Shown in pieces: positions 1 through 64,000 of a DNA stretch of 64,000 bases. The notes under the pieces are model-generated. The model searched no databases and was not told where the DNA came from. It worked only from the letters and a program-made list of their open reading frames with translations. Where the stretch lies: NCBI RefSeq assembly GCF_030758975.1, contig NZ_CP132359.1:1318811-1382810 (forward strand), written 5' to 3'. The translations under genes and the position numbers were made by a program. The first letter of the stretch is position 1; each line of letters opens with the position of its first letter. Source of the stretch: Bosea beijingensis. GTDB taxonomy: Bacteria; Pseudomonadota; Alphaproteobacteria; Rhizobiales; Beijerinckiaceae.

Positions 1-45
1 GCGCTCCACGGCTGCACATTGTGCGGAAGAGGAGCATCGGCGCGC

Positions 46-2019
46 ATGAACTCGGTTGCCCCATCCGACCTTCCCTATCTCGACGCTTTCGCGGCGCCGT
101 CGCATGACGCCTGGCGCGCAGCGGTCGACAAGGTCCTGAAGGGCGCCGATTTCGAGAAGAAGCTCGTCGGCCGTACTGCCGACGGAATCCGCATCGAGCC
201 GCTCTATCCTGCCGCCGCGGCGCCCGCACGGGCCCTGCGCGCCGAGGCCGGGCGCTGGCAAGTCGCGGCCCGGCTCGACCACCCGAAGCCGGCCGAGGCG
301 CGCACGCTCGCCCTCGCCGACCTCGAGGGGGGAGCCGACACCCTGACCATCAGCTTCGCAGGCGCGCTGGCGGCCCGCGGCTACGGTCTTCTCGCCGACG
401 ATGTCGCGACGCTCGATACTACGCTCCAGGGCGTGATCCTGGACCTGATCCACCTGCGGCTCGACCCGGCCCCGCAGGCCCGCATCAGCGCCCTGTTGCT
501 GGCTGCCCTGATCCAGAAGCGCGGCCATGCGCCGAGCGAGCTCTCCGTCTCCTTCGGGCTCGACCCCATCGGCGTCTTCGCCTGCCGTGGCTCGCTCGCG
601 GCGCCCTGGCCCGAGCTCGGCCGCCGGCTTACGGCGACGATCCGCACGCTGAAGGAACGCGGCTTCGCCGGACCGTTCATCGAGGTCGACAGCCGCCCCT
701 ATCACGAGGCCGGCGCCAGCGAGGCGCAGGAACTCGGCGCTGTGCTCGCCACGGCGGTCGCCTATCTGCGCACGCTCGAGGCGCAGGGAATGTCGCTCTC
801 CGAGGCGCGCGACGCGCTGGCCTTCACGCTGGTCGCCGATACCGACGAATTCCTGACGGTCGCCAAATTCCGGGCCGCCCGCCTGCTATGGAACCGCATC
901 CAGCAAGCCTGCGGCCTGACGCCGAAGCCGGCACGTATCCATGCCGAGACCGCGTGGCGCTCGCTGACGAAGCGCGACCCGAACGTCAACCTGCTGCGCG
1001 GCACGGTCGCCGCCTTCGCGGCCGGGGTCGGCGGCGCCGATTCGATCGCGGTCCAGCCCTTCACCGCCGCGCTCGGCCTGCCGGATGGCTTCGCGCGCCG
1101 TATCGCCCGCAACACCCAGCTCATCCTGCTGGAGGAAAGCAATCTCTGGCGCGTCGCCGATCCCGCCGCCGGCGCTGGCGGCTTCGAGACACTGACACAG
1201 ACACTCTGCGAACATGGTTGGCAGGCTTTCCAGGACATCGAGCGGCAGCGCAGCGGGGATCTCGGCGGCATCGTCGCCGCATTGGTCGAGGGCCATCTCC
1301 AGAAGACGCTCGCCGAGCAGCGCGCCGCCCGCGCCAAGGCCGTGGCAACGCGCCGCGAGCCGATCACCGGCACCAGCGAATTCCCCAATATCCGCGAGGA
1401 AACGGCAAAGGTGCTCGCCATCGCGCCGGTCAAGCTCGACGGGAAGCGCGTGCAAGGCAGCCTCGCCGAGCGCAACCAGGGCGAGATCATCCGCTCCTTC
1501 GTCGGCGGCGCCGGCCGGGCCGATGCGCTGGCAGCACCTGCCGCAGGCCTGCGCGCGGAGCCCCTGCCCTCGCTGCGGCTGGCGGAGCCGTTCGAGGTGC
1601 TGCGCGACAAGGCCGATGCCCAGTCGCAACGTCCTGTCGTCTTCCTCGCGACGCTCGGCCCGATCGCCGATTTCACCGCGCGCGCCGGCTTCGCCCGCAA
1701 TCTGTTCGAGGCCGGCGGGCTCGCGGCCCCCAGCGGCGACGGCTTCGCCAAGGACGGTGCGACCGATCTCGACGCCCTCGTCGGCGCCTTCCGTGCGTCG
1801 GGCGCGAAGCTCGCCTGCCTGTGTGGCTCGGATGCGGCCTATGCCGCCGAAGGCGCGGCGGCGGCCGAGGCTCTCGCCAAGGCCGGCGCGACTGTCTGGC
1901 TCGCCGGGCGCCCGGCCGAGAGCGAGGCCTTGAAAAAGGCCGGCGTCGCCACGTTCATCTACATGGGCTGCGACGTGGTCGAGACGCTCAAGCAAGCGCA
2001 GGCCATCGCAGGCGTCTGA
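46..2019 (+). CDS. mutA: Methylmalonyl-CoA mutase small (beta) subunit
   Basis: About 657 residues, colinear with the small subunit of heterodimeric B12-dependent methylmalonyl-CoA mutase, which pairs with the large subunit encoded at 3289. An N-terminal TIM-barrel-like region (roughly residues 30-450) is followed by a C-terminal flavodoxin-like region that lacks the DxHxxG cobalamin motif, as expected for the non-catalytic subunit. The pathway is propionyl-CoA to succinyl-CoA conversion. The ATG at 46 is preferred because AGGAG lies about 11 nt upstream; an in-frame ATG at 19 has no visible ribosome site. The gene is separated from its partner by thiD and a membrane-protein gene, which is unusual. 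Function from family similarity; confidence high. Confidence 0.93.
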
Positions 2020-2033
2020 CCGGAGACAAGAGT

Positions 2034-2843
2034 TTGACTGCCATCGCCCTCACCATCGCCGGTTCGGATTCGAGCGGCGGCGCCGGCATCCAGGCCGACC
2101 TCAAGACCTTCGCGGCGCATCAGGTCTATGGCGCCAGCGTCATCGTCGCGCTGACCGCGCAGAACACGAAGGGCGTCAGCGCCATCCATGCTGTGCCGCG
2201 CGATTTCGTCGCCCAGCAGATGGATGCCGTCTTCGAGGACCTTGATGTCGGGGCGGTCAAGATCGGCATGTTGGCGACGGCCGAATTGATCGAGACGGTT
2301 GCGGCCGGGCTGAAGCGCCATGGCGCGAGGAATGTTGTGCTCGACCCCGTCATGATCGCGGCATCCGGCGCGCGGTTGCTGGAAAGCGCGGCGGTCGAGG
2401 CGATCCGCACGCATCTCTTCCCGCTCGCGACCCTGATCACGCCGAACCTGCCGGAGGCCGCGGCCCTGCTCGGCACCAGCATGGCCGAGACCGATCAGGC
2501 GATGGACGAGCAGGCCGAGAAGCTCGCTGCGCTCGGCGCCGCCAATGTCCTGGTCAAGGGCGGGCACGGCACCGGCGCTATCAGCAGCGACCTCCTGCTG
2601 CTCGCGGGCGGCGCGCGCCAGCGCTTCAACGCACCGCGCCTCGCGACGCGCAACACCCATGGTACCGGCTGCACCCTGTCCTCCGCCATCGCGGCCAATC
2701 TCGCCAAGGGATTGGAGCTGCCGGAGGCTGTCGGCCACGCCAAGACCTATATCTCGGCGGCCATCGCGGCTGCCGATCAGGTCGAGGTTGGCCACGGCCA
2801 CGGACCGGTACATCATTTCCACCATTGGTGGGACAGGACGTGA
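2034..2843 (+). CDS. thiD: Bifunctional hydroxymethylpyrimidine kinase/phosphomethylpyrimidine kinase ThiD
   Basis: A 269-residue ribokinase-fold enzyme that phosphorylates HMP and HMP-phosphate in thiamine pyrophosphate synthesis. The N-terminal GSDSSGGAG motif (residues about 10-18), KGGHG near residue 173 and THGTGC near 207 (anion hole and catalytic region) are the family signatures, and the length is typical. The start is a TTG at 2034, preceded by GGAGA 8 nt upstream; no ATG fits the conserved N-terminus. It lies 14 nt after the mutase small-subunit gene and 5 nt before the next gene, so co-transcription is likely. No TPP riboswitch is visible. Its place between mutase subunits is not explained by its function. 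Confidence 0.93.
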
Positions 2844-2848
2844 GGGCG

Positions 2849-3288
2849 ATGGCGGCTTCATCCGGTTCATCATCGCCGCTGCGCCAGCGCCGCGCCGAAC
2901 GGTTGCGGCGCGAGATCGCGCTCTTGGAGCATATGGATGGCCGGCTCTGGCGCAGAGCCGTCATCGATACGCTGGTCGCCGTGGGCCTTATCGCCCTGCT
3001 GCTGATCGCGGTGGCGGCGAAGCTGCATTATTTCATGTATCATCCGCTTGCCGTGACGGCGGCCTGTCTCGGTCTCGCGGGGCTCGCCTGGTGGCTCGGC
3101 CGCTATACGCTGTGGATACCGGTGATCCTGGTCGCCCTGCTGCTGGCGATCCTGTTCGAAGATGTCGGCGGGCTCGATTTCAACGGCGGCGATAGTGGCA
3201 AGGCCAAAGGCAAGCTGGACAGGCGTCGCAAGCTCGACGCCGCCCTGGCGAAACGGCGCCGGACCCTGGCGAAACTGGAGGGGCGTTC

Positions 3289-3292
<4 letters not shown>
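2849..3292 (+). CDS. Small hydrophobic membrane protein, function unknown
   Basis: About 147 residues if translation starts at the ATG at 2849 (TTG/GTG codons further upstream are open but overlap thiD). A basic N-terminus ([11 protein letters not shown]) precedes three hydrophobic segments at roughly residues 45-68, 70-90 and 95-115, followed by a charged, lysine/arginine-rich tail. Its stop overlaps the mutase large-subunit start in an ATGA, so translational coupling with that gene is likely. I do not recognise a named family. The position, locked between thiD and the B12-dependent mutase, is the only functional hint. Confidence 0.8.
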
Positions 3293-5454
<2,162 letters not shown>

Positions 5455-5459
5455 AAGAA

Positions 5460-5489
5460 GGCGGGCGCTGCCAGCCGGCAGCGCCCGCC
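5460..5489 (-). terminator. Intrinsic terminator-like hairpin between converging genes
   Basis: A perfect 13-bp stem (5460-5472 paired with 5477-5489) with an AGCC loop. Read on the minus strand it is followed by CTTCTTTTAT, so it looks best as the terminator of the small secreted-protein gene at 5517-5786; it may also end mutase transcription from the other side. Confidence 0.7.
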
Positions 5490-5516
5490 CCATGATCACG
5501 ACCGACGTGGCGACAC

Positions 5517-5786
5517 TTACCGCCAGCCGTAACCATAGCCGTAGCGCGGCGGAGGCGGCCGCATGCCGTAGTCGTCGGAATAGCGATTCCAGCGGCGTTG
5601 CCCCCAGAAGCCGTGGACGGCCGGAGGCGCCGGGCGCCAACCATAGCCGTAGCTCGGACGATCATAGGAGCGCTCATAACCGCCGAAGGCCTGGGCCTCG
5701 CCTGCTCCGGCGAAAGCTGAAGCCGCAAGCGCGGCAGCGCTGATCGCGAGAACTGCCAAACCGATCCGGGCGCGATTGCCAAACAT
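5517..5786 (-). CDS. Small secreted Tyr/Gly/Pro-rich protein
   Basis: An 89-residue protein with a clear Sec signal peptide: basic MFGNRARIG, a hydrophobic core rich in Ala, and likely cleavage after an Ala near residue 32 (GEAQA). The mature part is low-complexity, rich in Tyr, Gly, Arg and Pro (PSYGYGWRPAPP, YGYGYGWR). Similar short exported proteins are common in Hyphomicrobiales, and no function is established that I can name. A 13-bp hairpin with a T-rich 3' flank follows the gene, which supports it as an independently transcribed unit. Confidence 0.75.
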   Translation of the reverse strand: MFGNRARIGLAVLAISAAALAASAFAGAGEAQAFGGYERSYDRPSYGYGWRPAPPAVHGFWGQRRWNRYSDDYGMRPPPPRYGYGYGWR

Positions 5787-5843
5787 GGTCTCATGTCCTG
5801 TTCCGGCAGGGATCGCCCTGCCACGGATCGGACATTCGCATGG

Positions 5844-5881
5844 CGTGGCTGAACGGGCTTTGAGGGCGCCGTTCAGCCACG
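5844..5881 (-). terminator. Hairpin immediately after the polyamine ABC operon
   Basis: A perfect 13-bp inverted repeat (5844-5856 with 5869-5881; 12-nt loop) begins 2 nt beyond the stop codon of the last permease gene on the minus strand. No T-run follows, so it may act as an mRNA-stabilising 3' structure or a Rho-assisted end rather than a classic intrinsic terminator. Confidence 0.5.
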
Positions 5882-5883
5882 GT

Positions 5884-6672
5884 TTAACTGCCGGACAGTT
5901 GCTCGCGTTTCAAAAGAAGCGAAGCCGCGACCACGACGACGGCGACAGCCCCGATCATGATCGTGCAGGCCGCGTTGATCTCGGGTGAAACGCCGAGCTT
6001 CACCGCCGAATAGAGCCGCATCGGCAGCGTCGTCGCGCCGGGGCCGGTCGTGAAGCTCGCGATGACGAGGTCATCGAGCGAGAGCGTGAACGCGAGCATC
6101 CAGGCCGCCGCCACCGCCGGCCAGATCAAGGGCAAGGTTACCGTCCAGAAGGTGACGAACGGCGTGGCGCCAAGATCCTGCGCCGCTTCTTCAAGAGAGC
6201 GGTCGAAGCCGACGAGTCGCGACTGTACGACGATGCAGGCGAAGCCGAGGCTGAAGGTCGCGTGGGCGATCGTCACTGTCCAGAAGCCGCGCTCGACATC
6301 GGCGGCGACGAACAACAGCAGCAGCGACAGCCCCGTCACCACCTCGGGCATCACGAGCGGCGCCAGCACCATGCCTGAGAACAGGGTACGCCCCACGAAG
6401 CGACCGTGGCGCGCCAGAGCGAGCGCCGCCAGCGTGCCGAGTACCGTCGCCAGCGTCGCCGAGACGAAGCCGAGGCGCACGGAGAGCCAGGCGGCGTCGA
6501 GTAGGGGCTGGTTCTGCATGAGCGCGCCGTACCAATGCGTCGAGAAGCCACCCCAGACCGTCACCAGCCGCGAGGCGTTGAAGGAATAGGCGATGAGCGT
6601 CAGGATCGGCAGATAGAGGAAGGCGAAGCCGACGATCAGCGCCAGGATCAATCCGGGACCGAGCCGGCTCAT
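5884..6672 (-). CDS. potI: ABC transporter permease, polyamine type (PotI/PotC-like)
   Basis: A 262-residue inner-membrane permease with about six transmembrane helices; the first is near residues 6-28. The EAA loop that contacts the ATPase is seen as EEAAQDLGATPFVTFWTVTL near residues 155-175. It is the last gene of a four-gene minus-strand operon (binding protein, ATPase, permease, permease), and its ATG overlaps the stop of the preceding permease by 4 nt. The pairing and the PotF-like binding protein suggest putrescine or spermidine import. Substrate is inferred from family, not shown. Confidence 0.9.
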   Translation of the reverse strand: MSRLGPGLILALIVGFAFLYLPILTLIAYSFNASRLVTVWGGFSTHWYGALMQNQPLLDAAWLSVRLGFVSATLATVLGTLAALALARHGRFVGRTLFSGMVLAPLVMPEVVTGLSLLLLFVAADVERGFWTVTIAHATFSLGFACIVVQSRLVGFDRSLEEAAQDLGATPFVTFWTVTLPLIWPAVAAAWMLAFTLSLDDLVIASFTTGPGATTLPMRLYSAVKLGVSPEINAACTIMIGAVAVVVVAASLLLKREQLSGS

Positions 6673-7571
6673 GCCGCCATCTCCCGGCTCAGGCGCGCCC
6701 GCTGGAGGAGCACGAGCGGCAGCACCAGCACGACGAGCAGCACGACCGCCACCGCCGAGGCCAGCGGCCAGTCGCGGTTCGAGAAGAACTCGTTCCAGAG
6801 CACCTTGCCGATCATCACCGTATCCGGACCGCCGAGCAGATCGGGGATGACGAACTCACCGACAGCCGGAATGAAGACCAGCGCGGAGCCCGCGAGAATC
6901 CCTGGCAGCGAGAGCGGCAGCGTCACCGTCAGGAAGGCCGTGACCGGCGTAGCGCCGAGATCGGCGGCCGCCTCCAGCAGGCCGCGATCGAGCTTCTCCA
7001 GCGCCGCAAAGAGCGGCAGCACCATGAAGGGCAAATAGGAATAGACCATGCCAAGCAGCACCGCCGCCTCGGTGTTGAGCAGGCGCAGAGGCTCGCCCTC
7101 GAAACCGAGCAAGGCGAGCGCCGTATCGAGCAAGCCTTCCGGCCTCAGGATGCCGATCCAGGCGTAGACGCGGATCAGGAAGGAGGTCCAGAACGGCAGG
7201 ATGACGAAGACGAGCAGGACGCCGCGCCAACGCGCAGGCGCCGAGGCCATGGCATAGGCGAGCGGATAGCCGATCGCGAGCGCGAAGACGGTGGTCAGCG
7301 CCGCAATGCGCAGCGAATAGAGATAGCTCTGCCAGTAGAGCGCGTCATCGCCGAGCAGGCTGAAATTCGCGAGATCGAGCTGGGAGAGGAATTCGCCAAG
7401 CTGGGCGAGGCCCTCCCAATGCGGCGCATAGGGTGGCAGGGCTGTCGCTGCCTGCGAGAAGGCCATGCGCAGGACGATGGCGAAGGGAACGAGGAAGAAC
7501 AGCGTGAGCCAGAGATACGGCACGGCCGCGACGAGGCGGCGCAGCCGCTGCAGCGAGGCGGCCGCGCTCAT
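6669..7571 (-). CDS. potH: ABC transporter permease, polyamine type (PotH/PotB-like)
   Basis: A 300-residue permease with a hydrophobic N-terminal helix (YLWLTLFFLVPFAIVLRMAF, about residues 19-38) and six predicted transmembrane segments. The EAA motif LEAAADLGATPVTAFLTVTL lies about residues 200-220. It forms the heterodimeric channel with the PotI-like permease. ATGA overlaps link it to the ATPase gene upstream and the second permease gene downstream, so the four genes are probably translated as one coupled unit. Confidence 0.9.
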   Translation of the reverse strand: MSAAASLQRLRRLVAAVPYLWLTLFFLVPFAIVLRMAFSQAATALPPYAPHWEGLAQLGEFLSQLDLANFSLLGDDALYWQSYLYSLRIAALTTVFALAIGYPLAYAMASAPARWRGVLLVFVILPFWTSFLIRVYAWIGILRPEGLLDTALALLGFEGEPLRLLNTEAAVLLGMVYSYLPFMVLPLFAALEKLDRGLLEAAADLGATPVTAFLTVTLPLSLPGILAGSALVFIPAVGEFVIPDLLGGPDTVMIGKVLWNEFFSNRDWPLASAVAVVLLVVLVLPLVLLQRARLSREMAA

Positions 7572-8752
7572 GGCGGCAGCACCACGCCGGCCTCGACATC
7601 CCAGGAGAGCCAGACCTTGTCGTCCCAGGCGAAGGGCCGGGCCAGCCGGCGCGTGCGGTTGGCAAGCGCGACCTTGACGAGCTGACCACCCTCCCCGCCG
7701 AGCATCACCTGGATCATGGTGAAGTCGCCGAGATAGCCGATATCCCAGATCTCGCCCGCGACCCTGTTGGCGGTCTGGTTCGGCTCGTCATGGCCGATCT
7801 CGATCTTCTCCGGCCTGATGCCGACGACGAGCGGCGCGCCCGGCCTCAGGGCCAGCGCCTCTTCGTCGAGCTCAACCGTGCCGACATGCGGCACCTCTGC
7901 GCGGATCAGTTCGCCGTCGACGGCCACGATCCGGCCCTCGAAGATGTTGATGTCGCCGACGAACTCCGCGACATGGCGATTGGCCGGCGCCTCGTAGATC
8001 ACGTCGGGCGGGCCGATCTGGACAAGCCTGCCGTGGTCCATCACCGCCATGCGGTCGGCCATGGTCATGGCCTCGTCCTGGTCGTGGGTGACGACCATGA
8101 AGGTGAGGCCGAGCTCGCTCTGCAGGTCCATCAGTTCGAACTGGGTTTGCTCGCGCAGCTTCTTGTCGAGCGCCGCCATCGGCTCGTCGAGCAGCAGCAG
8201 CTTCGGCCGCTTCGCCAGCGAACGGGCGAGCGCGACGCGCTGGCGCTGGCCGCCGGAGAGCTGGTGCGGCTTGCGTCCGCCCAGGCCGGAGAGCTTGACC
8301 AGCGCCAACATCTCCTCGACGCGCCGGTCGATCTCGGCGCGCGGCAGCCCCTCGCGCTTCAGCCCATAGGCGATGTTGCTGGCCACGCTCAGATGCGGGA
8401 ACAGCGCATAGGACTGGAACATCATGTTGATCGGCCGCAGGTGCGGCGGGATGCCGGTGATGTCCTGCCCATCGAGCAGGATCGTGCCGGCATCCGGCGT
8501 CTCGAAGCCGGCGAGCATGCGCATCAGCGTGGTCTTGCCGCAGCCAGACGGGCCGAGCAATGCGAAGAACTCGCGCGGATAGAGCGCGAGCGAGAGATCG
8601 CCCACGGCGGTGACGTCGCCGAAGCGCTTGGTCACGCCCTGGAACGTGACCAGCGGCTTCGCCGCCGGATCGTTCCAGGGTTGGAAGGCCCGGCGCACGC
8701 TGCCGGGCGAGGTCTTCTTCATGGCGCCAGCGATCCGTCCGGTGCCGGTCAC
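7568..8752 (-). CDS. potG: ABC transporter ATP-binding protein, polyamine type (PotG/PotA-like)
   Basis: A 394-residue ATPase. The nucleotide-binding domain has Walker A GPSGCGKTT (about residues 70-78), the signature LSGGQRQRVALARSLA and Walker B LLLLDEPMAALD. A C-terminal TOBE-type regulatory domain (about residues 290-390) is typical of the PotA/FbpC/MalK group. The GTG start at 8752 overlaps the stop of the binding-protein gene (GTGA); an in-frame ATG at 8722 is the alternative. It energises import through the two downstream permeases. Confidence 0.93.
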   Translation of the reverse strand: MTGTGRIAGAMKKTSPGSVRRAFQPWNDPAAKPLVTFQGVTKRFGDVTAVGDLSLALYPREFFALLGPSGCGKTTLMRMLAGFETPDAGTILLDGQDITGIPPHLRPINMMFQSYALFPHLSVASNIAYGLKREGLPRAEIDRRVEEMLALVKLSGLGGRKPHQLSGGQRQRVALARSLAKRPKLLLLDEPMAALDKKLREQTQFELMDLQSELGLTFMVVTHDQDEAMTMADRMAVMDHGRLVQIGPPDVIYEAPANRHVAEFVGDINIFEGRIVAVDGELIRAEVPHVGTVELDEEALALRPGAPLVVGIRPEKIEIGHDEPNQTANRVAGEIWDIGYLGDFTMIQVMLGGEGGQLVKVALANRTRRLARPFAWDDKVWLSWDVEAGVVLPP

Positions 8753-9861
8753 TTGCCGGTCTTGACGCGGGTCCAGAGCCGGTTCACCAGCCGCTGGGAC
8801 TTCTGGTCATAGGGCGTGATCGTATAGAGCCGCCCCATCACCTCATCCGAGGGATAGATGCCGGGATTGTCGCGCACCGCCGCCGAGAGGAACGGCTTCG
8901 AGGCGAGATTACCGTTGGCATATTGGATGAAGTCCGAGTTTTTCGCCGCCATCTCGGGCTTGTTGACGAAGTCGATGAACTTCATGGCGGCCTCGACATT
9001 GCCGGCGTCCTTAGGGATCACCAGCGAGTCGAACCACATCAGCGCGCCTTCCTTCGGGATCGAATAGGCGACCTGGACGCCGTTCTTGGCTTCCTCGGCG
9101 CGCTTCTTGGCCTGGAGGATGTCGCCGGAATAGCCGACGGCCAGGCAGATATCGCCGTTCGCCAGCGCGTTGATATATTCCGAGGAGTGGAACTTCTGGA
9201 TATACGGGCGGATCTTGCGCAGGAGCTCGCCGGCCTTGTTGAGATCGGCCTCCTTCTTCGAGTCGGGATCGAGCCCGAGATAGCGCAGGGCCGCCGGGAA
9301 CATCTCCTCGACCGCGTCGAGCACATGCACGCCGCAATTCGAGAGCTTCTTCAGCGTTTCCGGCTCGAAAACGATCTTCCAGCTATCGATCACCGCGTCG
9401 GGACCGAGGCGCTCCTTGATCTTGGCTGTGTTGTAGCCGATCCCCGTGGTGCCCCACATGTAGTTCACGGCGTATTTGTTGCCGGGATCGTATTTCGACA
9501 GCCGGGTCTGGATCTCGGGCCAGATGTTCTTGAGATTCGGCGCCTTGTCCTTGTCGACCGGCTGATAGAGGCCCAGCGGGATATGGCGCGGCAGGAAGGA
9601 GGCGGTGACGACGATCAGGTCGTAGCCGGTCTTGCCGGCCAGAAGCTTGGTCTCGACCGTCTCCATCTGGTCGAAGGTGTCGTAGACGACGGTTATGCCG
9701 GTTTCCTTCTTGAAGGCGTCGAGCACCTCCGGATCGACATAATCGGACCAGTTGAAGATGCGCAGTTGCTTGTCCTGCGCGACCGCCGGTGCAGCCAGAA
9801 GTCCCAGTCCGATCGCGCAAGCGGCAATCGCCTCTGTCAGTCGCTTCGTCGTCCTACCCAA
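8749..9861 (-). CDS. potF: Periplasmic polyamine-binding protein (PotF/PotD-like)
   Basis: About 370 residues. The mature N-terminus has IFNWSDYVDPEVLDAFKKE, which is characteristic of putrescine-binding proteins. The reading frame stays open to a TTG at 9891, but the TTG at 9861 is preferred: GGAGGGG lies 6-7 nt upstream, and translation from there gives a well-formed signal peptide (TTKRLTEAIAACAIGLGLLA, cleavage near PAVAQ). As first gene of the operon it supplies substrate to the PotGHI complex. Whether it prefers putrescine, spermidine or another polyamine cannot be decided from sequence alone. Confidence 0.92.
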   Translation of the reverse strand: MGRTTKRLTEAIAACAIGLGLLAAPAVAQDKQLRIFNWSDYVDPEVLDAFKKETGITVVYDTFDQMETVETKLLAGKTGYDLIVVTASFLPRHIPLGLYQPVDKDKAPNLKNIWPEIQTRLSKYDPGNKYAVNYMWGTTGIGYNTAKIKERLGPDAVIDSWKIVFEPETLKKLSNCGVHVLDAVEEMFPAALRYLGLDPDSKKEADLNKAGELLRKIRPYIQKFHSSEYINALANGDICLAVGYSGDILQAKKRAEEAKNGVQVAYSIPKEGALMWFDSLVIPKDAGNVEAAMKFIDFVNKPEMAAKNSDFIQYANGNLASKPFLSAAVRDNPGIYPSDEVMGRLYTITPYDQKSQRLVNRLWTRVKTGK

Positions 9862-9889
9862 TCCGCCCCTCCATCGTGTTGGCGCGCGC

Positions 9890-9917
9890 AAGCTACCAGC
9901 TTTCCCCCCGGCATCAA
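9890..9917 (-). promoter_or_regulatory. Candidate sigma70-type promoter of the polyamine operon
   Basis: On the minus strand, TTGATG (9912-9917) and TAGCTT (9890-9895) are separated by 16 bp, about 30 nt upstream of the preferred TTG start of the binding-protein gene. The fit to consensus is moderate and the site is only a candidate. Confidence 0.3.
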
Positions 9918-10007
9918 CCGCTAGAGGGCGAGAGCGAACGCCAGCGCACAGGCAAGCTGCGCCTGACGCAAGCGTGAACGGCGGCCGCCTTGCCGGCCTC
10001 CATCGTC

Positions 10008-10763
10008 ATGCACATACCGTACCGCATGCGCCTGTTCCGCCGCTTCCTGCTGTTCTTCGCGATCGCCTTCCTGCTGCCGCTCGCGAGCCATGCGGGCTGG
10101 TGGTACTGGCAGACTCATGCGCCGGACTGGCGGCGCGCCGACTGGACCAGCGCCAAGCTGCTGCCCGCCGCCTCTGCCGAGCCGGAAGCGACGGTGCATG
10201 TCTTCGCCGCGCGCGTCGGGCGCTGGCGCGGCATCTTCGCCCATCACTCCTGGATCGTGGTGAAGGAGCGCGGCGCCAGCGCCTATACCCGCTTCGACGT
10301 CGTCGGCTGGGGTGCCCCGCTCCGGGTCAACCATCGCGAGGCCGATGGCCGCTGGTTCGGCAACATGCCGGAATCCGTTGTCGAAATCCGAGGTGAGACG
10401 GCGGAGCGCCTGATCCCGCGAATTCGCGCGGCCGTGGCGGATTACGCCTATTCCAGCCCCGGCAGCTATCTCGCCTGGCCGGGGCCGAACTCGAACAGCT
10501 TCGTGCAGCATGTTCTGGCCGAGGTGCCCGAGCTCCGGCAGGCGCTGCCGCCGACTGCACTTGGCAAGGACTGGCGCGCCGACGGCCTCTTCGCCGGGCT
10601 GACCGCCAGCCGCACCGGCATCCAGGCTTCGCTCTACGGGCTCGCCGGCGTGACCGTGGGCTGGGTCGAAGGCATCGAGATCAACCTGCTCGGCCTCGTC
10701 GCCGGGCTCGACCTGCGCAGCCCGGCGCTGAAGCTGCCGGGCTGGGGACGGGTCGGGGTTTAG
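10008..10763 (+). CDS. DUF3750 domain-containing membrane-anchored protein
   Basis: About 251 residues from the ATG at 10008 (TTG at 9990 and ATG at 10026 are alternatives; none has a clear ribosome site). An N-terminal membrane anchor (LFRRFLLFFAIAFLLPLASH) is followed by a conserved soluble domain containing FAHHSWIVVKE and GPNSNSFVQHVL. These match the alphaproteobacterial DUF3750 family. A His and an Asn/Ser cluster recur in that family and suggest an enzyme related to papain-fold or NlpC-like proteins, but this is inference. It is divergent from the polyamine operon and has no functional partner nearby. Confidence 0.85.
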   Translation: MHIPYRMRLFRRFLLFFAIAFLLPLASHAGWWYWQTHAPDWRRADWTSAKLLPAASAEPEATVHVFAARVGRWRGIFAHHSWIVVKERGASAYTRFDVVGWGAPLRVNHREADGRWFGNMPESVVEIRGETAERLIPRIRAAVADYAYSSPGSYLAWPGPNSNSFVQHVLAEVPELRQALPPTALGKDWRADGLFAGLTASRTGIQASLYGLAGVTVGWVEGIEINLLGLVAGLDLRSPALKLPGWGRVGV

Positions 10764-10795
10764 GATCACGGCTCCCCATAGCCTTGCAGAGCCAA

Positions 10796-10825
10796 CCCGC
10801 AAGCGTTACATGTAACGCTTGCGGG
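10796..10825. promoter_or_regulatory. Perfect 30-bp palindrome upstream of the MazEF-type operon
   Basis: A 30-bp perfect inverted repeat without a spacer, with core GTTACATGTAAC and outer arms CCCGCAAGC/GCTTGCGGG. It ends 10 nt before the antitoxin ATG at 10836 and includes the GGG of the likely ribosome site. By analogy with other toxin-antitoxin operons, it is the probable autoregulatory operator. Confidence 0.65.
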
Positions 10826-10835
10826 AATGATCCAT

Positions 10836-11057
10836 ATGCCCAGTTCAACAGCCAGACGTGTCCAGAAGCGCCGCGAGGCGTTGCGGGCTGCCGGCTTACG
10901 GCCAGTGCAAATCTGGGTTCCCGATACGCGGCGGCCGGGCTTCGACGAAGAATGCCGGCGTCAGGCACGCCTCGTCGCCAACAGCGACAGCGCCGATCGA
11001 GACCTGGGTGTATTTCTGGACGCCGCCCTGGAAGACTTGAATCGCACGCCTGAATGA
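10836..11057 (+). CDS. MazE-like antitoxin (DUF3018 family)
   Basis: About 73 residues from the ATG at 10836; an upstream ATG at 10827 is in frame but abuts the palindrome and has no ribosome site. The stretch RREALRAAGLRPVQIWVPDT followed by a Phe-x-x-Glu-Cys-Arg-Arg-Gln motif is characteristic of the antitoxin MazE family annotated as DUF3018. The acidic C-terminal tail is where toxin neutralisation is expected. The stop overlaps the toxin start by 4 nt. The palindrome just upstream is the likely operator. Confidence 0.85.
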   Translation: MPSSTARRVQKRREALRAAGLRPVQIWVPDTRRPGFDEECRRQARLVANSDSADRDLGVFLDAALEDLNRTPE

Positions 11058-11377
11058 AACGCGGCGACCTCGTCACCGTCGCGATCTCGGGGGATTTCGG
11101 CAAGCCGCGCCCTGCCCTGATCGTTCAGGCCGATCCGTTCGAGCTGACAGCGACTGTGACGCTGCTGCTCATCTCCAGCGATCTCGTCGATGCGCCGCTG
11201 ATCCGGCTGACAGTCGAGCCCGATGCCACGAACGGCCTGCGCCTTGTCTCCCAGATCATGGTCGACAAGGCGATGACCGTGCGCCGGGATCGGATTGGCT
11301 CGGTCGTCGGCCGCCTCGATCCCGAGATGATGATCACGGTGAACCGGTCGCTGGCGCTGTTCCTCGGCCTCGGCTGA
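11054..11377 (+). CDS. PemK/MazF-family toxin endoribonuclease
   Basis: A 107-residue protein of the MazF/PemK fold, sequence-specific mRNA interferases. The N-terminal MKRGDLVTVAISGDFGKPRP segment contains the conserved Arg-Gly-Asp and Gly-Lys-Pro-Arg-Pro motif. SQIMVDKAMTVRRDRIG carries the typical loop with the conserved Asp and Lys/Arg. Length is as expected. The ATGA overlap with the antitoxin gene indicates translational coupling and the usual antitoxin-toxin order. Cleavage specificity cannot be predicted from the sequence. Confidence 0.88.
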   Translation: MKRGDLVTVAISGDFGKPRPALIVQADPFELTATVTLLLISSDLVDAPLIRLTVEPDATNGLRLVSQIMVDKAMTVRRDRIGSVVGRLDPEMMITVNRSLALFLGLG

Positions 11378-11402
11378 GGTAGGCGCGGCGACCGCACTAC
11401 CC

Positions 11403-12686
11403 TCAGACCGCCTCGAAGGCCTGAGCCAGATCCGAGATCAGGTCCTCGATATTCTCGATGCCGACCGAAATGCGGATCAGGGCATCGGTCAGGCCGATTT
11501 CCTCGCGCAGTTCACGAGCGACGCCGGAATGGGTCATCGCGGCCGGGTGCGAGACCAGCGTCTCGGTGCCGCCGAGGCTGACCGCGAGCTTCATGATCTG
11601 GAGGTTGTCGAGCACGGCGAAGGCCTCCTTCTCGCCGCCCTTGACGTCGAAGGCGAAGGTCGAGCCGGCCGCCGTGCATTGGCGGTCGAACACGGCCTTG
11701 CGCGGGTCGCCGTCCTTGAGATTGCCGAGATAGTGGACCCTGGCGACCTTGGGGTGGCTTTCCAGATACTCCGCCACCAGCTTGGCATTCTCGTTGGCGC
11801 GGCTCATGCGGATGTCGAGCGTCTCCAGCGAGCGCATCAGCATCCAGCAGGAATTCGGATCGGCCTGCGTGCCCAGCGAGCCGCGCCAGGCCTTCACCTG
11901 ACGGACGAGCGCCTCCGAGCCGCTGATCGAACCGCCGACGAGATCGGAATGGCCGCCGACATATTTGGTCAGCGAGAGCAGCGAGAGGTCGGCGCCCTGC
12001 TTCAGCGGCTTCTGGTATTTCGGGCCGAGCATGGTGTTGTCGACGACGACGGGCGGGCGGTGGCCCTGCGACTTCTCCAGCTCGTCGGCGATCATCTTGC
12101 AGGCGGCGAGATCGACGAGTCCGTTGGTCGGGTTGGCCGGCGTCTCGACCAGGATCATCGCGACGCGGCCCTTGGCGGCGGCGGCCCGCGCGACGTCACG
12201 CATCTGCGCGATGTCGAGCCCGTCGGTGAAGCCGAAGGGGGTGACGCCGAAGGCGCCCATCTGGTTCTTCAGCAGGGTCTCGGTGCCACCATAGAGCGGG
12301 CGCGAATGCAGGATCGTGTCGCCCGGGCGCAGGAAGGCGAAGCAGGTCGTCGCGATCGCGGCCATGCCCGAGGCGAAGACGGCGCATTTCTCAGCCTCGT
12401 CCCAGATCGCCAGGCGATCCTCGAGGATCTCCATGTTGGGATGGTTGAAGCGCGAATAGACCAGGCCGGGCTTCTCGCCGGGCTTGGGCTGGCGCCGGCC
12501 CGAGGTGAAGTCGAAGAAGTCCTTGCCCTGCTGGGCGTTCTCGAAAACGAAGGTCGAGGTCAGGAAGACCGGCGGCTTGAGCGAGCCCTCCGACATGGCC
12601 GGCGAATAGCCGAAGCCCATCATCAGCGTCTCGGGATGGAGCTTGCGGTTGGCGATCCGGTCCTTGTGGTAGTTGTCTGCGTTCAT
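11403..12686 (-). CDS. Cystathionine gamma-synthase/methionine gamma-lyase family PLP enzyme
   Basis: A 427-residue Cys/Met-metabolism PLP enzyme. The PLP lysine is in SLLSLTKYVGGHSDLVGG; FASGMAAIATT, YGGTET and SLGGTETLVSHPA are further family motifs. The ATG at 12686 has GGGAGAC about 6 nt upstream, so it is chosen over an upstream in-frame start. It could be a cystathionine synthase/lyase, O-acetylhomoserine sulfhydrylase or methionine gamma-lyase; sequence motifs visible here do not separate these. It is divergent from an Lrp/AsnC regulator, which probably controls it in response to an amino acid. Confidence 0.9.
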   Translation of the reverse strand: MNADNYHKDRIANRKLHPETLMMGFGYSPAMSEGSLKPPVFLTSTFVFENAQQGKDFFDFTSGRRQPKPGEKPGLVYSRFNHPNMEILEDRLAIWDEAEKCAVFASGMAAIATTCFAFLRPGDTILHSRPLYGGTETLLKNQMGAFGVTPFGFTDGLDIAQMRDVARAAAAKGRVAMILVETPANPTNGLVDLAACKMIADELEKSQGHRPPVVVDNTMLGPKYQKPLKQGADLSLLSLTKYVGGHSDLVGGSISGSEALVRQVKAWRGSLGTQADPNSCWMLMRSLETLDIRMSRANENAKLVAEYLESHPKVARVHYLGNLKDGDPRKAVFDRQCTAAGSTFAFDVKGGEKEAFAVLDNLQIMKLAVSLGGTETLVSHPAAMTHSGVARELREEIGLTDALIRISVGIENIEDLISDLAQAFEAV

Positions 12687-12791
12687 GGCCGTCTCCCTTG
12701 CGATCCTGCGACGCAGGCCGGTTTCTGCCACCAGATTATTCCCATCACGGCGCCATTGCTTGGCCGATCAGCATCATCCTACTATGGCTTT

Positions 12792-12805
12792 AGCAGCTTT
12801 CTGCT
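12792..12805. promoter_or_regulatory. Candidate Lrp/AsnC operator
   Basis: An AGCAG-N4-CTGCT inverted repeat in the 145-bp divergent intergenic region between the PLP enzyme and the regulator, 27 nt before the regulator start. Position and dyad symmetry suit autoregulation; the match to a defined consensus is only loose. Confidence 0.35.
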
Positions 12806-12831
12806 CAATTTCATTCCAGGTGGAGCATATC

Positions 12832-13290
12832 GTGCTCGACAGCATCGACCGCCGGATTCTCGCCGTACTGCGCGAGGACGGGCGCATCACCAACCAGGAC
12901 CTGTCGCAGCGCGTCGGGCTGTCGCCGACGCCCTGCCTCAGGCGCCTGAAGCGGCTGGAGGAGACCGGCGTCATCCAGGGCTATACGGCCGTCGTCGACC
13001 CCAAGGCCTATGGCCTGCCCTTCAGCGTCTTCGTCTCGGTGCGGCTGACCCAGCAGAACCAGGAGCAGATCGCCGAGTTCGAGAAGGCCGTCGAAAGCTG
13101 GAGCGAGGTCGCCGAGTGCTATCTGATGACGGGCTCGCAGGACTACCTGCTGCGCGTCGTCACCGACGGCATCGAGGGTTATGAGCGCTTCCTGAAGCAG
13201 AAGGCGACGCGATTGAAATGCATCCAGTCGGTCGAATCCAATTTCGCGCTGGCGACGATCAAGAAGCGCTCCGGCCTGCCACCGGTCTGA
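12832..13290 (+). CDS. Lrp/AsnC family transcriptional regulator
   Basis: A 152-residue regulator: an N-terminal winged helix-turn-helix (LREDGRITNQDLSQRVGLSP, then TPCLRRLKRLEETGVIQGY) and a C-terminal RAM domain for effector binding and oligomerisation (about residues 65-150, including YLMTGSQDYLLRVV). The GTG at 12832 is the likely start because AGGTGGAG lies 6 nt upstream and the length then matches the family; the open frame extends further upstream. It is divergent from the Cys/Met PLP enzyme, so local control by a sulfur or branched amino acid is the simplest reading. Confidence 0.92.
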   Translation: MLDSIDRRILAVLREDGRITNQDLSQRVGLSPTPCLRRLKRLEETGVIQGYTAVVDPKAYGLPFSVFVSVRLTQQNQEQIAEFEKAVESWSEVAECYLMTGSQDYLLRVVTDGIEGYERFLKQKATRLKCIQSVESNFALATIKKRSGLPPV

Positions 13291-13296
13291 AGGCCG

Positions 13297-14181
13297 TCAG
13301 CGGGTGCCGAACAGCTCGGCCGCCGCTGCCTTGGCCATGCCGCTCTGCTGATGCGCCACGCCGGGCACGACGATTTCGCGCCAGCGCAGCGTTACGCCGA
13401 GACGGCGCGCTTCCTCCATGGCCGCGGTCATGAAGTGCTCTCCGCGGGCGAAGCGGGTCGGCCCCTGCTCCTCGGCACCGCGGGACTTGTTGAGCTGGTG
13501 GTGGTTGGGATCGGTGTCCTGATCGCCGAGCATGACCAGCATCGGCTTGGCGAGGGCACGCGCCAGTGTGGCATCGGCAGCAGGCGTGCCCTTGAGCGAA
13601 TACGGATAGGCGCGTTCACCGGTCAGAGCCGGCAGCGTGTAGTAGCCGGCATTCGCCACGGCCGCCGTCGCGATGCGCGCCTCCGGCATGAGCATGATCA
13701 TGCGATGCACGAACTGGGCGCCCGCCGAATGCCCGAAGATCGTATAGCTGTCGCCGGCAACACGGCCACTGGCGCGAGCGGCGTCGAACAGCCTCTCGAT
13801 CAGGCCAAAGGTCCACTTCGCCTTGTCAGGCTCGCCGCGCACGTCGCCCTGCTGGAAACGGCGGCTGGAAAACTGCTCCTTGTCGAAGCGTGGCGCCAGA
13901 ACCAGGAAACCGGCCTGGTCGGCAGCCGCCTTCCAGGCATCGCGCGCGCCCTTGGCGTTGCGGCCCATTCCGTGGATCGCGATCAATAGCGGGCAGGGCT
14001 TGCCAGCGCAGGCGGGTGGCGCATAGCTCGAAACCGCGACGGTAGCGGGCAACGGGTCGGCATAACTGCCCTCGGACGAGCCGCTCCCGGCGAAAAGCGC
14101 CGGCGTTTCGGCAGAGGCGGCGGACAGGCCGAGGCCCAGCGCCCATGCGACGACCACCGCTCCCCTGCCAAGCCGCTTCAT
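13297..14181 (-). CDS. Secreted alpha/beta hydrolase, feruloyl-esterase/PHB-depolymerase-like
   Basis: 294 residues with a Sec signal peptide (RGAVVVAWALGLGLSAASA, cleaved near residue 24). The oxyanion region CPLLIAIHGMGRNAKG and the nucleophile elbow IFGHSAGAQF (Ser near residue 148) identify an alpha/beta hydrolase; an Asp follows in LVMLGDQDTDPNHH and a His in PGVAHQQ completes a plausible triad. It resembles LpqC-type poly(3-hydroxybutyrate) depolymerases and feruloyl esterases; substrate is unknown. GGAG lies upstream of the ATG. It follows a DUF900 hydrolase by 12 nt, probably in one transcript. Confidence 0.82.
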   Translation of the reverse strand: MKRLGRGAVVVAWALGLGLSAASAETPALFAGSGSSEGSYADPLPATVAVSSYAPPACAGKPCPLLIAIHGMGRNAKGARDAWKAAADQAGFLVLAPRFDKEQFSSRRFQQGDVRGEPDKAKWTFGLIERLFDAARASGRVAGDSYTIFGHSAGAQFVHRMIMLMPEARIATAAVANAGYYTLPALTGERAYPYSLKGTPAADATLARALAKPMLVMLGDQDTDPNHHQLNKSRGAEEQGPTRFARGEHFMTAAMEEARRLGVTLRWREIVVPGVAHQQSGMAKAAAAELFGTR

Positions 14182-14193
14182 TCGCCTTGTCTC

Positions 14194-15198
14194 CTAGCCG
14201 CCGCGGTCCATGGCCCGGCGCACGACCTGCGTGACCTCGCTGTTGGAGAGGAAGAGATCGTGACGCAGCATGCTCCAGCCCCGGCCGGAGGTATCGGCGA
14301 CCCTGACGCCCAAAGCCTCCAGCCGCGAGCGATCCGCCGCGCCGGCACGCGCGACGCCGCCGGCGATGCGCGCGGAGACGGCCAGCGCCCGGTCACCGGG
14401 ATCGATGATCACGGTCATACGCTGGGCGAGCGGGCCGAGCTTCTTCACCGTCTGCTCGAAAGCATCGATGTCGATATCGGGCGAGGCCAGCACGACCGAG
14501 CCGATCCGAGCGTAGATCTCCTGGGCATCGCGCAATTCGCGCAGGCCTTCCAGCGTCAGGAAGGTGCCCATGGAATGAGCGACGATATGGATGCGGCCGA
14601 CGGTCGGATTGGCGACGAGCGCCTGCAGCGACTGGACGAAGCCATCGCGCGACCAGAGCGCGCTTTCCCGGTCATAGGCATAATCGAACAGCTTGCCGCC
14701 GGAGGGCCAGGTGAACAGGGCGGTGCGGCCCTGGAATTCCAGCGAATGCGAGAGCTGGCCGGCGCTGCGCGCGGCGGTCTCGAAGGTCTCGTTGAAGCCG
14801 TGGATATAGAGCAGCACATCGCGCCCGTTCACGGCCTCCGAGAAGGCGCGTGCCGCGTCCCCCGAGGTCTCGCGCGAGATCCCGAGAACGGCCCAGTCGC
14901 CGCTCACCGCCGAGGAGACGCGGCCCGAGATGCCGCGCCCGGGCGGTGACAGCCTGGCCTCGGCGAAAGTCAGCGGGCCGCGATCAGTATTGAAATAGGG
15001 CACGGCGTTGCCGGTCGACCGGCGCGTCGTCATCACGAGCAGGCGCGGGTCCTTGCCGAGCGCAGAGGTATCGGCCCGCTCGGGCTCGGAGAAGGGCGAC
15101 ACGCTGGCCTCGCTCTGCGCGCAGGCGGCGAGCCCGAGCGGCAGAAACGCGGCGAGGGCCAGCGAACGGCAAGAAAAGGCGCGCCTTGTAACGGGCAT
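14194..15198 (-). CDS. DUF900 alpha/beta hydrolase lipoprotein, copy 1
   Basis: 334 residues. The signal sequence ends in a lipobox (PLGLAAC), so it is a predicted lipoprotein. The catalytic domain has the DUF900 pattern: VLLYIHGFNETFETAA (oxyanion), FTWPSGGKLFDYAYDRESA, and the nucleophile elbow IHIVAHSMGTFLTLEGLREL. It shares this pattern with the next gene upstream (15333-16484), so the two are tandem paralogues. Physiological substrate is unknown for the family. It probably forms an operon with the hydrolase at 13297. Confidence 0.85.
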   Translation of the reverse strand: MPVTRRAFSCRSLALAAFLPLGLAACAQSEASVSPFSEPERADTSALGKDPRLLVMTTRRSTGNAVPYFNTDRGPLTFAEARLSPPGRGISGRVSSAVSGDWAVLGISRETSGDAARAFSEAVNGRDVLLYIHGFNETFETAARSAGQLSHSLEFQGRTALFTWPSGGKLFDYAYDRESALWSRDGFVQSLQALVANPTVGRIHIVAHSMGTFLTLEGLRELRDAQEIYARIGSVVLASPDIDIDAFEQTVKKLGPLAQRMTVIIDPGDRALAVSARIAGGVARAGAADRSRLEALGVRVADTSGRGWSMLRHDLFLSNSEVTQVVRRAMDRGG

Positions 15199-15286
15199 GG
15201 AGACAGGTATCCGGTCAGATTATGAGGGGCCGAGCTGGCAGCCGGACCTCTAAAGGCAGGTCAAGGCGGCCAGAATGGGGCGAACG

Positions 15287-15310
15287 GCCCGCTTCCGATC
15301 CGAAGCGGGC
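15287..15310 (-). terminator. Hairpin between the two DUF900 genes
   Basis: A perfect 9-bp stem, GCCCGCTTC (15287-15295) with GAAGCGGGC (15302-15310) and a 6-nt loop, lies 23 nt beyond the stop of the upstream DUF900 gene on the minus strand. No T-run follows. It may separate the two paralogues into different transcripts. Confidence 0.4.
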
Positions 15311-15332
15311 GCAGCGTTGCGCCGGGGTGACA

Positions 15333-16484
15333 TCACTGCGCGGCGCCGGAAATGATCTGGATCGGCGCGGTGACGACGAGCCCGACGGTCGAGCCGACCG
15401 TGCCCACGACGCCGCCGGCGACATCGCCAAGCCGGTCGCCGAATTGCGGCCCGGCGAATCCAATGCCCTTGTCCTGCTGCAGCCTCTGGCCGATGAGCTG
15501 CACGACCTTCGGCGACGACGCGAATTTCGCGTGGTTGAGGCTGTCGCCGGAGGAGACCTCGGACAGGTCGATCAGCCGCACGCCGAGCTTCTCCAGCTCC
15601 GCGATCGTCTCGGTATCCTTGCTCGACACCGCGCCCAATCGCGTCTTGTCACCGGCGAAGCGCCGGGAGAAATCGAGCGCCCTGTCGTCGGCCGAAACGA
15701 AGACGGTTATCGGCCGGCGGATCGCGCGCATCTGCGTCCTGAACACGTCGAGATCGACATCGGGCGCCGCCAGCATGACGTCGCGCAGCTTGCCGCCGAA
15801 GGCGCCGTCGCCGCGGATCGCGGCCTGACGCAGCGTCTCCAGCGTCAGGAGCGTACCCATGGAATGGGCGAGGATGTCCATGCGCGACGGGCCGAGGTCG
15901 CGGGCGATGGCGCGCAGGTTCAATTCGAGGAAGTCGCGGGAATAGAAGGCGCTCTCGCGATCATAGGGATAGGCCAGCAACTGTCCGCGCGACGGCCAGG
16001 TGAACAGCACCGGCACGCCCTTGAAGCCGGAATCATAGACGATCTGGGCGAAGCGATAGGCTGCGTCTGCAAAGTTGGTGTTGTAGCCGTGGACGAAGAC
16101 CAGGACGTCGCGCTGGGAGGCTGGCCGCCGCTGCAACTCCTTGCGCACGTCGGAGACGATCGGCGCAAGGTCAAGCTTCTGTAGATTGGTCGCGGTGAAA
16201 TGCTTCGCCGGGTCACCCGGCCCTGAATCGGGCAGCTCCAGATTGCCGGACTTGTGGGTAAGCGGCACGGTGATGTCGAGGCGGGCGAAGGAGAGCTTGG
16301 GCCCGCGCTCGCCGCTGAAATAGACCGGCTGCGCCGAGGCCTCGCGCGTCGTCGCGACGTAAATCTGAACGGTCCCTGCGACCTCCGCCTTCGGGGCCTG
16401 GCTCAGTTCCAACACGCGCGGCGTGCCACAGGCCGCGAGCGCCAGCGGCAGAAAAAGGGCCAGCAGGAAAACACGAAGCCGCAT
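15333..16484 (-). CDS. DUF900 alpha/beta hydrolase lipoprotein, copy 2
   Basis: About 383 residues from the ATG at 16484 (further in-frame starts exist at 16496-16505). The signal peptide RLRVFLLALFLPLALAAC ends in a lipobox. The body repeats the DUF900 motifs of its neighbour: VLVFVHGYNTNFADAAYRFA, FTWPSRGQLLAYPYDRESA, and ILAHSMGTLLTLETL with the nucleophile Ser. It has an extra C-terminal Gly/Val-rich tail (GGVVGTVGSTVGLVV) absent from copy 1. It is divergent from meaB. Function unknown; a cell-envelope lipase or esterase is plausible. Confidence 0.85.
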   Translation of the reverse strand: MRLRVFLLALFLPLALAACGTPRVLELSQAPKAEVAGTVQIYVATTREASAQPVYFSGERGPKLSFARLDITVPLTHKSGNLELPDSGPGDPAKHFTATNLQKLDLAPIVSDVRKELQRRPASQRDVLVFVHGYNTNFADAAYRFAQIVYDSGFKGVPVLFTWPSRGQLLAYPYDRESAFYSRDFLELNLRAIARDLGPSRMDILAHSMGTLLTLETLRQAAIRGDGAFGGKLRDVMLAAPDVDLDVFRTQMRAIRRPITVFVSADDRALDFSRRFAGDKTRLGAVSSKDTETIAELEKLGVRLIDLSEVSSGDSLNHAKFASSPKVVQLIGQRLQQDKGIGFAGPQFGDRLGDVAGGVVGTVGSTVGLVVTAPIQIISGAAQ

Positions 16485-16615
16485 CGCCACGCACATCATC
16501 GCCAAGTCGTCTCACCGCAACGGCGAATTCACAAGATGCGCACATGACACAGTGATGAAGCAAGTGAGCGCCGCGATGCCTTGTCGCCTGCGCCGTCGAC
16601 TTGCTAACTGGCGGC

Positions 16616-17602
16616 ATGGTCGACAGCAGCTCTCCAGCCGATCCGCTCGGCGATGCAATCCTCGCCGGCGAACGTGCGGCTTTGGCGCGCGCAATCACGC
16701 TGGCGGAATCGCGGCGCTCCGACCATCGCGAGCAGGCGCAGGCGCTGATCCAGCGATTGCTTCCCCATACCGGACGCGCCATCCGGGTCGGCATCACCGG
16801 TGTTCCCGGCGTCGGCAAGTCGACCACAATCGATGCGCTGGGCACCTATCTGACGGGGAAAGGCCACAAGGTCGCGGTGCTCGCGGTCGATCCCTCCTCG
16901 ACCCGGACCGGCGGCTCGATCCTCGGCGACAAGACGCGGATGGCCCGGCTCGCGGTCGATCCATACGCCTATATCCGCCCCTCCCCCTCCTCGGGCACGC
17001 TCGGCGGCGTCGCGGCCAAGACGCGCGAGACCATGCTGCTCTGCGAGGCCGCCGGCTTCGACGTGATCCTGGTCGAGACGGTCGGCGTCGGCCAGTCGGA
17101 GACCGCCGTCGCCGACCTCACCGATTTCTTCCTGGTGCTGATGCTGCCCAATGCCGGCGACGAATTGCAGGGCATCAAGAAGGGCATCATCGAGCTCGCC
17201 GACATGATCGCGGTCAACAAGGCCGATGGCGACGGCGCGACGCCGGCCCGCGCGGCGGCGGCCCAGTACAAGGCCGCGCTGCACATCCTGGCCCCGGCTT
17301 CGTCGCTGTGGAGCACGCCTGTCGTGACGATCTCGGGGCTGACCGGGCTCGGCCTCGATGCCCTCTGGGCCAAGGTCGAAGAGCATCGCGCCCGCTTCGA
17401 GGCCAAGGGCTTGATCGCCGAGAAGCGCCGCAAGCAGGACGTGAAATGGATGTGGGCGATGGTGCAGGATCGCTTGCAGGCGAAGCTGCGGCACGACCCT
17501 ACCCTCAAGGCCCGCACGCCTGAGCTGGAAGCGGCGGTCGCGGCCGGCCGCCTGTCCCCGACATCGGCCGCCGACGAGATCGCGCGGGCTCTCGGGTTGT
17601 AG
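16616..17602 (+). CDS. meaB: Methylmalonyl-CoA mutase-associated GTPase MeaB
   Basis: A 328-residue G3E-class GTPase that protects and reloads the B12 cofactor of methylmalonyl-CoA mutase. Walker A GVPGVGKST is at residues 62-70; AVDPSSTRTGGSILGDKTRM, ETVGVGQSE and NKADGDG are the remaining switch and base-recognition motifs. The ATG at 16616 is chosen; a TTG at 16601 is the alternative. It functions with the mutase subunits encoded 11-16 kb upstream in this window, although it is not in their operon. It stands alone, divergent from the DUF900 gene. Confidence 0.94.
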   Translation: MVDSSSPADPLGDAILAGERAALARAITLAESRRSDHREQAQALIQRLLPHTGRAIRVGITGVPGVGKSTTIDALGTYLTGKGHKVAVLAVDPSSTRTGGSILGDKTRMARLAVDPYAYIRPSPSSGTLGGVAAKTRETMLLCEAAGFDVILVETVGVGQSETAVADLTDFFLVLMLPNAGDELQGIKKGIIELADMIAVNKADGDGATPARAAAAQYKAALHILAPASSLWSTPVVTISGLTGLGLDALWAKVEEHRARFEAKGLIAEKRRKQDVKWMWAMVQDRLQAKLRHDPTLKARTPELEAAVAAGRLSPTSAADEIARALGL

Positions 17603-17687
17603 GCCCCGCACCGGGAGCGTCGGTTTCAGATCGGCACAGATGAAGCTGGCACGCGGCTTGATCCCCGCCGGCGGAGCAGGAGCTTCC

Positions 17688-19058
17688 ATGGCGCTTTCCC
17701 GACGCAACGTGCTGGCAATGGGCCTTTTCGGCACGACCGCGGCCGCTCTGCCCGCCCATGCCCAATCGCGCGGCGCGGGGGCCGGCCCGCTCGGCCATCT
17801 CGGGCTCGATGCCGGCCAGCTCGGCCTGCGCCCCGGGGCAGCCGAAGATCAGTCGCGGCAGCTCCTGGCAGCCCTGAAGCAGGCATCCGCGCGTGGCGCC
17901 CCGCTGCTGCTCCCGCCCGGCCGCTACCGGATCGGCGGCGTCGCCCTGCCCGAGAATGCACGGATCGTCGGCGTACCCGGCGAAACGCATCTCGTCACCG
18001 CCAACGGCCAGCCCGTGCTGATCGCCCGCAATACCGGCCGGGCGGAGCTTTCCGGCCTGAGCTTCGACGGGCTCGACATTCCCGCCACCCAGCGCGGCGG
18101 CCTGCTGGCGGCCGAGAATGTCGGTGAACTCGTCGTCTCCGACTGCGCCTTTGCCAAGGCTGGCTCAGTGGGACTGACGCTCGACCGCTGCGGCGGGCGG
18201 GTCACAGCGAGCCGCTTCCGCAACATGCGGGATGCCGCCTTGTTCGCGATCGATTCGAAAGGCCTCGCGGTCGAGCAGAACCGGATCGAGGATTGCGGCA
18301 ATAACGGCATCCAGATCTGGCGCAACCAGCCGGGCGACGACGGCTCGATCGTGCGCGGCAACCATGTCATGCGCATCCGCACCGATGCCGGTGGCAGCGG
18401 CCAGAACGGCAACGGCATCAGCGTCTTCCGCGCCGGCGGCGTCATCATCGAGGGCAATCAGATCCGCGACTGCGCGCTGACCTTCATCCGCAACAATTCA
18501 GGCGCGGGCGTCCAGATGCTCGGCAATCAGGGGCGCCGCTGCGGCGAGGTCGCGATCTACAGCGAATTCGCCTTCGAGGGCGCGATCATCGCCAACAACC
18601 ATATCGAGGATTGCGTCTCGGGCGTCTCGATCACCAATCTCGACCAGGGCGGGCGCATGGCGGTCTGCGCCAACAACCTCATCCGCCGGACGACGCGCAA
18701 GGCCGTGCCCTACAGCAAGGAACCGGTCGGCGGCTACGCCATCCATGTCGAGGCGGAAGCCGCGGTGACCGGCAACGTCATCGAGGAGGCCAGCGATATC
18801 GGCATCGCGCTCGGCTGGTCCTGGGCCATGCGCAATCTCGCCGCCACCGGCAACGTCATCCGCAAGACCGGGATCGGCATCTCGGTCTCGCTGGTGCCGA
18901 AGGAGCGCAATGCGCTGATCGCCAACAACGTCATCTCAGAGGCCCGCGACGGCGCCGTAATCGGCACCGAATACGGCAAGCCCGTCACCGGCGACCTGAC
19001 GAAGGCCTCCGATGCGAGGGCCTCGGGGGTCGTGGTCGCGAACAACGCCGTGCGTTGA
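17688..19058 (+). CDS. Tat-exported right-handed beta-helix protein (TIGR03808 family)
   Basis: A 456-residue protein starting at the ATG at 17688, with AGGAG about 7 nt upstream. The N-terminus has a twin-arginine signal (SRRNVLAMGLFGTTAAALPA, cleavage near AHAQ). The rest is built of short imperfect repeats with Asn/Gly/Ile at regular intervals (NRIEDCGNNGIQIW, NQIRDCALTFIRNN, NVIRKTGIGISVS), typical of parallel beta-helix pectate-lyase-like folds. It matches the family called Tat-translocated repetitive protein, TIGR03808, found in Hyphomicrobiales. Substrate or ligand is unknown, but carbohydrate binding is the usual guess. Confidence 0.87.
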   Translation: MALSRRNVLAMGLFGTTAAALPAHAQSRGAGAGPLGHLGLDAGQLGLRPGAAEDQSRQLLAALKQASARGAPLLLPPGRYRIGGVALPENARIVGVPGETHLVTANGQPVLIARNTGRAELSGLSFDGLDIPATQRGGLLAAENVGELVVSDCAFAKAGSVGLTLDRCGGRVTASRFRNMRDAALFAIDSKGLAVEQNRIEDCGNNGIQIWRNQPGDDGSIVRGNHVMRIRTDAGGSGQNGNGISVFRAGGVIIEGNQIRDCALTFIRNNSGAGVQMLGNQGRRCGEVAIYSEFAFEGAIIANNHIEDCVSGVSITNLDQGGRMAVCANNLIRRTTRKAVPYSKEPVGGYAIHVEAEAAVTGNVIEEASDIGIALGWSWAMRNLAATGNVIRKTGIGISVSLVPKERNALIANNVISEARDGAVIGTEYGKPVTGDLTKASDARASGVVVANNAVR

Positions 19059-19065
19059 GCCCGGT

Positions 19066-20064
19066 TCAGGCGGCGGGCGCGCGGATGCGGCCGACCTCGA
19101 TGCCGTTCCAGTTCTTCAGCACGGTCTCGCGCAGCGGCGCAAACGCGGCCTGCGTGGCATCGTCCATCGGCAGGAAGCGCGCGATCAGGGCGCCGAGCGC
19201 GACCTCGGCGGCACGGCCGGCACCGTCATCGCATTTCAGGGCGATGCCGTAGCCCAGTTCCGGCAAGGCAGCGCAATAGACGCCCTCGGCCCCGGTCTTG
19301 GTGAAGGCGCGCGCGCCGAGCAGGTCCATCAGGCGCGTGTCGTAGCGGCCCGTACCGGCGACCATGAAAGGATGGGCCGCCGCAGCCGCCCGGATGCGCG
19401 CCGCCGCCTTCGCCCGCTCCGGCCCGAAGCCGCGGCCGGTGCCGAGCCGGGCGAAGCCCAGCGCCAGCGCCGAGAGCGGCACGGCGTAGGACGGGATCGA
19501 GCAGCCGTCCGTGCCCATCCGGTCTGGGCTATGGACCGCGCCGGTCACGGCCTCCAGCGCGCCGCGCACGGCCTGCTGCACGGGATGGCTCGCCTTCACG
19601 TAGCCCGCCGGGTCCTCATCCATGTTGCAGGACAGGCAGACGAAGCCGGCATGCTTGCCGGAGCAGTTGTTGTTGAGGGCGCCCGACTTCGCCAGGGCGC
19701 GAGAGACGAGATCGTTCGACGGCCAATGCGCACCGCATTCGAGGCAACCGGCATCGCGGCCGGCCTTGCGCAGCATCGCGAGCGAGGTTTCGGCATGAAG
19801 CGGTTCGCCGGAATGCGAGGAGACGGCGAGCGCGATCTCGGCCTCGGTCAGCCCGTAGCGATCAGCGGCGCCGCTCTCGATCAGCGGCAGGCCCTGGATC
19901 GCCTTGACGGCCGAACGCGGGAAGACCGGGCGCTCGACATCGCCGGCCGAGAAAACCACGCCGCCATCGGCATCGACGACGATCGCCGCGCCGCGATGGC
20001 GCGATTCGACGACATTGCCGCGCGTGACCTCGGCGAGAACGGGATTTTCCATGGCGACCTCCAT
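19066..20064 (-). CDS. Rhizobium-type (class 3) L-asparaginase
   Basis: About 332 residues (ATG at 20064; MENPV at 20052 is an equally good start). It belongs to the Rhizobium etli asparaginase group, unrelated to the E. coli enzymes. From MENPV the hallmark residues are visible: a Ser-x-x-Lys pair in RSAVKAIQG (47/50), SSHSGE near 78-83, the zinc ligands Cys130 and Lys133 in NNNCSGKHAG, Cys184 in DGCSIPSY, and the second catalytic Lys in ALKCDDGAGR. It hydrolyses L-asparagine to aspartate and ammonia, probably in the cytoplasm because no signal peptide is seen. It faces the beta-helix gene with only 7 nt between stops. Confidence 0.9.
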   Translation of the reverse strand: MEVAMENPVLAEVTRGNVVESRHRGAAIVVDADGGVVFSAGDVERPVFPRSAVKAIQGLPLIESGAADRYGLTEAEIALAVSSHSGEPLHAETSLAMLRKAGRDAGCLECGAHWPSNDLVSRALAKSGALNNNCSGKHAGFVCLSCNMDEDPAGYVKASHPVQQAVRGALEAVTGAVHSPDRMGTDGCSIPSYAVPLSALALGFARLGTGRGFGPERAKAAARIRAAAAAHPFMVAGTGRYDTRLMDLLGARAFTKTGAEGVYCAALPELGYGIALKCDDGAGRAAEVALGALIARFLPMDDATQAAFAPLRETVLKNWNGIEVGRIRAPAA

Positions 20065-20192
20065 TGCCCATTCGTGAGGGCTTGCCGCCTTTTGGCGCCG
20101 CAGCGGGGTCCTGTCAAAAGCGCTGGCGCGAAAGGCGCCGGGCTGCCACGGTGCGGCCCAGCCAAGCCACGCCCTTCAGCGATGGAAGACCG

Positions 20193-21017
20193 ATGTCGCC
20201 GGACTACGAGACCGAGTACAACAACCGCGCCCGCGTGCCGGAGCATCCCGGCATCATCGCCGGCTGGCAGGTGGATGCCGCCGCCTATCGCAGTGAAGCG
20301 CTGTCCGAGCTGGACGTCTCCTATGGCGAGGGCGCGCGCCAGGCCTATGACCTGTTCAAGCCCGAAACGATCCGCGGCAACGCGCTGGTGATGTTCATCC
20401 ATGGCGGTTACTGGCAGGCGCTCGACCGCAGCTATTTCTCGCATATGGCGCGCGGGCTGAACCGGCTCGGCCTGCCGGTCGCAATCGTCGGCTACGATCT
20501 CTGCCCGCAGGTCCATCTCGGCCATGTCGTCTGGGAATTGCAGCAGGCGGCTGCCGCGCTCTGGCGGCGCTTCGGCCTGCCGGTGGTCGCGACCGGGCAC
20601 TCGGCCGGCGGCCATCTCAGCGCCTGCACGCTCGCCACCGACTGGAAGAATGTCGACCCCGACCTGCCGGACCAGCTCGTGCCGGCCGCCTATGGCATCT
20701 CCGGCCTCTACAATCTGAAGCCCCTCGTCGAGACCAGCATCAACAAGGCGCTGAATCTCGACCTGGCCGCAGCGGAGCTGGAAAGCCCGCTGTTCTGGCC
20801 GGCGCCCTCACGCCTGACCATGGATGCGGTCGTCGGTGGCGCCGAGAGTGACGAATATCACCGGCAGAGCCGCCGGCTCGTCGACGTCTGGGGGCTGGAG
20901 GGGGTGACGACGCGCTATGAGGAAATCCCCGGCGCCAACCATTTCACCGTGATCGCCGGGCTGACCGATCCGCAGAATGCGATGACACGGCGCATCGCCG
21001 CGCTCGCCGGCGCTTGA
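20193..21017 (+). CDS. Alpha/beta hydrolase, kynurenine-formamidase-like
   Basis: A 274-residue alpha/beta hydrolase. HGGYWQALDRS is the oxyanion motif typical of arylformamidases and related carboxylesterases; GHSAGGHLSACTL carries the nucleophile Ser, with a late His in PGANHFTVI. The start MSPDYETEYNNRARVPEHP matches the usual N-terminus of this group. Kynurenine formamidase activity is a guess: no other kynurenine-pathway gene is nearby, and family members also hydrolyse other amides and esters. It is divergent from the asparaginase gene. Confidence 0.82.
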   Translation: MSPDYETEYNNRARVPEHPGIIAGWQVDAAAYRSEALSELDVSYGEGARQAYDLFKPETIRGNALVMFIHGGYWQALDRSYFSHMARGLNRLGLPVAIVGYDLCPQVHLGHVVWELQQAAAALWRRFGLPVVATGHSAGGHLSACTLATDWKNVDPDLPDQLVPAAYGISGLYNLKPLVETSINKALNLDLAAAELESPLFWPAPSRLTMDAVVGGAESDEYHRQSRRLVDVWGLEGVTTRYEEIPGANHFTVIAGLTDPQNAMTRRIAALAGA

Positions 21018-21049
21018 TCTCGGCCCTTCTAAGATCATTCTTTCTTTGG

Positions 21050-21095
21050 GCATCGGCCTTTACCGAAAACCGCATTCCACTTTTCGGGCCGATGC
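21050..21095. repeat. Palindromic intergenic element, family 2, copy 1
   Basis: Outer arms GCATCGGCC (21050-21058) and GGCCGATGC (21087-21095) enclose inner arms CCGAAAA (21063-21069) and TTTTCGG (21081-21087). A second copy is at 59137-59182. Such elements are widespread between Hyphomicrobiales genes. Confidence 0.75.
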
Positions 21096-21128
21096 CTTAT
21101 CCAGACCGAGAGAGTTTCGGAGCGCGCC

Positions 21129-21365
21129 ATGCAGACCTTCTTCGTCGAGATCAAATGCAAGCTCGGCAAGACCTACGAGGTCGCCAGCGAACTGGCCGAT
21201 CGCGAGATCGCCTCCGAGATCTACTCGACCGCCGGCAATTACGACATCCTGGCCAAGTTCCACGTCGCGGCCGATGTCGATATCGGCCATTTCGTCGCGC
21301 AGAAGGTGCAGTCGATCCCCGAGATCGCCGACACCCACACGATCATCACCTTCAAGGCGTTCTGA
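21129..21365 (+). CDS. Stand-alone Lrp/AsnC ligand-binding (RAM) domain protein
   Basis: A 78-residue protein consisting only of the RAM effector-binding domain of Lrp/AsnC regulators (FFVEIKCKLGKTYEVASELA, YSTAGNYDILAKFHV), with no helix-turn-helix. Such stand-alone domains form ring-shaped oligomers and may bind amino acids or modulate full-length Lrp proteins. GGAG lies 8 nt upstream of the ATG. It precedes the malic enzyme gene by 215 bp. A full-length Lrp/AsnC gene occurs at 12832, but nothing in the sequence links the two directly. Confidence 0.88.
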   Translation: MQTFFVEIKCKLGKTYEVASELADREIASEIYSTAGNYDILAKFHVAADVDIGHFVAQKVQSIPEIADTHTIITFKAF

Positions 21366-21413
21366 CCCCCCGCGTCGACGGCGCCGGAATTTGTCGAATC
21401 GTTTCCGGCGCTT

Positions 21414-21433
21414 GCATGCGAATTCTCGCATGC
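21414..21433. other. Inverted repeat upstream of malic enzyme
   Basis: GCATGCGA (21414-21421) and TCGCATGC (21426-21433) flank ATTC, in the 215-bp gap between the RAM-domain gene and maeB. It could be a terminator stem without a T-run or an operator; neither can be decided. Confidence 0.4.
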
Positions 21434-21580
21434 CGATTCAACGTCTTGCCAAATTGATTCAAGATTGCGCCTGCGCCACCCTTTCCGCCCCGGCGAAACT
21501 GCTAGCAGCGCCCCGACGGCTTGACGGCATGGGGGCTTTCGCGCGACCAGCATCCTTCGGACTGCAGGGATCCTCGCGCC

Positions 21581-23881
21581 ATGAAAAGCACGCTCTCCAC
21601 CGATCTGCGCTCGGGCGCGCTCGTCTACCATCGCCAGCCCCGGCCCGGTAAGCTCGAGATCCAGGCGACCAAGCCGCTGGGCAACCAGCGCGACCTCGCG
21701 CTCGCCTATTCGCCCGGCGTCGCGGCCGCCTGCGAGGCGATCGTCGACGATCCCTCCGAAGCCGCCGAGCTGACCTCGCGCCAGAACCTCGTCGCCGTCA
21801 TCACCAACGGCACGGCCGTGCTCGGCCTTGGCGATATCGGCCCGCTCGCCTCCAAGCCGGTGATGGAGGGCAAGGCCGTCCTCTTCAAGAAATTCGCCGG
21901 CATCGACTGCTTCGATATCGAGGTCGAGCAGAAGAACATCGAGAAATTCGTCGAGGTCGTCGCGGCGCTGGAGCCGACCTTCGGCGGCATCAACCTTGAA
22001 GACATCAAGGGCCCGGAGTGCTTCGAGATCGAGGAGCAGCTCAAGGCCCGGATGAAGATCCCGGTCTTCCATGACGACCAGCACGGCACGGCGATCATCG
22101 TCGGCGCCGCCGTCCTGAACGGGCTCGACCTCGCGGGCAAGAAGATCGCCGACGTCAAGATCGTCGTCTCCGGCGCGGGCGCTGCCGCTCTCGCCTGCAC
22201 CAACCTGCTGGTCGAGCTCGGCGCCAGTCGCCAGAACATCTGGATCAGCGACATCGACGGCGTGGTCTACAAGGGCCGCAACACCCTGATGGACCGCTGG
22301 AAGGAGGTCTATGCGCAGGAGACCGATGCCCGCACGCTCAGCGACATCATCGGCGGCGCCGACATCTTCCTCGGCCTCTCCGCTGCCGGCGTGCTCAAGC
22401 CCGAGATGGCCAAGCAGATGGCACAGAGGCCGCTGATCCTGGCGCTCGCCAACCCCAATCCCGAGATCACGCCGGAAGACGCGCTCGCCGTCCGCCCCGA
22501 CGCGATGATCTGCACCGGCCGCTCGGACTATCCGAACCAGGTCAACAACGTCCTCTGCTTCCCCTATATCTTCCGCGGCGCGCTCGACGTGCAGGCGACG
22601 ACGATCAACGAGGCGATGAAGCTCGCCGCGGTACGCGCCATCGCCTCGCTCGCCCGCGAGGCGACCTCCGACATCGCGGCCCGCGCCTATGGCGGCGAGG
22701 CCTCGACCTTTGGCGCGACCTCGCTGATCCCGAACCCGTTCGATCCGCGCCTGATCATGCGCATCGCCCCGGCCGTCGCCGAGGCCGCGATGGTGACCGG
22801 GGTTGCCCGCAAGCCGCTGGTCGATGTCGAAGCCTATCGCGAGCAGCTCTCGCGCTTCGTCTTCCGCTCCGGCTTCCTGATGAAGCCGCTGTTCCAGAAG
22901 GCCAAGGCCGATCCGAAGCGCGTGATCTATGCGGAGGGCGAGGACGAGCGCGTGCTGCGCGCCGCCCAGGTCGCGCTGGAGGAAGGGCTAGCGGTTCCGA
23001 TCCTGATCGGCCGCCCGAGCGTGATCGAGACGCGCATCCAGCGCTTCGGCCTCACGCTCAAGCCCGGCGTCGATTTCGAGGTGGTCAATCCCGAGGACGA
23101 CCCGCGCTATCGCGACTACGTCCAGACCTATCTCGACATTGCTGGCCGGCGCGGCATCACGCCCGAGGCGGCACGCGCGCTGGTACGTACCAACAACACC
23201 GTGATCGCAGCACTCGCCGTGGCGCGCGGCGATGCCGATGCGATGATCTCGGGCCTCGAAGGCCGGTTCATGTCGCGCCTGCGGCACATCAAGGACATCA
23301 TCGGCCTAGCGCCAGGCGTCGGCGATCTCGCGTCGATGACCCTGATCATCACCAACAAGGGCGCCTTCTTCCTGTCGGACACCCATGTGAAGCACGATCC
23401 GACGGCGGAGGAGATCGCCGACATGACCGTGCTCGCGGCCGACCATGTCCAGCGCTTCGGCATCGATCCGAAGATCGCCCTCCTCTCGCATTCCGATTTC
23501 GGCGCGGCCGACACGCCCTCCTCGCTCAAGATGCGCAAGGCGCTGAAGCTGATCCGCGAGCGCGCGCCGCATCTGGAATGCGACGGCGAGATGGAGGCCG
23601 ACACCGCCCTCGTCCCGTTGATCCGCGAACGCGTGCTGCCCTCCTCGACGCTGAAGGAGATGGCGAATGTCCTGATCTTCCCCAATCTCGACGCGGCCAA
23701 CATCTCCTACCAGTTCGCCAAGGTGATGGCCGATGCCCTGCCGGTCGGCCCGATCCTGATCGGCACGGCCAAGCCCGCGCATATCCTCACCGGCTCGGTG
23801 ACGGCGCGTGGCGTGGTCAACATGACCGCCGTCGCGGTGGTCGAAGCGCAGGAGAGCGCTGCGGCAGCGGCCGGCAAGTGA
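21581..23881 (+). CDS. maeB: NADP-dependent malic enzyme with C-terminal phosphotransacetylase-like domain
   Basis: A 766-residue two-domain protein: malic enzyme (residues about 1-430; [23 protein letters not shown] Rossmann segment near 190) fused to a phosphate-acetyltransferase-like domain (about 440-766) that serves regulation rather than catalysis in characterised homologues, commonly by acetyl-CoA. It decarboxylates malate to pyruvate with NADPH formation, linking the TCA cycle to gluconeogenesis and lipid synthesis. The ATG at 21581 gives the conserved N-terminus [20 protein letters not shown]. Succinyl-CoA made by the mutase encoded in this window would feed malate to this enzyme. 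Confidence 0.95.
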
Positions 23882-24024
23882 ACCTGTAGCCAACTCCTGA
23901 CAAGCGAGCAGCGAAAACCACGGCCACGCCGTCGCTTTCGCGCTTGGCAGACTCAACGCGACAGGGTCTACTCCCCCTGAAGTCGGGCATCGCTCGCAAC
24001 GACGCCCGGCTCAGGGAGGTTGCC

Positions 24025-25623
24025 ATGCTCGACGTCACGCGCCGCCATGCCCCTTTGGCCTTCGCCGCCATCCTGGCCGCGACCCGCGCTGCCACCGCGC
24101 AGGGCCGCATCGTATTCCATCGCGGCAATGACGGCGATCCCGAGACGCTCGATCCGCACAAGACCTCGACCGTCGCGGAAGCGCATCTGCTGCGCGACCT
24201 GCGCGAGGGCCTCGTCATCCACGACATGAAGGGCGAGGTCGCGCCCGGCGTCGCCGAGAGCTGGACGATGAGCCCGGACGGCAAAAGCTGGCGCTTCAAG
24301 CTGCGCGGCACCGCGAAATGGTCCAATGGCGACCCGGTCAAGGCCTCGGACTTCGTCTATTCCTTCCGGCGCATCGTCAATCCCGAGACCGGCGCGAAAT
24401 ACGCCAACCTGCTCTTCCCGATCCGCAATGCCGAAGCGATCCACAAGGCTGCGGCCGGTTCCTCGCTCGAAGCGCTCGGCGTCACCGCGCCCGACGAGAG
24501 CACGCTGGAGATCGCTCTGGAGCAGCCGACGCCCTACCTGCTCGAACTCCTGACCCATCAGAGCGCCCTGCCGGTGCATCCGGCCAGCGTGGCCAGGGCC
24601 GCGCAAGAACCGGCACGACCGGAGAACTGGATCACCAACGGCCCCTATATGCTCAAGGAGCTGGCGCCGAACTCGCATATCCGGCTCGACCGCAATCCAC
24701 ATTTCCACGCGGCAGGCTCAGTGAAGATCGATACCGTGATCTTCTATCCGGCCTCCGACCTCGCAGCCGCTGCGCGGCGCTTCCAGGCTGGGGAACTGCA
24801 CCTCACCACCGACATCCCAGCCGACCAGTTCAAGAGCCTGAAGGAAAAGCTCGGCGACCAGGTCCAGATCGGCCCCTATCTCGCGACCTATTTCCTGATC
24901 ATCAACAGCGCCAAGCCGCCCTTCGACGACGAGCGCGTCAGGCGCGCGCTCTCCTTGCAGATCGATCGCGAATTCATCGCCGACCGGATCTGGGGCGGCA
25001 CGATGCTGCCGGCCTATGGCGTGATTCCCCCGCACATCGGCAATTATGGCGAGCGGGCCGAACTCGATTTCCGCCATGCCTCGATCCTGGAGCGCGAGGA
25101 CGAAGCGAAACGCCTGCTCGCCTCGGCCGGGTTCGGCAGCGTGCCGCTCCAGGTCGAGTTCCGCTTCAACACCACCGACAACAATCGCCACACGGCCGAG
25201 GCGATCGCCGAGCAGTGGCGCGCCATCGGCGTCGAGACCCGCTTCGTCGAGACGGATTTCCGCACGCATTTCGCCTATCTGCGCGACGGCGGCGATTTCG
25301 ACGTCGCGCGCTACGGCTGGGTCGGCGACTATTCCGACCCGCAGAACTTCCTGTTCCTGTTCGAGAGCGACAATGCCGGCTTCAACATCGGCAAGTACAG
25401 GAATCCGCAATTCGACGCGCTGATGAAGCTCGCGACCGAGGAGCTCGACCTCGCCCGGCGCGCCGCGGTCCTGCGCGAGGCCGACAGCATCGTCATCCGC
25501 GACCAGCCCTGGATTCCGGTGATGCACTACTCGACCAAGAACCTGGTCTCGCCGAAGCTCACCGGCTTCGAGCAGAACCTGCGCGGCGCGATCCCGACGC
25601 GCTTCCTGGGCCTGAAGGCCTGA
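24025..25623 (+). CDS. Periplasmic oligopeptide-binding protein (OppA-like), orphan
   Basis: A 532-residue solute-binding protein of ABC family 5 (oligopeptide/dipeptide/nickel). A signal sequence (RRHAPLAFAAILAATRAATA, cleaved near residue 25) precedes RGNDGDPETLDPHKTSTVAE, the typical mature N-terminus; FDDERVRRALSLQIDREFI is the central family motif. The ATG at 24025 has GGGAGG 8 nt upstream. No permease or ATPase gene follows, so it must use components encoded elsewhere. It is followed 112 nt later by a D-amino-acid aminotransferase gene, which hints at murein or D-amino-acid-containing peptides, but that is only inference. Confidence 0.9.
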   Translation: MLDVTRRHAPLAFAAILAATRAATAQGRIVFHRGNDGDPETLDPHKTSTVAEAHLLRDLREGLVIHDMKGEVAPGVAESWTMSPDGKSWRFKLRGTAKWSNGDPVKASDFVYSFRRIVNPETGAKYANLLFPIRNAEAIHKAAAGSSLEALGVTAPDESTLEIALEQPTPYLLELLTHQSALPVHPASVARAAQEPARPENWITNGPYMLKELAPNSHIRLDRNPHFHAAGSVKIDTVIFYPASDLAAAARRFQAGELHLTTDIPADQFKSLKEKLGDQVQIGPYLATYFLIINSAKPPFDDERVRRALSLQIDREFIADRIWGGTMLPAYGVIPPHIGNYGERAELDFRHASILEREDEAKRLLASAGFGSVPLQVEFRFNTTDNNRHTAEAIAEQWRAIGVETRFVETDFRTHFAYLRDGGDFDVARYGWVGDYSDPQNFLFLFESDNAGFNIGKYRNPQFDALMKLATEELDLARRAAVLREADSIVIRDQPWIPVMHYSTKNLVSPKLTGFEQNLRGAIPTRFLGLKA

Positions 25624-25735
25624 AGGCCGGCCCTGCACCAGACGCCGGGCCGTTTCCCCGCCTTGAGGCTCGCAACCGGCGCCAAGCTTCGCTAGGAAGG
25701 GCTGGCGTTCCCTTCCAATCAGCGAGTCCGCATCG

Positions 25736-26593
25736 ATGAGCCGCATCGTCTACGTCAATGGCGCCTATCTTCCCGAGGAAGAGGCCAAGATCTCCGTTTT
25801 CGACCGCGGCTTCATTTTCGGCGACGGCATTTACGAGGTTTCGGCGGTGATCGGCGGCAAGCTCGTCGATTGCGAGGCGCATCTCGCCCGGCTCGAGCGC
25901 TCCTGCGGCGAAATCCGCCTTGGCCTGCCCTGGTCGAAGGCCGAGCTCGTCGCGATCCACGAGGAGCTGATCAAGCGCAACAAGCTCGACGAGGGTGGCA
26001 TCTACCTGCAGGTTTCGCGCGGCGCCTCCGATCGCGATTTCCCCTTCCCGAAGGATATCCAGCCCACGCTGGTGATGTTTACCCAGGCCCGCAACTTCGT
26101 GAACGCGCCGGGCGCCAAGACCGGCATCAAGGTCGTCTCGACGCCGGACCTGCGCTGGGCCCGCCGCGACATCAAGAGCGTCAACCTGCTCGCCCCCGTC
26201 CTCGCCAAGCAGTTCGCGCTGGAAAGCGGTGCGCAGGAGGCCTGGCTCACCGAGGACGGCGTGGTGACGGAGGGCGCCTCGTCCACCGCCTGGATCGTCA
26301 AGGGCAAGACCCTGATCTCGCGCCCGCTCTCCAACAAGGTGCTGCCGGGCATCACCCGCAAGGCCGTGCTGGCCTATCTCGCGGAATCCGGCTTCAGCTT
26401 CGAGGAGCGCGAGTTCACGCTGGAAGAGGCGCTCGACGCCGAGGAGGCCTTCATCACCTCCGCGACCAGCCTCGTCATGCCGGTGACCACGATCGACGGC
26501 CACACGATCCATAACGGGGCCCCCGGCCCGACCGCGCTGCGCCTGCGCGAGATCTATATCGACTACGCCCGCAAGGGCGGCGTGCTGGGCTGA
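25736..26593 (+). CDS. dat: D-amino-acid aminotransferase
   Basis: A 285-residue class IV (fold III) PLP aminotransferase. VFDRGFIFGDGIYEV and the PLP lysine in RRDIKSVNLLAPVLAKQFAL are characteristic; TEGASSTAWIV and LPGITR bind the cofactor phosphate. The DIKS-x-NLL context favours D-alanine transaminase over branched-chain aminotransferase. It would interconvert D-alanine and D-glutamate with their 2-oxo acids. The ATG at 25736 gives the canonical N-terminus. No gene for a peptidoglycan enzyme is adjacent. Confidence 0.9.
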   Translation: MSRIVYVNGAYLPEEEAKISVFDRGFIFGDGIYEVSAVIGGKLVDCEAHLARLERSCGEIRLGLPWSKAELVAIHEELIKRNKLDEGGIYLQVSRGASDRDFPFPKDIQPTLVMFTQARNFVNAPGAKTGIKVVSTPDLRWARRDIKSVNLLAPVLAKQFALESGAQEAWLTEDGVVTEGASSTAWIVKGKTLISRPLSNKVLPGITRKAVLAYLAESGFSFEEREFTLEEALDAEEAFITSATSLVMPVTTIDGHTIHNGAPGPTALRLREIYIDYARKGGVLG

Positions 26594-26605
26594 TACCCAC
26601 GCGAA

Positions 26606-26702
26606 TCATCCCGGACAAGCGGTGCAGCCGCGCCGATCCGGGATCCATGCCTGAACCGTTCCAGCATGGATTCCGGGTCTTCGCTTCGCTACGCCCGGGA
26701 TC
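26606..26702. repeat. Palindromic repeat, family 1, copy A
   Basis: Outer arms ATCCCGG (26608-26614) and CCGGGAT (26695-26701) enclose an inner hairpin with ATCCATGC (26643-26650) and GCATGGAT (26664-26671). It lies between the converging dat and guaD genes. Related copies are at 28142, 40941 and 59982. Confidence 0.8.
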
Positions 26703-26723
26703 TCTTGATGTGGTGGATTGGGG

Positions 26724-28046
26724 CTACAGCCCCACCCGCTCCCCCATCACATAGGTCGCAGCAACGTTGCGCTCGTCGCCGAGCGTGACGAGCACGAAAA
26801 GCTCCTCCGCGAGATCGCGAACCGTATCCATGCGATGCGCCATCGCCCGCGTCGCCCCCGTATCGAGCACCACGACATCCGCCTCGCGCCCGGGCTCGAA
26901 GCTCCCGATCAGATGATCGAGACCGAGCGCCACTGCATTGCCGCGCGTGATCGCATGCAGGGCTTCCAAAGCTGACAGGCTTTGCCCTTGAAGCTGCAAC
27001 ACCTTGTAGGCCTCGGCCATCGTCCGGAGCATCGAATAGGAGGTGCCTCCGCCGATATCTGTCGCAACCGCGACCTTCACCCCGCGCTGCCGGGCATGGG
27101 CCCAGTCGAACAGCCCTGAGCCGAGGAAAAGGTTCGAGGTCGGGCAGAACACCGCGACCGCGCCGGTCTCGGCGAAGGCCTGCCATTCGTCATGGGTCAT
27201 GTGGATGCAGTGACCCATCAGGCTCCTGGCGCCGAGCAGGCCGTAGCGCCGGTAGATATCGGCGTAATCAGCGGCTTCCGGGTAAAGCTCGCGAGCGAAG
27301 GCGATCTCGGCCCGGTTCTCGTCGATATGGGTCTGGACATGGCAGTCGGGGTGCTCGGCCGCCAGCCGCCCGGCCGCCGCCATCTGCTCCGGCGTCGAGG
27401 TGATCGCGAAGCGCGGGGTGATCGCATAGAGCTGCCGGCCCTTGCCGTGCCAGCGGGCGATCAACGCCTTCGAATCGCGATAGCCGCTCTCCGCCGTATC
27501 GGTCAGTGCCTCCGGCGCGTTGCGATCCATCATCACCTTGCCGGCGATCATGCGGGTGTTACGACGCTGCGACTCGGAGAAGAACGCTTCGGCCGATTTC
27601 GGATGCACCGAGCAATAGACCGCCGCCGTCGTGGTGCCATTAGCCAGCAACTCGTCGAGGAAGAAGCGCGAGAGCTTCTCGGCATGGCCCTGCTGCGCCA
27701 GCTTCTGCTCCTCGACGAAGGTGTATTTGTTCAGCCATTCCATGAGCTGAGCGCCATAGGAGGCGACGACCTGCGTCTGCGGCATGTGGATATGGGCGTC
27801 GATGAAGCCCGGCATGATCAGATGCGGACGATGGTCGACGATTTCGGCATCGACCGGCAGCGTCCGCAGCAACTCCCGCGCCTCGCCCGCCGCCTTGACC
27901 AGCCCGTTCTCGATGACGAGCAAACCATCCTCGACATAGCGATGCGCGGCTTCACCTGCCGTTTGCGGGTCATCGACGAACCAGAGCAGACGGCCGCGCA
28001 AGGCGCGCAGGGCGGTTGGTGCAGTCACGTCGGGCAGCTCCGGCAC
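26724..28046 (-). CDS. guaD: Guanine deaminase
   Basis: A 440-residue amidohydrolase that converts guanine to xanthine and ammonia. The zinc-binding motif HIHMPQ in PGFIDAHIHMPQ, plus TPRFAITSTPEQM, HIDEN, GHCIHM and ATDIGGGTSYSM, match guanine deaminases. Length agrees. It is divergent from the xanthine dehydrogenase operon that would oxidise its product, and a nucleoside-type importer follows that operon. The intergenic region between them (28047-28282) carries a palindromic repeat rather than an obvious shared operator. Confidence 0.94.
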   Translation of the reverse strand: MPELPDVTAPTALRALRGRLLWFVDDPQTAGEAAHRYVEDGLLVIENGLVKAAGEARELLRTLPVDAEIVDHRPHLIMPGFIDAHIHMPQTQVVASYGAQLMEWLNKYTFVEEQKLAQQGHAEKLSRFFLDELLANGTTTAAVYCSVHPKSAEAFFSESQRRNTRMIAGKVMMDRNAPEALTDTAESGYRDSKALIARWHGKGRQLYAITPRFAITSTPEQMAAAGRLAAEHPDCHVQTHIDENRAEIAFARELYPEAADYADIYRRYGLLGARSLMGHCIHMTHDEWQAFAETGAVAVFCPTSNLFLGSGLFDWAHARQRGVKVAVATDIGGGTSYSMLRTMAEAYKVLQLQGQSLSALEALHAITRGNAVALGLDHLIGSFEPGREADVVVLDTGATRAMAHRMDTVRDLAEELFVLVTLGDERNVAATYVMGERVGL

Positions 28047-28141
28047 AATTCCACATCACATCTGCACCAAATCGAAGCTTCCGGCCAAGCGCGGATCATG
28101 CCTAATCTGCGGGCATGAGAATGGCCCTTGACCTCAACGCC

Positions 28142-28247
28142 GTCATCCCGGACGCAGCGCAGCGGAGATCCGGGATCCATGCCCGAACCTCTTTCGGACA
28201 TGTTCCGGCATGGATCCCCGGGTCTCCGGTCGGTCGCCCGGGATGAC
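28142..28247. repeat. Palindromic repeat, family 1, copy B
   Basis: Outer arms GTCATCCCGG (28142-28151) and CCGGGATGAC (28238-28247); inner arms GGGATCCATGCC and GGCATGGATCCC. It sits in the divergent guaD/xdhA intergenic region, so it overlaps the space where promoters are expected. Confidence 0.85.
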
Positions 28248-28282
28248 CCGCGCATGGCGGCATCTTGATGGGAGCCCACGCG

Positions 28283-29773
28283 ATGCGTGAGAGCTTGCGC
28301 TTCCTGCTCGGCGACAGACTGGTCGAGATCGAAAGCTGCGATCCGACCCTGACCGTGCTCGACTGGCTGCGCCTCGACCAGCGCATGACCGGCACGAAGG
28401 AAGGCTGTGCCGAGGGCGATTGCGGCGCCTGTACCGTCGTCGTCGGAAGGCTGGATCGCGCGCGGGTGCGCTACGAGGCGATCAATGCCTGCATCCGCTT
28501 CCTGCCGACGCTGGACGGCTGCCAGTTGCTCACCGTCGAGCATCTGAAGGGCGCGGATGGCTCCCTGCACCCGGTGCAACAGGCGATGGTGGAATGCCAC
28601 GGCTCGCAATGCGGCTTCTGCACGCCGGGCTTCGTCATGTCGCTGCTGGCGCTCCGGCTCAACGAGGCGGAACCCGATACCGGCCGCATCGAGGATGCGC
28701 TCGCCGGCAATCTCTGCCGCTGCACCGGCTACGAGCCGATCATCGCCGCCGGCCGCCGCGTGGACGAGATCGCGCCGCGCGAGGCGGATCGCTTCCTGCT
28801 GGAGCGCGAGGCCGTTGCAGCGCGGCTTGCAGCGCTGAACGATACCGAGACGCTCGCCCTGCAAGGCGAAGGCGGTCGCTTCTATGCGCCCGCGACTGCC
28901 GAAGCGCTGGCCGAACTCGTCGCGGCATATCCGCAGGCGACGCTGGTCGCGGGCGCGACCGATGTCGGGCTCTGGGTCACCAAGGCGATGAAGCGGCTCG
29001 ATCCGGTGATCTATCTCGGGCGGATCGAGGCGCTCCGCACGATCAGAGACGAGGGCGACCATCTGCGCTTCGGCGCGATGGCTGGTCATATCGACGTCCG
29101 CACGGCGCTGGCCGCCCTCTCGCCGCAGCTCGATGAACTGATGCGCCGCTTCGGCGGCGAGCAGGTGCGCAATGCCGGCACGATCGGCGGCAACATCGCC
29201 AACGGCTCGCCGATCGGCGACCTGCCGCCGGCCCTGATCGCGCTCGATGCGAAGCTGGTGCTGGCACGGCGCGACGAAACCGGCCTCGAACGGCGTACCA
29301 TCCCGCTCGAAAGCTTCTTCATCGAATACCGCAAGCAGGATCGGCGCCCCGGCGAGTTCGTCGAGGCCGTGCTGGTGCCGAAGCTGGCGGAGGGCGTGCT
29401 GTTCCATGCTTCCAAGGTCTCGAAGCGCTTCGACGAGGATATCTCGGCCGCCTGCGGCGCCTTCCGGCTGACGCTCGGCAGCGACGGGCGCATCAGCGAA
29501 GCTCGTCTCGCCTATGGCGGCATGGCCGGCATACCCAAGCGGGCGAAGGCGGCAGAAGCTGCACTCGTCGGCCAGCTCTGGAACGAGACGGCCGTCGCAG
29601 CCGCCATCGCAGCCCTGCCGCAGGATTTCACGCCGCTCGACGACATGCGTGCCTCGGCGCATTATCGGCTCAGGATTGCCGGCAACCTGCTGCACCGCTT
29701 CCTGATCGAGACGACGGAAGCTGAAACACAGACGCGGGTTGCCGGCCTGCTGGCAGAGGCCGCCCATGGCTGA
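28283..29773 (+). CDS. xdhA: Xanthine dehydrogenase small subunit (FeS/FAD)
   Basis: A 496-residue subunit. The plant-type 2Fe-2S cluster is bound by Cys42, Cys47 and Cys50 (CAEGDCGAC) and a later Cys, and the second cluster by CGFCTPGF and NLCRCTGY. The C-terminal FAD domain has AGATDVGLW and GTIGGNIANGSPIGD. The ATG at 28283 has GGGAG 8 nt upstream. It passes electrons from the molybdenum subunit to NAD. The stop overlaps the start of xdhB by 8 nt. First gene of an operon with xdhB, xdhC and the ABC importer genes. Confidence 0.95.
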   Translation: MRESLRFLLGDRLVEIESCDPTLTVLDWLRLDQRMTGTKEGCAEGDCGACTVVVGRLDRARVRYEAINACIRFLPTLDGCQLLTVEHLKGADGSLHPVQQAMVECHGSQCGFCTPGFVMSLLALRLNEAEPDTGRIEDALAGNLCRCTGYEPIIAAGRRVDEIAPREADRFLLEREAVAARLAALNDTETLALQGEGGRFYAPATAEALAELVAAYPQATLVAGATDVGLWVTKAMKRLDPVIYLGRIEALRTIRDEGDHLRFGAMAGHIDVRTALAALSPQLDELMRRFGGEQVRNAGTIGGNIANGSPIGDLPPALIALDAKLVLARRDETGLERRTIPLESFFIEYRKQDRRPGEFVEAVLVPKLAEGVLFHASKVSKRFDEDISAACGAFRLTLGSDGRISEARLAYGGMAGIPKRAKAAEAALVGQLWNETAVAAAIAALPQDFTPLDDMRASAHYRLRIAGNLLHRFLIETTEAETQTRVAGLLAEAAHG

Positions 29774-32108
29774 CGCACGCCGCAAGCTCGATATCGGAGT
29801 GGAGAGCGGCCCGATCGGCAGCTCCCGCATCCATGATTCCGCGCCCAAGCATGTCGCGGGCGAAGCATTTTATATCGACGACATCGCCGCGCCCGAAGGC
29901 TTGCTGCACGCCTATCTCGGCACGAGCACGATCGCTCACGGACGGCTGCTCTCGGTCGACCTCGATGCCGTCCGCGCCGCGCCGGGCGTGATCGCCGTTT
30001 TGACGGCAGCAGGCGTTCCCGGCGCCAACGACATCTCCTCGACCCATCTCCATGACGAGCCGGTCTTCGCGACCGAAACCATTCTGTTCCACGGCCAGCC
30101 GCTCTTTGCTGTCGTTGCCGAGACGCGCGAGCAGGCGCGCCATGCTGCGACGCTCGCGAAGACGGAGTATGCCGAAGAAGTGCCGCTGATCGACATCGCG
30201 ACGGCTCGTCAAGCCGGCGGCAAGCTCGTGACCGCGCCGCTCAAGCTGGAGCGCGGCGATATCGCTGCCGGCCTCGCCGCGAGCCCGCGCCGGCTCAAAG
30301 GCACGATGGCGATCGGCGGACAGGAGCATTTCTACCTGGAGAGCCAGATCGCGCTCGCCATCCCCGGCGAGGACGAGGACGTGGCGGTGCTGGTCTCGAC
30401 CCAGCATCCGAGCGAGGTCCAGCACATGGTCGCGGCCGTGCTCGGGGTCGGCTCGCATGCGGTCACCGTCGAGGTCCGGCGCATGGGCGGCGGCTTCGGC
30501 GGCAAGGAGACGCAGGCCAATCTCTTCGCCTGCGTCGCCGCCATCTGTGCTCGCAAGCTGAAGCGGCCGGTGAAGCTCCGGCCCGACCGCGACGACGACA
30601 TGGCGATCACCGGCAAGCGCCACGACTTCGTCTGCGACTACGAGATCGGCTTCGACGACGAGGGCCGCATCCATGCGCTCGACGCCGTCTATGCGGCGCG
30701 CTGCGGCTGGAACGCCGATCTGTCGGGGCCGGTTACCGACCGCGCCCTGTTCCACATGGACAATTGCTATTTCTATCCGGCGGTGCGCGCCCGCTCGGAG
30801 CCGCTCTTCACCAACACCTGCTCGAACACCGCCTTCCGCGGCTTCGGCGGGCCGCAAGGCATGGTGGGGGCCGAGCGCTTCATCGAGGAGGTCGCCTACG
30901 CGACTGGGCTCGACCCGCTGGAGGTCCGCCGGCGCAATCTCTATGGCGATGCCGGCCGCAACGTCACGCCCTACCACCAGACCGTCGAGGACAATATCGC
31001 GGCCGAGGTGATCGCGGAGCTGGAGCGGCGCTGCGACTATCAGGCGCGCAAGGCCGCGATCCGAGAGGCCAATGCGAAAAGCCCCATCGTCAAGCGCGGC
31101 ATCGCTTTGACGCCGGTGAAGTTCGGCATCTCCTTCACCGCGACCTGGTTCAACCAGGCGGGTGCGCTGGTGCATGTCTACACCGACGGCACGGTCGCGC
31201 TGAACCATGGCGGCACCGAGATGGGGCAAGGGCTCTATATCAAGGTGGCGCAGGTGGTGGCGCACGCCTTCGGCATCGGGCTCGACCAGATCAAGATTAC
31301 CGCCACGACGACCGGCAAGGTGCCGAACACCTCGGCGACCGCCGCCTCGTCCGGCTCCGATCTCAACGGCATGGCCGCGCTCGACGCCTGTGACACGATC
31401 AAGAAGCGATTGACGGAATTCGCCGGGAAGCATTGGCAGGTCGCGGCGGAGGACATCGCCTTCCTGCCGGGCCGCGTGAAGGTTGGCGCCCGGGAGATCG
31501 CTTTCAAGGACCTGATCGCCGCTGCCTATATGGCCCGCGTCCAGCTTTCGGCGACGGGCTTCTACGCGACCCCGAAAATCCATTGGGACCGCAAGGCAGG
31601 GCGCGGCCACCCCTTCTATTATTTCTCCTATGGCGCGGCGGCGGCCGAGGTCGCGATCGATACGTTGACCGGCGAATACAAGGTCGAGCGCGTCGACATC
31701 CTCCACGATTGCGGGCAATCGCTGAACCCGGCGATCGACAAGGGCCAGATCGAGGGCGGCTTCGTGCAGGGCATGGGCTGGCTGACGACCGAGGAACTGG
31801 TCTGGGACAAGAAGGGCCGGCTCTGGACCCACGCTCCCTCGACCTACAAGATCCCCGTAGCCTCCGACCGGCCGCGCGTCTTCAACGTGCATCTGCTGGA
31901 GAATGCGCCGAACCGCGAGCCGACGATCCATCGTTCCAAGGCTGTCGGCGAGCCGCCTCTGATGCTGGCGATCTCGGTTCTGCACGCGCTGTCGGATGCG
32001 GTGGCGAGCGTCGGCGATCATCGCATCTGCCCGCGCCTCGACGCCCCGGCGACGCCGGAACGGGTGCTCGATGCGGTTGAGAGGGTCAGGGCGGAGGCCG
32101 GACGATGA
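29766..32108 (+). CDS. xdhB: Xanthine dehydrogenase molybdenum-binding subunit
   Basis: A 780-residue molybdopterin subunit that oxidises hypoxanthine and xanthine to urate. Molybdopterin-contact motifs are visible: GGQEHFYLE, GGGFGGKETQ, AFRGFGGPQG and GGTEMGQGL. A late Glu in the VGEPPLMLAISV segment is the usual catalytic base. Length agrees with bacterial XdhB. It overlaps xdhA by 8 nt and xdhC by 4 nt. The ATG at 29766 is the start that keeps the conserved N-terminus SRIHDSAPKHVAGEAFYIDD. Confidence 0.95.
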   Translation: MADARRKLDIGVESGPIGSSRIHDSAPKHVAGEAFYIDDIAAPEGLLHAYLGTSTIAHGRLLSVDLDAVRAAPGVIAVLTAAGVPGANDISSTHLHDEPVFATETILFHGQPLFAVVAETREQARHAATLAKTEYAEEVPLIDIATARQAGGKLVTAPLKLERGDIAAGLAASPRRLKGTMAIGGQEHFYLESQIALAIPGEDEDVAVLVSTQHPSEVQHMVAAVLGVGSHAVTVEVRRMGGGFGGKETQANLFACVAAICARKLKRPVKLRPDRDDDMAITGKRHDFVCDYEIGFDDEGRIHALDAVYAARCGWNADLSGPVTDRALFHMDNCYFYPAVRARSEPLFTNTCSNTAFRGFGGPQGMVGAERFIEEVAYATGLDPLEVRRRNLYGDAGRNVTPYHQTVEDNIAAEVIAELERRCDYQARKAAIREANAKSPIVKRGIALTPVKFGISFTATWFNQAGALVHVYTDGTVALNHGGTEMGQGLYIKVAQVVAHAFGIGLDQIKITATTTGKVPNTSATAASSGSDLNGMAALDACDTIKKRLTEFAGKHWQVAAEDIAFLPGRVKVGAREIAFKDLIAAAYMARVQLSATGFYATPKIHWDRKAGRGHPFYYFSYGAAAAEVAIDTLTGEYKVERVDILHDCGQSLNPAIDKGQIEGGFVQGMGWLTTEELVWDKKGRLWTHAPSTYKIPVASDRPRVFNVHLLENAPNREPTIHRSKAVGEPPLMLAISVLHALSDAVASVGDHRICPRLDAPATPERVLDAVERVRAEAGR

Positions 32109-32947
32109 GCCTCGCCGCTTTCCTCATCACCCATCAGCGCAACGGCATCGTTCTCGTCCGAATCGAGGCCGCCGAGGGCTCGACGCCGCGCGAGGCGGGC
32201 GCCTGCATGGCGGTCAGCTCCGGCGCCATCGCGGGCACCATCGGCGGCGGGCAGCTCGAATTCCACTGCATCGACATCGCCCGGCACATGCTCAGCGAGG
32301 GCGCCGAGGATCAGTTGCTCGACATTCCGCTCGGGCCGCAGATGGGACAGTGCTGCGGCGGGAGGGTGCGTGTCTCGCTCCGTCACACCGGCGCGGCCGA
32401 AATCGCCCTGTTCAGCGCCCGCGAGAAGGCGGAAGCGGCGGCGAGGCCGCCGGTGCTGATATTTGGCGCCGGCCATACCGGCCGCGCGCTGGCGAAGGCG
32501 CTGGCGCCCCTGCCGGTTTCTGTCTCGCTCATCGACGATCGCGATGATGTCATGAGCGGGCTGCCGGCGGCCGTGACTTGCATCCGCATGGCCGATCCAG
32601 TCGATGCGGTTGCGAGCGCTCCCGCAAGAGCCGCCTTCGTCGTGCTCTCGCACAGCCATGCGCTCGACTACCGGCTGGCCGAGGCGGCGCTGGCGCGCGG
32701 CGATGCGGCTTATGTCGGTATGATCGGCTCGGCGACGAAGCGCGCGCGCTTCGAATCGGGCTTCCTGCGCAGCGGCGGGCGGCGCGAGGCGCTCGCGCGC
32801 CTGACCTGCCCGATCGGCGGTTCGGATGTGGACGACAAGCGCCCGGAGGTGATCGCGGCCTTGACGGCAGCCGAACTGGTGCGTTGCTTGCTTGGCCGAA
32901 GGGCACCGGCGAAAGGGAGACGGTCGCGACATGAAACCGCCGCGTGA
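32105..32947 (+). CDS. xdhC: Xanthine dehydrogenase maturation factor XdhC
   Basis: A 280-residue chaperone that inserts sulfurated molybdenum cofactor into xanthine dehydrogenase. The N-terminal region has EGSTPREAGACMAV and the conserved Cys pair in GQCCGGRVRVSL; the C-terminal Rossmann-like half begins LIFGAGHTGRALAKAL, and YVGMIGSATKRARF is also typical. The ATGA overlap with xdhB and the 17-nt overlap with the following ATPase gene show one operon, tying enzyme maturation to purine import. Confidence 0.94.
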   Translation: MSLAAFLITHQRNGIVLVRIEAAEGSTPREAGACMAVSSGAIAGTIGGGQLEFHCIDIARHMLSEGAEDQLLDIPLGPQMGQCCGGRVRVSLRHTGAAEIALFSAREKAEAAARPPVLIFGAGHTGRALAKALAPLPVSVSLIDDRDDVMSGLPAAVTCIRMADPVDAVASAPARAAFVVLSHSHALDYRLAEAALARGDAAYVGMIGSATKRARFESGFLRSGGRREALARLTCPIGGSDVDDKRPEVIAALTAAELVRCLLGRRAPAKGRRSRHETAA

Positions 32948-34475
32948 GCAGGATGTGCCGCCGCGGCTGGCGCTCGCCCATATCTCGAAGAGCTTTCCCG
33001 GCGTCAAAGCCAATGAAGACATCAGCCTGAGCGTCGCTCCGAGCGAAATCCACGCCCTGCTCGGCGAGAACGGCGCCGGCAAGTCGACGCTGGTCAAGAT
33101 CATCTACGGCGTCCAGCAGGCCGACGAAGGCACCATCTCCTGGAACGGTTCGCCCGTTGCGATCCCCTCGCCCAAGGCCGCGCGCAAGCTCGGCATCGGC
33201 ATGGTCTTCCAGCACTTCTCGCTGTTCGACGCGATGACGGTGATCGAGAATATCGCGCTCGGGCTCGACGAGGCCGTCGACCGCGAGGAACTGAAGCAGC
33301 GCGTCGCCGCGATCCTGCAATCCTATTCGCTGCCGCTCGACCCGGAGCGCGAGGTTCATACGCTCTCGGTCGGCGAGCGCCAGCGCATCGAAATCGTGCG
33401 CTGCCTGCTGCAGAAGCCGAAGCTCTTGATCATGGACGAGCCGACCTCGGTGCTGACGCCGCAGGAGGTCGAGCGCCTGTTCGCGACGCTGCGCCAGATC
33501 GCGGCCGAGGGCTGCTCGATCCTCTACATCTCGCACAAGCTGCACGAGATCAAAGCGCTCTGCGGCAGCGCCACGATCCTGCGCGGCGGGCGTGTCGTCG
33601 CGACCTGCGACCCCAGTGTCGAGACGACCAAGCGCATGGCCGAGCTGATGATCGGCGCGGAATTGCGCAAGATCGAGCACGGCAAGGCGTCTGGCGCCGG
33701 TGCTGTCCGGCTGGAGGCCAAGGGTCTGTCGCTCCCCGGCGAGCCACCCTTCGGCACCGATCTGGAGAGCGTTTCGTTCGAGGCGCGGGCCGGCGAGATC
33801 CTCGGCATCGCCGGCGTCGCCGGCAATGGACAGGCGGAGTTGCTGACCGCGCTCTCGGGCGAAAAGCTCGCCGCCCATGCCGAAGCGATCACGCTGGACG
33901 GGAGAGCTGTCGGCCTGGAAGGAGCCGGCGCGCGCCGCGCGCTCGGCCTGGCCTGCGTGCCCGAGGAGCGCAACGGCCATGCCGCCGTGCCGGATTTCTC
34001 GCTCGCCGATAACGGCGTCCTGACCGCGCGCCACCGCTTGCCCCTGGCCCCGCTCGGCATCATCAGCCGCGGCAGCGTGAAGCGCTTCGCCGACAGCGTG
34101 ATCAAGCTGTTCGACGTCCGCACCACCGGCAACGCCGCGCTCGCGCGCTCGCTTTCGGGCGGCAACCTGCAGAAATTCATCATGGGCCGCGAGATCGGGC
34201 AGCAACCGGCCGTGCTCGTCGTCTCGCAGCCGACCTGGGGCGTCGATGCGGGTGCCGCCGCCGCGATCCGGCAGGAATTGGTCGATCTCGCTGCCAAGGG
34301 CTCGGCCGTGGTGGTGATCTCGCAGGATCTTGACGAATTGCTGGAGCTCGCCGACCGGCTCTGCGTCATCAACGAAGGCCGGTTGTCGGCGCCGCGCCCG
34401 GTCGCCAGCCTCGGCATCGACGAGATCGGCCTGATGATGGGTGGTATCCATGGCGCGGAGGCAGCCCATGCTTGA
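32931..34475 (+). CDS. BMP-family (nucleoside-type) ABC importer, double ATP-binding protein
   Basis: A 514-residue protein with two ATP-binding domains, as in sugar and nucleoside importers. The first has Walker A GENGAGKST, signature LSVGERQRIEI and Walker B LLIMDEPTSVL. The second is degenerate at Walker A (GVAGNGQAELLTALSG) but keeps LSGGNLQKFIMGREI. This matches the YufO/NupA/RnsB group. The ATG at 32931 overlaps xdhC by 17 nt. Co-transcription with xanthine dehydrogenase points to purine bases or nucleosides as substrate. Confidence 0.92.
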   Translation: MKPPREQDVPPRLALAHISKSFPGVKANEDISLSVAPSEIHALLGENGAGKSTLVKIIYGVQQADEGTISWNGSPVAIPSPKAARKLGIGMVFQHFSLFDAMTVIENIALGLDEAVDREELKQRVAAILQSYSLPLDPEREVHTLSVGERQRIEIVRCLLQKPKLLIMDEPTSVLTPQEVERLFATLRQIAAEGCSILYISHKLHEIKALCGSATILRGGRVVATCDPSVETTKRMAELMIGAELRKIEHGKASGAGAVRLEAKGLSLPGEPPFGTDLESVSFEARAGEILGIAGVAGNGQAELLTALSGEKLAAHAEAITLDGRAVGLEGAGARRALGLACVPEERNGHAAVPDFSLADNGVLTARHRLPLAPLGIISRGSVKRFADSVIKLFDVRTTGNAALARSLSGGNLQKFIMGREIGQQPAVLVVSQPTWGVDAGAAAAIRQELVDLAAKGSAVVVISQDLDELLELADRLCVINEGRLSAPRPVASLGIDEIGLMMGGIHGAEAAHA

Positions 34476-35532
34476 ATGGCGCCGCCGTCGTGAGCCGAGC
34501 GCGCTGATGCTCCTCGCAAGCCCGCTGATCGCGATCGGGCTCACCATTCTGATCGGCATGATCGTTTTCACCGCCATGGGCTATGACGGTTTCCACGCGG
34601 TCGAGAGCATCTTCCTGACACCGTTCCTGGAGCCGCAGCGCTGGGGCGATATCGGGGTGAAGGGCGCGCCGCTCGTCATGATCGCGCTCGGGCTCGCCAT
34701 CGGCTTTCGGGCCAATGTCTGGAACATCGGCGCCGAGGGGCAATATGTCATGGGCGCCATCGCCGGCACCGGCGTCGCCCTGCTGACCTATGACATGACG
34801 GGATGGTGGATCCTGCCCGCCATGATGCTGGCCGGCATCCTCGGCGGCATGGCCTGGGCCGCGATCCCCGCCTTCCTGCGCGTCAAGTTGCAGGTCAGCG
34901 AGATCCTGACCAGCCTGATGCTGACCTATGTCGCGGTGCAGTTCCTGTATTTCCTGGTGCGTGGGCCGTGGAAAGATCCGGGCGGTTTCAACTTCCCGCA
35001 GACGCGGATGTTCACCGCCGACCAGACGCTACCGACCGTACTGGAGGGAACGCTCGTCCATCTCGGCATTCCCGCAGCGCTCGCCCTCGCGGTCATCGCC
35101 TGGCTGCTGATGGAGAAGACGACCGCCGGCTACGCGATCAAGGTCGTAGGCCTCGCGCCGGCCGCGGCCCGTCACGGCGGCTTCAGTGCCGCGCGCACGA
35201 CCTGGGCGACCATGCTGGCCAGCGGCGCGCTCGCCGGCCTCGCCGGTTTGTTCGAGGCGGCCGGCCCGTTCGGGCAGCTCACGCCGCAATTCCCGGTGGG
35301 CTACGGCTTCACCGCGATCATCGTCGCCTTCCTCGGCCGGCTGAACCCGCTCGGCATCGTCTTTGGCGGCATCGTGCTGGCAGGAACCTATGTGGGCGGC
35401 GAAATCGCGCAGTCGACGGTGAGGCTGCCCCAGGCCGCAACCGGCCTGTTCCAGGCGACGCTGCTCTTCATGCTGCTCGCCACCGACGTGCTGGTGCGCT
35501 GGCGGATCGGCTGGAAGCGGAGGGTGGTGTGA
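34468..35532 (+). CDS. BMP-family (nucleoside-type) ABC importer permease 1
   Basis: A 354-residue permease with eight or more hydrophobic segments, of the BPD_transp_2 (RbsC-like) family; GFRANVWNIGAEGQYVMGAI is the characteristic motif near residues 77-97. The ATG at 34468 has GGAGG about 7 nt upstream and overlaps the ATPase stop by 8 nt. It pairs with the second permease at 35789, but the two are separated by 256 bp of nested palindromic repeats. Confidence 0.91.
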   Translation: MLEWRRRREPSALMLLASPLIAIGLTILIGMIVFTAMGYDGFHAVESIFLTPFLEPQRWGDIGVKGAPLVMIALGLAIGFRANVWNIGAEGQYVMGAIAGTGVALLTYDMTGWWILPAMMLAGILGGMAWAAIPAFLRVKLQVSEILTSLMLTYVAVQFLYFLVRGPWKDPGGFNFPQTRMFTADQTLPTVLEGTLVHLGIPAALALAVIAWLLMEKTTAGYAIKVVGLAPAAARHGGFSAARTTWATMLASGALAGLAGLFEAAGPFGQLTPQFPVGYGFTAIIVAFLGRLNPLGIVFGGIVLAGTYVGGEIAQSTVRLPQAATGLFQATLLFMLLATDVLVRWRIGWKRRVV

Positions 35533-35550
35533 CAGGCTCAACGCGCATCC

Positions 35551-35781
35551 CCCTTTGTCATTCCGGGGCTTCGCATCGCGAAGAACCCGGAACCCACGAC
35601 CGGGCGAGCGGCAAAACCCGTCATGGTCGGGCTTGTCCCGACCATCCACGCCCTCCTTCGGCGCGCGTGGTGTTCAAGACATGGATGCTCGCCACAAGGG
35701 CGAGCATGACGGTGCGGCAAAGATCTCACCCAGTCGTGGGTTCCGGGTTCACGCCTACGGCGCGCCCCGGAATGACAAGGG
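35551..35781. repeat. Nested palindromic repeat inside the importer operon
   Basis: A 231-bp compound inverted repeat. Outer arms: 35551-35569 against 35764-35781 (GTCATTCCGGGGC core, one indel). Next arms: 35584-35600 with 35733-35749, 17 bp perfect. Two hairpins lie inside: TGGTCGGG (35624-35631)/CCCGACCA (35637-35644) and ATGCTCGCC (35685-35693)/GGCGAGCAT (35699-35707). It fills almost the whole 35533-35788 gap; no gene is visible there. Confidence 0.85.
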
Positions 35782-35788
35782 ATGAGCT

Positions 35789-36712
35789 ATGACCTCAGCC
35801 ATGCTCGTCTCCATCCTGATGACGCTGATCGCGGCCTCGACGCCGCTGCTGCTGGCCGCGCTGGGTGAGCTCGTCGCCGAGAAGGCCGGCGTGCTCAATC
35901 TCGGCGTCGAGGGCATGATGCTCTGCGGCGCGGTCGCTGGCTTCGCCGTCGCATTCTCGACCGGCAGCACCGGCATCGGCCTCGTCGCGGCGGCCTTCGC
36001 AGGCGTCGCGGCCTCGATGATCTTCGCCGTGCTCGCGCTTTCGCTGATGGCCAATCAGGTCGCGACGGGGCTGGCGTTGACGATCTTCGGCATCGGCGCC
36101 TCCTCGCTGATCGGCGCGGGCTTCGTCGGGCGCACCATCACGCGGCTCCAGCCGGTGTTTCCAGCGGCACTGTCGGAGCATCCGATCCTGCGGCTGGTCT
36201 TCGGCCACGACATCCTCGTCTATCTCTCGCTAGCGCTCGTCGCGGGTGTCGGCTGGTTCCTGCGCCGGACGCGGCCCGGACTGATCCTGCGCGCCGTCGG
36301 CGAGAACGATGCTTCCGCTCATGCGATCGGCTATCCGGTCATCGCCATCCGCTATGCGGCCGTTGCCTTCGGCGGCGCGCTCGCGGGGCTCGGCGGCGCC
36401 TATTTCTCGCTGGCGCTGACGCCGATGTGGGCGGATCGCCTGACCGCCGGCCGCGGCTGGATCGCGCTGGCGCTCGTTGTGTTCTCGGCCTGGAAGCCGG
36501 GGCGCCTGCTGCTTGGGGCCTATCTTTTCGGCGCCGTCATGACGCTGGAATTGCAGGCCAAGGCGGCCGGCGTCACCTGGCTCGCGCCGGAGGTCCTGGC
36601 GATGGCCCCCTACCTTGCGACGATTGCAGTTCTGACCATGATGTCGCTAGGACGGAAGACCGGCCGGCTCGACGCGCCCGCCTGCCTCGGCAAACCCTTC
36701 TCGGCGTCCTGA
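35789..36712 (+). CDS. BMP-family (nucleoside-type) ABC importer permease 2
   Basis: A 307-residue BPD_transp_2-family permease of the YufQ/NupQ type. AALGELVAEKAGVLNLGVEG near residues 24-43 is the hallmark of this group, followed by about eight transmembrane segments. It forms the channel with permease 1. The unusually large gap before it holds palindromic repeats, which could lower or stabilise expression of this gene and the binding-protein gene relative to the upstream part of the operon. Confidence 0.92.
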   Translation: MTSAMLVSILMTLIAASTPLLLAALGELVAEKAGVLNLGVEGMMLCGAVAGFAVAFSTGSTGIGLVAAAFAGVAASMIFAVLALSLMANQVATGLALTIFGIGASSLIGAGFVGRTITRLQPVFPAALSEHPILRLVFGHDILVYLSLALVAGVGWFLRRTRPGLILRAVGENDASAHAIGYPVIAIRYAAVAFGGALAGLGGAYFSLALTPMWADRLTAGRGWIALALVVFSAWKPGRLLLGAYLFGAVMTLELQAKAAGVTWLAPEVLAMAPYLATIAVLTMMSLGRKTGRLDAPACLGKPFSAS

Positions 36713-36743
36713 CGCCGCAACCCATAACGGGGAGTTTTTGGAC

Positions 36744-37823
36744 ATGACCAGCATCATCACCCGCCGCAGGCTGACCTTCGGCGCGGCCGCCGCCTCCACC
36801 CTGCCGATCCTCGGCCGGGGCGCCTCGGCGCAGACCCCGCTCGGCGTCGGCTTCGTCTATGTCGGCCCGATCGGCGACCACGGCTACACCTGGACGCATA
36901 ACCAGGGCCGGCTCGCGCTGGAAAAGGAATACGGCGCCAAGATCAAGACGAGCTTCATCGAGAACGTCGCCGAGGGACCGGACGCCGCCCGCGCGATCCG
37001 CCAGCTCGCCCAGGCCGGCAACCAGCTCATCTTCACGACCTCCTTCGGCTTCATGAACCCGACGATCCAGGTCGCCAAGCAGTTCCCGAAGCTCCATTTC
37101 GAGCATGCCACCGGCTATATGCGCGCCGAGAACGTCGCGACCTACGATGCGCGCTTCTACGAGGGCCGCGCCGTGATCGGCACCATCGCCGGCCATATGT
37201 CGAAGACCGGCCAGGCCGGGTATGTCGCCTCCTTCCCGATCCCTGAAGTGGTGATGGGCATCAACGCCTTCCACCTCGCCGCCCGCAAGGTGAACCCGAA
37301 CTTCAAGACCAAGGTCGTCTGGTGCTCGACTTGGTACGACCCCGCCAAGGAGGCCGACGCCGCCAAGGCGCTGATCGACCAGGGCGCCGACATGATCACC
37401 CAGCACACCGATTCCGCCGCCCCGCTCCAGGCGGCCGAGCAGCGCGGCGTCTTCGCCTTCGGCCAGGCCTCCGACATGAAGTCCTTCGCGCCGAAGGCCC
37501 ATCTCTCGGCCATCGTCGACGACTGGTCGGGCTACTACATCAAGCGCGTCAAGGACGTGATGGACGGCAACTGGAAGAGCGGCGCGGTCTGGCACGGGCT
37601 CAAGGAGGGCATGGTTAAGATCGCACCCTATAACGACGCCGTCACGCCGGCTGCCCGCGCCGCCGCCGACGAGGTCACCAAGGGCATCATCGCCGGCACG
37701 CTCCACCCCTTCACCGGCGAGCTGAAGGATCAGAAGGGTGTCGTACGCCTGAAGGCCGGCGAGACCGCCAGCGACGAGATGCTCTCGAAGATGGACTGGT
37801 ACGTCGACGGCATCCAGGCCTGA
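36744..37823 (+). CDS. BMP-family periplasmic binding protein
   Basis: A 359-residue binding protein of the basic membrane protein (BMP/PnrA) family. An RRR-containing signal peptide (ITRRRLTFGAAAASTLPILG, possibly Tat-type, cleavage near ASAQ) precedes VGFVYVGPIGDHGYTWTHNQ, the family's mature N-terminus. GGGGAG stands about 9 nt before the ATG at 36744. Homologues bind purine nucleosides or bases, and the adjoining guaD/xdhABC genes fit that. It is the last gene of the importer and is followed by a 10-bp hairpin. Confidence 0.93.
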   Translation: MTSIITRRRLTFGAAAASTLPILGRGASAQTPLGVGFVYVGPIGDHGYTWTHNQGRLALEKEYGAKIKTSFIENVAEGPDAARAIRQLAQAGNQLIFTTSFGFMNPTIQVAKQFPKLHFEHATGYMRAENVATYDARFYEGRAVIGTIAGHMSKTGQAGYVASFPIPEVVMGINAFHLAARKVNPNFKTKVVWCSTWYDPAKEADAAKALIDQGADMITQHTDSAAPLQAAEQRGVFAFGQASDMKSFAPKAHLSAIVDDWSGYYIKRVKDVMDGNWKSGAVWHGLKEGMVKIAPYNDAVTPAARAAADEVTKGIIAGTLHPFTGELKDQKGVVRLKAGETASDEMLSKMDWYVDGIQA

Positions 37824-38137
37824 GTTCGACACCTGTGCTGCGGCGGCTTCCGCCGCAGCGATTCGCCGGCTTCGGAAGGTAACGATAGGTCAGGTTGGCC
37901 GCACAAGCCTGTCGTGGCTCTAAAATGGGCTTGTTCCCGCGTGAAACCGATGGAACGAAGCCGTTTCCTGTGCGTATCTACCGCCGCAGGCATCGTCTTT
38001 CCGCGGTAACCGTGGCAACTGCGTGAGTTGCGCGCCGCGAATGGCATCCATGTGTCGCGGTCGCTCGTGTCGGAAACGAGCATGAACGGCCGTCATCCAG
38101 CACGCGACGCCTGAACCACCTTCTCAAGGAGGAATTC
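37824..38137. other. Gene-free region upstream of HU
   Basis: 314 bp between the BMP binding-protein gene and hupB. Apart from the hairpin at 37837-37859 and the AAGGAGG ribosome site at its end, I see no gene, repeat or convincing promoter. Confidence 0.6.
37837..37859 (+). terminator. Hairpin after the purine importer operon
   Basis: A perfect 10-bp GC-rich stem (37837-37846 with 37850-37859) with a 3-nt loop, 14 nt after the binding-protein stop. No T-run follows, so termination efficiency is uncertain. Confidence 0.5.
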
Positions 38138-38410
38138 ATGACCAAGAACGAACTGATCGCCGCCATCGCCGAAGAGACCGGCAAGACCAAGGCCGATGTC
38201 TCGGCCATCCTGGCCTCGCTCGGCGCGACCGTCGCCAAGACCCTGAAGAAGGGCGACGACGTCACCCTCGGCGGCATCGGCAAGCTCTCCGCCGCCAAGC
38301 GCGAAGCCCGCGAGGCCCGCAACCCCTCCACCGGCGCGACCATCAAGGTTCCCGCCAAGACCGTCGTGAAGTTCAAGGTCACCAAGGACCTCGCCGACGC
38401 GGTGGCGTAA
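38138..38410 (+). CDS. hupB: HU-family DNA-binding protein
   Basis: A 90-residue histone-like protein that bends DNA and compacts the nucleoid. MTKNELIAAIAEETGKTKAD is the canonical HU N-terminus, and the DNA-binding arm contains the conserved Arg-Asn-Pro segment (REARNPSTGATIKVPA). A very strong AAGGAGG ribosome site stands 7 nt upstream, consistent with high expression. A long GC-rich hairpin follows the gene. Confidence 0.97.
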   Translation: MTKNELIAAIAEETGKTKADVSAILASLGATVAKTLKKGDDVTLGGIGKLSAAKREAREARNPSTGATIKVPAKTVVKFKVTKDLADAVA

Positions 38411-38429
38411 CAGCCAACGTTCGGGTTCG

Positions 38430-38462
38430 AGCGGCGTTCGCGCCTGTTGCGCGGACGCCGCT
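38430..38462 (+). terminator. Hairpin after hupB
   Basis: A 14-bp stem (38430-38443 with 38449-38462) containing a single G-U pair in RNA and a CTGTT loop, 19 nt after the hupB stop. It probably terminates or stabilises the HU transcript although no T-run follows. Confidence 0.5.
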
Positions 38463-38495
38463 TGACCCGGCGCCCCATGCCCTCACATTAGCGGC

Positions 38496-39671
38496 ATGTT
38501 CCTTCGCCTCTTCACCGATCTGCGCGCCGCCAAGGTCCCCGTGACCCTGCGCGAATATCTGACGCTGCTCGAAGGGGTGGAGGCCGATCTCGCCGAACAT
38601 CGGGTCGACGAGTTCTACTATCTCGCCCGCGCCACGCTGGTGAAGGACGAGCGCCATCTCGACAAGTTCGATCGCGTCTTCGCCCAGGTGTTCAAGGGCA
38701 TGGAGACGCTGCAGCAGGCGATCGAGGAAGCCGGCATTCCCGAGGAATGGCTGCGCAAGCTCGCCGAGAAATTCCTGACCGACGAAGAGAAGGCCCAGAT
38801 CGATGCGATGGGCTGGGAGAAGCTCTGGGAAACGCTGAAGCAGCGGCTCGACGAGCAGAAGGGCCGCCATCAGGGCGGCAGCAAATGGATCGGCACGGCC
38901 GGCACCTCGCCCTACGGCGCCTATGGCTACAACCCCGAAGGCATCCGCATCGGCCAGGACAAGAACCGCAATTTCCGGGCGGTGAAGGTCTGGGACAAGC
39001 GCGAGTTCAAGGACTTCGACGACACGCGCGAGCTCGGCGTGCGCAACATGCGCATCGCGCTGCGGCGCCTGCGCCGCTTCGCCCGCACCGGCGCGGCCGA
39101 TGAGCTCGATCTCGACACCACGATTTCAGAGACGGCCAAGCACGGCTATCTCGACGTCCAGCTCCGGCCAGAACGCCGCAACGCCGTGAAGGTGCTGCTC
39201 TTCCTCGATGTCGGCGGCTCGATGGACTGGCATATCGAATTGGCCGAGGAGCTGTTCTCCGCGGCGCGGGCAGAGTTCAAGCATTTCGAGCATTTCTACT
39301 TCCATAACTGCCCCTATGAGCGGGTCTGGAAGGAAAACCGCCGGCGCCACGACCAGCAGATCGCGACCTGGGACGTGCTCAGGACCTACCCGTCCGACTA
39401 TCGCCTCGTCTTCGTGGGCGACGCCTCGATGAGCCCTTATGAGATCGCGATGCCCGGCGGCTCGGTCGAGCACTGGAACGAGGAGGCCGGCGAGGTCTGG
39501 ATGGAACGACTGGCGACGAAATTCCCGAAGTCGGTCTGGCTCAACCCGGTGCAGCAAAATCTCTGGAACTACACCCAGTCGATCCGCCAGATCGGCGGAT
39601 TGATGGGCGGGCGCATGTTCCCGCTGACACTCGACGGGCTCGATGGCGCGATGAAGGTTCTGGCGCGGTGA
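38496..39671 (+). CDS. CoxE-like von Willebrand factor A domain protein
   Basis: A 391-residue cytoplasmic protein with an alpha-helical N-terminal part (about residues 1-200) and a VWA domain. The MIDAS-type motif is DVGGSM at residue 238, with Gly in place of the first Ser of canonical DxSxS, as is usual for this subgroup; VFVGDASMSPYE follows. Such proteins normally work with a MoxR-type AAA ATPase in metal-cofactor or complex maturation. No MoxR gene lies next to it here, since HU precedes it and a small membrane protein gene overlaps its stop. Target unknown. Confidence 0.88.
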   Translation: MFLRLFTDLRAAKVPVTLREYLTLLEGVEADLAEHRVDEFYYLARATLVKDERHLDKFDRVFAQVFKGMETLQQAIEEAGIPEEWLRKLAEKFLTDEEKAQIDAMGWEKLWETLKQRLDEQKGRHQGGSKWIGTAGTSPYGAYGYNPEGIRIGQDKNRNFRAVKVWDKREFKDFDDTRELGVRNMRIALRRLRRFARTGAADELDLDTTISETAKHGYLDVQLRPERRNAVKVLLFLDVGGSMDWHIELAEELFSAARAEFKHFEHFYFHNCPYERVWKENRRRHDQQIATWDVLRTYPSDYRLVFVGDASMSPYEIAMPGGSVEHWNEEAGEVWMERLATKFPKSVWLNPVQQNLWNYTQSIRQIGGLMGGRMFPLTLDGLDGAMKVLAR

Positions 39672-40276
39672 CGCATACGGTTATGAACGAGGATGACGAC
39701 GCCCCTGCCCCGAGCTGGCGTCAGCGCCCGAAGCCGGTCGGCTTCGAGATCGCCTACAAGCTCGACGGCGACACGCTTGAGGTCGACCGGACGCGCCGGG
39801 TCGACAGCATCCGCCTGAGCGCGGTCGAGCAGGTGCGCTTCGTCTATGCGCCCGGCAATATCTCGTCGAAGGGCTACAAGACACAGCTCAGGCTCAGCGA
39901 TGGCCGGACCGTGACCTTCGGCAACCTTTCCTGGCGTTCGCTGACCGATCTTGACCGCGACGATCCGCGCTATCATCGTTTCGTCACGGCGCTGTCGGCG
40001 GCGATCGCGCGCGCCAATCCCAAGGCCCGCTTCGTCGCCGGGCGGCCGAAGCCGATCTGGCTCGGCGTCGCCGTCGTCGGCGCATTGTCGCTGCTGATGC
40101 TCACGGCCTTCACGCTGCGCGCCTTCCAGCAGGGCGCGACCAATGCCGGCCTGCTCGGCGTCCTGCTGATCGCCGCGTCGTTCTGGCAGGTCTGGCCGCT
40201 GGTCAATCTCAACCAGCCGCGCGAACTCGCGACCGGCGAAGTGCCTGAAAGCCTCGTCCCGGGCGGGACGGGCTGA
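39668..40276 (+). CDS. Membrane protein of unknown function
   Basis: About 202 residues from a GTG at 39668 that overlaps the VWA gene stop (GTGA); an ATG at 39683 is the alternative. A soluble N-terminal part (about 1-125) contains SIRLSAVEQVRFVYAPGNIS and KTQLRLSDGRTVTFGNLSW, which look like a small beta-rich domain. Two membrane helices follow (about residues 128-150 and 158-178). Overlap suggests coupling with the VWA protein, but I do not recognise the family. Confidence 0.78.
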   Translation: MTHTVMNEDDDAPAPSWRQRPKPVGFEIAYKLDGDTLEVDRTRRVDSIRLSAVEQVRFVYAPGNISSKGYKTQLRLSDGRTVTFGNLSWRSLTDLDRDDPRYHRFVTALSAAIARANPKARFVAGRPKPIWLGVAVVGALSLLMLTAFTLRAFQQGATNAGLLGVLLIAASFWQVWPLVNLNQPRELATGEVPESLVPGGTG

Positions 40277-40279
40277 GGC

Positions 40280-40702
40280 TCAGCGGACGACCAGCACCGA
40301 GCATTTCGCCCGGCGCACGATCGCCGAGGCATTCGAGCCGATGACATAGGCAAGCATGCCCGGCTCATGCGAGCCGATGACGATGAGGTCGATGCCGCCG
40401 GCATCGGCCTCGGCCAGAACCTCGCCATGGACCGAGCCGATCAGCACCTTGGCCGAGACCTGCTCGGCCGGGAGATCGACCTTCGCGGCGATCTCGGCGA
40501 GCTTGGCCTCTGCGTCTTCCTGCTGCTCGGAATCGAAATCAGCCGGCACGAACTCCATATAGGTGACCGGGATGAGCGAACGGACATAGACCAGTCGCAC
40601 GCGCCCGCCCGAGATCTTGGCGAAGGATACCGCCGCCGCGATCGCCGGCTGAGCGAGTTCGGCCTCGGCGAGATCCACGGGGACCATGATCGATCTGTAC
40701 AT
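40280..40702 (-). CDS. Universal stress protein, UspA family
   Basis: A 140-residue single-domain Usp. MYRSIMVPVDLAE is the typical first strand, and the ATP-binding segment IVIGSHEPGMLAYVIGSNAS fits the G-x2-G-x9-GS pattern in modified form, with IVRRAKCSVLVVR at the end. A strong AGGAGG precedes the ATG. The gene is convergent with the membrane protein gene (4 nt apart). Usp proteins accumulate under stress and some bind ATP; no partner is indicated here. Confidence 0.92.
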   Translation of the reverse strand: MYRSIMVPVDLAEAELAQPAIAAAVSFAKISGGRVRLVYVRSLIPVTYMEFVPADFDSEQQEDAEAKLAEIAAKVDLPAEQVSAKVLIGSVHGEVLAEADAGGIDLIVIGSHEPGMLAYVIGSNASAIVRRAKCSVLVVR

Positions 40703-40756
40703 CGCATCCTCCTAGGCATCGAACCGACAGGCAGGCACCGCCTGTCGAACGCGCCG

Positions 40757-40765
40757 ATCATACCA
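40757..40765 (-). promoter_or_regulatory. Candidate extended -10 promoter of the Usp gene
   Basis: The minus strand reads TGGTATGAT, an extended -10 element, about 55 nt upstream of the Usp start. There is no good -35. The hairpin at 40725-40747 would lie in the 5' untranslated region. Confidence 0.3.
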
Positions 40766-40940
40766 CAGATGCCCGGATCGCTGTTGCCACGTCCGACGGG
40801 GCGTGCGGCAATCCGAGCGGGCTGTGCAACCATCATGGAGTTTGCCAGCACGCGCGCCATGATCCAGCGCAAATGTGGGGATGCGGCGCAGCGCCGCGCG
40901 CGGAACCTCAGGCTCGCCGGGTTCTGTTGAGAAACACATC

Positions 40941-41034
40941 GTCATCCCGGACAAGCTGCGCAGCAGCGCCGATCCGGAATCCATCGTAGAGCTCCGGAGG
41001 CCTTCGATGGATCCCGGGGCGAGCCCGGGATGAC
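40941..41034. repeat. Palindromic repeat, family 1, copy D
   Basis: Outer arms GTCATCCCGG (40941-40950) and CCGGGATGAC (41025-41034), with inner arms ATCCATCG and CGATGGAT. It follows the ferredoxin gene on the minus strand. Confidence 0.85.
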
Positions 41035-41064
41035 GAAGAGACTCCGAGATAGGCCGGTATGCCT

Positions 41065-41385
41065 TCAGCCCTGACGCTCGGGCGTGCGGACGACGAGCCC
41101 GTCGAGCTCGGCGCGGATACGGATCTGGCAGGAGAGGCGCGAATTCGGGCGCACGTCGAAGGCGAAGTCCAGCATGTCCTCCTCCATCGGCTCGGCATGG
41201 CCGACGGCGGCGGTCCAGGCATCGTCGACATAGACATGACAGGTGGCGCAGGCACAGGCACCGCCGCATTCCGCCTCGATGCCCGGAATCGCGTTGCGGA
41301 TCGCCGTCTCCATCACCGTCGAGCCGGCTTCCGCCTCGACGGTGCGGCTCTCTCCATGAGCGTCGATGAAGGTGATGTTCGGCAT
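41065..41385 (-). CDS. 2Fe-2S ferredoxin, adrenodoxin/putidaredoxin type
   Basis: A 106-residue ferredoxin. The cluster ligands follow the C-x5-C-x2-C pattern in CGGACACATC, with the fourth Cys in SRLSCQIRI. The ATG at 41385 has GGAG 7 nt upstream and yields the usual MPNITFIDAHG start; a longer frame exists but lacks support. Such ferredoxins feed cytochromes P450 or oxygenases, or act in FeS assembly. No reductase or P450 gene is adjacent, so its partner is unknown. Confidence 0.93.
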   Translation of the reverse strand: MPNITFIDAHGESRTVEAEAGSTVMETAIRNAIPGIEAECGGACACATCHVYVDDAWTAAVGHAEPMEEDMLDFAFDVRPNSRLSCQIRIRAELDGLVVRTPERQG

Positions 41386-41468
41386 GGGAAACTCCGGCGG
41401 CGCGATCTCCGGCACCGCTTAGAGCATTTCAAAGCGGCACGGAACGGGGTTTCGCGCCGCAGCCGTGC

Positions 41469-41807
41469 TCAGGCGGCGCAGTCGAAGCGGGCGATCGCCG
41501 CCCTCGCCTCGGCCGCGGCCAGGGCCAGCGCGTCGAGCGCGGTTTCGCTCGCCTGCTGCTGCGGCCCGGCGAGGCCTGCCTCGATACGATCCGCCGCCTC
41601 CGCCACCTGCCAGGCGCCGACGGCGCGCGCCGCGCCCTTCAGCGTATGAGCCGCGTCCATCCGCGCCTGCCGCTCGGTGCTGCCATGGATGGCCCGCAGA
41701 TGGACGACGCATTGCTGGGCGAACAGCACCAGCAGTTCGCGCTCCAGCTCGTGATCGCCGGCGGTCTGGCGGGAGAGATAGGCGAAATCGATGGCCTTCT
41801 CGGTCAT
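41469..41807 (-). CDS. Hpt (histidine phosphotransfer) domain protein
   Basis: A 112-residue single-domain protein. The phosphorylatable histidine is His54 in DAAHTLKGAARAVGA, the standard Hpt motif, on a predicted four-helix bundle. It would relay phosphate between hybrid histidine kinases and response regulators. It is divergent from the giant scaffold gene, with 262 bp between them. No kinase or response regulator gene is present in the window. The link to polar organisation is suggested only by location. Confidence 0.88.
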   Translation of the reverse strand: MTEKAIDFAYLSRQTAGDHELERELLVLFAQQCVVHLRAIHGSTERQARMDAAHTLKGAARAVGAWQVAEAADRIEAGLAGPQQQASETALDALALAAAEARAAIARFDCAA

Positions 41808-41883
41808 GTCGGACGCTCTTCGGCAGATGTCATCAAATGGCCGCACGGGTCGGCCTCATGCCCTTCAGGAAGCGCCCGGATGG

Positions 41884-41899
41884 TAAACGAGGCGTTAAC
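41884..41899. promoter_or_regulatory. Possible CtrA half-match in the hpt/scaffold intergenic region
   Basis: TAAA-N7-TTAAC differs by one base from the CtrA consensus TTAA-N7-TTAA(C). It lies between the divergent hpt and scaffold genes, 171 bp before the scaffold start. Short motifs arise by chance, so this is a weak candidate. Confidence 0.25.
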
Positions 41900-42069
41900 G
41901 ACGTTTGTGAATCGCGCGGTCAAATGGGTTTCCAACGCTCCGGGGGTCCACTACCCTTCCAATTGGTAAATGATGGGCGCAGTGTCTCCGTTCACCCGGC
42001 CAGAGGCGGCATGGGGTGGCGGAAATCACCGTGTGCGCCCATGTTCAGTAGCGTGGCGAGGCGGCAACG

Positions 42070-45000
42070 ATGAATCGACCCAAGAAGCTCCAGGACCCCA
42101 CTGAAGCTGCGATGTCGGCGATCGAAGAGGCGCTTCGGCTTGACCAGCCCAAGGACGGCACCGACACGCCGGTCGAAACCGAGCCTCGCCTGCCCTCGAC
42201 CAGCGAGAACGACCTGAAGCTCGAAATGCCGCGCGTCGAGCCGGCCCCTGCCTCGCCGCCGCCCGCGCCTGCCGCCCCCGCCCAGCAGCAGCCTGCGCCG
42301 CCGCGCGCCGCGATCGCGCCCGATACCAGCCGCGTCGCCAATGACGACCGCCGGGATTCGAGCTCCCTCGTCCAGGCTTTCGCCGTGCGCCCGTCGAGCA
42401 GGCCGTATTGGTTCGCCGCACTCGCTTCGCTCGCCTGGCTCGGCGGCGCCGCCTTCGTCCTGCTCGGTCGCTACGGCTCGTTCAGCAACGGCCTGCCCGA
42501 GCCCGTCGCCAGCTTCGGCATCGGCGAATGGACGCTGCTCGCGCTCTCGATCGGCGCGCCGGTCGTGTTCTTCTTCGTCCTGGCGGCACTCTATCGCCGC
42601 ACCCAGGAAATGCGCCTGATCTCGCGCGCCATGACCGAGGTCGCGCTTCGCCTCGCCGAGCCCGAGGTTGCCGGCGCCGATTCCGTCCTCTCGCTCAGCC
42701 AGACCATCCGCCGCGAGGTCGCCGCCATGGGCGACGGCATCGAGCGCGCGGTCGCACGTGCCGGCGAGCTGGAAACCATCGTCCGCGGCGAGATTTCGAC
42801 GCTGGAGCGCGCCTATGCCGATAACGAGATCCGCCTGCGTTCGCTGATCGACGAGCTCGTCACCCAGCGCGAGGCGGTGGTCGGCAATGCCGAGCGCGTC
42901 AAGCTCGCCATCAGCGGTGCCCATGACGGGCTCGCCAAGGATCTCGACAGCGCCAGCCGCGCCATCGCGGAAGCGGTCTCGCAGGCCGGCGACCGCGTCA
43001 CCGGTTCGCTCGGCGCGAAGGGCGACCAGATCACGCAGGCGCTCGGCCGCGCCGGCGAGAAGATGATCGAGGAGATCAGCGGCCGCAGCCACGACCTCGT
43101 CGAGCGCCTGCAGATCACCTCCGGCGAAGTCTCCGAGCGCCTGGCCGGCGCCAGCGGCAACCTGTCGGACATGCTCGATGGCCGCGCCAAGGAGATCGCC
43201 AGCTCGCTGGAGCGCACCGGCGCCGTCCTGACCGAGGGCCTGACCACCGGCGCCCAGGACGTCACCCGCGCCATCAGCGAGACCGGCAACCAGGTGGCGG
43301 AGACGCTGACCGGGCGTGTCGAGACCGTCAACGAACTGCTCAAGAACACCGGCGAGACGCTCGCCCGCGACATCTCGGCGCGCGGCACGGAAGCGGCCGA
43401 GCGCTTCGAGGTCAGCAGCCGCAACATGGTCGCGCTGATCGAAAGCCAGAGCGAGGCCCTGCAGGCACGCCTGGCGGAATCGGGCGAGGCGCTGCGCAGC
43501 GCGCTGTCCGACGAGGGCGAGAGCGTCACCACCCGCCTCGCCGAAGTCGGCCGCGGCGTCAACAGCCTGCTCAACCGCCAGAACGAGGCCATCGCCACCC
43601 GTCTGACCGAGGTCGGCGAGAGCGTCCACGGCCTGATCGGCACGCATGGCGACACTCTGGTCGGCCGCCTCAACGAGACCGCGCGCACCGTCGACGACGT
43701 GCTGCGCGAGCGCAGCGAGGCGATCATCCTGCGCGTCAACGACGCCAGCCAGTCCCTCAGCGAATCCGTCGCCCAGCATGGCGACACGCTCACCGGCCGC
43801 ATCACCGATGTCGCAGGCCAGGTGAACGGGCTCTTCACCGAGCAGGGCAGCAAGCTCGTCGACCGCCTCAATGAAACCGGCCAGACCGTCCACGGCCTGC
43901 TGGACCAGCAGGCGGACAAGCTGGTCCACCGCGTCTCCAGCGCCGGCAACGAACTCGCCGATCTCGTCGGCCAGCAGAGCGACGGCGTCGTCAACCGCGT
44001 GTCGCAGGCCGGCAGCGAGCTGGCTCGCGTGCTCACGGAGCGTAGCGAAGCCGCGGTTGCCAGCGTCTCCGATGCCGGCCGCAACCTCGCCAGCCTGATG
44101 GGCGAGCAGGGCGACGCCACCGTCGCGCGCGTCTCGAATGCCGGCGCCGACGTCGCCAAGCTGCTGTCGGAGCGCAGCGAGGCGCTGGTTTCCAGCGTCT
44201 CGGGCGCGGTCAACACGGTCGAGACCCGCCTGCGCGACGAGAGCGAATTGCTCGTCAGCCGCCTGACCCAGGCTGGCCAGGAGGTCGGCGTCGTCGTCGG
44301 CAACGAGAGCGAGCGCCTGATCAACGGTCTGTCCGAGACCGGCATGCGCGTCAGCGCGCTGCTCGAGGAGCAGGCCGGTGCGATGACCGTCAAGGTTTCG
44401 CAGGCCGGACTCGAGATCAAGGATCTGCTCGGCAACGAGAGCCAGGCGCTGGCGAGCCGCGTCGCCGATGTCGGCCGCTCGGTACACGGCATCCTGGCGG
44501 AGCGCTCGAACGCGCTGATCATCCGCCTCGCCGAGACCGGCGCCAATATCGACCAGCAGCTCGACGAGCGCGGCGCGACGCTCGCCGCCCATGTCACCGG
44601 CAGCATCGAGGCGGCGAAGACCGCTCTCGAACAGCAGCAGACCGGCTTCCTCACCAACATCAGCGACACGGCCGAGAAGGTCGGCGCCCTGCTCGGCGAG
44701 CAGCGCGAAACCATGGTGCGCGACCTCGTCAGCACCGGCCGCGAGGTCCACACCCTGCTCGGCGAGCAGAGCGAGGATCTGGCGCGCCGCATGACCGAGG
44801 CGACCCGCACCCTCACCGAGACGATCAATGTCGACGGCCGCCATGTCGCCGACCGTGTCTCCGAGGCGACGCAAGGGTTGCGCGACACCTTCACCGTCCA
44901 TGCAGAAGAGGCACGCACCATGCTCGCCGGCACCGGCCGCGAGATCGTGCTGGCGCTGACCCAGCAGGGCGGGCGCGTGAACGAGGCGCTCTCGGCCAAT

Positions 45001-48000
45001 GCGGAGTCGATGCTGCGTTCGGTCGAGGGCCGCGCGCAGGCTTTGAACGAGGCGCTGGCGCTGCGCCACGACGCGCTGACCAGGCTCTTCGACGAGCGCG
45101 GGCACGAGATCGAGGCCGCGCTCGGCGGGCGTCTCGCCGCGTTCTCGACGCTGTTCGATACGCAGGGCCGCGATGTCGAGAACGCGCTCGCCGCGCGCCT
45201 CGGCGCATTCGAGGACCTCATCGTCAACCAGGGCGGCGTCCTGACCGCCAAGATCTCGGGCGACGCGCAGCAGCTTACCGCCGCGCTCCATTCCGGTATC
45301 GCGCAGGTCGAGAAGCTGATCTCCGAGGACAGCGTCATGCTGGCCGACAAGGCCGGAACGCGCGCGCTGGAAGCGGCCGAGCTCCTCGCCAGCCGCACCC
45401 GCGAGGCGGCGGAGGCGATGGAGAGCCAGATCAAGCTGTTCGAGGACCGCTCCGGCACCAAGAGCGCCGAGATCGCCGGCACGCTCGACAGCCTGATCGC
45501 CCGCATCGACGGCAGCCTGGGCTCGCGCGCCACCGCCCTCAACGAGGCGCTGGTCGAGCGAACGGTCGATATCGCCCGCGTGCTGGCCGAGGGGGGCCGC
45601 GAGGTCACCAAGGCACTCGCAGCCAAGGCCGACGAGATCGGCGAGGTCGTCACCTCCAAGAGCGAGTCGCTCACCCGCACGCTCAGCGACAAGGCCGACA
45701 CGATCAACGCCACGCTTGGTGGCCGTGCCCTCCAGATCGCCGACACGCTCGACCAGAGCGTCGCGCGTTTCGAGGAGCGCGTCGTCGGCCGCCTCGACAC
45801 CGTCTCGCACACGCTCGACACCCGCGGCGACGAGATCGCCGCCACGCTGCAGGGCCGTTCGGAAGCCATCGCCTCCGTGCTCGCCGAGCGGGCGCAGGAG
45901 CTGCGCGCGCTGTTCGACGACCAGGGCGGCGGCATGGTCTCGGCGCTGGCCGGCCAGAGCGAAGCGATCGCTGCCGCGCTTACCGAGCGTGCCGAGCAGT
46001 TGCGCACCCTGTTCGACGATCGCGGGCTCGGCATCGTCGCCGCGCTCGGCCGTCGGGGCGACGCCATCTCGGGCGCGCTCGACCAGCGCGCCGAGCAGCT
46101 CCGCGCGATCTTCGAGGGCCAGGGCGCCGGCATCGTCACGGCGCTGGAGCGCCAGGGCGCGGCCGTCGCCTCCTCGCTGGAGGAGCGGACCACCGCCCTG
46201 CACGCTGCCTTCGACACGAGCAGCAGCGGCCTCGTCGCAGCCCTCGGCCGCCAGGGCGATACGATCACCCAGTCACTCGACGAGCGCGTCGAGACCTTGC
46301 GCACCGTGTTCGATGCCAAGGGCAACAGCCTCGTCGCGGCTATCGGCGAGCAGGGCGCGGCCTTCACCCAGTCGGTCGACGAACGTGTCGAGGCTCTGCG
46401 CGCCACGTTCGACGCCAAGGGCAACGGCGCCGTCGAGGCGCTGAACGAGCGCGGCGAAGCGCTCGCCAACGAATTCGCCTCGGTCGGCGAGATCGTGGTC
46501 CGTGCGCTTGAAAGCCGCGGCAACGCCATCGTCGCCGGCCTGCGCGATCGTGGCGCCGCCATTGCGAGCGCGATCGAGGCTTCGTCCAGTGCTCTGCGCG
46601 AGACGCTCGAAGCCGGCTCGAAGCAATCGGTCGAGGCGCTGGTCGGCACCAACGAGCAGCTCCGCGAGGAGCTCGGCGGCATGCTGGGACGCCTCGGCGA
46701 AGCCAACAAGCTGATGCAGCAGATCGTCAACGGCGCGAACAAGAACCTCGCCGCCGTCGAGAACAGCCTGTCGACCCGCGTCGGCGAATTGCAGACGGTG
46801 ATCGGCACCGTGATGGCGGAGGCCGGCTCGGCCTCGCAGCAGGTCACGGCGCAGATCGCCGAGCTGAAGAGCTTCTCGGAAGGCACGCTGCGCGAGACCG
46901 CGGCGCTGGTGGGCCAGCTCGACGATCGCGGCACCTCGCTCAATGAGGTGACCCAGGCCAGCAGCGCGGCGCTCAACGCCGTCGCCGGCAGGCTGGAGCA
47001 GATCGAGGGCCGCGTCGGCAAGGCTCTGGTCGAGCGTCGCGAGGCGCTTGAGCAGCTCCATGGGCTCATTACCAACCGGACCGACGATATCGAGTCGATC
47101 ACCCGCTCCTTCGGCACGCTGATCGACGATTCGCTAAGCACAGCCGAGGCGCGTGCCCGCCAGATCGGCACCGTTCTGTCCGACTCGGCGGAATCGACCA
47201 CGAACGCCATCGCCCAGCAGTTCGAGACGATCCGCTCGGCCACCGGCCAGGAGCGCGAGCGCACGGCGGAGGCCCTGCGCGCGGCTTATGCCCAGGTCTC
47301 GGCCGAGGTCGGCGGCGAGATCGCCAAGGTCACCGAGCGATTCCAGAAGGCGGCGCAGGACATGCGCGGCATCACCGGCGACATCCAGCGCGAGCTGGAG
47401 GCGACCCGGGCCGAGCTGAAGCGCGGCGTGCTCGAACTGCCGGCGGAAGCCCAGGAATCGACTTCGGCCATGCGCCGGGTCGTGGCCGAGCAGATCAAGG
47501 CGCTGAACGACCTCACGGAGATCGTGACGCGGGCCGGCCGGCGGGGCGACGTCTCGATGCCGATCGACCATGCCGCCAGCCGGCGCCCGGTCGCCGCAGC
47601 GACTGCAGCCGTGGCTGCCGCCGTCGCCTCCCCGGCCCGGCCCGCTCCGGCGTTCACGCCTGCGCCGCAGCCCGCGCCTGCCGCGGAGGAGCCGCTTCTG
47701 CGGCCGTCCCTCGATGCCGCGGCGAGCGAACCCGAGCAGCCTGCCGCGCCGCGCCCGGCCGTCCGCATCGAGACCGCGACGACGCCGACCCGGCCGGCTT
47801 CCGTGCAGGAGGCGCCGCGCCGCCAACCGGAGCCTGCCCCGCAGCAGCAGCCGGCCAAGGCTGGCTGGCTCTCCGACCTGTTGACCCGCGCCTCGCGCGA
47901 GGACAAGCAGCCCGAGCCGAGCAAGCCGACGACGCATTCGATCGAGAAGCTCGATTCGCTCTCCGTCGACATCGCGCGGATGATCGACCATGACGCCGCC

Positions 48001-48279
48001 GTCGAGTTGTGGGACCGCTACAAGCGCGGTGAGCGCAACGTCTTCACCCGCCGGCTCTACACGCTGCAGGGCCAGCAGACCTTCGACGAGATGCGCCGCA
48101 AGTACCGCCGTGACGCCGAGTTCAAGGATACGGTCGACCGCTATATCGACGAGTTCGAGCGCCTGCTCGGCGAAGCGGCCAAGGACGACCGCGACTCGAT
48201 GGTGGCCAAGACCTACCTGACTTCGGAGACCGGCAAGGTCTACACGATGCTGGCCCATGCCAGCGGGCGCTTCGAGTAA
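42070..48279 (+). CDS. Giant repeat scaffold resembling growth pole ring protein (GPR/RgsE)
   Basis: 2069 residues. An acidic/Pro-rich cytoplasmic N-terminus (1-110) is followed by two transmembrane helices (about 112-136 and 154-177), a very long helical repeat region (about 190-1830), a Pro/Ala-rich linker (about 1830-1930) and a conserved charged C-terminal domain (about 1945-2069; DIARMIDHDAAVELWDRYKR). Residues 371-986 are 28 consecutive 22-residue apolipoprotein-like units and residues 1262-1492 are seven 33-residue units. Size, layout and repeats match the Agrobacterium GPR and Sinorhizobium RgsE proteins that organise unipolar growth. Often auto-annotated as kinesin-like or apolipoprotein-domain. 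Orthology is inferred from architecture. A GNRA-loop terminator follows. Confidence 0.85.
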   Translation: MNRPKKLQDPTEAAMSAIEEALRLDQPKDGTDTPVETEPRLPSTSENDLKLEMPRVEPAPASPPPAPAAPAQQQPAPPRAAIAPDTSRVANDDRRDSSSLVQAFAVRPSSRPYWFAALASLAWLGGAAFVLLGRYGSFSNGLPEPVASFGIGEWTLLALSIGAPVVFFFVLAALYRRTQEMRLISRAMTEVALRLAEPEVAGADSVLSLSQTIRREVAAMGDGIERAVARAGELETIVRGEISTLERAYADNEIRLRSLIDELVTQREAVVGNAERVKLAISGAHDGLAKDLDSASRAIAEAVSQAGDRVTGSLGAKGDQITQALGRAGEKMIEEISGRSHDLVERLQITSGEVSERLAGASGNLSDMLDGRAKEIASSLERTGAVLTEGLTTGAQDVTRAISETGNQVAETLTGRVETVNELLKNTGETLARDISARGTEAAERFEVSSRNMVALIESQSEALQARLAESGEALRSALSDEGESVTTRLAEVGRGVNSLLNRQNEAIATRLTEVGESVHGLIGTHGDTLVGRLNETARTVDDVLRERSEAIILRVNDASQSLSESVAQHGDTLTGRITDVAGQVNGLFTEQGSKLVDRLNETGQTVHGLLDQQADKLVHRVSSAGNELADLVGQQSDGVVNRVSQAGSELARVLTERSEAAVASVSDAGRNLASLMGEQGDATVARVSNAGADVAKLLSERSEALVSSVSGAVNTVETRLRDESELLVSRLTQAGQEVGVVVGNESERLINGLSETGMRVSALLEEQAGAMTVKVSQAGLEIKDLLGNESQALASRVADVGRSVHGILAERSNALIIRLAETGANIDQQLDERGATLAAHVTGSIEAAKTALEQQQTGFLTNISDTAEKVGALLGEQRETMVRDLVSTGREVHTLLGEQSEDLARRMTEATRTLTETINVDGRHVADRVSEATQGLRDTFTVHAEEARTMLAGTGREIVLALTQQGGRVNEALSANAESMLRSVEGRAQALNEALALRHDALTRLFDERGHEIEAALGGRLAAFSTLFDTQGRDVENALAARLGAFEDLIVNQGGVLTAKISGDAQQLTAALHSGIAQVEKLISEDSVMLADKAGTRALEAAELLASRTREAAEAMESQIKLFEDRSGTKSAEIAGTLDSLIARIDGSLGSRATALNEALVERTVDIARVLAEGGREVTKALAAKADEIGEVVTSKSESLTRTLSDKADTINATLGGRALQIADTLDQSVARFEERVVGRLDTVSHTLDTRGDEIAATLQGRSEAIASVLAERAQELRALFDDQGGGMVSALAGQSEAIAAALTERAEQLRTLFDDRGLGIVAALGRRGDAISGALDQRAEQLRAIFEGQGAGIVTALERQGAAVASSLEERTTALHAAFDTSSSGLVAALGRQGDTITQSLDERVETLRTVFDAKGNSLVAAIGEQGAAFTQSVDERVEALRATFDAKGNGAVEALNERGEALANEFASVGEIVVRALESRGNAIVAGLRDRGAAIASAIEASSSALRETLEAGSKQSVEALVGTNEQLREELGGMLGRLGEANKLMQQIVNGANKNLAAVENSLSTRVGELQTVIGTVMAEAGSASQQVTAQIAELKSFSEGTLRETAALVGQLDDRGTSLNEVTQASSAALNAVAGRLEQIEGRVGKALVERREALEQLHGLITNRTDDIESITRSFGTLIDDSLSTAEARARQIGTVLSDSAESTTNAIAQQFETIRSATGQERERTAEALRAAYAQVSAEVGGEIAKVTERFQKAAQDMRGITGDIQRELEATRAELKRGVLELPAEAQESTSAMRRVVAEQIKALNDLTEIVTRAGRRGDVSMPIDHAASRRPVAAATAAVAAAVASPARPAPAFTPAPQPAPAAEEPLLRPSLDAAASEPEQPAAPRPAVRIETATTPTRPASVQEAPRRQPEPAPQQQPAKAGWLSDLLTRASREDKQPEPSKPTTHSIEKLDSLSVDIARMIDHDAAVELWDRYKRGERNVFTRRLYTLQGQQTFDEMRRKYRRDAEFKDTVDRYIDEFERLLGEAAKDDRDSMVAKTYLTSETGKVYTMLAHASGRFE
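43180..45027 (+). repeat. 28 tandem 22-residue (66-bp) coding repeats
   Basis: Reading the scaffold protein from residue 371 to 986 gives 28 units of exactly 22 residues with no insertion. Typical features per unit are Arg at position 9, hydrophobic residues at 6/7, 10, 17 and 20/21, and Gly or Ala near 14. Examples of unit starts are ERSEAAVASV, EQGDATVARV and QQADKLVHRV. Confidence 0.85.
45853..46545 (+). repeat. Seven tandem 33-residue (99-bp) coding repeats
   Basis: Residues 1262-1492 of the scaffold protein divide into seven units of exactly 33 residues, each equal to three 11-residue turns. Recurring elements are SEAIA or similar at the start, ERAEQLRTLFDD-like in the middle and GIVAALG-like at the end. 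Confidence 0.85.
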
Positions 48280-48304
48280 GCGCCGCCGTCAGCCAAGAAA
48301 TGAG

Positions 48305-48330
48305 AAGGGCCGCCCGAAAGGGCGGCCCTT
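48305..48330 (+). terminator. Intrinsic terminator of the giant scaffold gene
   Basis: An 11-bp perfect stem (48305-48315 with 48320-48330) closed by a GAAA tetraloop and followed by CCTGTTTTG, 26 nt after the scaffold stop codon. It lies between that gene and the convergent DnaB-like gene. Confidence 0.85.
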
Positions 48331-48354
48331 CCTGTTTTGAGGTGCAGCGCTCGC

Positions 48355-49068
48355 CTAAGCCGCCGCGCGGAAGCACGCCTCGCCCCTGTTCACGAAACAG
48401 GTCTTGTCGAACAGGGCGAGATCGAGGGGGTTGGGCAATCGTATGTCCGCGATCTCGGGGAACGGCTTGCCCGAGCCTTCGTAGGAACGGTCGATCTGCG
48501 ACAGGAAGACCAGGATCAGCCCCCTCTTCCGCGCGAAGGCTTTCAGCGTCCTCACCTGCAGCGCCAGTTCCGGCGTGTCACGGCGCTGGTCGAGAAGTTG
48601 CAGGTAATCGATCACCGCGACCGTGCCGTGCGGCGCATCGGCCAGCCTTGCGACGATATAGTCGGCGCTGATCGCATCGGAGCAATCGCAGTCGAACAGA
48701 CCTGCGAATTCGGCCGGCTCGACGTTGATCCCCCGCAGGCGGGAGAGCACGTCAGCCGGCGTGTATTCGAGCGTGAGGAAGACGCCATGGTGTCCGGCGC
48801 CCATGGCTTCCGCCAGAAGCGCGAGGCTTGCCAGCGTCTTGCCCTGCCCCGGCCGCCCCGCGATCAGGACGAGATCGCCAGGTTCCAGCAGCGGCCAGAA
48901 CGCACGAACCGATGCCATTCCGGGCTGCTTCGCGACGAGCAGGCTCCAGCCGCGATAGCCCTCCTCAGCCGCGATGCGGTCGAGGGCTGCATGGAGCGGG
49001 ATGCGCTCCGCCCGGCTCAAGAGCCGCGCCTTACGCTTCAACTGATGGATCGGGGCCGACAAAACCAT
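48355..49068 (-). CDS. Truncated DnaB-like helicase ATPase
   Basis: A 237-residue protein equivalent to the RecA-like C-terminal half of DnaB. Walker A is GRPGQGKT (about residues 71-78), LTLEYTP follows, Walker B is VAVIDYLQLLDQ and the sensor motif is FLSQIDR. The N-terminal primase-interaction domain of replicative DnaB is absent, and the usual arginine-Glu-Ser-Gly segment is replaced by DIRLPNPLDLALFD, so processive hexameric helicase activity is doubtful. AGGAGG stands 8 nt upstream of the ATG, so it is a real start. Similar stand-alone ATPases occur in Hyphomicrobiales; role unknown. Confidence 0.82.
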   Translation of the reverse strand: MVLSAPIHQLKRKARLLSRAERIPLHAALDRIAAEEGYRGWSLLVAKQPGMASVRAFWPLLEPGDLVLIAGRPGQGKTLASLALLAEAMGAGHHGVFLTLEYTPADVLSRLRGINVEPAEFAGLFDCDCSDAISADYIVARLADAPHGTVAVIDYLQLLDQRRDTPELALQVRTLKAFARKRGLILVFLSQIDRSYEGSGKPFPEIADIRLPNPLDLALFDKTCFVNRGEACFRAAA

Positions 49069-49256
49069 GACGTGAACCTCCTATCACGAGCAGTTGACGC
49101 AATCCCTCCTCATGCGTGATGCCCGGACAGTCGGTCAGGTCGATGAAAATGCCCCGCATGATGATGCTGCCCCGGCTGGAGGGGGGAGGCTCGGGCCGAG
49201 CCGGAATCAGAGTCTAGCGCCGCCGCTGGCGGAAGGAAACTGCCGGGAGGGCGCGC

Positions 49257-49862
49257 TCAGCGCGCCCAGCGCACGATCTCGACCAGCACCTGCGACAGCG
49301 CGCGATCGAGCGCCTGGGTCGCGCCCGCCCCGTCGACGGAGCCTGCCGGCACGCGCGCTGCGAAGAGCCGCGCACGCTGGATCTGCCCGGTGCGGTCACC
49401 GACGATACGGGCGGTGATCTCGACCACCGCCGTGCCGGTTGCGGCGTCGATGTTGAAGCTGCGGATATTGGTGTTGAGCTGGACATCGGGCGAAATGCGC
49501 TGGCCTGGCCCCGAGACCGAGCCGACCCGGCCGGCATTCTCGAAGGTCTGGATCAGGCGGGCCTGCACCAGCGCGGGAACCCGATCCGCCCATTGCGCGC
49601 CACCGACGAAGGAGAGCGCGCCGCTCGAATCCTTGACGATGACGCGGTCTGAATCGAGCGCCTGAACCGCCGTCGGCTCGGCCACGACCATCGCGGCCCG
49701 CGAGCCGCCGACCTTGCCGAATCCACCCGGTGCCGAGAGATCGAAGGTTGTCGGCGTCGCTCCGCCGCCGCAGCCGGCGAGCAAAGCCGAGGCTGCGAGA
49801 GCCAAGGTCGGAAGGAAGCGGCGAGCCCGGCGGGCCGGAGGAACCTGAACCTCGGTCGTCAT
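49257..49862 (-). CDS. ABC-type transport auxiliary lipoprotein (PqiC/LptE-like) of the MCE system
   Basis: A 201-residue lipoprotein with signal sequence LALAASALLAGC and lipobox Cys near residue 31. The mature domain matches the ABC-type transport auxiliary lipoprotein family (PqiC-like), which sits in the outer membrane next to MCE systems. It is the last gene of the four-gene operon, 3 nt after the MlaD-like gene. It probably docks the MCE tunnel to the outer membrane. Confidence 0.85.
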   Translation of the reverse strand: MTTEVQVPPARRARRFLPTLALAASALLAGCGGGATPTTFDLSAPGGFGKVGGSRAAMVVAEPTAVQALDSDRVIVKDSSGALSFVGGAQWADRVPALVQARLIQTFENAGRVGSVSGPGQRISPDVQLNTNIRSFNIDAATGTAVVEITARIVGDRTGQIQRARLFAARVPAGSVDGAGATQALDRALSQVLVEIVRWAR

Positions 49863-49865
49863 GGG

Positions 49866-51008
49866 CTAGCGGGATCCGTTGTACTGGGGAAGCGGCGGCT
49901 TGCCACCGAAGATGAATTGCTGCGGGTTACGCTCGAAATTCCGCAAGGTACGATTGAGTTCCGTCAGGGTCTTCTTGCCGTCCGAGGCCAGCGACTCGAC
50001 ATCGCGCAGGCCCGGCCCGGTGAAGCGGTTGATGCCGGCGGTGATCTCGGCGGTGCGCTTGTCGAGATTGTCGGCGAGCGTCCGGATCGACTTGGCAGCG
50101 TCGGCGACCTCCTGGAAGGCGCTGCGGCCATCGGGGCCCGATCCGGATTCGAGGAAGCCCTTCGCCGCCTTGAGCACGCCCTCGACCTGATCGGCCGCCT
50201 TGTCGAGCTTGGCCGAGATCGAGGCCGCGTCCTTCACCACCTTGGCGACTTCGCTGCTGGAGCCGCCGAGCGCGCCGGTGAATTTATCGACATTCTCGAC
50301 GATGCTGGTGATCCGGTCACGGTCGACCGAGCGCACCACGGCCGTCAGCTCCTCGCTGAGCGCTTGCAGCTTCTGCGAGAGCGGCTGGATCGTCTCGGCG
50401 ATATTGCCGAAGCCGGCCATCAGCTTGTCGAGCCCGTCGGCATTGTTGCCGAGCGCCTGCGAGAACTTCTCGACATTGCGAACGGTGTTGTTGATCGGCG
50501 TGGCGTTCTGCTTGATCAGCCCGTCGAGCGAGGTGAGCATCCCGTCGGCCTTTTGCGCGACGTTGCGGACGGTCTCGATGATGTCCTGCAATTCGGAGCG
50601 CTCGGCGATGATGGTCGGCATCGGCTCGCCGGGCTTGGCCTTCAGGACCGGCGCCCCCGGATCACCGCCGATGAGCTGGAGCGCGACCACGCCGGCCAGG
50701 CCTTGCGCCTCGATGCGGGCGCGCGTGTCCTCGCGCAAAGGTGTCGTGTTGGCGACCTGGATCACCGCATAGATGCGGCGCGGATCGTCCGACTGGAGCT
50801 CGATGCTGGTGACCTCGCCGACGCGCAGGCCATTGAACAGCACGCTCGATCCACGCCCGAGCCCGGTCACCGTGCCGGTGAAGATGACGCGGATGTTCTC
50901 CTTGCGCCCGGTCCCGCCACTGTTGAACCAGTAGACGAAGCCGAAGGCCGCCGCGAGGACCGCGAGCGTGAACAGACCGACGAGTGCGTAATTGGCGCGC
51001 GATTCCAT
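49866..51008 (-). CDS. MlaD-type MCE-domain protein
   Basis: A 380-residue protein with one N-terminal transmembrane anchor (YALVGLFTLAVLAAAFGFVY, residues 7-26), one MCE domain (about 38-120; VLFNGLRVGEVTSIEL) and a long helical C-terminus (about 150-340). MCE proteins form hexameric rings that carry lipids across the periplasm. Compared with E. coli MlaD (about 180 residues) the C-terminal helix is greatly extended, a form that builds longer needle-like channels in other systems. Located 3 nt after the ATPase gene. Confidence 0.92.
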   Translation of the reverse strand: MESRANYALVGLFTLAVLAAAFGFVYWFNSGGTGRKENIRVIFTGTVTGLGRGSSVLFNGLRVGEVTSIELQSDDPRRIYAVIQVANTTPLREDTRARIEAQGLAGVVALQLIGGDPGAPVLKAKPGEPMPTIIAERSELQDIIETVRNVAQKADGMLTSLDGLIKQNATPINNTVRNVEKFSQALGNNADGLDKLMAGFGNIAETIQPLSQKLQALSEELTAVVRSVDRDRITSIVENVDKFTGALGGSSSEVAKVVKDAASISAKLDKAADQVEGVLKAAKGFLESGSGPDGRSAFQEVADAAKSIRTLADNLDKRTAEITAGINRFTGPGLRDVESLASDGKKTLTELNRTLRNFERNPQQFIFGGKPPLPQYNGSR

Positions 51009-51011
51009 CGT

Positions 51012-51842
51012 CTAGCCGTTCTGTCCCTGCTCTCCCGCCGGCAGTCTGGCCATGGCGCGCTCCCCGCCGAAATAGGCCTTCAACCATGGATGGTCGGATG
51101 CCAGCATCGTCGCCAGCGTACCGACCGCGATCACCTTCTTGTCCGCCAGAGCGGCGATTCGGTCGCAGGCATGATACAGGCTGTCGAGATCGTGGGTTAC
51201 CATGAAGACGGTCAGGCCCAGTGTCTGCTTCAGGGTCATGATCAGATCGTCGAATTCGGCGGCGCCGATCGGGTCCAGCCCTGATGTCGGCTCGTCCAGG
51301 AAGACGATCTCGGGGTCGAGCGCGAGCGCACGGGCCAGAGCAGCGCGCTTGATCATGCCGCCCGAGAGTTCGGAAGGCGCCTTGTCGGCGGCGTCGCGCG
51401 GCAGGCCGACGAGATCGAGCTTCACCATCGCCAGCTCGTCGAGCAGATCGGGCGAGAGCTGAAGATACTCGCGCATCGGCACCTGGATGTTCTGCTTGAC
51501 GGTGAGCGCCGAGAACAACGCGCCCTGCTGGAACATCACGCCGAAGCGCCGCTCGAGCACGCGGCGCTGCTGCGGGTTGAGATCGTCGACATCCTCGCCG
51601 AAGACCTCGATCGTCCCGCGCCGCTTGCGGACGAGGCCGAGGATGGTGCGCGTCAGCACCGACTTGCCCTGGCCGGAGCCACCGACGAAGCCGAGAATCT
51701 CGCCGCGCAGCACGTCGAGATCCAAGCCATCCATGATCACCTTGTCGCCAAAGGCGACCTTGAGATCGCGGACGCGGATGACCGCCTCGGGCTCGCCGGG
51801 GCGTGGTGTCCGATCGGGTTGGGAGGGGTTCTGCTGCGCCAT
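51012..51842 (-). CDS. MCE-system ATP-binding protein (MlaF-like)
   Basis: A 276-residue ABC ATPase with Walker A GGSGQGKSVLTRTILG, signature ELSGGMIKRAALARALA and Walker B IVFLDEPTSGLDPIGAAEFD. The SGGM-x-KR form of the signature is characteristic of MlaF. It overlaps no gene but follows the permease by 2 nt. It energises lipid movement with the STAS-permease and the MCE protein; direction of transport is not evident from sequence. Confidence 0.93.
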   Translation of the reverse strand: MAQQNPSQPDRTPRPGEPEAVIRVRDLKVAFGDKVIMDGLDLDVLRGEILGFVGGSGQGKSVLTRTILGLVRKRRGTIEVFGEDVDDLNPQQRRVLERRFGVMFQQGALFSALTVKQNIQVPMREYLQLSPDLLDELAMVKLDLVGLPRDAADKAPSELSGGMIKRAALARALALDPEIVFLDEPTSGLDPIGAAEFDDLIMTLKQTLGLTVFMVTHDLDSLYHACDRIAALADKKVIAVGTLATMLASDHPWLKAYFGGERAMARLPAGEQGQNG

Positions 51843-51844
51843 CG

Positions 51845-52990
51845 TCAGAACGCGATCGAGGCAAAGAACATGGCGAAGAGCCCGTCGACGACGATGACCA
51901 TGAAGATCGCCTTCACCACCGAGGCCGTGACCTGACGGCCGAGCGATTCCGCCGAGCCCTTGACTGCGAGCCCCTCGATCGAGGCGATCAGGCCGATGAC
52001 GAAGGCCATGAAGGGCGCCTTGATCAGGCCGGCGGCGAAATGCTTCCAGGTGATGACCGATTGCAGGCGGGCGAGGAAAGTGTCGACGCCGATGCCGCCA
52101 TAGAGCCAGGAGACGAGCCCTGCCCCGACCAATCCCGCCATCGCCGAGATGAAGGTCAGGATCGGCAGCGAGATGATCAGCGCGAGGATGCGCGGCACCA
52201 CCAGCACCTCGATCGGATCCAGGCCCATCACGCGCAGCGCATCGATCTCCTCGCGCATCTTCATCGAGCCGATCTCGGCCGTGAAGGCCGAGCCCGAGCG
52301 GCCGGCGATCATGATCGAGGTCAGCAGCACCGCGAGCTCGCGCAGGATCAGGATGCCGGTGAGGTTCACGACGAAGGCGGAGGCGCCGAACTGCTGGAGC
52401 TGGAAGATGCCCTGCTGCGCGACGATGCAGCCGACGAGGAACGAGATCAGCATGATGATCGGCGCGCCGTTGAAGGCGATCAGCTCGATCTGGTTGACCA
52501 GGGACGGGCCCCGGAACTTGCGCGGGCCGAGCACGACGCTGGCCGAGCCGACGACGACCTCGCCGAGGAACATCGCGCCGCCGACCATGTCCCGCCCGAA
52601 GCGCACGACGCCCTCGCCGATATCGACGAGGATGTCGACCACCCCGACATGCCGGTGGGGCTTCGGCGGATCGTCGTCATGAACCTGCACTTCGGCAAGG
52701 AGGATACCGTGCTCGGGCCTGCTGCTGACGAGCTCGACTTCGACACCGTCCCGACCCTGTCTGGCCTTGAGGCGGTTGAGGACATAGGCACCGAGCGTGT
52801 CGAGCCGCGTCACCTCGGACAGGTCGATGCGTGCTCCGGGCGCCTCGTGCAGGCGCTCGCCGATCTCGCCGATCAGTTCTTCGATGCGTGGGGCGCGATC
52901 GGCACTCCAGGAGCCCGAAAGCGCCACCGCGAGCACGCCCGCGTCGTCGCGGAGGTTCGCCTGCGGTTCGGCGGTATCGAGGCTCGCCAT
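51845..52990 (-). CDS. MlaE-type permease with N-terminal STAS domain
   Basis: A 381-residue fusion: an N-terminal STAS-like domain (about residues 10-110; RIDLSEVTRLDTLGAYVLNR) and a C-terminal MlaE permease domain (about 130-381; ALRVMGLDPIEVLVVPRILA and GLIKAPFMAFVIGLIASIEG). In E. coli the STAS protein MlaB is separate; the fusion is common in alphaproteobacteria. It is the first gene of the operon and is preceded by a 310-bp non-coding region. Confidence 0.92.
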   Translation of the reverse strand: MASLDTAEPQANLRDDAGVLAVALSGSWSADRAPRIEELIGEIGERLHEAPGARIDLSEVTRLDTLGAYVLNRLKARQGRDGVEVELVSSRPEHGILLAEVQVHDDDPPKPHRHVGVVDILVDIGEGVVRFGRDMVGGAMFLGEVVVGSASVVLGPRKFRGPSLVNQIELIAFNGAPIIMLISFLVGCIVAQQGIFQLQQFGASAFVVNLTGILILRELAVLLTSIMIAGRSGSAFTAEIGSMKMREEIDALRVMGLDPIEVLVVPRILALIISLPILTFISAMAGLVGAGLVSWLYGGIGVDTFLARLQSVITWKHFAAGLIKAPFMAFVIGLIASIEGLAVKGSAESLGRQVTASVVKAIFMVIVVDGLFAMFFASIAF

Positions 52991-53300
52991 GTCGCCTTGA
53001 GGTCCTTATCCCCTGGCCCGATCGGCCATGCAGCCTCCAGCGACCACAACTCGTCGTCGCGCCGGCCTCCCACCCCTTGCCCTGTATTGCCGCGGCGGCG
53101 CGGCTTGGCAAGTTTCAGGCACTCGACAGCGCCCTGCCCTGCCGCAAGCGCCCGCAATGCCGGAGGAAACCGGGCTCCGCCGGCATATTGTTTCAATTCG
53201 GGGCGCCGGCAGTAATTCCTTAAGCAATCGCGCGGCAGCTTCGGCGTTGAACTCACGACCGCCGCTCTGATTCGGCCGGTCCTTCGAAGGCAGATTCGTC
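52991..53300. other. Gene-free divergent region
   Basis: 310 bp between the MCE operon and the gene at 53301. A short 7-bp inverted repeat ATGCCGG (53157-53163)/CCGGCAT (53180-53186) is the only structure noticed. No gene or clear promoter can be supported. Confidence 0.5.
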
Positions 53301-54158
53301 ATGGGCGACGTACGCTCGCTGACACCGCTGAGCCAGGCCGATTACGAGGCGATCGAAGCCGCGGTCATGGAGACGGCGCGTGGCCGCTGGTTCATGGTGG
53401 AATATGCTAGGCGCAACCGGCAGGCGGACACGCTGCAACTGCTCGGCGCGATCCAGCGGATCGAGCGGGTCGTCGGGCTCGGCGTGCAGGAGACCAGCCG
53501 CGAAACCAACCTGATCGAAGCGGCCGCGCTGATCAACGACCTGCGGACCGATCTCGAGCGGATCAGCGGCAAGGCCGACGCGCGCTCATCCGGACTCGCT
53601 GCCCAGATCGAGAAGGCAGCCGGCTCCGTGCTCGCCGCGACCGAGAGCATTCAGGAGGCTGCCTGGGGCCTGCGCGAGACCGGAGCCGACGAGGAAGCCT
53701 GCGACGCGCTCGATCGTCGTGCCGCCGAGATTTCGACGGCGATCAGCGTCGTCGACGGCGTGGTCCAGCGCATCGACAAGATCGCCGACACCATCGCCAT
53801 GCTGGATTCGAGCCTGCGGGCCTTCGGCGAGGTTTCGCGCGAGAGCAGCGTAAGCTTCGCTGCGATGGCGGCGAGTTCCGAGGCGATGGTCGTGCCGGCT
53901 CCCTCGGCAGCGCCGCGCCACTACGAAGATCTCGACATCGCGACCGACGGCCACGAACCGGTCCCGCTGGAACCCAAGGACGCCGCAGCTTCCGAAACGC
54001 GCTTCGTCAGCGTTCAGCTACTCGACGACGATATCGTATTCAGCGAGCCCGAAAGCACGCGGCCGGAGCAGGTTCGACTGGCCGCAAGCCCCTTGGAAAC
54101 CGCCCTGCGCGACATCGATGCCCTGCCGGCGGAGCGCAAGCTCGCCTATTTCGTCTAA
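53301..54158 (+). CDS. Alphaproteobacterial protein of unknown function, coiled-coil
   Basis: 285 residues. The N-terminal motif SQADYEAIEAAVMETARGRW followed by FMVEYARRNRQADT recurs at the start of several Hyphomicrobiales proteins that I know only as hypothetical. A helical region (about 50-200) carries regularly spaced hydrophobics. The C-terminal third is acidic and probably disordered. There is no signal peptide. It is divergent from the MCE operon and convergent with the NMT1-type importer. It might be a scaffolding or CheZ-like helical protein, but the sequence gives no catalytic motif. Confidence 0.78.
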   Translation: MGDVRSLTPLSQADYEAIEAAVMETARGRWFMVEYARRNRQADTLQLLGAIQRIERVVGLGVQETSRETNLIEAAALINDLRTDLERISGKADARSSGLAAQIEKAAGSVLAATESIQEAAWGLRETGADEEACDALDRRAAEISTAISVVDGVVQRIDKIADTIAMLDSSLRAFGEVSRESSVSFAAMAASSEAMVVPAPSAAPRHYEDLDIATDGHEPVPLEPKDAAASETRFVSVQLLDDDIVFSEPESTRPEQVRLAASPLETALRDIDALPAERKLAYFV

Positions 54159-54176
54159 CGCCCTCCGGCCGATCGC

Positions 54177-55052
54177 TCAGTTCTCGCGGCGGATGGCGCT
54201 TTCGTGCCAGCGGTGCAGCAGCAGGTACGAGATCAGGCTGGTCGCCAGGAAGATCGCGATACCCGATAGCGAGATCATCACCAACGCCGCGAAGACGCGC
54301 GGGATCTTGAGCTGGTAGCCCGCTTCCAGGATGCGATAGGCGAGGCCCGAAGCGCTGCCCCCGGTGCCCGCGACGAATTCCGCCACCACCGCGCCGATCA
54401 GCGCGAGGCCACCCGAAATCTTCAGTCCGGCGAGGAAATAGGGCAGAGCCGCCGGCAGCTTGAGATAGCGCATCGTCTGCCAGCGCGAGGCGCCGTAGAG
54501 CTCGAACAGGTTGACGAGGTTATGGTCGGCCGAGTTCAGCCCGAGGATGGTGTTCGACAGGATCGGGAAAAAGGCGACGATCCAGGCGCAGATCAGCAGC
54601 GACAGGTCGATGTCGTTGGCCCAGATGATGATCAGCGGGGCAATGGCGACGATCGGCGTGACCTGCAGAATGACCGCATAGGGCAGCAGCGCCATCTCCA
54701 GCCATTTCGACTGGCTGAACAGTACGGCGAGCGTTACGCCGACGACGACAGCGGCCGCCAGCGCCATGAAGGTGATCTTCAAGGTGACCCAGAGCGAACC
54801 CGAAAGCGTGCCCCAGTCGGCGACCAGCGTCTGCCCGACCAGGATCGGCCCCGGCAGGACATAGTGTGGAATATCGTTCCAGCGCACCGCGAGTTCCCAG
54901 AGCCCCAGCACGGCGACGCCGATCACCAGAGGCGCGAGAATGCGCGGCCAGACGCTGGCGGGCAGGCCGAGGATGCGGGTCTCCGCCATCGCGACGGGCA
55001 GCGCCTGCGCGTCGGTGCCGTCGGAGCGAAGCGTTTCGACGGGCGCGCTCAT
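54177..55052 (-). CDS. ABC transporter permease, NMT1/SsuC type
   Basis: A 291-residue permease of the BPD_transp_1 family (SsuC/TauC/ThiX type) with six or more membrane helices. The motif NLFELYGASRWQTMRYLKLP (about residues 185-204) contacts the ATPase. The ATG at 55052 overlaps the ATPase gene stop by 4 nt. It is the last gene of a three-gene minus-strand operon. Confidence 0.91.
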   Translation of the reverse strand: MSAPVETLRSDGTDAQALPVAMAETRILGLPASVWPRILAPLVIGVAVLGLWELAVRWNDIPHYVLPGPILVGQTLVADWGTLSGSLWVTLKITFMALAAAVVVGVTLAVLFSQSKWLEMALLPYAVILQVTPIVAIAPLIIIWANDIDLSLLICAWIVAFFPILSNTILGLNSADHNLVNLFELYGASRWQTMRYLKLPAALPYFLAGLKISGGLALIGAVVAEFVAGTGGSASGLAYRILEAGYQLKIPRVFAALVMISLSGIAIFLATSLISYLLLHRWHESAIRREN

Positions 55053-55867
55053 TGGCCGATCGCCTCCTTCAGCTTGGTCGAGGCGACGCGGCAGAGATGG
55101 GCGTATTCGCCGGAGGTCCGGAACAATTCGTCGCGCGGATAGGCGGCATCGACCGATAGATCGGCCATGACCCGGCCGGGTCTTGCCGCCATCACGACGA
55201 TACGCTGCGAGAGATAGACGGACTCGAAGACCGAATGGGTGACGAACACGGCGGTGAAGCGCTCGCGCTCCCACAGCGCCAGCAGGTCGTCGTTGAGGCG
55301 GTGGCGAGTGATCTCGTCGAGCGCCGCAAAAGGCTCGTCCATCAGCAGGATCTTCGGCCGCATCACCAGCGCGCGGGCGATCGAGACGCGCATTTTCATG
55401 CCGCCGGAGAGTTCGCGCGGATAGGATTTCTCGAAGCCCTCGAGGCCGACCAGCGCCAGCATCTCGGCGGCACGGGCCTCGGCCTCGGCGCGGGTCACGC
55501 CCTTGAGCTTGAGTGGCAGCATGACGTTGGCCAAGGCATTGGCCCAGGGCATCAGCGTCGGGTCCTGGAAGACGAAGCCGAGATCGCGGGCGCCATGGCC
55601 GGCGCTGCCTTGCGCCTCCCCGGTCTCTCCCGGCCAGGTGATGGAACCGGTCGTCGGCGCGCCAAGGCCGGCGATCATGCGCAGGAGCGTCGACTTTCCG
55701 CAGCCGGAGGGGCCGAGCAGGCTGATGAACTGCCCCGTCCCCAGTTCGAGATCGACATCGCGCACGGCGAGCGTGCCGTTGGCGAATTGCTTGGAGACGT
55801 GCCGGATCGCCACCAGCGGAGTGCTCGCGGCGGGTTGCGGCTTCGTCTCGTCCATCGTCACAGTCAT
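55049..55867 (-). CDS. ABC transporter ATP-binding protein, NMT1/SsuB type
   Basis: A 272-residue ATPase with Walker A GPSGCGKSTLLRMIAG (about residues 54-69), signature RELSGGMKMRVSIARAL and Walker B ILLMDEPFAALDE. The ATG at 55867 is the start; an internal ATG at 55855 is possible. It powers the permease and binding protein flanking it. The family imports sulfonates, taurine, pyrimidines, riboflavin or related small molecules; the substrate here is unresolved. Confidence 0.92.
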   Translation of the reverse strand: MTVTMDETKPQPAASTPLVAIRHVSKQFANGTLAVRDVDLELGTGQFISLLGPSGCGKSTLLRMIAGLGAPTTGSITWPGETGEAQGSAGHGARDLGFVFQDPTLMPWANALANVMLPLKLKGVTRAEAEARAAEMLALVGLEGFEKSYPRELSGGMKMRVSIARALVMRPKILLMDEPFAALDEITRHRLNDDLLALWERERFTAVFVTHSVFESVYLSQRIVVMAARPGRVMADLSVDAAYPRDELFRTSGEYAHLCRVASTKLKEAIGQ

Positions 55868-55890
55868 CGTGTCGTCAACGCTTGTCCGGC

Positions 55891-56922
55891 TCAGCCCTTG
55901 CCGATGCCTTTGTTGACGAAGTCGAGGCTGTAGGCCTTCTTCACGTCGACGCCGGCCGGAACGACGCCGGCCTCGCTCATCGTCTTGTAGAAGCTCGCCC
56001 AGCGCGCATCGGTCATTGCGCCGATGCCGAGCGTCTTGGCGTCGCCGGAGACGACGATGCCGCGCTCGTTCATCACCTTGAGCGCGTAGTCGATCTTCTC
56101 CTGATCCATGTCGGGATTGTCCTTCAGGATCCGGGCATTGGCGGCCTCGTTGCCCGCACCGCCCTTCATGTACTCGGCCCAGCCTTCCAGCGTCGCATCG
56201 GTGAAGCGCTGCACGACGTCCTTCTTCTCCTGGGCCATCTTCCGGGAGAGCGTGATCGTGGTGTTGTAGTTCTCGAAGCCGGCATCGGCGAGGAGATGCA
56301 CCACCGGATCGACGCCGGCCTTGCGGATCACGAAGGGCTCGGAAGACAGGAAGCCCTGCTGCGTCAGCTTCTTGTCGGCCAGGAAGGGCGCCATGTTGAA
56401 GGTGTACGGGCGGATCTGCTCGTCCTGGTAGCCGAATTTCAGCTTCAGGAAGGGCCAGAAGCCGACGCGGGCCTGCGCCGCGATCAGGATCGGCTTGCCC
56501 TTGAGATCGGCAAGCGTGTCGTTGCCCTGGCCGGGATGAGAGATCAGGACCTGCGGGTCCTTCTGGAAAATCGAGGCGATGCAGAGGAAGGGCAGGTTCT
56601 CGTGCGCGAAGGAGAGCGCCTCCAGCGAGTTGCCCATGATCATGTCGACGCGGCCGCCGAGCAGGAGCTGGGTCGGGTTCTGCTGCGGGCCGCCGGGGCG
56701 GATCTCCACGTCCAGCCCGTATTTCTTGTAGATGCCGTTGGCGGCCGCGAGATAGAAGCCGCCATGCTCGGTCTGGGCCCGCCAATTGGTCTGGTAGCTG
56801 ACCTTGTCGAGCGTCTGCGCATTGACGCGCGCGCCGGGCACGGGGATCAGCAGGGAGGCGGCGGAGCCGCCGATCAGCCCGAGCGCGGCACGCCGGTTCA
56901 CGCGATATTTCATCGTCGTCAT
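55891..56922 (-). CDS. NMT1/THI5-like periplasmic binding protein
   Basis: About 343 residues from the ATG at 56922, which has GGGGAGAG about 6 nt upstream. The signal sequence (NRRAALGLIGGSAASLLIPV, cleavage near ARVNAQ) is possibly Tat-exported. The mature start VSYQTNWRAQTEHGGFYLAA and GGRVDMIMGNSLEALSFA follow the NMT1/THI5/SsuA fold. Family members bind pyrimidines, sulfonates or riboflavin. A creatininase-family gene begins 147 nt away on the other strand, which might act on the imported compound. Confidence 0.91.
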   Translation of the reverse strand: MTTMKYRVNRRAALGLIGGSAASLLIPVPGARVNAQTLDKVSYQTNWRAQTEHGGFYLAAANGIYKKYGLDVEIRPGGPQQNPTQLLLGGRVDMIMGNSLEALSFAHENLPFLCIASIFQKDPQVLISHPGQGNDTLADLKGKPILIAAQARVGFWPFLKLKFGYQDEQIRPYTFNMAPFLADKKLTQQGFLSSEPFVIRKAGVDPVVHLLADAGFENYNTTITLSRKMAQEKKDVVQRFTDATLEGWAEYMKGGAGNEAANARILKDNPDMDQEKIDYALKVMNERGIVVSGDAKTLGIGAMTDARWASFYKTMSEAGVVPAGVDVKKAYSLDFVNKGIGKG

Positions 56923-57069
56923 CTCGCTCTCTCCCCTCATGCTGCGGCCGGTCAGCCACTGGCCCGTCTCCTTATCCCATGCGATAGGACGGCGGGACAA
57001 TGCAACGCCGCATCGCCGGGTTTCTGCACAGAAACAAGGCGATGACATCGGCTCCTGACAGGCCTGATC

Positions 57070-57870
57070 ATGACCGCACGCTTCTGGGGCGACCTGAAGA
57101 GCTCCGACTTCGTTGCCCTTTCATCCGAGCGCACCGTGGCGGTGCTGCCGCTGGCGGCAATCGAGCAGCATGGCCCGCATCTGCCTGTTTCGGTCGACAC
57201 CACCGTGATGAACGGGATGCTCGCGGAAGCGATGCCGCTGGTGCCTGATGATCTCGACCTTCTCGTCCTGCCGACGCAAGCGGTCTGCAAATCGAACGAG
57301 CACCTGCATTCGCCGGGCACGGTGACGATCGGCTGGGAGAGCGCGATCCACTCCTGGCTGGAGATCGGCGAGAGCGTGAAACGCGCCGGCCTGCGCAAGC
57401 TCGTGATGGTCACCTCGCATGGCGGCAATGTCGACCCGATGAAGATCGTGGCGCGGGAGCTGCGCGTCAGCCATGGCATGCTCGCCGTCTGCACCGCTTG
57501 GTCGTCATTCGGCCTGCCTGAGGGGCTCTTTGGCGAGCTGGATCTCCGCCACGGCATCCATGCCGGCGACGCCGAGACCTCGCTGATGCTGCATTTCCGG
57601 CCGGACCTCGTCGACATGACACAGGCCGCACTGTTCAAGCCGCACACGGTGACGATGGCCGAGGAAGGCTATGCGCATCTGCGCCCGACCGGCCCGCATG
57701 CCTTCGCCTGGATGGCGCAGGACGTGAACCGTGCCGGCGCGGCCGGCGACGCCACGCTCGCAACGGCCGAGAAGGGCAAGGCGACCGCCGCCCTACAGGC
57801 GAAGGGCTTCGTCGCGCTCATGGCCGATGTCGCGCGGATGCCGCTCGATAGGCTCTACAAGGCTGGCTGA
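57070..57870 (+). CDS. Creatininase-family amidohydrolase
   Basis: A 266-residue creatininase-fold enzyme. Metal-binding residues are visible in AIEQHGPHLPVSVDTTV (Glu, His and Asp), in MVTSHGGNVDPM (His) and in HGIHAGDAETSLM (Glu). Members hydrolyse creatinine, open rings in riboflavin breakdown or act in other amide hydrolyses, so the substrate is not fixed. It is divergent from the NMT1-type ABC importer and convergent with soxR (3 nt between stops). Probably a catabolic partner of the importer. Confidence 0.9.
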   Translation: MTARFWGDLKSSDFVALSSERTVAVLPLAAIEQHGPHLPVSVDTTVMNGMLAEAMPLVPDDLDLLVLPTQAVCKSNEHLHSPGTVTIGWESAIHSWLEIGESVKRAGLRKLVMVTSHGGNVDPMKIVARELRVSHGMLAVCTAWSSFGLPEGLFGELDLRHGIHAGDAETSLMLHFRPDLVDMTQAALFKPHTVTMAEEGYAHLRPTGPHAFAWMAQDVNRAGAAGDATLATAEKGKATAALQAKGFVALMADVARMPLDRLYKAG

Positions 57871-57873
57871 GCC

Positions 57874-58329
57874 TCACTCTGGATCGAGGAGGCGCGGCCC
57901 TGGCCCCTCCTCGGCCAAGCGATCAAGCGGATTGTGCAGCGGACAATCCCGCACCGAAAGGCAGCCGCAGCCGATGCAGCCGTTGAGGTGATCGCGCAGT
58001 CCCGTCAGCCGGTCGATACGACGCTCCAGCTCCTGCTTCCAGGCTGACGAGAGCTGCGTCCAGTCGGCGACAGTCGGCGTGCGCTCCTGCGGCAGGGCCT
58101 TGAAGGCCTCGCGGATGGTCTTCAGCGGGATGCCGGCGCGCTGCGCCACCTTGATGATGGCGACCCGGCGCAGCACCTCGCGGGCATAGCGACGCTGGTT
58201 GCCCGCCGTGCGATGGCTGCGGATCAGCCCTTCCGCCTCGTAGAAATGCAATGCCGAGACGGCGAGCCCGCTGCGGCGGGCGACATCGCCGACGCTGAGC
58301 TCGCCCGGCAGACGCGCCTGCTGGGACAT
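57874..58329 (-). CDS. soxR: Redox-sensitive transcriptional activator SoxR
   Basis: A 151-residue MerR-family regulator. The N-terminal winged helix ([20 protein letters not shown]) binds DNA; the C-terminal 2Fe-2S cluster is held by Cys118, Cys121, Cys123 and Cys129 in [12 protein letters not shown], the invariant SoxR pattern. The ATG at 58329 has AGAGGTG 8 nt upstream. It is divergent from the FMN reductase gene, and a SoxR-like operator lies between them. It should activate that gene when the cluster is oxidised by redox-cycling compounds. Confidence 0.95.
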
Positions 58330-58341
58330 CGGAAACACCTC

Positions 58342-58372
58342 TTGACCTAAACTTTACTTGAGGTTTTATAAG
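58342..58372 (+). promoter_or_regulatory. SoxR-controlled promoter (19-bp spacer) with sox box
   Basis: TTGACC (58342-58347) and TATAAG (58367-58372) are separated by 19 bp, the long spacer typical of MerR-family activated promoters. The 18-bp sox box at 58346-58363 (CCTAAACTTTACTTGAGG) agrees with the enterobacterial CCTCAAGTTAACTTGAGG at 15 of 18 positions. It faces the FMN reductase gene at 58406. Confidence 0.85.
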
Positions 58373-58405
58373 CCCCGCTCCCGTGATGCAAACCGGAGCG
58401 TTTCC

Positions 58406-58999
58406 ATGCACCAGAAGGTCGATACGCGGATCAGGCTCGCCCTGATCTATGGCAGCAGCCGCGAAGGCCGATTCTGCGACAAGGTCGCCGGCTGGGCGAT
58501 CTCGCAGATCGCGGGCGATGGCCCCTTCGACCTCGCGGTCGTCGATCCCGGCGAGATCGACCTGCCGCCGCGCCATGTCAGCGGCAAGCACCCAGCCCTC
58601 GAAGAGCTCCGGAACATCATCGGCTGGGCCGACGGCTTCGTCGTGGTGACGCCGGAATACAACCGCGGCTATCCGGCGATCCTGAAGTTCCTGATCGACG
58701 CGGTCGGCCCGGAATGGCGCGGCAAGCCGGTGGGCTTCGTCTCCTATGGCGGCATCTCGGGGGGCCTGCGCGCCGTCGAGCAACTCCGCCTCGTCTTCGG
58801 GGAACTGCACGCCGCGCCGATCCGCGACGGCGTCGCCTTCGCCGATGTCTGGAGCCGCTTCGATGCGGAGGGCCGCCTGCTCGATGCCGACCGGGCCGAG
58901 CAGGCGATGGCGACGATGTTGGCACAGCTCCATTGGTGGGCGAGCGCCCTGCGCAAGGCGCGCCAGGAGGTGCCCTACGGCCAGTTCGCGGCGGCGTGA
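58406..58999 (+). CDS. NAD(P)H-dependent FMN reductase, likely SoxR target
   Basis: A 197-residue flavodoxin-fold reductase. ALIYGSSREGRFCDKVAGW is the FMN phosphate loop and TPEYNRGYPAILKFLIDAV the second FMN contact, as in the NADPH-dependent FMN reductase family. GGAG stands 10 nt upstream of the ATG at 58406. It is divergent from soxR behind a SoxR-type promoter, so it is presumably induced by redox-cycling drugs and may reduce quinones or detoxify such compounds. Confidence 0.92.
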   Translation: MHQKVDTRIRLALIYGSSREGRFCDKVAGWAISQIAGDGPFDLAVVDPGEIDLPPRHVSGKHPALEELRNIIGWADGFVVVTPEYNRGYPAILKFLIDAVGPEWRGKPVGFVSYGGISGGLRAVEQLRLVFGELHAAPIRDGVAFADVWSRFDAEGRLLDADRAEQAMATMLAQLHWWASALRKARQEVPYGQFAAA

Positions 59000-59136
59000 T
59001 ACGTCACGCGAACGTGGGAAGTGCTTCACAAATCCGAACTGGTTTCATCGCGACGTGGGCGGAAGAATGCCTGCCCCGAGACTAGATCGTCGTGCGTCCT
59101 GCCGGACGCAAGGCGACGACCTAGCTCTTTGTCATC

Positions 59137-59182
59137 GCATCGGATTTGTCCGAAAAGTGGTCCCCACTTTTCGGTCCGATGC
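59137..59182. repeat. Palindromic intergenic element, family 2, copy 2
   Basis: Outer arms GCATCGGA (59137-59144) and TCCGATGC (59175-59182) enclose a perfect 11-bp inner stem CCGAAAAGTGG (59150-59160)/CCACTTTTCGG (59164-59174) with a 3-nt loop. It ends at the ribosome site of the MBL-fold gene, so it lies in that gene's leader. Related to 21050-21095. Confidence 0.85.
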
Positions 59183-59199
59183 AGGAGGAGCCGACGGAT

Positions 59200-59964
59200 A
59201 TGAAGCTCAAACTTCTCCGCAACGCGACGCTGAAGCTCACCTATGGCGGCAGGACCTTCCTGATCGACCCGGATTTCGGCCCGCGCCATAGCCGCCGCTC
59301 CTTCACCGGGCGCTCGGAGAACCCGATGGTCGAGCTGCCCGAGCCGATCGAGGATATCGTCGCGGGCGTCGACACCGTGATCGTCTCGCATCTCCATGCC
59401 GACCATTTCGACGAGGTCGCCAAGGAGCGCCTGCCGAAGGACTTGGCCATCATCTGCCAGCCCGGCGACGAGGCCGTGATCGCTCAGGCCGGCTTCTCCT
59501 CGATCACGGCGATCGACTGCTTCATCCGGCTCGGCCAGATCATCTTGAAGCGGCATCCGGCCCAGCACGGCACCGGCGCCGTCGTCGAGAAGATGGGGCC
59601 GGTGATGGGTCTGAGCTTCGAGGCGCCGGGCGAGCCGACGCTCTACTGGTGCGGCGACAGCGTGCTCTATCCGCCGCTGCGCGATGCCGCGACGGCGACG
59701 GGGCCGGACGTCATCGTCACGCATTCCTGCGGAGCGATGTGGGACAACACGCTGATCGTGATGGACGACGAGCAGACGCTCGATCTCGCCGAGGCCTTCC
59801 CGCTGGCAACAGTGATCGCGACGCATATGGAGGCGCTCGATCACGCCACCGTCAGCCGCACAGCTTTGCGCAAGTCGGCGAAGGAGCGTGGCGTCGACAC
59901 GCGGCGCCTGCGCATTCCCGCTGATGGCGAGACGATCGAGCTCGGCGTGCCGGCTTTGGTGTGA
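59200..59964 (+). CDS. MBL-fold metallo-hydrolase (UlaG-like)
   Basis: A 254-residue beta-lactamase-fold hydrolase. The metal-binding motif HLHADHFD is in VDTVIVSHLHADHFDEVA; a further Asp is in YWCGDSVLYPPLRDA and a His in TVIATHMEALDH. AGGAGGAG stands about 10 nt before the ATG at 59200. The layout resembles UlaG/L-ascorbate-6-phosphate lactonase-like hydrolases, but the substrate is unknown. The palindrome at 59137-59182 lies immediately upstream and could form a leader hairpin. Confidence 0.88.
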   Translation: MKLKLLRNATLKLTYGGRTFLIDPDFGPRHSRRSFTGRSENPMVELPEPIEDIVAGVDTVIVSHLHADHFDEVAKERLPKDLAIICQPGDEAVIAQAGFSSITAIDCFIRLGQIILKRHPAQHGTGAVVEKMGPVMGLSFEAPGEPTLYWCGDSVLYPPLRDAATATGPDVIVTHSCGAMWDNTLIVMDDEQTLDLAEAFPLATVIATHMEALDHATVSRTALRKSAKERGVDTRRLRIPADGETIELGVPALV

Positions 59965-59981
59965 ATCACTCAATACGCGGC

Positions 59982-60074
59982 GTCATCCCGGACGACCGAA
60001 AGGAGACCCGGGACCCATTCCGGAACGGTTCAGGCATGGATCCCGGCTCTTCGCTTCGCTCCGGCCGGGATGAC
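59982..60074. repeat. Palindromic repeat, family 1, copy E
   Basis: Outer arms GTCATCCCGG (59982-59991) and CCGGGATGAC (60065-60074). It sits between the converging MBL-fold gene and matB, a place where it could serve as a bidirectional transcription end. Confidence 0.85.
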
Positions 60075-60096
60075 ACGCGATGAAGGTAGAGGTGGC

Positions 60097-61626
60097 TTAC
60101 TCCCCTGCCTTCAACTGCTTGGCGTAGATGTCCTTGTACTGCTCGCGCAGCAGGTTCTTCTGGACCTTGCCCATGGTGTTGCGCGGCAACTCGGCCACCA
60201 CGAAGACCTGCTTGGGCTGCTTGAACTTGGCGAGCCGCTGCTCCAGCGCCGTGGCGATGCCCTTCGCGGTGATCTCGGCGCCGGGCTTGCAGACCACGAC
60301 CGCGGTGACGCCCTCGCCGAAATCGGGATGCGCCACGCCGATGACGGCGCTCTCGATCACGCCCGGCATCTCGTCGATCTCGGTCTCGACTTCCTTGGGA
60401 TAGACGTTGTAGCCGCCGGTGATGATCAGGTCCTTGCCGCGCCCGACGATATGGACGTAGCCGGTGGGGTCGATCTTGCCGAGGTCGCCGGTGATGAAGA
60501 AGCCGTCGGCCCTGAACTCGGCCTTGGTCTTCTCGGGATTGCGCCAATAGCCCTTGAAGACGTTGGGGCCCTTGACCTCGATCATGCCGATCTCGTCGCG
60601 GGCGATCTCCTTGCCGGTCTCAGGCTCGGTGACGCGGGCCGAAACCCCCGGCAGCGGGAAGCCGACCGTGCCGGCGACGCGATCACCCTCGTAGGGGTTC
60701 GAGGTGTTCATGTTGGTCTCGGTCATGCCGTAGCGCTCGAGGATGGCGTGGCCGGTGCGGTCGCGCCATTCGCGATGCGTCTCGGCCAGAAGCGGCGCCG
60801 AGCCGGAGACGAAAAGGCGCATATGGCTGGTCGCCTCCCTGGTCAGGCGGGCATCCTGCAGCAGCCGGACATAGAAGGTCGGCACGCCCATCATGCTCGT
60901 GGCCTGCGGCAGGTACTTGAAGACCTGCTCCGGATCGAACTTGGGCAGCAGGATCATCGAGGCGCCGGACAAAAGGATCACATTGGTCGCGACGAAGAGG
61001 CCGTGGGTGTGGAAGATCGGCAGGGCGTGCAGCAGCACGTCGCCCTTGGTGAAGCGCCAGTAGTCGACCAGCGCCAGCGCATTGGACGACAGGTTGTCAT
61101 GGCTCAGCATCGCGCCCTTGGAGCGCCCGGTCGTGCCGGAGGTGTAGAGGATCGCGGCAAGGTCGTCCGGCCCGCGCGCGACGTCCGTGAAATCGCCAGA
61201 GGCGACGTTGGCCTTGTCGAGCAGGCTGCCGGTGCCGATGCCGAGCGTCTCCAGCCTGGCCCCGGCCTTCTCGGCATAGGGACGCAAGGCTTCGGCCTTG
61301 GCGGGATCGCAGACGAAGACGGCGGGCTCGGCATCGCCGAGGAAATACTCGATCTCGGCCGGGGTATAGGCGGTGTTGAGCGGCAGGAAGATCGCGCCGG
61401 CCCTGACCGTGCCGAGATAGAGCATCAGCGCCTCGAAGCTCTTCTCGACCTGGACGGCGACGCGGTCCCCCGGCTTGACGCCGAGCCCGGCGAGCGCAGC
61501 GGCGAAGCGGGCGGAGACTGCGACCATGTCGCCATAGGAGAAACGCCGGCCGTCATCGAGCAGCGCGAAGGGCGCGTCCGGCGCCGGCATGCGCGAGCGG
61601 ATCAGGTCGAAGAGATGATTGCCCAT
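60097..61626 (-). CDS. matB: Malonyl-CoA synthetase
   Basis: A 509-residue acyl-adenylate-forming enzyme that makes malonyl-CoA from malonate, ATP and CoA. The AMP-binding signature LYTSGTTGRSKGAMLSH, then ERYGMTETNMNTSNPYEGDR and GYNVYPKEVE, are as in MatB; the final Lys in RNTMGKVQKNLLRE is the adenylation lysine. AAAGGA precedes the ATG. The gene follows the malonyl-CoA decarboxylase gene by 29 nt, the MatA-MatB arrangement known from Rhizobium malonate catabolism. The transporter gene matC is not in the window. Confidence 0.94.
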   Translation of the reverse strand: MGNHLFDLIRSRMPAPDAPFALLDDGRRFSYGDMVAVSARFAAALAGLGVKPGDRVAVQVEKSFEALMLYLGTVRAGAIFLPLNTAYTPAEIEYFLGDAEPAVFVCDPAKAEALRPYAEKAGARLETLGIGTGSLLDKANVASGDFTDVARGPDDLAAILYTSGTTGRSKGAMLSHDNLSSNALALVDYWRFTKGDVLLHALPIFHTHGLFVATNVILLSGASMILLPKFDPEQVFKYLPQATSMMGVPTFYVRLLQDARLTREATSHMRLFVSGSAPLLAETHREWRDRTGHAILERYGMTETNMNTSNPYEGDRVAGTVGFPLPGVSARVTEPETGKEIARDEIGMIEVKGPNVFKGYWRNPEKTKAEFRADGFFITGDLGKIDPTGYVHIVGRGKDLIITGGYNVYPKEVETEIDEMPGVIESAVIGVAHPDFGEGVTAVVVCKPGAEITAKGIATALEQRLAKFKQPKQVFVVAELPRNTMGKVQKNLLREQYKDIYAKQLKAGE

Positions 61627-61655
61627 GATTTCGGGTCCTTTCAGGCATTTCCGTC

Positions 61656-62990
61656 TTAATTTCCCGCCGGGCGCAACAGCTTGCGCACGCCAGAGGAGGC
61701 CACAACCGTGTTGCGGGTGGCGAAGGCTTCGTGGTTGGTCTCGATATCGTCGAGGTCGTAGCGGTAATTGACCATCACGCCATGCGACTCGCGCAGGCCC
61801 CGCGCCGAGAGATTGCCGCCGACATTGATGCGCTCCAGCCGCGCGCCATTGCCGAGATGGAAGCGCGCGACCGGGTCGATGACGCGGCCCGAGGCCGTGC
61901 GCGCCCGTAGCATGTAATGCGCCATCATCTGGCCGAGCAGCTTGTCGCGGCGCGCCTTCGTCGCGTCGTCGAGCGAGATCGTCTCGCCGGCCGGGCGGGC
62001 CAGTTCGGCGCGCTCCTCATTGGTCAGGACGAGATCGCCGGGCTCGTCCGCAACGCCGGCAAGCCAGCGGGCGAAGCCGGGCACCGGCGAGAGCGTCACG
62101 AAGGTATCGAGCCCCGGCAATTCGCGCTTCAGGTCCTCGGCCACCTGCTTGATCAGGAAATTGCCGAAGGAGATGCCGCGCAGGCCTTCCTGGCAGTTCG
62201 AGATTGAATAGAACACCGCCGTCGTCGCCTGCTGCGCGGGCAGGATCGCGCGCTCGGCCTCCAGCACCTCGCCGATACTGCGCGGGATGTCGCCGGTCAG
62301 CGCGACCTCGACGAAGATCAGGGGATCGTCGACGAGCTGCGGATGGAAGAATGCGAAGCAGCGCCGATCCGCCGGCTCCAGCCGGCGCCGGAGGTCGTCC
62401 CAGCCCTGGATCTCATGGACCGCCTCGTAGCGGATGATCTTCTCCAGGACGTTCGCCGGCGTGCGCCAGTCGATCCGGCGCAGGACGAGGAAGCCACGGT
62501 TGAACCAGGAGCCGAAGAGATGGCGAAAATCCTCGTCGATGCCCTTGAGCTCCGGCTCCGCCGCCATCGCCTCGAACAGGGCCTCGCGCATCCGCACGAG
62601 AACATGGGTGCCCTCGGGGGCGAGATTCAGGCGGCGCAGCAATTCCTGCCGGCGCGGCTCGGATGCCTGATGCAGGGCCGCGACGGTCGCCGGATAGGGC
62701 TTGGCGCGATAGGCCTCGATCGCGGCGTCGAGCCGGTCGTGATCGGGGCCGAAACGCTCCCGCAGCAGGTTGAAGAAGGCGAGCCGGCCGGGCTTGTCGA
62801 GCCCCTGCCAGGCTTCCAGCACGGCCTGCGCCAGCGCCATCCCCGAGGCCTCACCCCGACCGGACAGCAGGTCCTCGCAGAGCTTGTCGATCGGGCGCGA
62901 GCGGTTGCCGAGGAAGCGCTCGAAACCGATCAGCGCGCGGCCGCGATCGGCCACGTTGGTCAGAAGTTCGCCGAGAAATGCCATGTCCAT
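61656..62990 (-). CDS. matA: Malonyl-CoA decarboxylase
   Basis: A 444-residue enzyme of the MCD family. The helical N-terminal domain (about residues 1-170) and catalytic GNAT-like C-terminal domain are both present; FYSISNCQEGLRGISFGNFL and RESHGVMVNYRYDLDDIE are the conserved catalytic segments. It decarboxylates malonyl-CoA to acetyl-CoA. The ATG at 62990 has GGGAG about 7 nt upstream. It is upstream of matB in the same operon, so together they convert malonate to acetyl-CoA and CO2. Confidence 0.94.
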   Translation of the reverse strand: MDMAFLGELLTNVADRGRALIGFERFLGNRSRPIDKLCEDLLSGRGEASGMALAQAVLEAWQGLDKPGRLAFFNLLRERFGPDHDRLDAAIEAYRAKPYPATVAALHQASEPRRQELLRRLNLAPEGTHVLVRMREALFEAMAAEPELKGIDEDFRHLFGSWFNRGFLVLRRIDWRTPANVLEKIIRYEAVHEIQGWDDLRRRLEPADRRCFAFFHPQLVDDPLIFVEVALTGDIPRSIGEVLEAERAILPAQQATTAVFYSISNCQEGLRGISFGNFLIKQVAEDLKRELPGLDTFVTLSPVPGFARWLAGVADEPGDLVLTNEERAELARPAGETISLDDATKARRDKLLGQMMAHYMLRARTASGRVIDPVARFHLGNGARLERINVGGNLSARGLRESHGVMVNYRYDLDDIETNHEAFATRNTVVASSGVRKLLRPAGN

Positions 62991-63048
62991 GCCGGCTCCC
63001 AATCCGTAGCCTGATCCTATACGAGATTCAGCGCAGGCAAATTGGGCA

Positions 63049-64000
63049 TCAGCGCAGCAGGTTCCAGGCTTTCAGGAAGAAATCCGGCGTGCCGAAATTG
63101 CCGGATTTCAGTGCGACGACCATCTCCGGCCCGTCGACGACGCGGGTCCAGGGCACGCCGGGATCGATTTCCGGGCCGATTTCCAGCGTGCGGATGCCCA
63201 AGCCCAGCACGGTCGCGCCCGAGGTCTCGCCGCCCGCGACGAGAAGCCGCGTCACGCCGCCCTCCGACAGCCGCCGCGCGACTTCGGCAAAGGCGTGCTC
63301 GACGATGCTGCCGGCCTTCTCGCGGCCGAGCTTGTCCTGCACCGCCGCGACCTCGGCCGGATCGTCACTGGAATAGACGAGAAAAGGCTTGTCGGCCGAT
63401 TGGGCCAATGCCCAGGCGGCGAGGCTTTCCGCATTCTGGCTGCCATCGGCCAGCGCGAAGGGGTCGACCTTGAGCGCCGGAAAGCCAGCGCCCAGCGCCG
63501 CCTTGATCTGGCCGCGCGTCGCGGTCGAGCAACTGCCGGAAATGATGCCGGCGCGCCCGGCCGGGGCTTTCAGCTCCGCCGGGCCCGGACGTTCGGGCAA
63601 GAGACCGGCACGACGGAAATTCTGCGGCAGGCCCATCGCAATGCCCGAGCCGCCGGTCAGCAGCACATGCTCCGACACGGCATGGCCGAGCGTCATCAGG
63701 TCTTCGTTGGTCAAGGCATCGGTAACGGCATAGCGGATGCCGTCGGCCTGGAGCTTCGCGAGGCGCGCCTTCACCGCCGAAGGACCGGCGAGCACGGTGG
63801 CGTAGTCGACGAGGCCGGTCTCGGCCTTCGCCTGCGTCGACATCAATCGCATCAGGCTGGAATCGCGCATCGGCGTCAGCGGATGATCCTTCATCGAGCT
63901 TTCGTGCAGCGGCACGGCACCGACGAAGAGATAGCCCTGATAGATCGAGCGGCCATTCGCAGGGAACGCCGGGCAGACGATGGCGAGCTTGGCGCCGAGG
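63049..64000 (-). CDS. otnK: 3-oxo-tetronate kinase OtnK (DUF1537), 3' part only
   Basis: The reading frame runs from the stop at 63049 to the window edge and is truncated at its 5' end there. The visible part, about 316 residues, covers the central and C-terminal region of a four-carbon acid sugar kinase. PAFPANGRSIYQGYLFVG and DHPLTPMRDSSLMRLM near the window edge and VAGGETSGATVLGLGI near residue 230 of the visible part are DUF1537/OtnK motifs. It phosphorylates 3-oxo-tetronates in acid sugar catabolism. It ends 58 nt before matA and may share its transcript; other otn genes should lie beyond the window. Confidence 0.88.
   Translation of the reverse strand, partial: LGAKLAIVCPAFPANGRSIYQGYLFVGAVPLHESSMKDHPLTPMRDSSLMRLMSTQAKAETGLVDYATVLAGPSAVKARLAKLQADGIRYAVTDALTNEDLMTLGHAVSEHVLLTGGSGIAMGLPQNFRRAGLLPERPGPAELKAPAGRAGIISGSCSTATRGQIKAALGAGFPALKVDPFALADGSQNAESLAAWALAQSADKPFLVYSSDDPAEVAAVQDKLGREKAGSIVEHAFAEVARRLSEGGVTRLLVAGGETSGATVLGLGIRTLEIGPEIDPGVPWTRVVDGPEMVVALKSGNFGTPDFFLKAWNLLR

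Follow-up and report, generated by a model that had tools for sequence, protein, structure and literature searches.

The 2,069-aa protein encoded within the analysed window, a stretch of 64,000 nucleotides of Bosea beijingensis, is very probably the Bosea orthologue of the growth pole ring protein GPR of Agrobacterium tumefaciens (Atu1348) and of RgsE of Sinorhizobium meliloti (SMc00190), as judged from sequence comparison. The published lengths of the latter are 2,115 aa and 2,089 aa, respectively. The Bosea protein has every part of the architecture claimed in the original prediction (Table 1): a pair of membrane helices near the N-terminus, predicted from hydropathy peaks, then an exceptionally long rod of helical repeats, a linker rich in Pro and Ala, and the C-terminal domain. 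Three observations go beyond the literature searched: the strict 11-residue register of the rod, the Hpt neighbourhood, and the coexistence of GPR-family proteins with MreB.

Table 1 Features of the GPR locus, in window positions
Feature	Coordinates	Strand	Evidence
2Fe-2S ferredoxin gene, second conserved neighbour	41065..41415	-	PF00111; neighbour survey
Single-domain Hpt (histidine phosphotransfer) gene, divergent, motif HTLKG	41469..41846	-	PF01627 E 1.1e-8, above cut-off; conserved neighbour
Hpt-GPR intergenic region, presumed divergent promoter; one GANTC, one GTTAAC	41847..42069	.	sequence
Very probable GPR/RgsE orthologue, 2,069 aa	42070..48279	+	ORF/translation, Pfam, comparison with RgsE
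Predicted first membrane helix, ~residues 112-133	42403..42468	+	hydropathy peak
Predicted second membrane helix, ~residues 153-175	42526..42594	+	hydropathy peak
Conserved juxtamembrane segment, residues 177-235 (RTQEMR...RREVAAMGDGIERA)	42598..42774	+	13-sequence alignment
In-phase 11-residue helical rod, ~residues 226-1567	42745..46770	+	98.2 deg/residue peak, locked phase
Pro/Ala-rich linker, residues 1839-1957	47584..47940	+	composition
Conserved all-helical C-terminal domain, residues 1958-2069	47941..48276	+	alignments, AlphaFold2 model

Gene, orthology and distribution

The frame opens with ATG and contains no internal stop. Nucleotide differences from a close orthologue (L001) number 76, 50 and 323 at codon positions 1, 2 and 3, and this third-position excess extends across six Bosea-group orthologues, which shows that the ORF is a real gene. 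Minus-strand ORFs of 1,403 and 1,483 aa overlap the same DNA, in which G+C at codon positions 1, 2 and 3 is 0.72, 0.49 and 0.91; they look like mirror images of the G+C-rich repeated coding sequence.

Orthology was assessed against the S. meliloti protein. This counterpart is annotated 'kinesin' and has the length published for RgsE, which a section of PMC7327166 describes as a GPR homologue with 42% identity. The last 150 residues of Bosea GPR matched it at 58.8% identity over 91% of the query, with a single hit in the S. meliloti record, which covers one replicon, and the reverse search of the Bosea genome returned six matches, all inside the GPR frame. Identity was concentrated outside the repeats: the C-terminal domain agreed at 78 of 112 positions (70%), and the juxtamembrane region, counted over 100 residues from residue 177, at 54. 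Together with the upstream gene order common to Bosea and S. meliloti, these values support the homology that had been proposed. In the comparison with the S. meliloti protein, the shared features were the two N-terminal membrane helices, PF01442 repeats, the proline-rich linker (24 Pro and 29 Ala among 119 residues in Bosea), the C-terminal domain and the gene neighbourhood; an AlphaFold2 model covering the C-terminal 120 residues of Bosea GPR had a mean pLDDT of 82.

Within the family, 59 of 60 genomes carried a homologue; across the order, an N-terminal profile found one in 146 of 150 genomes and a C-terminal profile in 141 of 150. Annotation names bear out the earlier remark that such proteins are mis-annotated as kinesin or apolipoprotein. 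No kinesin motor domain was present among the seven Pfam matches of the Bosea protein up to E 0.1, and its match to the NCBIfam ZorA model, at 28 bits, lies far below the cut-off of 250 bits.

Conserved Hpt and ferredoxin neighbours

The order Fer2-Hpt-GPR is identical in Bosea and S. meliloti, while the downstream genes differ. Among 114 Hyphomicrobiales loci, a single-domain Hpt gene divergently adjoined GPR in 100 and a ferredoxin gene lay nearby in 111, whereas among 37 loci from other orders the corresponding counts were 10 and 1; the Hpt link therefore seems to be older than the ferredoxin link. We give roughly even chances to the reading that the Hpt is an unrelated passenger of a conserved gene block, with no tie to GPR. 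Within Hyphomicrobiales the ferredoxin is at least as conserved as the Hpt, three loci (L070, L079 and L157) carry the Hpt on the same strand as GPR at a distance of 1.8-5.4 kb, and 27 of the 37 loci in other orders are without an Hpt beside GPR; however, outside the order it is the Hpt and not the ferredoxin that recurs, the histidine is kept in 112 of 117 Hpt proteins adjoining GPR, and the GPR neighbour is the sole small single-domain protein among the four Pfam Hpt matches in the Bosea genome. No description of this neighbour was found in the literature on Hpt and Rhizobiales polar growth, including passages of PMC9022086, and no paper was found for four guessed neighbouring locus tags.

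An 11-residue helical rod

Spectral power in the rod reached 140.6 at 98.2 degrees per residue, compared with at most 10.5 in 40 shuffled sequences and thus far beyond chance, and the phase of 11 residues per three turns was held across about 1,340 residues (locked stretch, 1,342 aa). In RgsE the periodicity is looser (98.5 degrees, power 52.2), with a locked stretch of 880 aa. Of the 11 angular positions in the Bosea rod, two were 88% and 77% LIVMF and a third was 34% Gly, giving a narrow hydrophobic stripe, although alignment of the angular bins to the local hydrophobic moment sharpens this contrast. Among close orthologues, all 114 clean cases of rod insertions or deletions of at least five residues were multiples of 11, unlike those in the end regions, which had lengths of 1-14. 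Such a beat would make the rod nearly straight, so that its length may vary by whole 11-residue units with the hydrophobic seam unbroken; the seam would either rest on the membrane or pair rods in a coiled coil that is straight or has a slight right-handed twist. No paper joining GPR with a hendecad repeat was found in the literature search, and the main text of PMC8262873 contains no mention of repeat, 11-mer, 22-amino, heptad, periodic or histidine.

The apolipoprotein family PF01442 matched 12 stretches in both proteins (Bosea, E 1.1e-64 and 218.1 bits against a gathering score of 90; S. meliloti, E 7.6e-77). Apolipoproteins consist of 22-residue helices punctuated by proline and have an amphipathic period of 11/22 residues. 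Bosea GPR shares that period with Apolipoprotein A-I/A-IV/E; unlike them, it is predicted to be membrane-anchored, is far longer, and has no proline punctuation, since residues 227-1739, a helical stretch of 1,513 aa, contain no Pro, Cys or Trp. The likeness is best read as a pattern match rather than as demonstrated common descent. It bears on the hypothesis of Zupan et al., under which the same orthologue would handle lipids much as apolipoproteins do, its amphipathic helix with the 11/22-residue period skimming along the membrane and sorting lipids at the pole; lipid sorting or sequestering is argued for in PMC8262873. We regard this role as possible but doubtful: the PF01442 score and the 11/22-residue period speak for it, but the 1,513-residue helical stretch lacks proline and the narrow hydrophobic stripe also suits a 3-4-4 coiled-coil core, and the sequence fits a coiled coil and a membrane-skimming helix alike.

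Rod identity between Bosea GPR and RgsE was 301 of 1,357 residues (22%), so the function ascribed to the rod rests on pattern rather than on sequence. That low value, the weak matches to generic coiled-coil models (ZorA-like and others) and the dependence of the PF01442 match on the repeat would also suit another giant coiled-coil protein, a paralogue or a product of convergence, that does a different job and is matched through low-complexity helical repeats, but this is highly improbable and largely refuted by the non-repetitive C-terminal and juxtamembrane matches, the confinement of reverse matches to one frame and the upstream neighbours identical to those in S. meliloti.

Relatives, MreB and a proposed role in polar growth

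Relatives in other alphaproteobacterial orders resemble Bosea GPR, as the very probable GPR/RgsE orthologue, in having the C-terminal domain, N-terminal hydrophobic segments and sometimes a divergent Hpt neighbour, but they are mostly shorter (650-1,400 aa, with a few of 1,979-2,418 aa) and their rods mostly have a period of 25 residues per seven turns. One of them, a 774-aa Sphingomonas protein (L163), is 31% identical to the last 150 residues of Bosea GPR, in the C-terminal domain. TipN, the new-pole landmark of Caulobacter crescentus, has two membrane helices. Passages of PMC8546619 and PMC13170164 call TipN similar or analogous to GPR, the latter giving its length as 882 aa; the similarity is already in print (PMC8546619), and TipN and GPR/RgsE share a polar role.

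No match of MreB strength was found in the Bosea genome: the best profile match, 60.8 bits, fell in a 666-aa frame that is probably DnaK, compared with 255-485 bits in 18 genomes taken as having MreB. A 7TMR-DISM match that might have been RgsP scored 27.3 bits against a cut-off of 29, so other polar-growth factors are unconfirmed in Bosea. Across the order, 15 genomes with a true MreB also encoded a GPR-family protein whose N- and C-terminal parts lay in a single frame, so that its length could be measured; the two are thus not mutually exclusive, which limits a published generalisation for this one Rgs protein, with the caveat that the GPR-family proteins in those 15 genomes were all under 1,500 residues and the giant form (>1,500 aa) was absent.

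Published reports describe the GPR ring and the effects of C-terminal deletions in Agrobacterium (PMC8262873), the topology, partners and depletion phenotype of RgsE in S. meliloti (PMC7327166) and the localisation of a Brucella homologue at the new pole (PMC9938171). For Bosea, the literature searched yielded neither a localised protein, nor a protein with a described phenotype, nor any paper on polar growth. From these relatives we infer a polar localisation in Bosea, where the two helices would anchor GPR in the inner membrane, the rod would extend from the new pole into the cytoplasm, multimerisation would produce a ring, and the C-terminal domain and rod would organise the cell-wall synthesis machinery there, with GPR standing in for MreB as spatial organiser. 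GPR/RgsE is a leading candidate organiser of wall growth in rod-shaped bacteria without MreB, and the 11-residue register, the different period in other orders and the Hpt neighbour each open a direct experiment.

A more specific scenario, which we consider unlikely as a whole, is that in Hyphomicrobiales an ancestral left-handed new-pole protein of 25 residues per seven turns was rebuilt as a near-straight rod of 11 residues per three turns, extendable in whole 11-residue steps; in lineages that lost MreB the rod would set the dimensions of the growth-pole ring like a molecular ruler, and through the neighbouring Hpt the scaffold would be tied to a phosphorelay that turns the growth pole on or off. 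As a single alpha helix, the in-phase Bosea stretch of ~1,342 residues would measure ~201 nm, against a published 200 nm for the Agrobacterium ring, but this agreement may be coincidence, given that the 880 in-phase residues in S. meliloti correspond to 132 nm.

Kinship with RgsE and layout of the protein

When plasmid records were searched by tblastn with the last 150 residues of the Bosea GPR protein, six records matched, four of them from Sinorhizobium; in S. meliloti Ak57 (CP090106.1) the matched gene was named 'kinesin' and its product of 2,089 aa has the length published for RgsE (PMC7327166). CP090106.1 is labelled plasmid pSymB, but at 3.7 Mb, and with rgsE, fol and the genes for cytochrome bc1 on it, the record is probably that of a chromosome entered under a plasmid label. 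We take the 2,089-aa 'kinesin' to be SMc00190 (RgsE) from the published length and from the S. meliloti gene numbers of the cytochrome bc1 genes next to it. The Bosea and S. meliloti proteins are identical at 78/112 positions of the C-terminal domain, 54/100 of the juxtamembrane segment and 301/1357 of the rod, and the reverse search of the window's genome with the S. meliloti protein gave six matches, every one inside the GPR frame. The original prediction of a GPR/RgsE homologue is upheld by the C-terminal and juxtamembrane identities and by the confinement of the reverse matches to one frame; on this direct sequence comparison with the S. meliloti protein, the Bosea protein is a member of the GPR/RgsE family. 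In both loci an opposite-strand Hpt gene lies upstream, followed by a ferredoxin gene, whereas the genes downstream are not the same. RgsE and Atu1348 (GPR) have a published identity of 42% (PMC7327166). The known protein is a remarkable one, and the Bosea protein is an ordinary orthologue of it; what the present analysis adds is the rod's 11-residue register, the contrast of that register with the beat in other orders, and the Hpt neighbour.

The gene is an uninterrupted frame of 2,069 codons with an ATG start, and most differences from six Bosea-group orthologues lie at codon position 3, which shows the gene to be under protein-level selection. Hydropathy and composition bore out the predicted layout of two hydrophobic segments, a long rod, a Pro/Ala linker and a C-terminal domain, and 12 stretches matched PF01442 (Pfam). 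Six helices were predicted in the last 120 residues (mean pLDDT 82, pTM 0.75), and comparison of this model with the PDB gave no convincing match. The two long antisense ORFs opposite the gene probably just mirror its coding repeats, which are rich in G+C.

Features of the Bosea GPR protein and its surroundings (nucleotide positions refer to the window)
Feature	Position	Strand	Remark
GPR gene	42070-48279	+
Hydrophobic segment 1	residues about 112-133		hydropathy
Hydrophobic segment 2	residues about 153-175		hydropathy
Linker	119 residues, between rod and C-terminal domain		24 Pro + 29 Ala
C-terminal domain	residues 1958-2069
Antisense ORF, 1,403 aa	41992-46203	-	opposite GPR gene
Antisense ORF, 1,483 aa	42813-47264	-	opposite GPR gene
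Single-domain Hpt gene	41469-41846	-	divergent to GPR; only small stand-alone Pfam Hpt in genome
2Fe-2S ferredoxin gene	41065-41415	-
DnaB/KaiC-like ATPase gene	48355-49068	-	downstream of GPR, with the lipid transport cluster
Lipid transport cluster, MlaE/ABC/MlaD/lipoprotein type	49257-52990	-	downstream of GPR

The 11-residue register of the rod

A single frequency, 98.2 degrees per residue, dominated hydrophobicity in the rod (residues 227-1739); its power was 140.6, whereas 40 shuffles never exceeded 10.5. The frequency is close to 360 x 3/11 = 98.18, and the phase stayed locked over about 1,342 residues compared with 198-253 in five shuffles. The angular bins followed the local hydrophobic moment, a choice that makes positions differ more sharply; with these bins, the LIVMF share reached 88% and 77% at two of 11 positions, and the next position was 34% Gly. 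A 3-4-4 spacing is that of a hendecad core, and the rod's hydrophobic angular positions have this spacing. Among 70 unequal-length pairs from 34 Bosea-group proteins (identity at least 86%), and counting only clean gaps without simultaneous gaps on both sides, all 114 rod indels of at least 5 residues were multiples of 11 (22, 33, 44, 66 or 88), although these are not 114 events because the pairs share ancestry; 9 further rod indels were of 4 residues, and those in the end regions measured 1-14. Tandem repeats of 99 and 33 bases are still seen in the rod-coding DNA.

The best lag was 11 or 22 in 39/39 Bosea-group proteins, the window's included, and in 54/56 other Hyphomicrobiales (loci L042-L162), and 94 of these 95 proteins peaked at 97.8-98.7 degrees. 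By contrast, none of 40 rods from other orders (Sphingomonas L163 and 39 of L194-L233) peaked in that range, their best lag being 25 in 32 and 11 in 6. An extra Hyphomicrobiales set (L234-L253), picked to include short and MreB-bearing cases, was mixed (best lag 11 or 22 in 18/20, peak at 97.8-98.7 degrees in 10/20). In coiled-coil theory, a 25/7 beat makes the coil left-handed, whereas with 11/3 it is straight or turns slightly to the right; the contrast between orders may reflect an evolutionary change in rod geometry. Giant size is not limited to the 11-residue form, since four frames from other orders (L205, L207, L229 and L230) reach 1,979-2,418 aa with other beats. As a side observation on length, 1,700 extended residues are equated with 600 nm in PMC8262873, whereas an alpha helix of as many residues, rising 0.15 nm with each, would be about 255 nm long.

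Distribution of the family and its relation to MreB

The window's genome is a single contig of 5.56 Mb, and the nearest named locus is from Bosea (L001; 98% identity across the first 299 residues). The last 179 residues were matched in 59/60 same-family genomes, mostly at one place in one long frame. Across Hyphomicrobiales, the N-terminal profile (A2) matched 146/150 genomes and a C-terminal profile (A1) 141/150, rising to 131/131 and 127/131, respectively, in near-complete, little-contaminated genomes. A second C-terminal profile (A3) matched 105/289 genomes in the class survey, including four that belong to the same family as the window's genome. Most relatives from beyond the order measured 650-1,400 aa. 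Hydropathy gave two N-terminal peaks in 28 of the 40 that were fetched (L194-L233) and a single peak in 11; the remaining one, a cut frame, had no peak. Named matches in a further search included Tistlia, Kiloniella, Dongiaceae and Sphingomonadaceae, and published work had earlier placed distant homologues of RgsE in Emcibacterales and Rhodospirillales.

Counting as true MreB a profile match reaching 250 bits, we took 18/150 Hyphomicrobiales genomes, among the matches listed, as MreB-bearing and set aside a 103-bit fragment in G068. The other matches listed, bar a second MreB piece in G184, scored 50-64 bits; most, the one in the window's genome included, fell in frames about 600-800 aa long that are probably DnaK. 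Both GPR ends lay in a same-length frame in 126 genomes. The 15 of these with MreB had shorter GPR-family proteins only (frames of 915-1,498 aa, stop-to-stop), and the 110 without MreB had frames above 1,500 aa in 83 cases and not in 27; family medians (9 versus 37 families) differed in GPR length by MreB status (P = 0.0015, uncorrected for phylogeny). Mutual exclusion of Rgs proteins and MreB was suggested in PMC7327166; for the GPR/RgsE family, the one protein family considered here, it fails in this sample because 15 genomes carry MreB together with both GPR ends.

The Hpt neighbour

An Hpt profile, seeded with the window, S. meliloti and Sphingomonas proteins and iterated on adjacent matches (and so partly self-trained), found an adjacent divergent Hpt frame in 116 of the 159 loci that had 900 or more bases upstream. 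Where at least 2,500 upstream bases were available, Hyphomicrobiales loci had Hpt in 100/114 and ferredoxin within 3 kb in 111/114 (39 of the 114 being Bosea group), compared with 10/37 and 1/37 in other orders; three plasmid-collection loci, kept separate, had Hpt in 3 and ferredoxin in 2. Within Hyphomicrobiales, where ferredoxin is as conserved as Hpt, the Hpt link by itself shows no more than a conserved block, but the wider spread of Hpt across orders suggests that it is the older link to GPR. We hypothesize that a phosphorelay may control GPR. In the window's genome PF01627 gave four matches, three within frames of 801-878 aa, and the sole small one, in a 128-aa frame, is GPR's neighbour.

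Among 117 adjacent Hpt proteins, H-x-x-K-G was present in 95, the His without the Lys in 17 and no His in 5. The last group consists of the Sphingomonas protein, one from a Hyphomicrobiales MAG and three from genomes of a single family that lies outside the order. In Sphingomonas L163, a 774-aa GPR-like protein (6015-8339, +) stands beside an Hpt-like protein (5619-5912, -) without a phosphorylatable histidine, and the same loss is seen in L196, L198 and L200, the three from one family outside the order.
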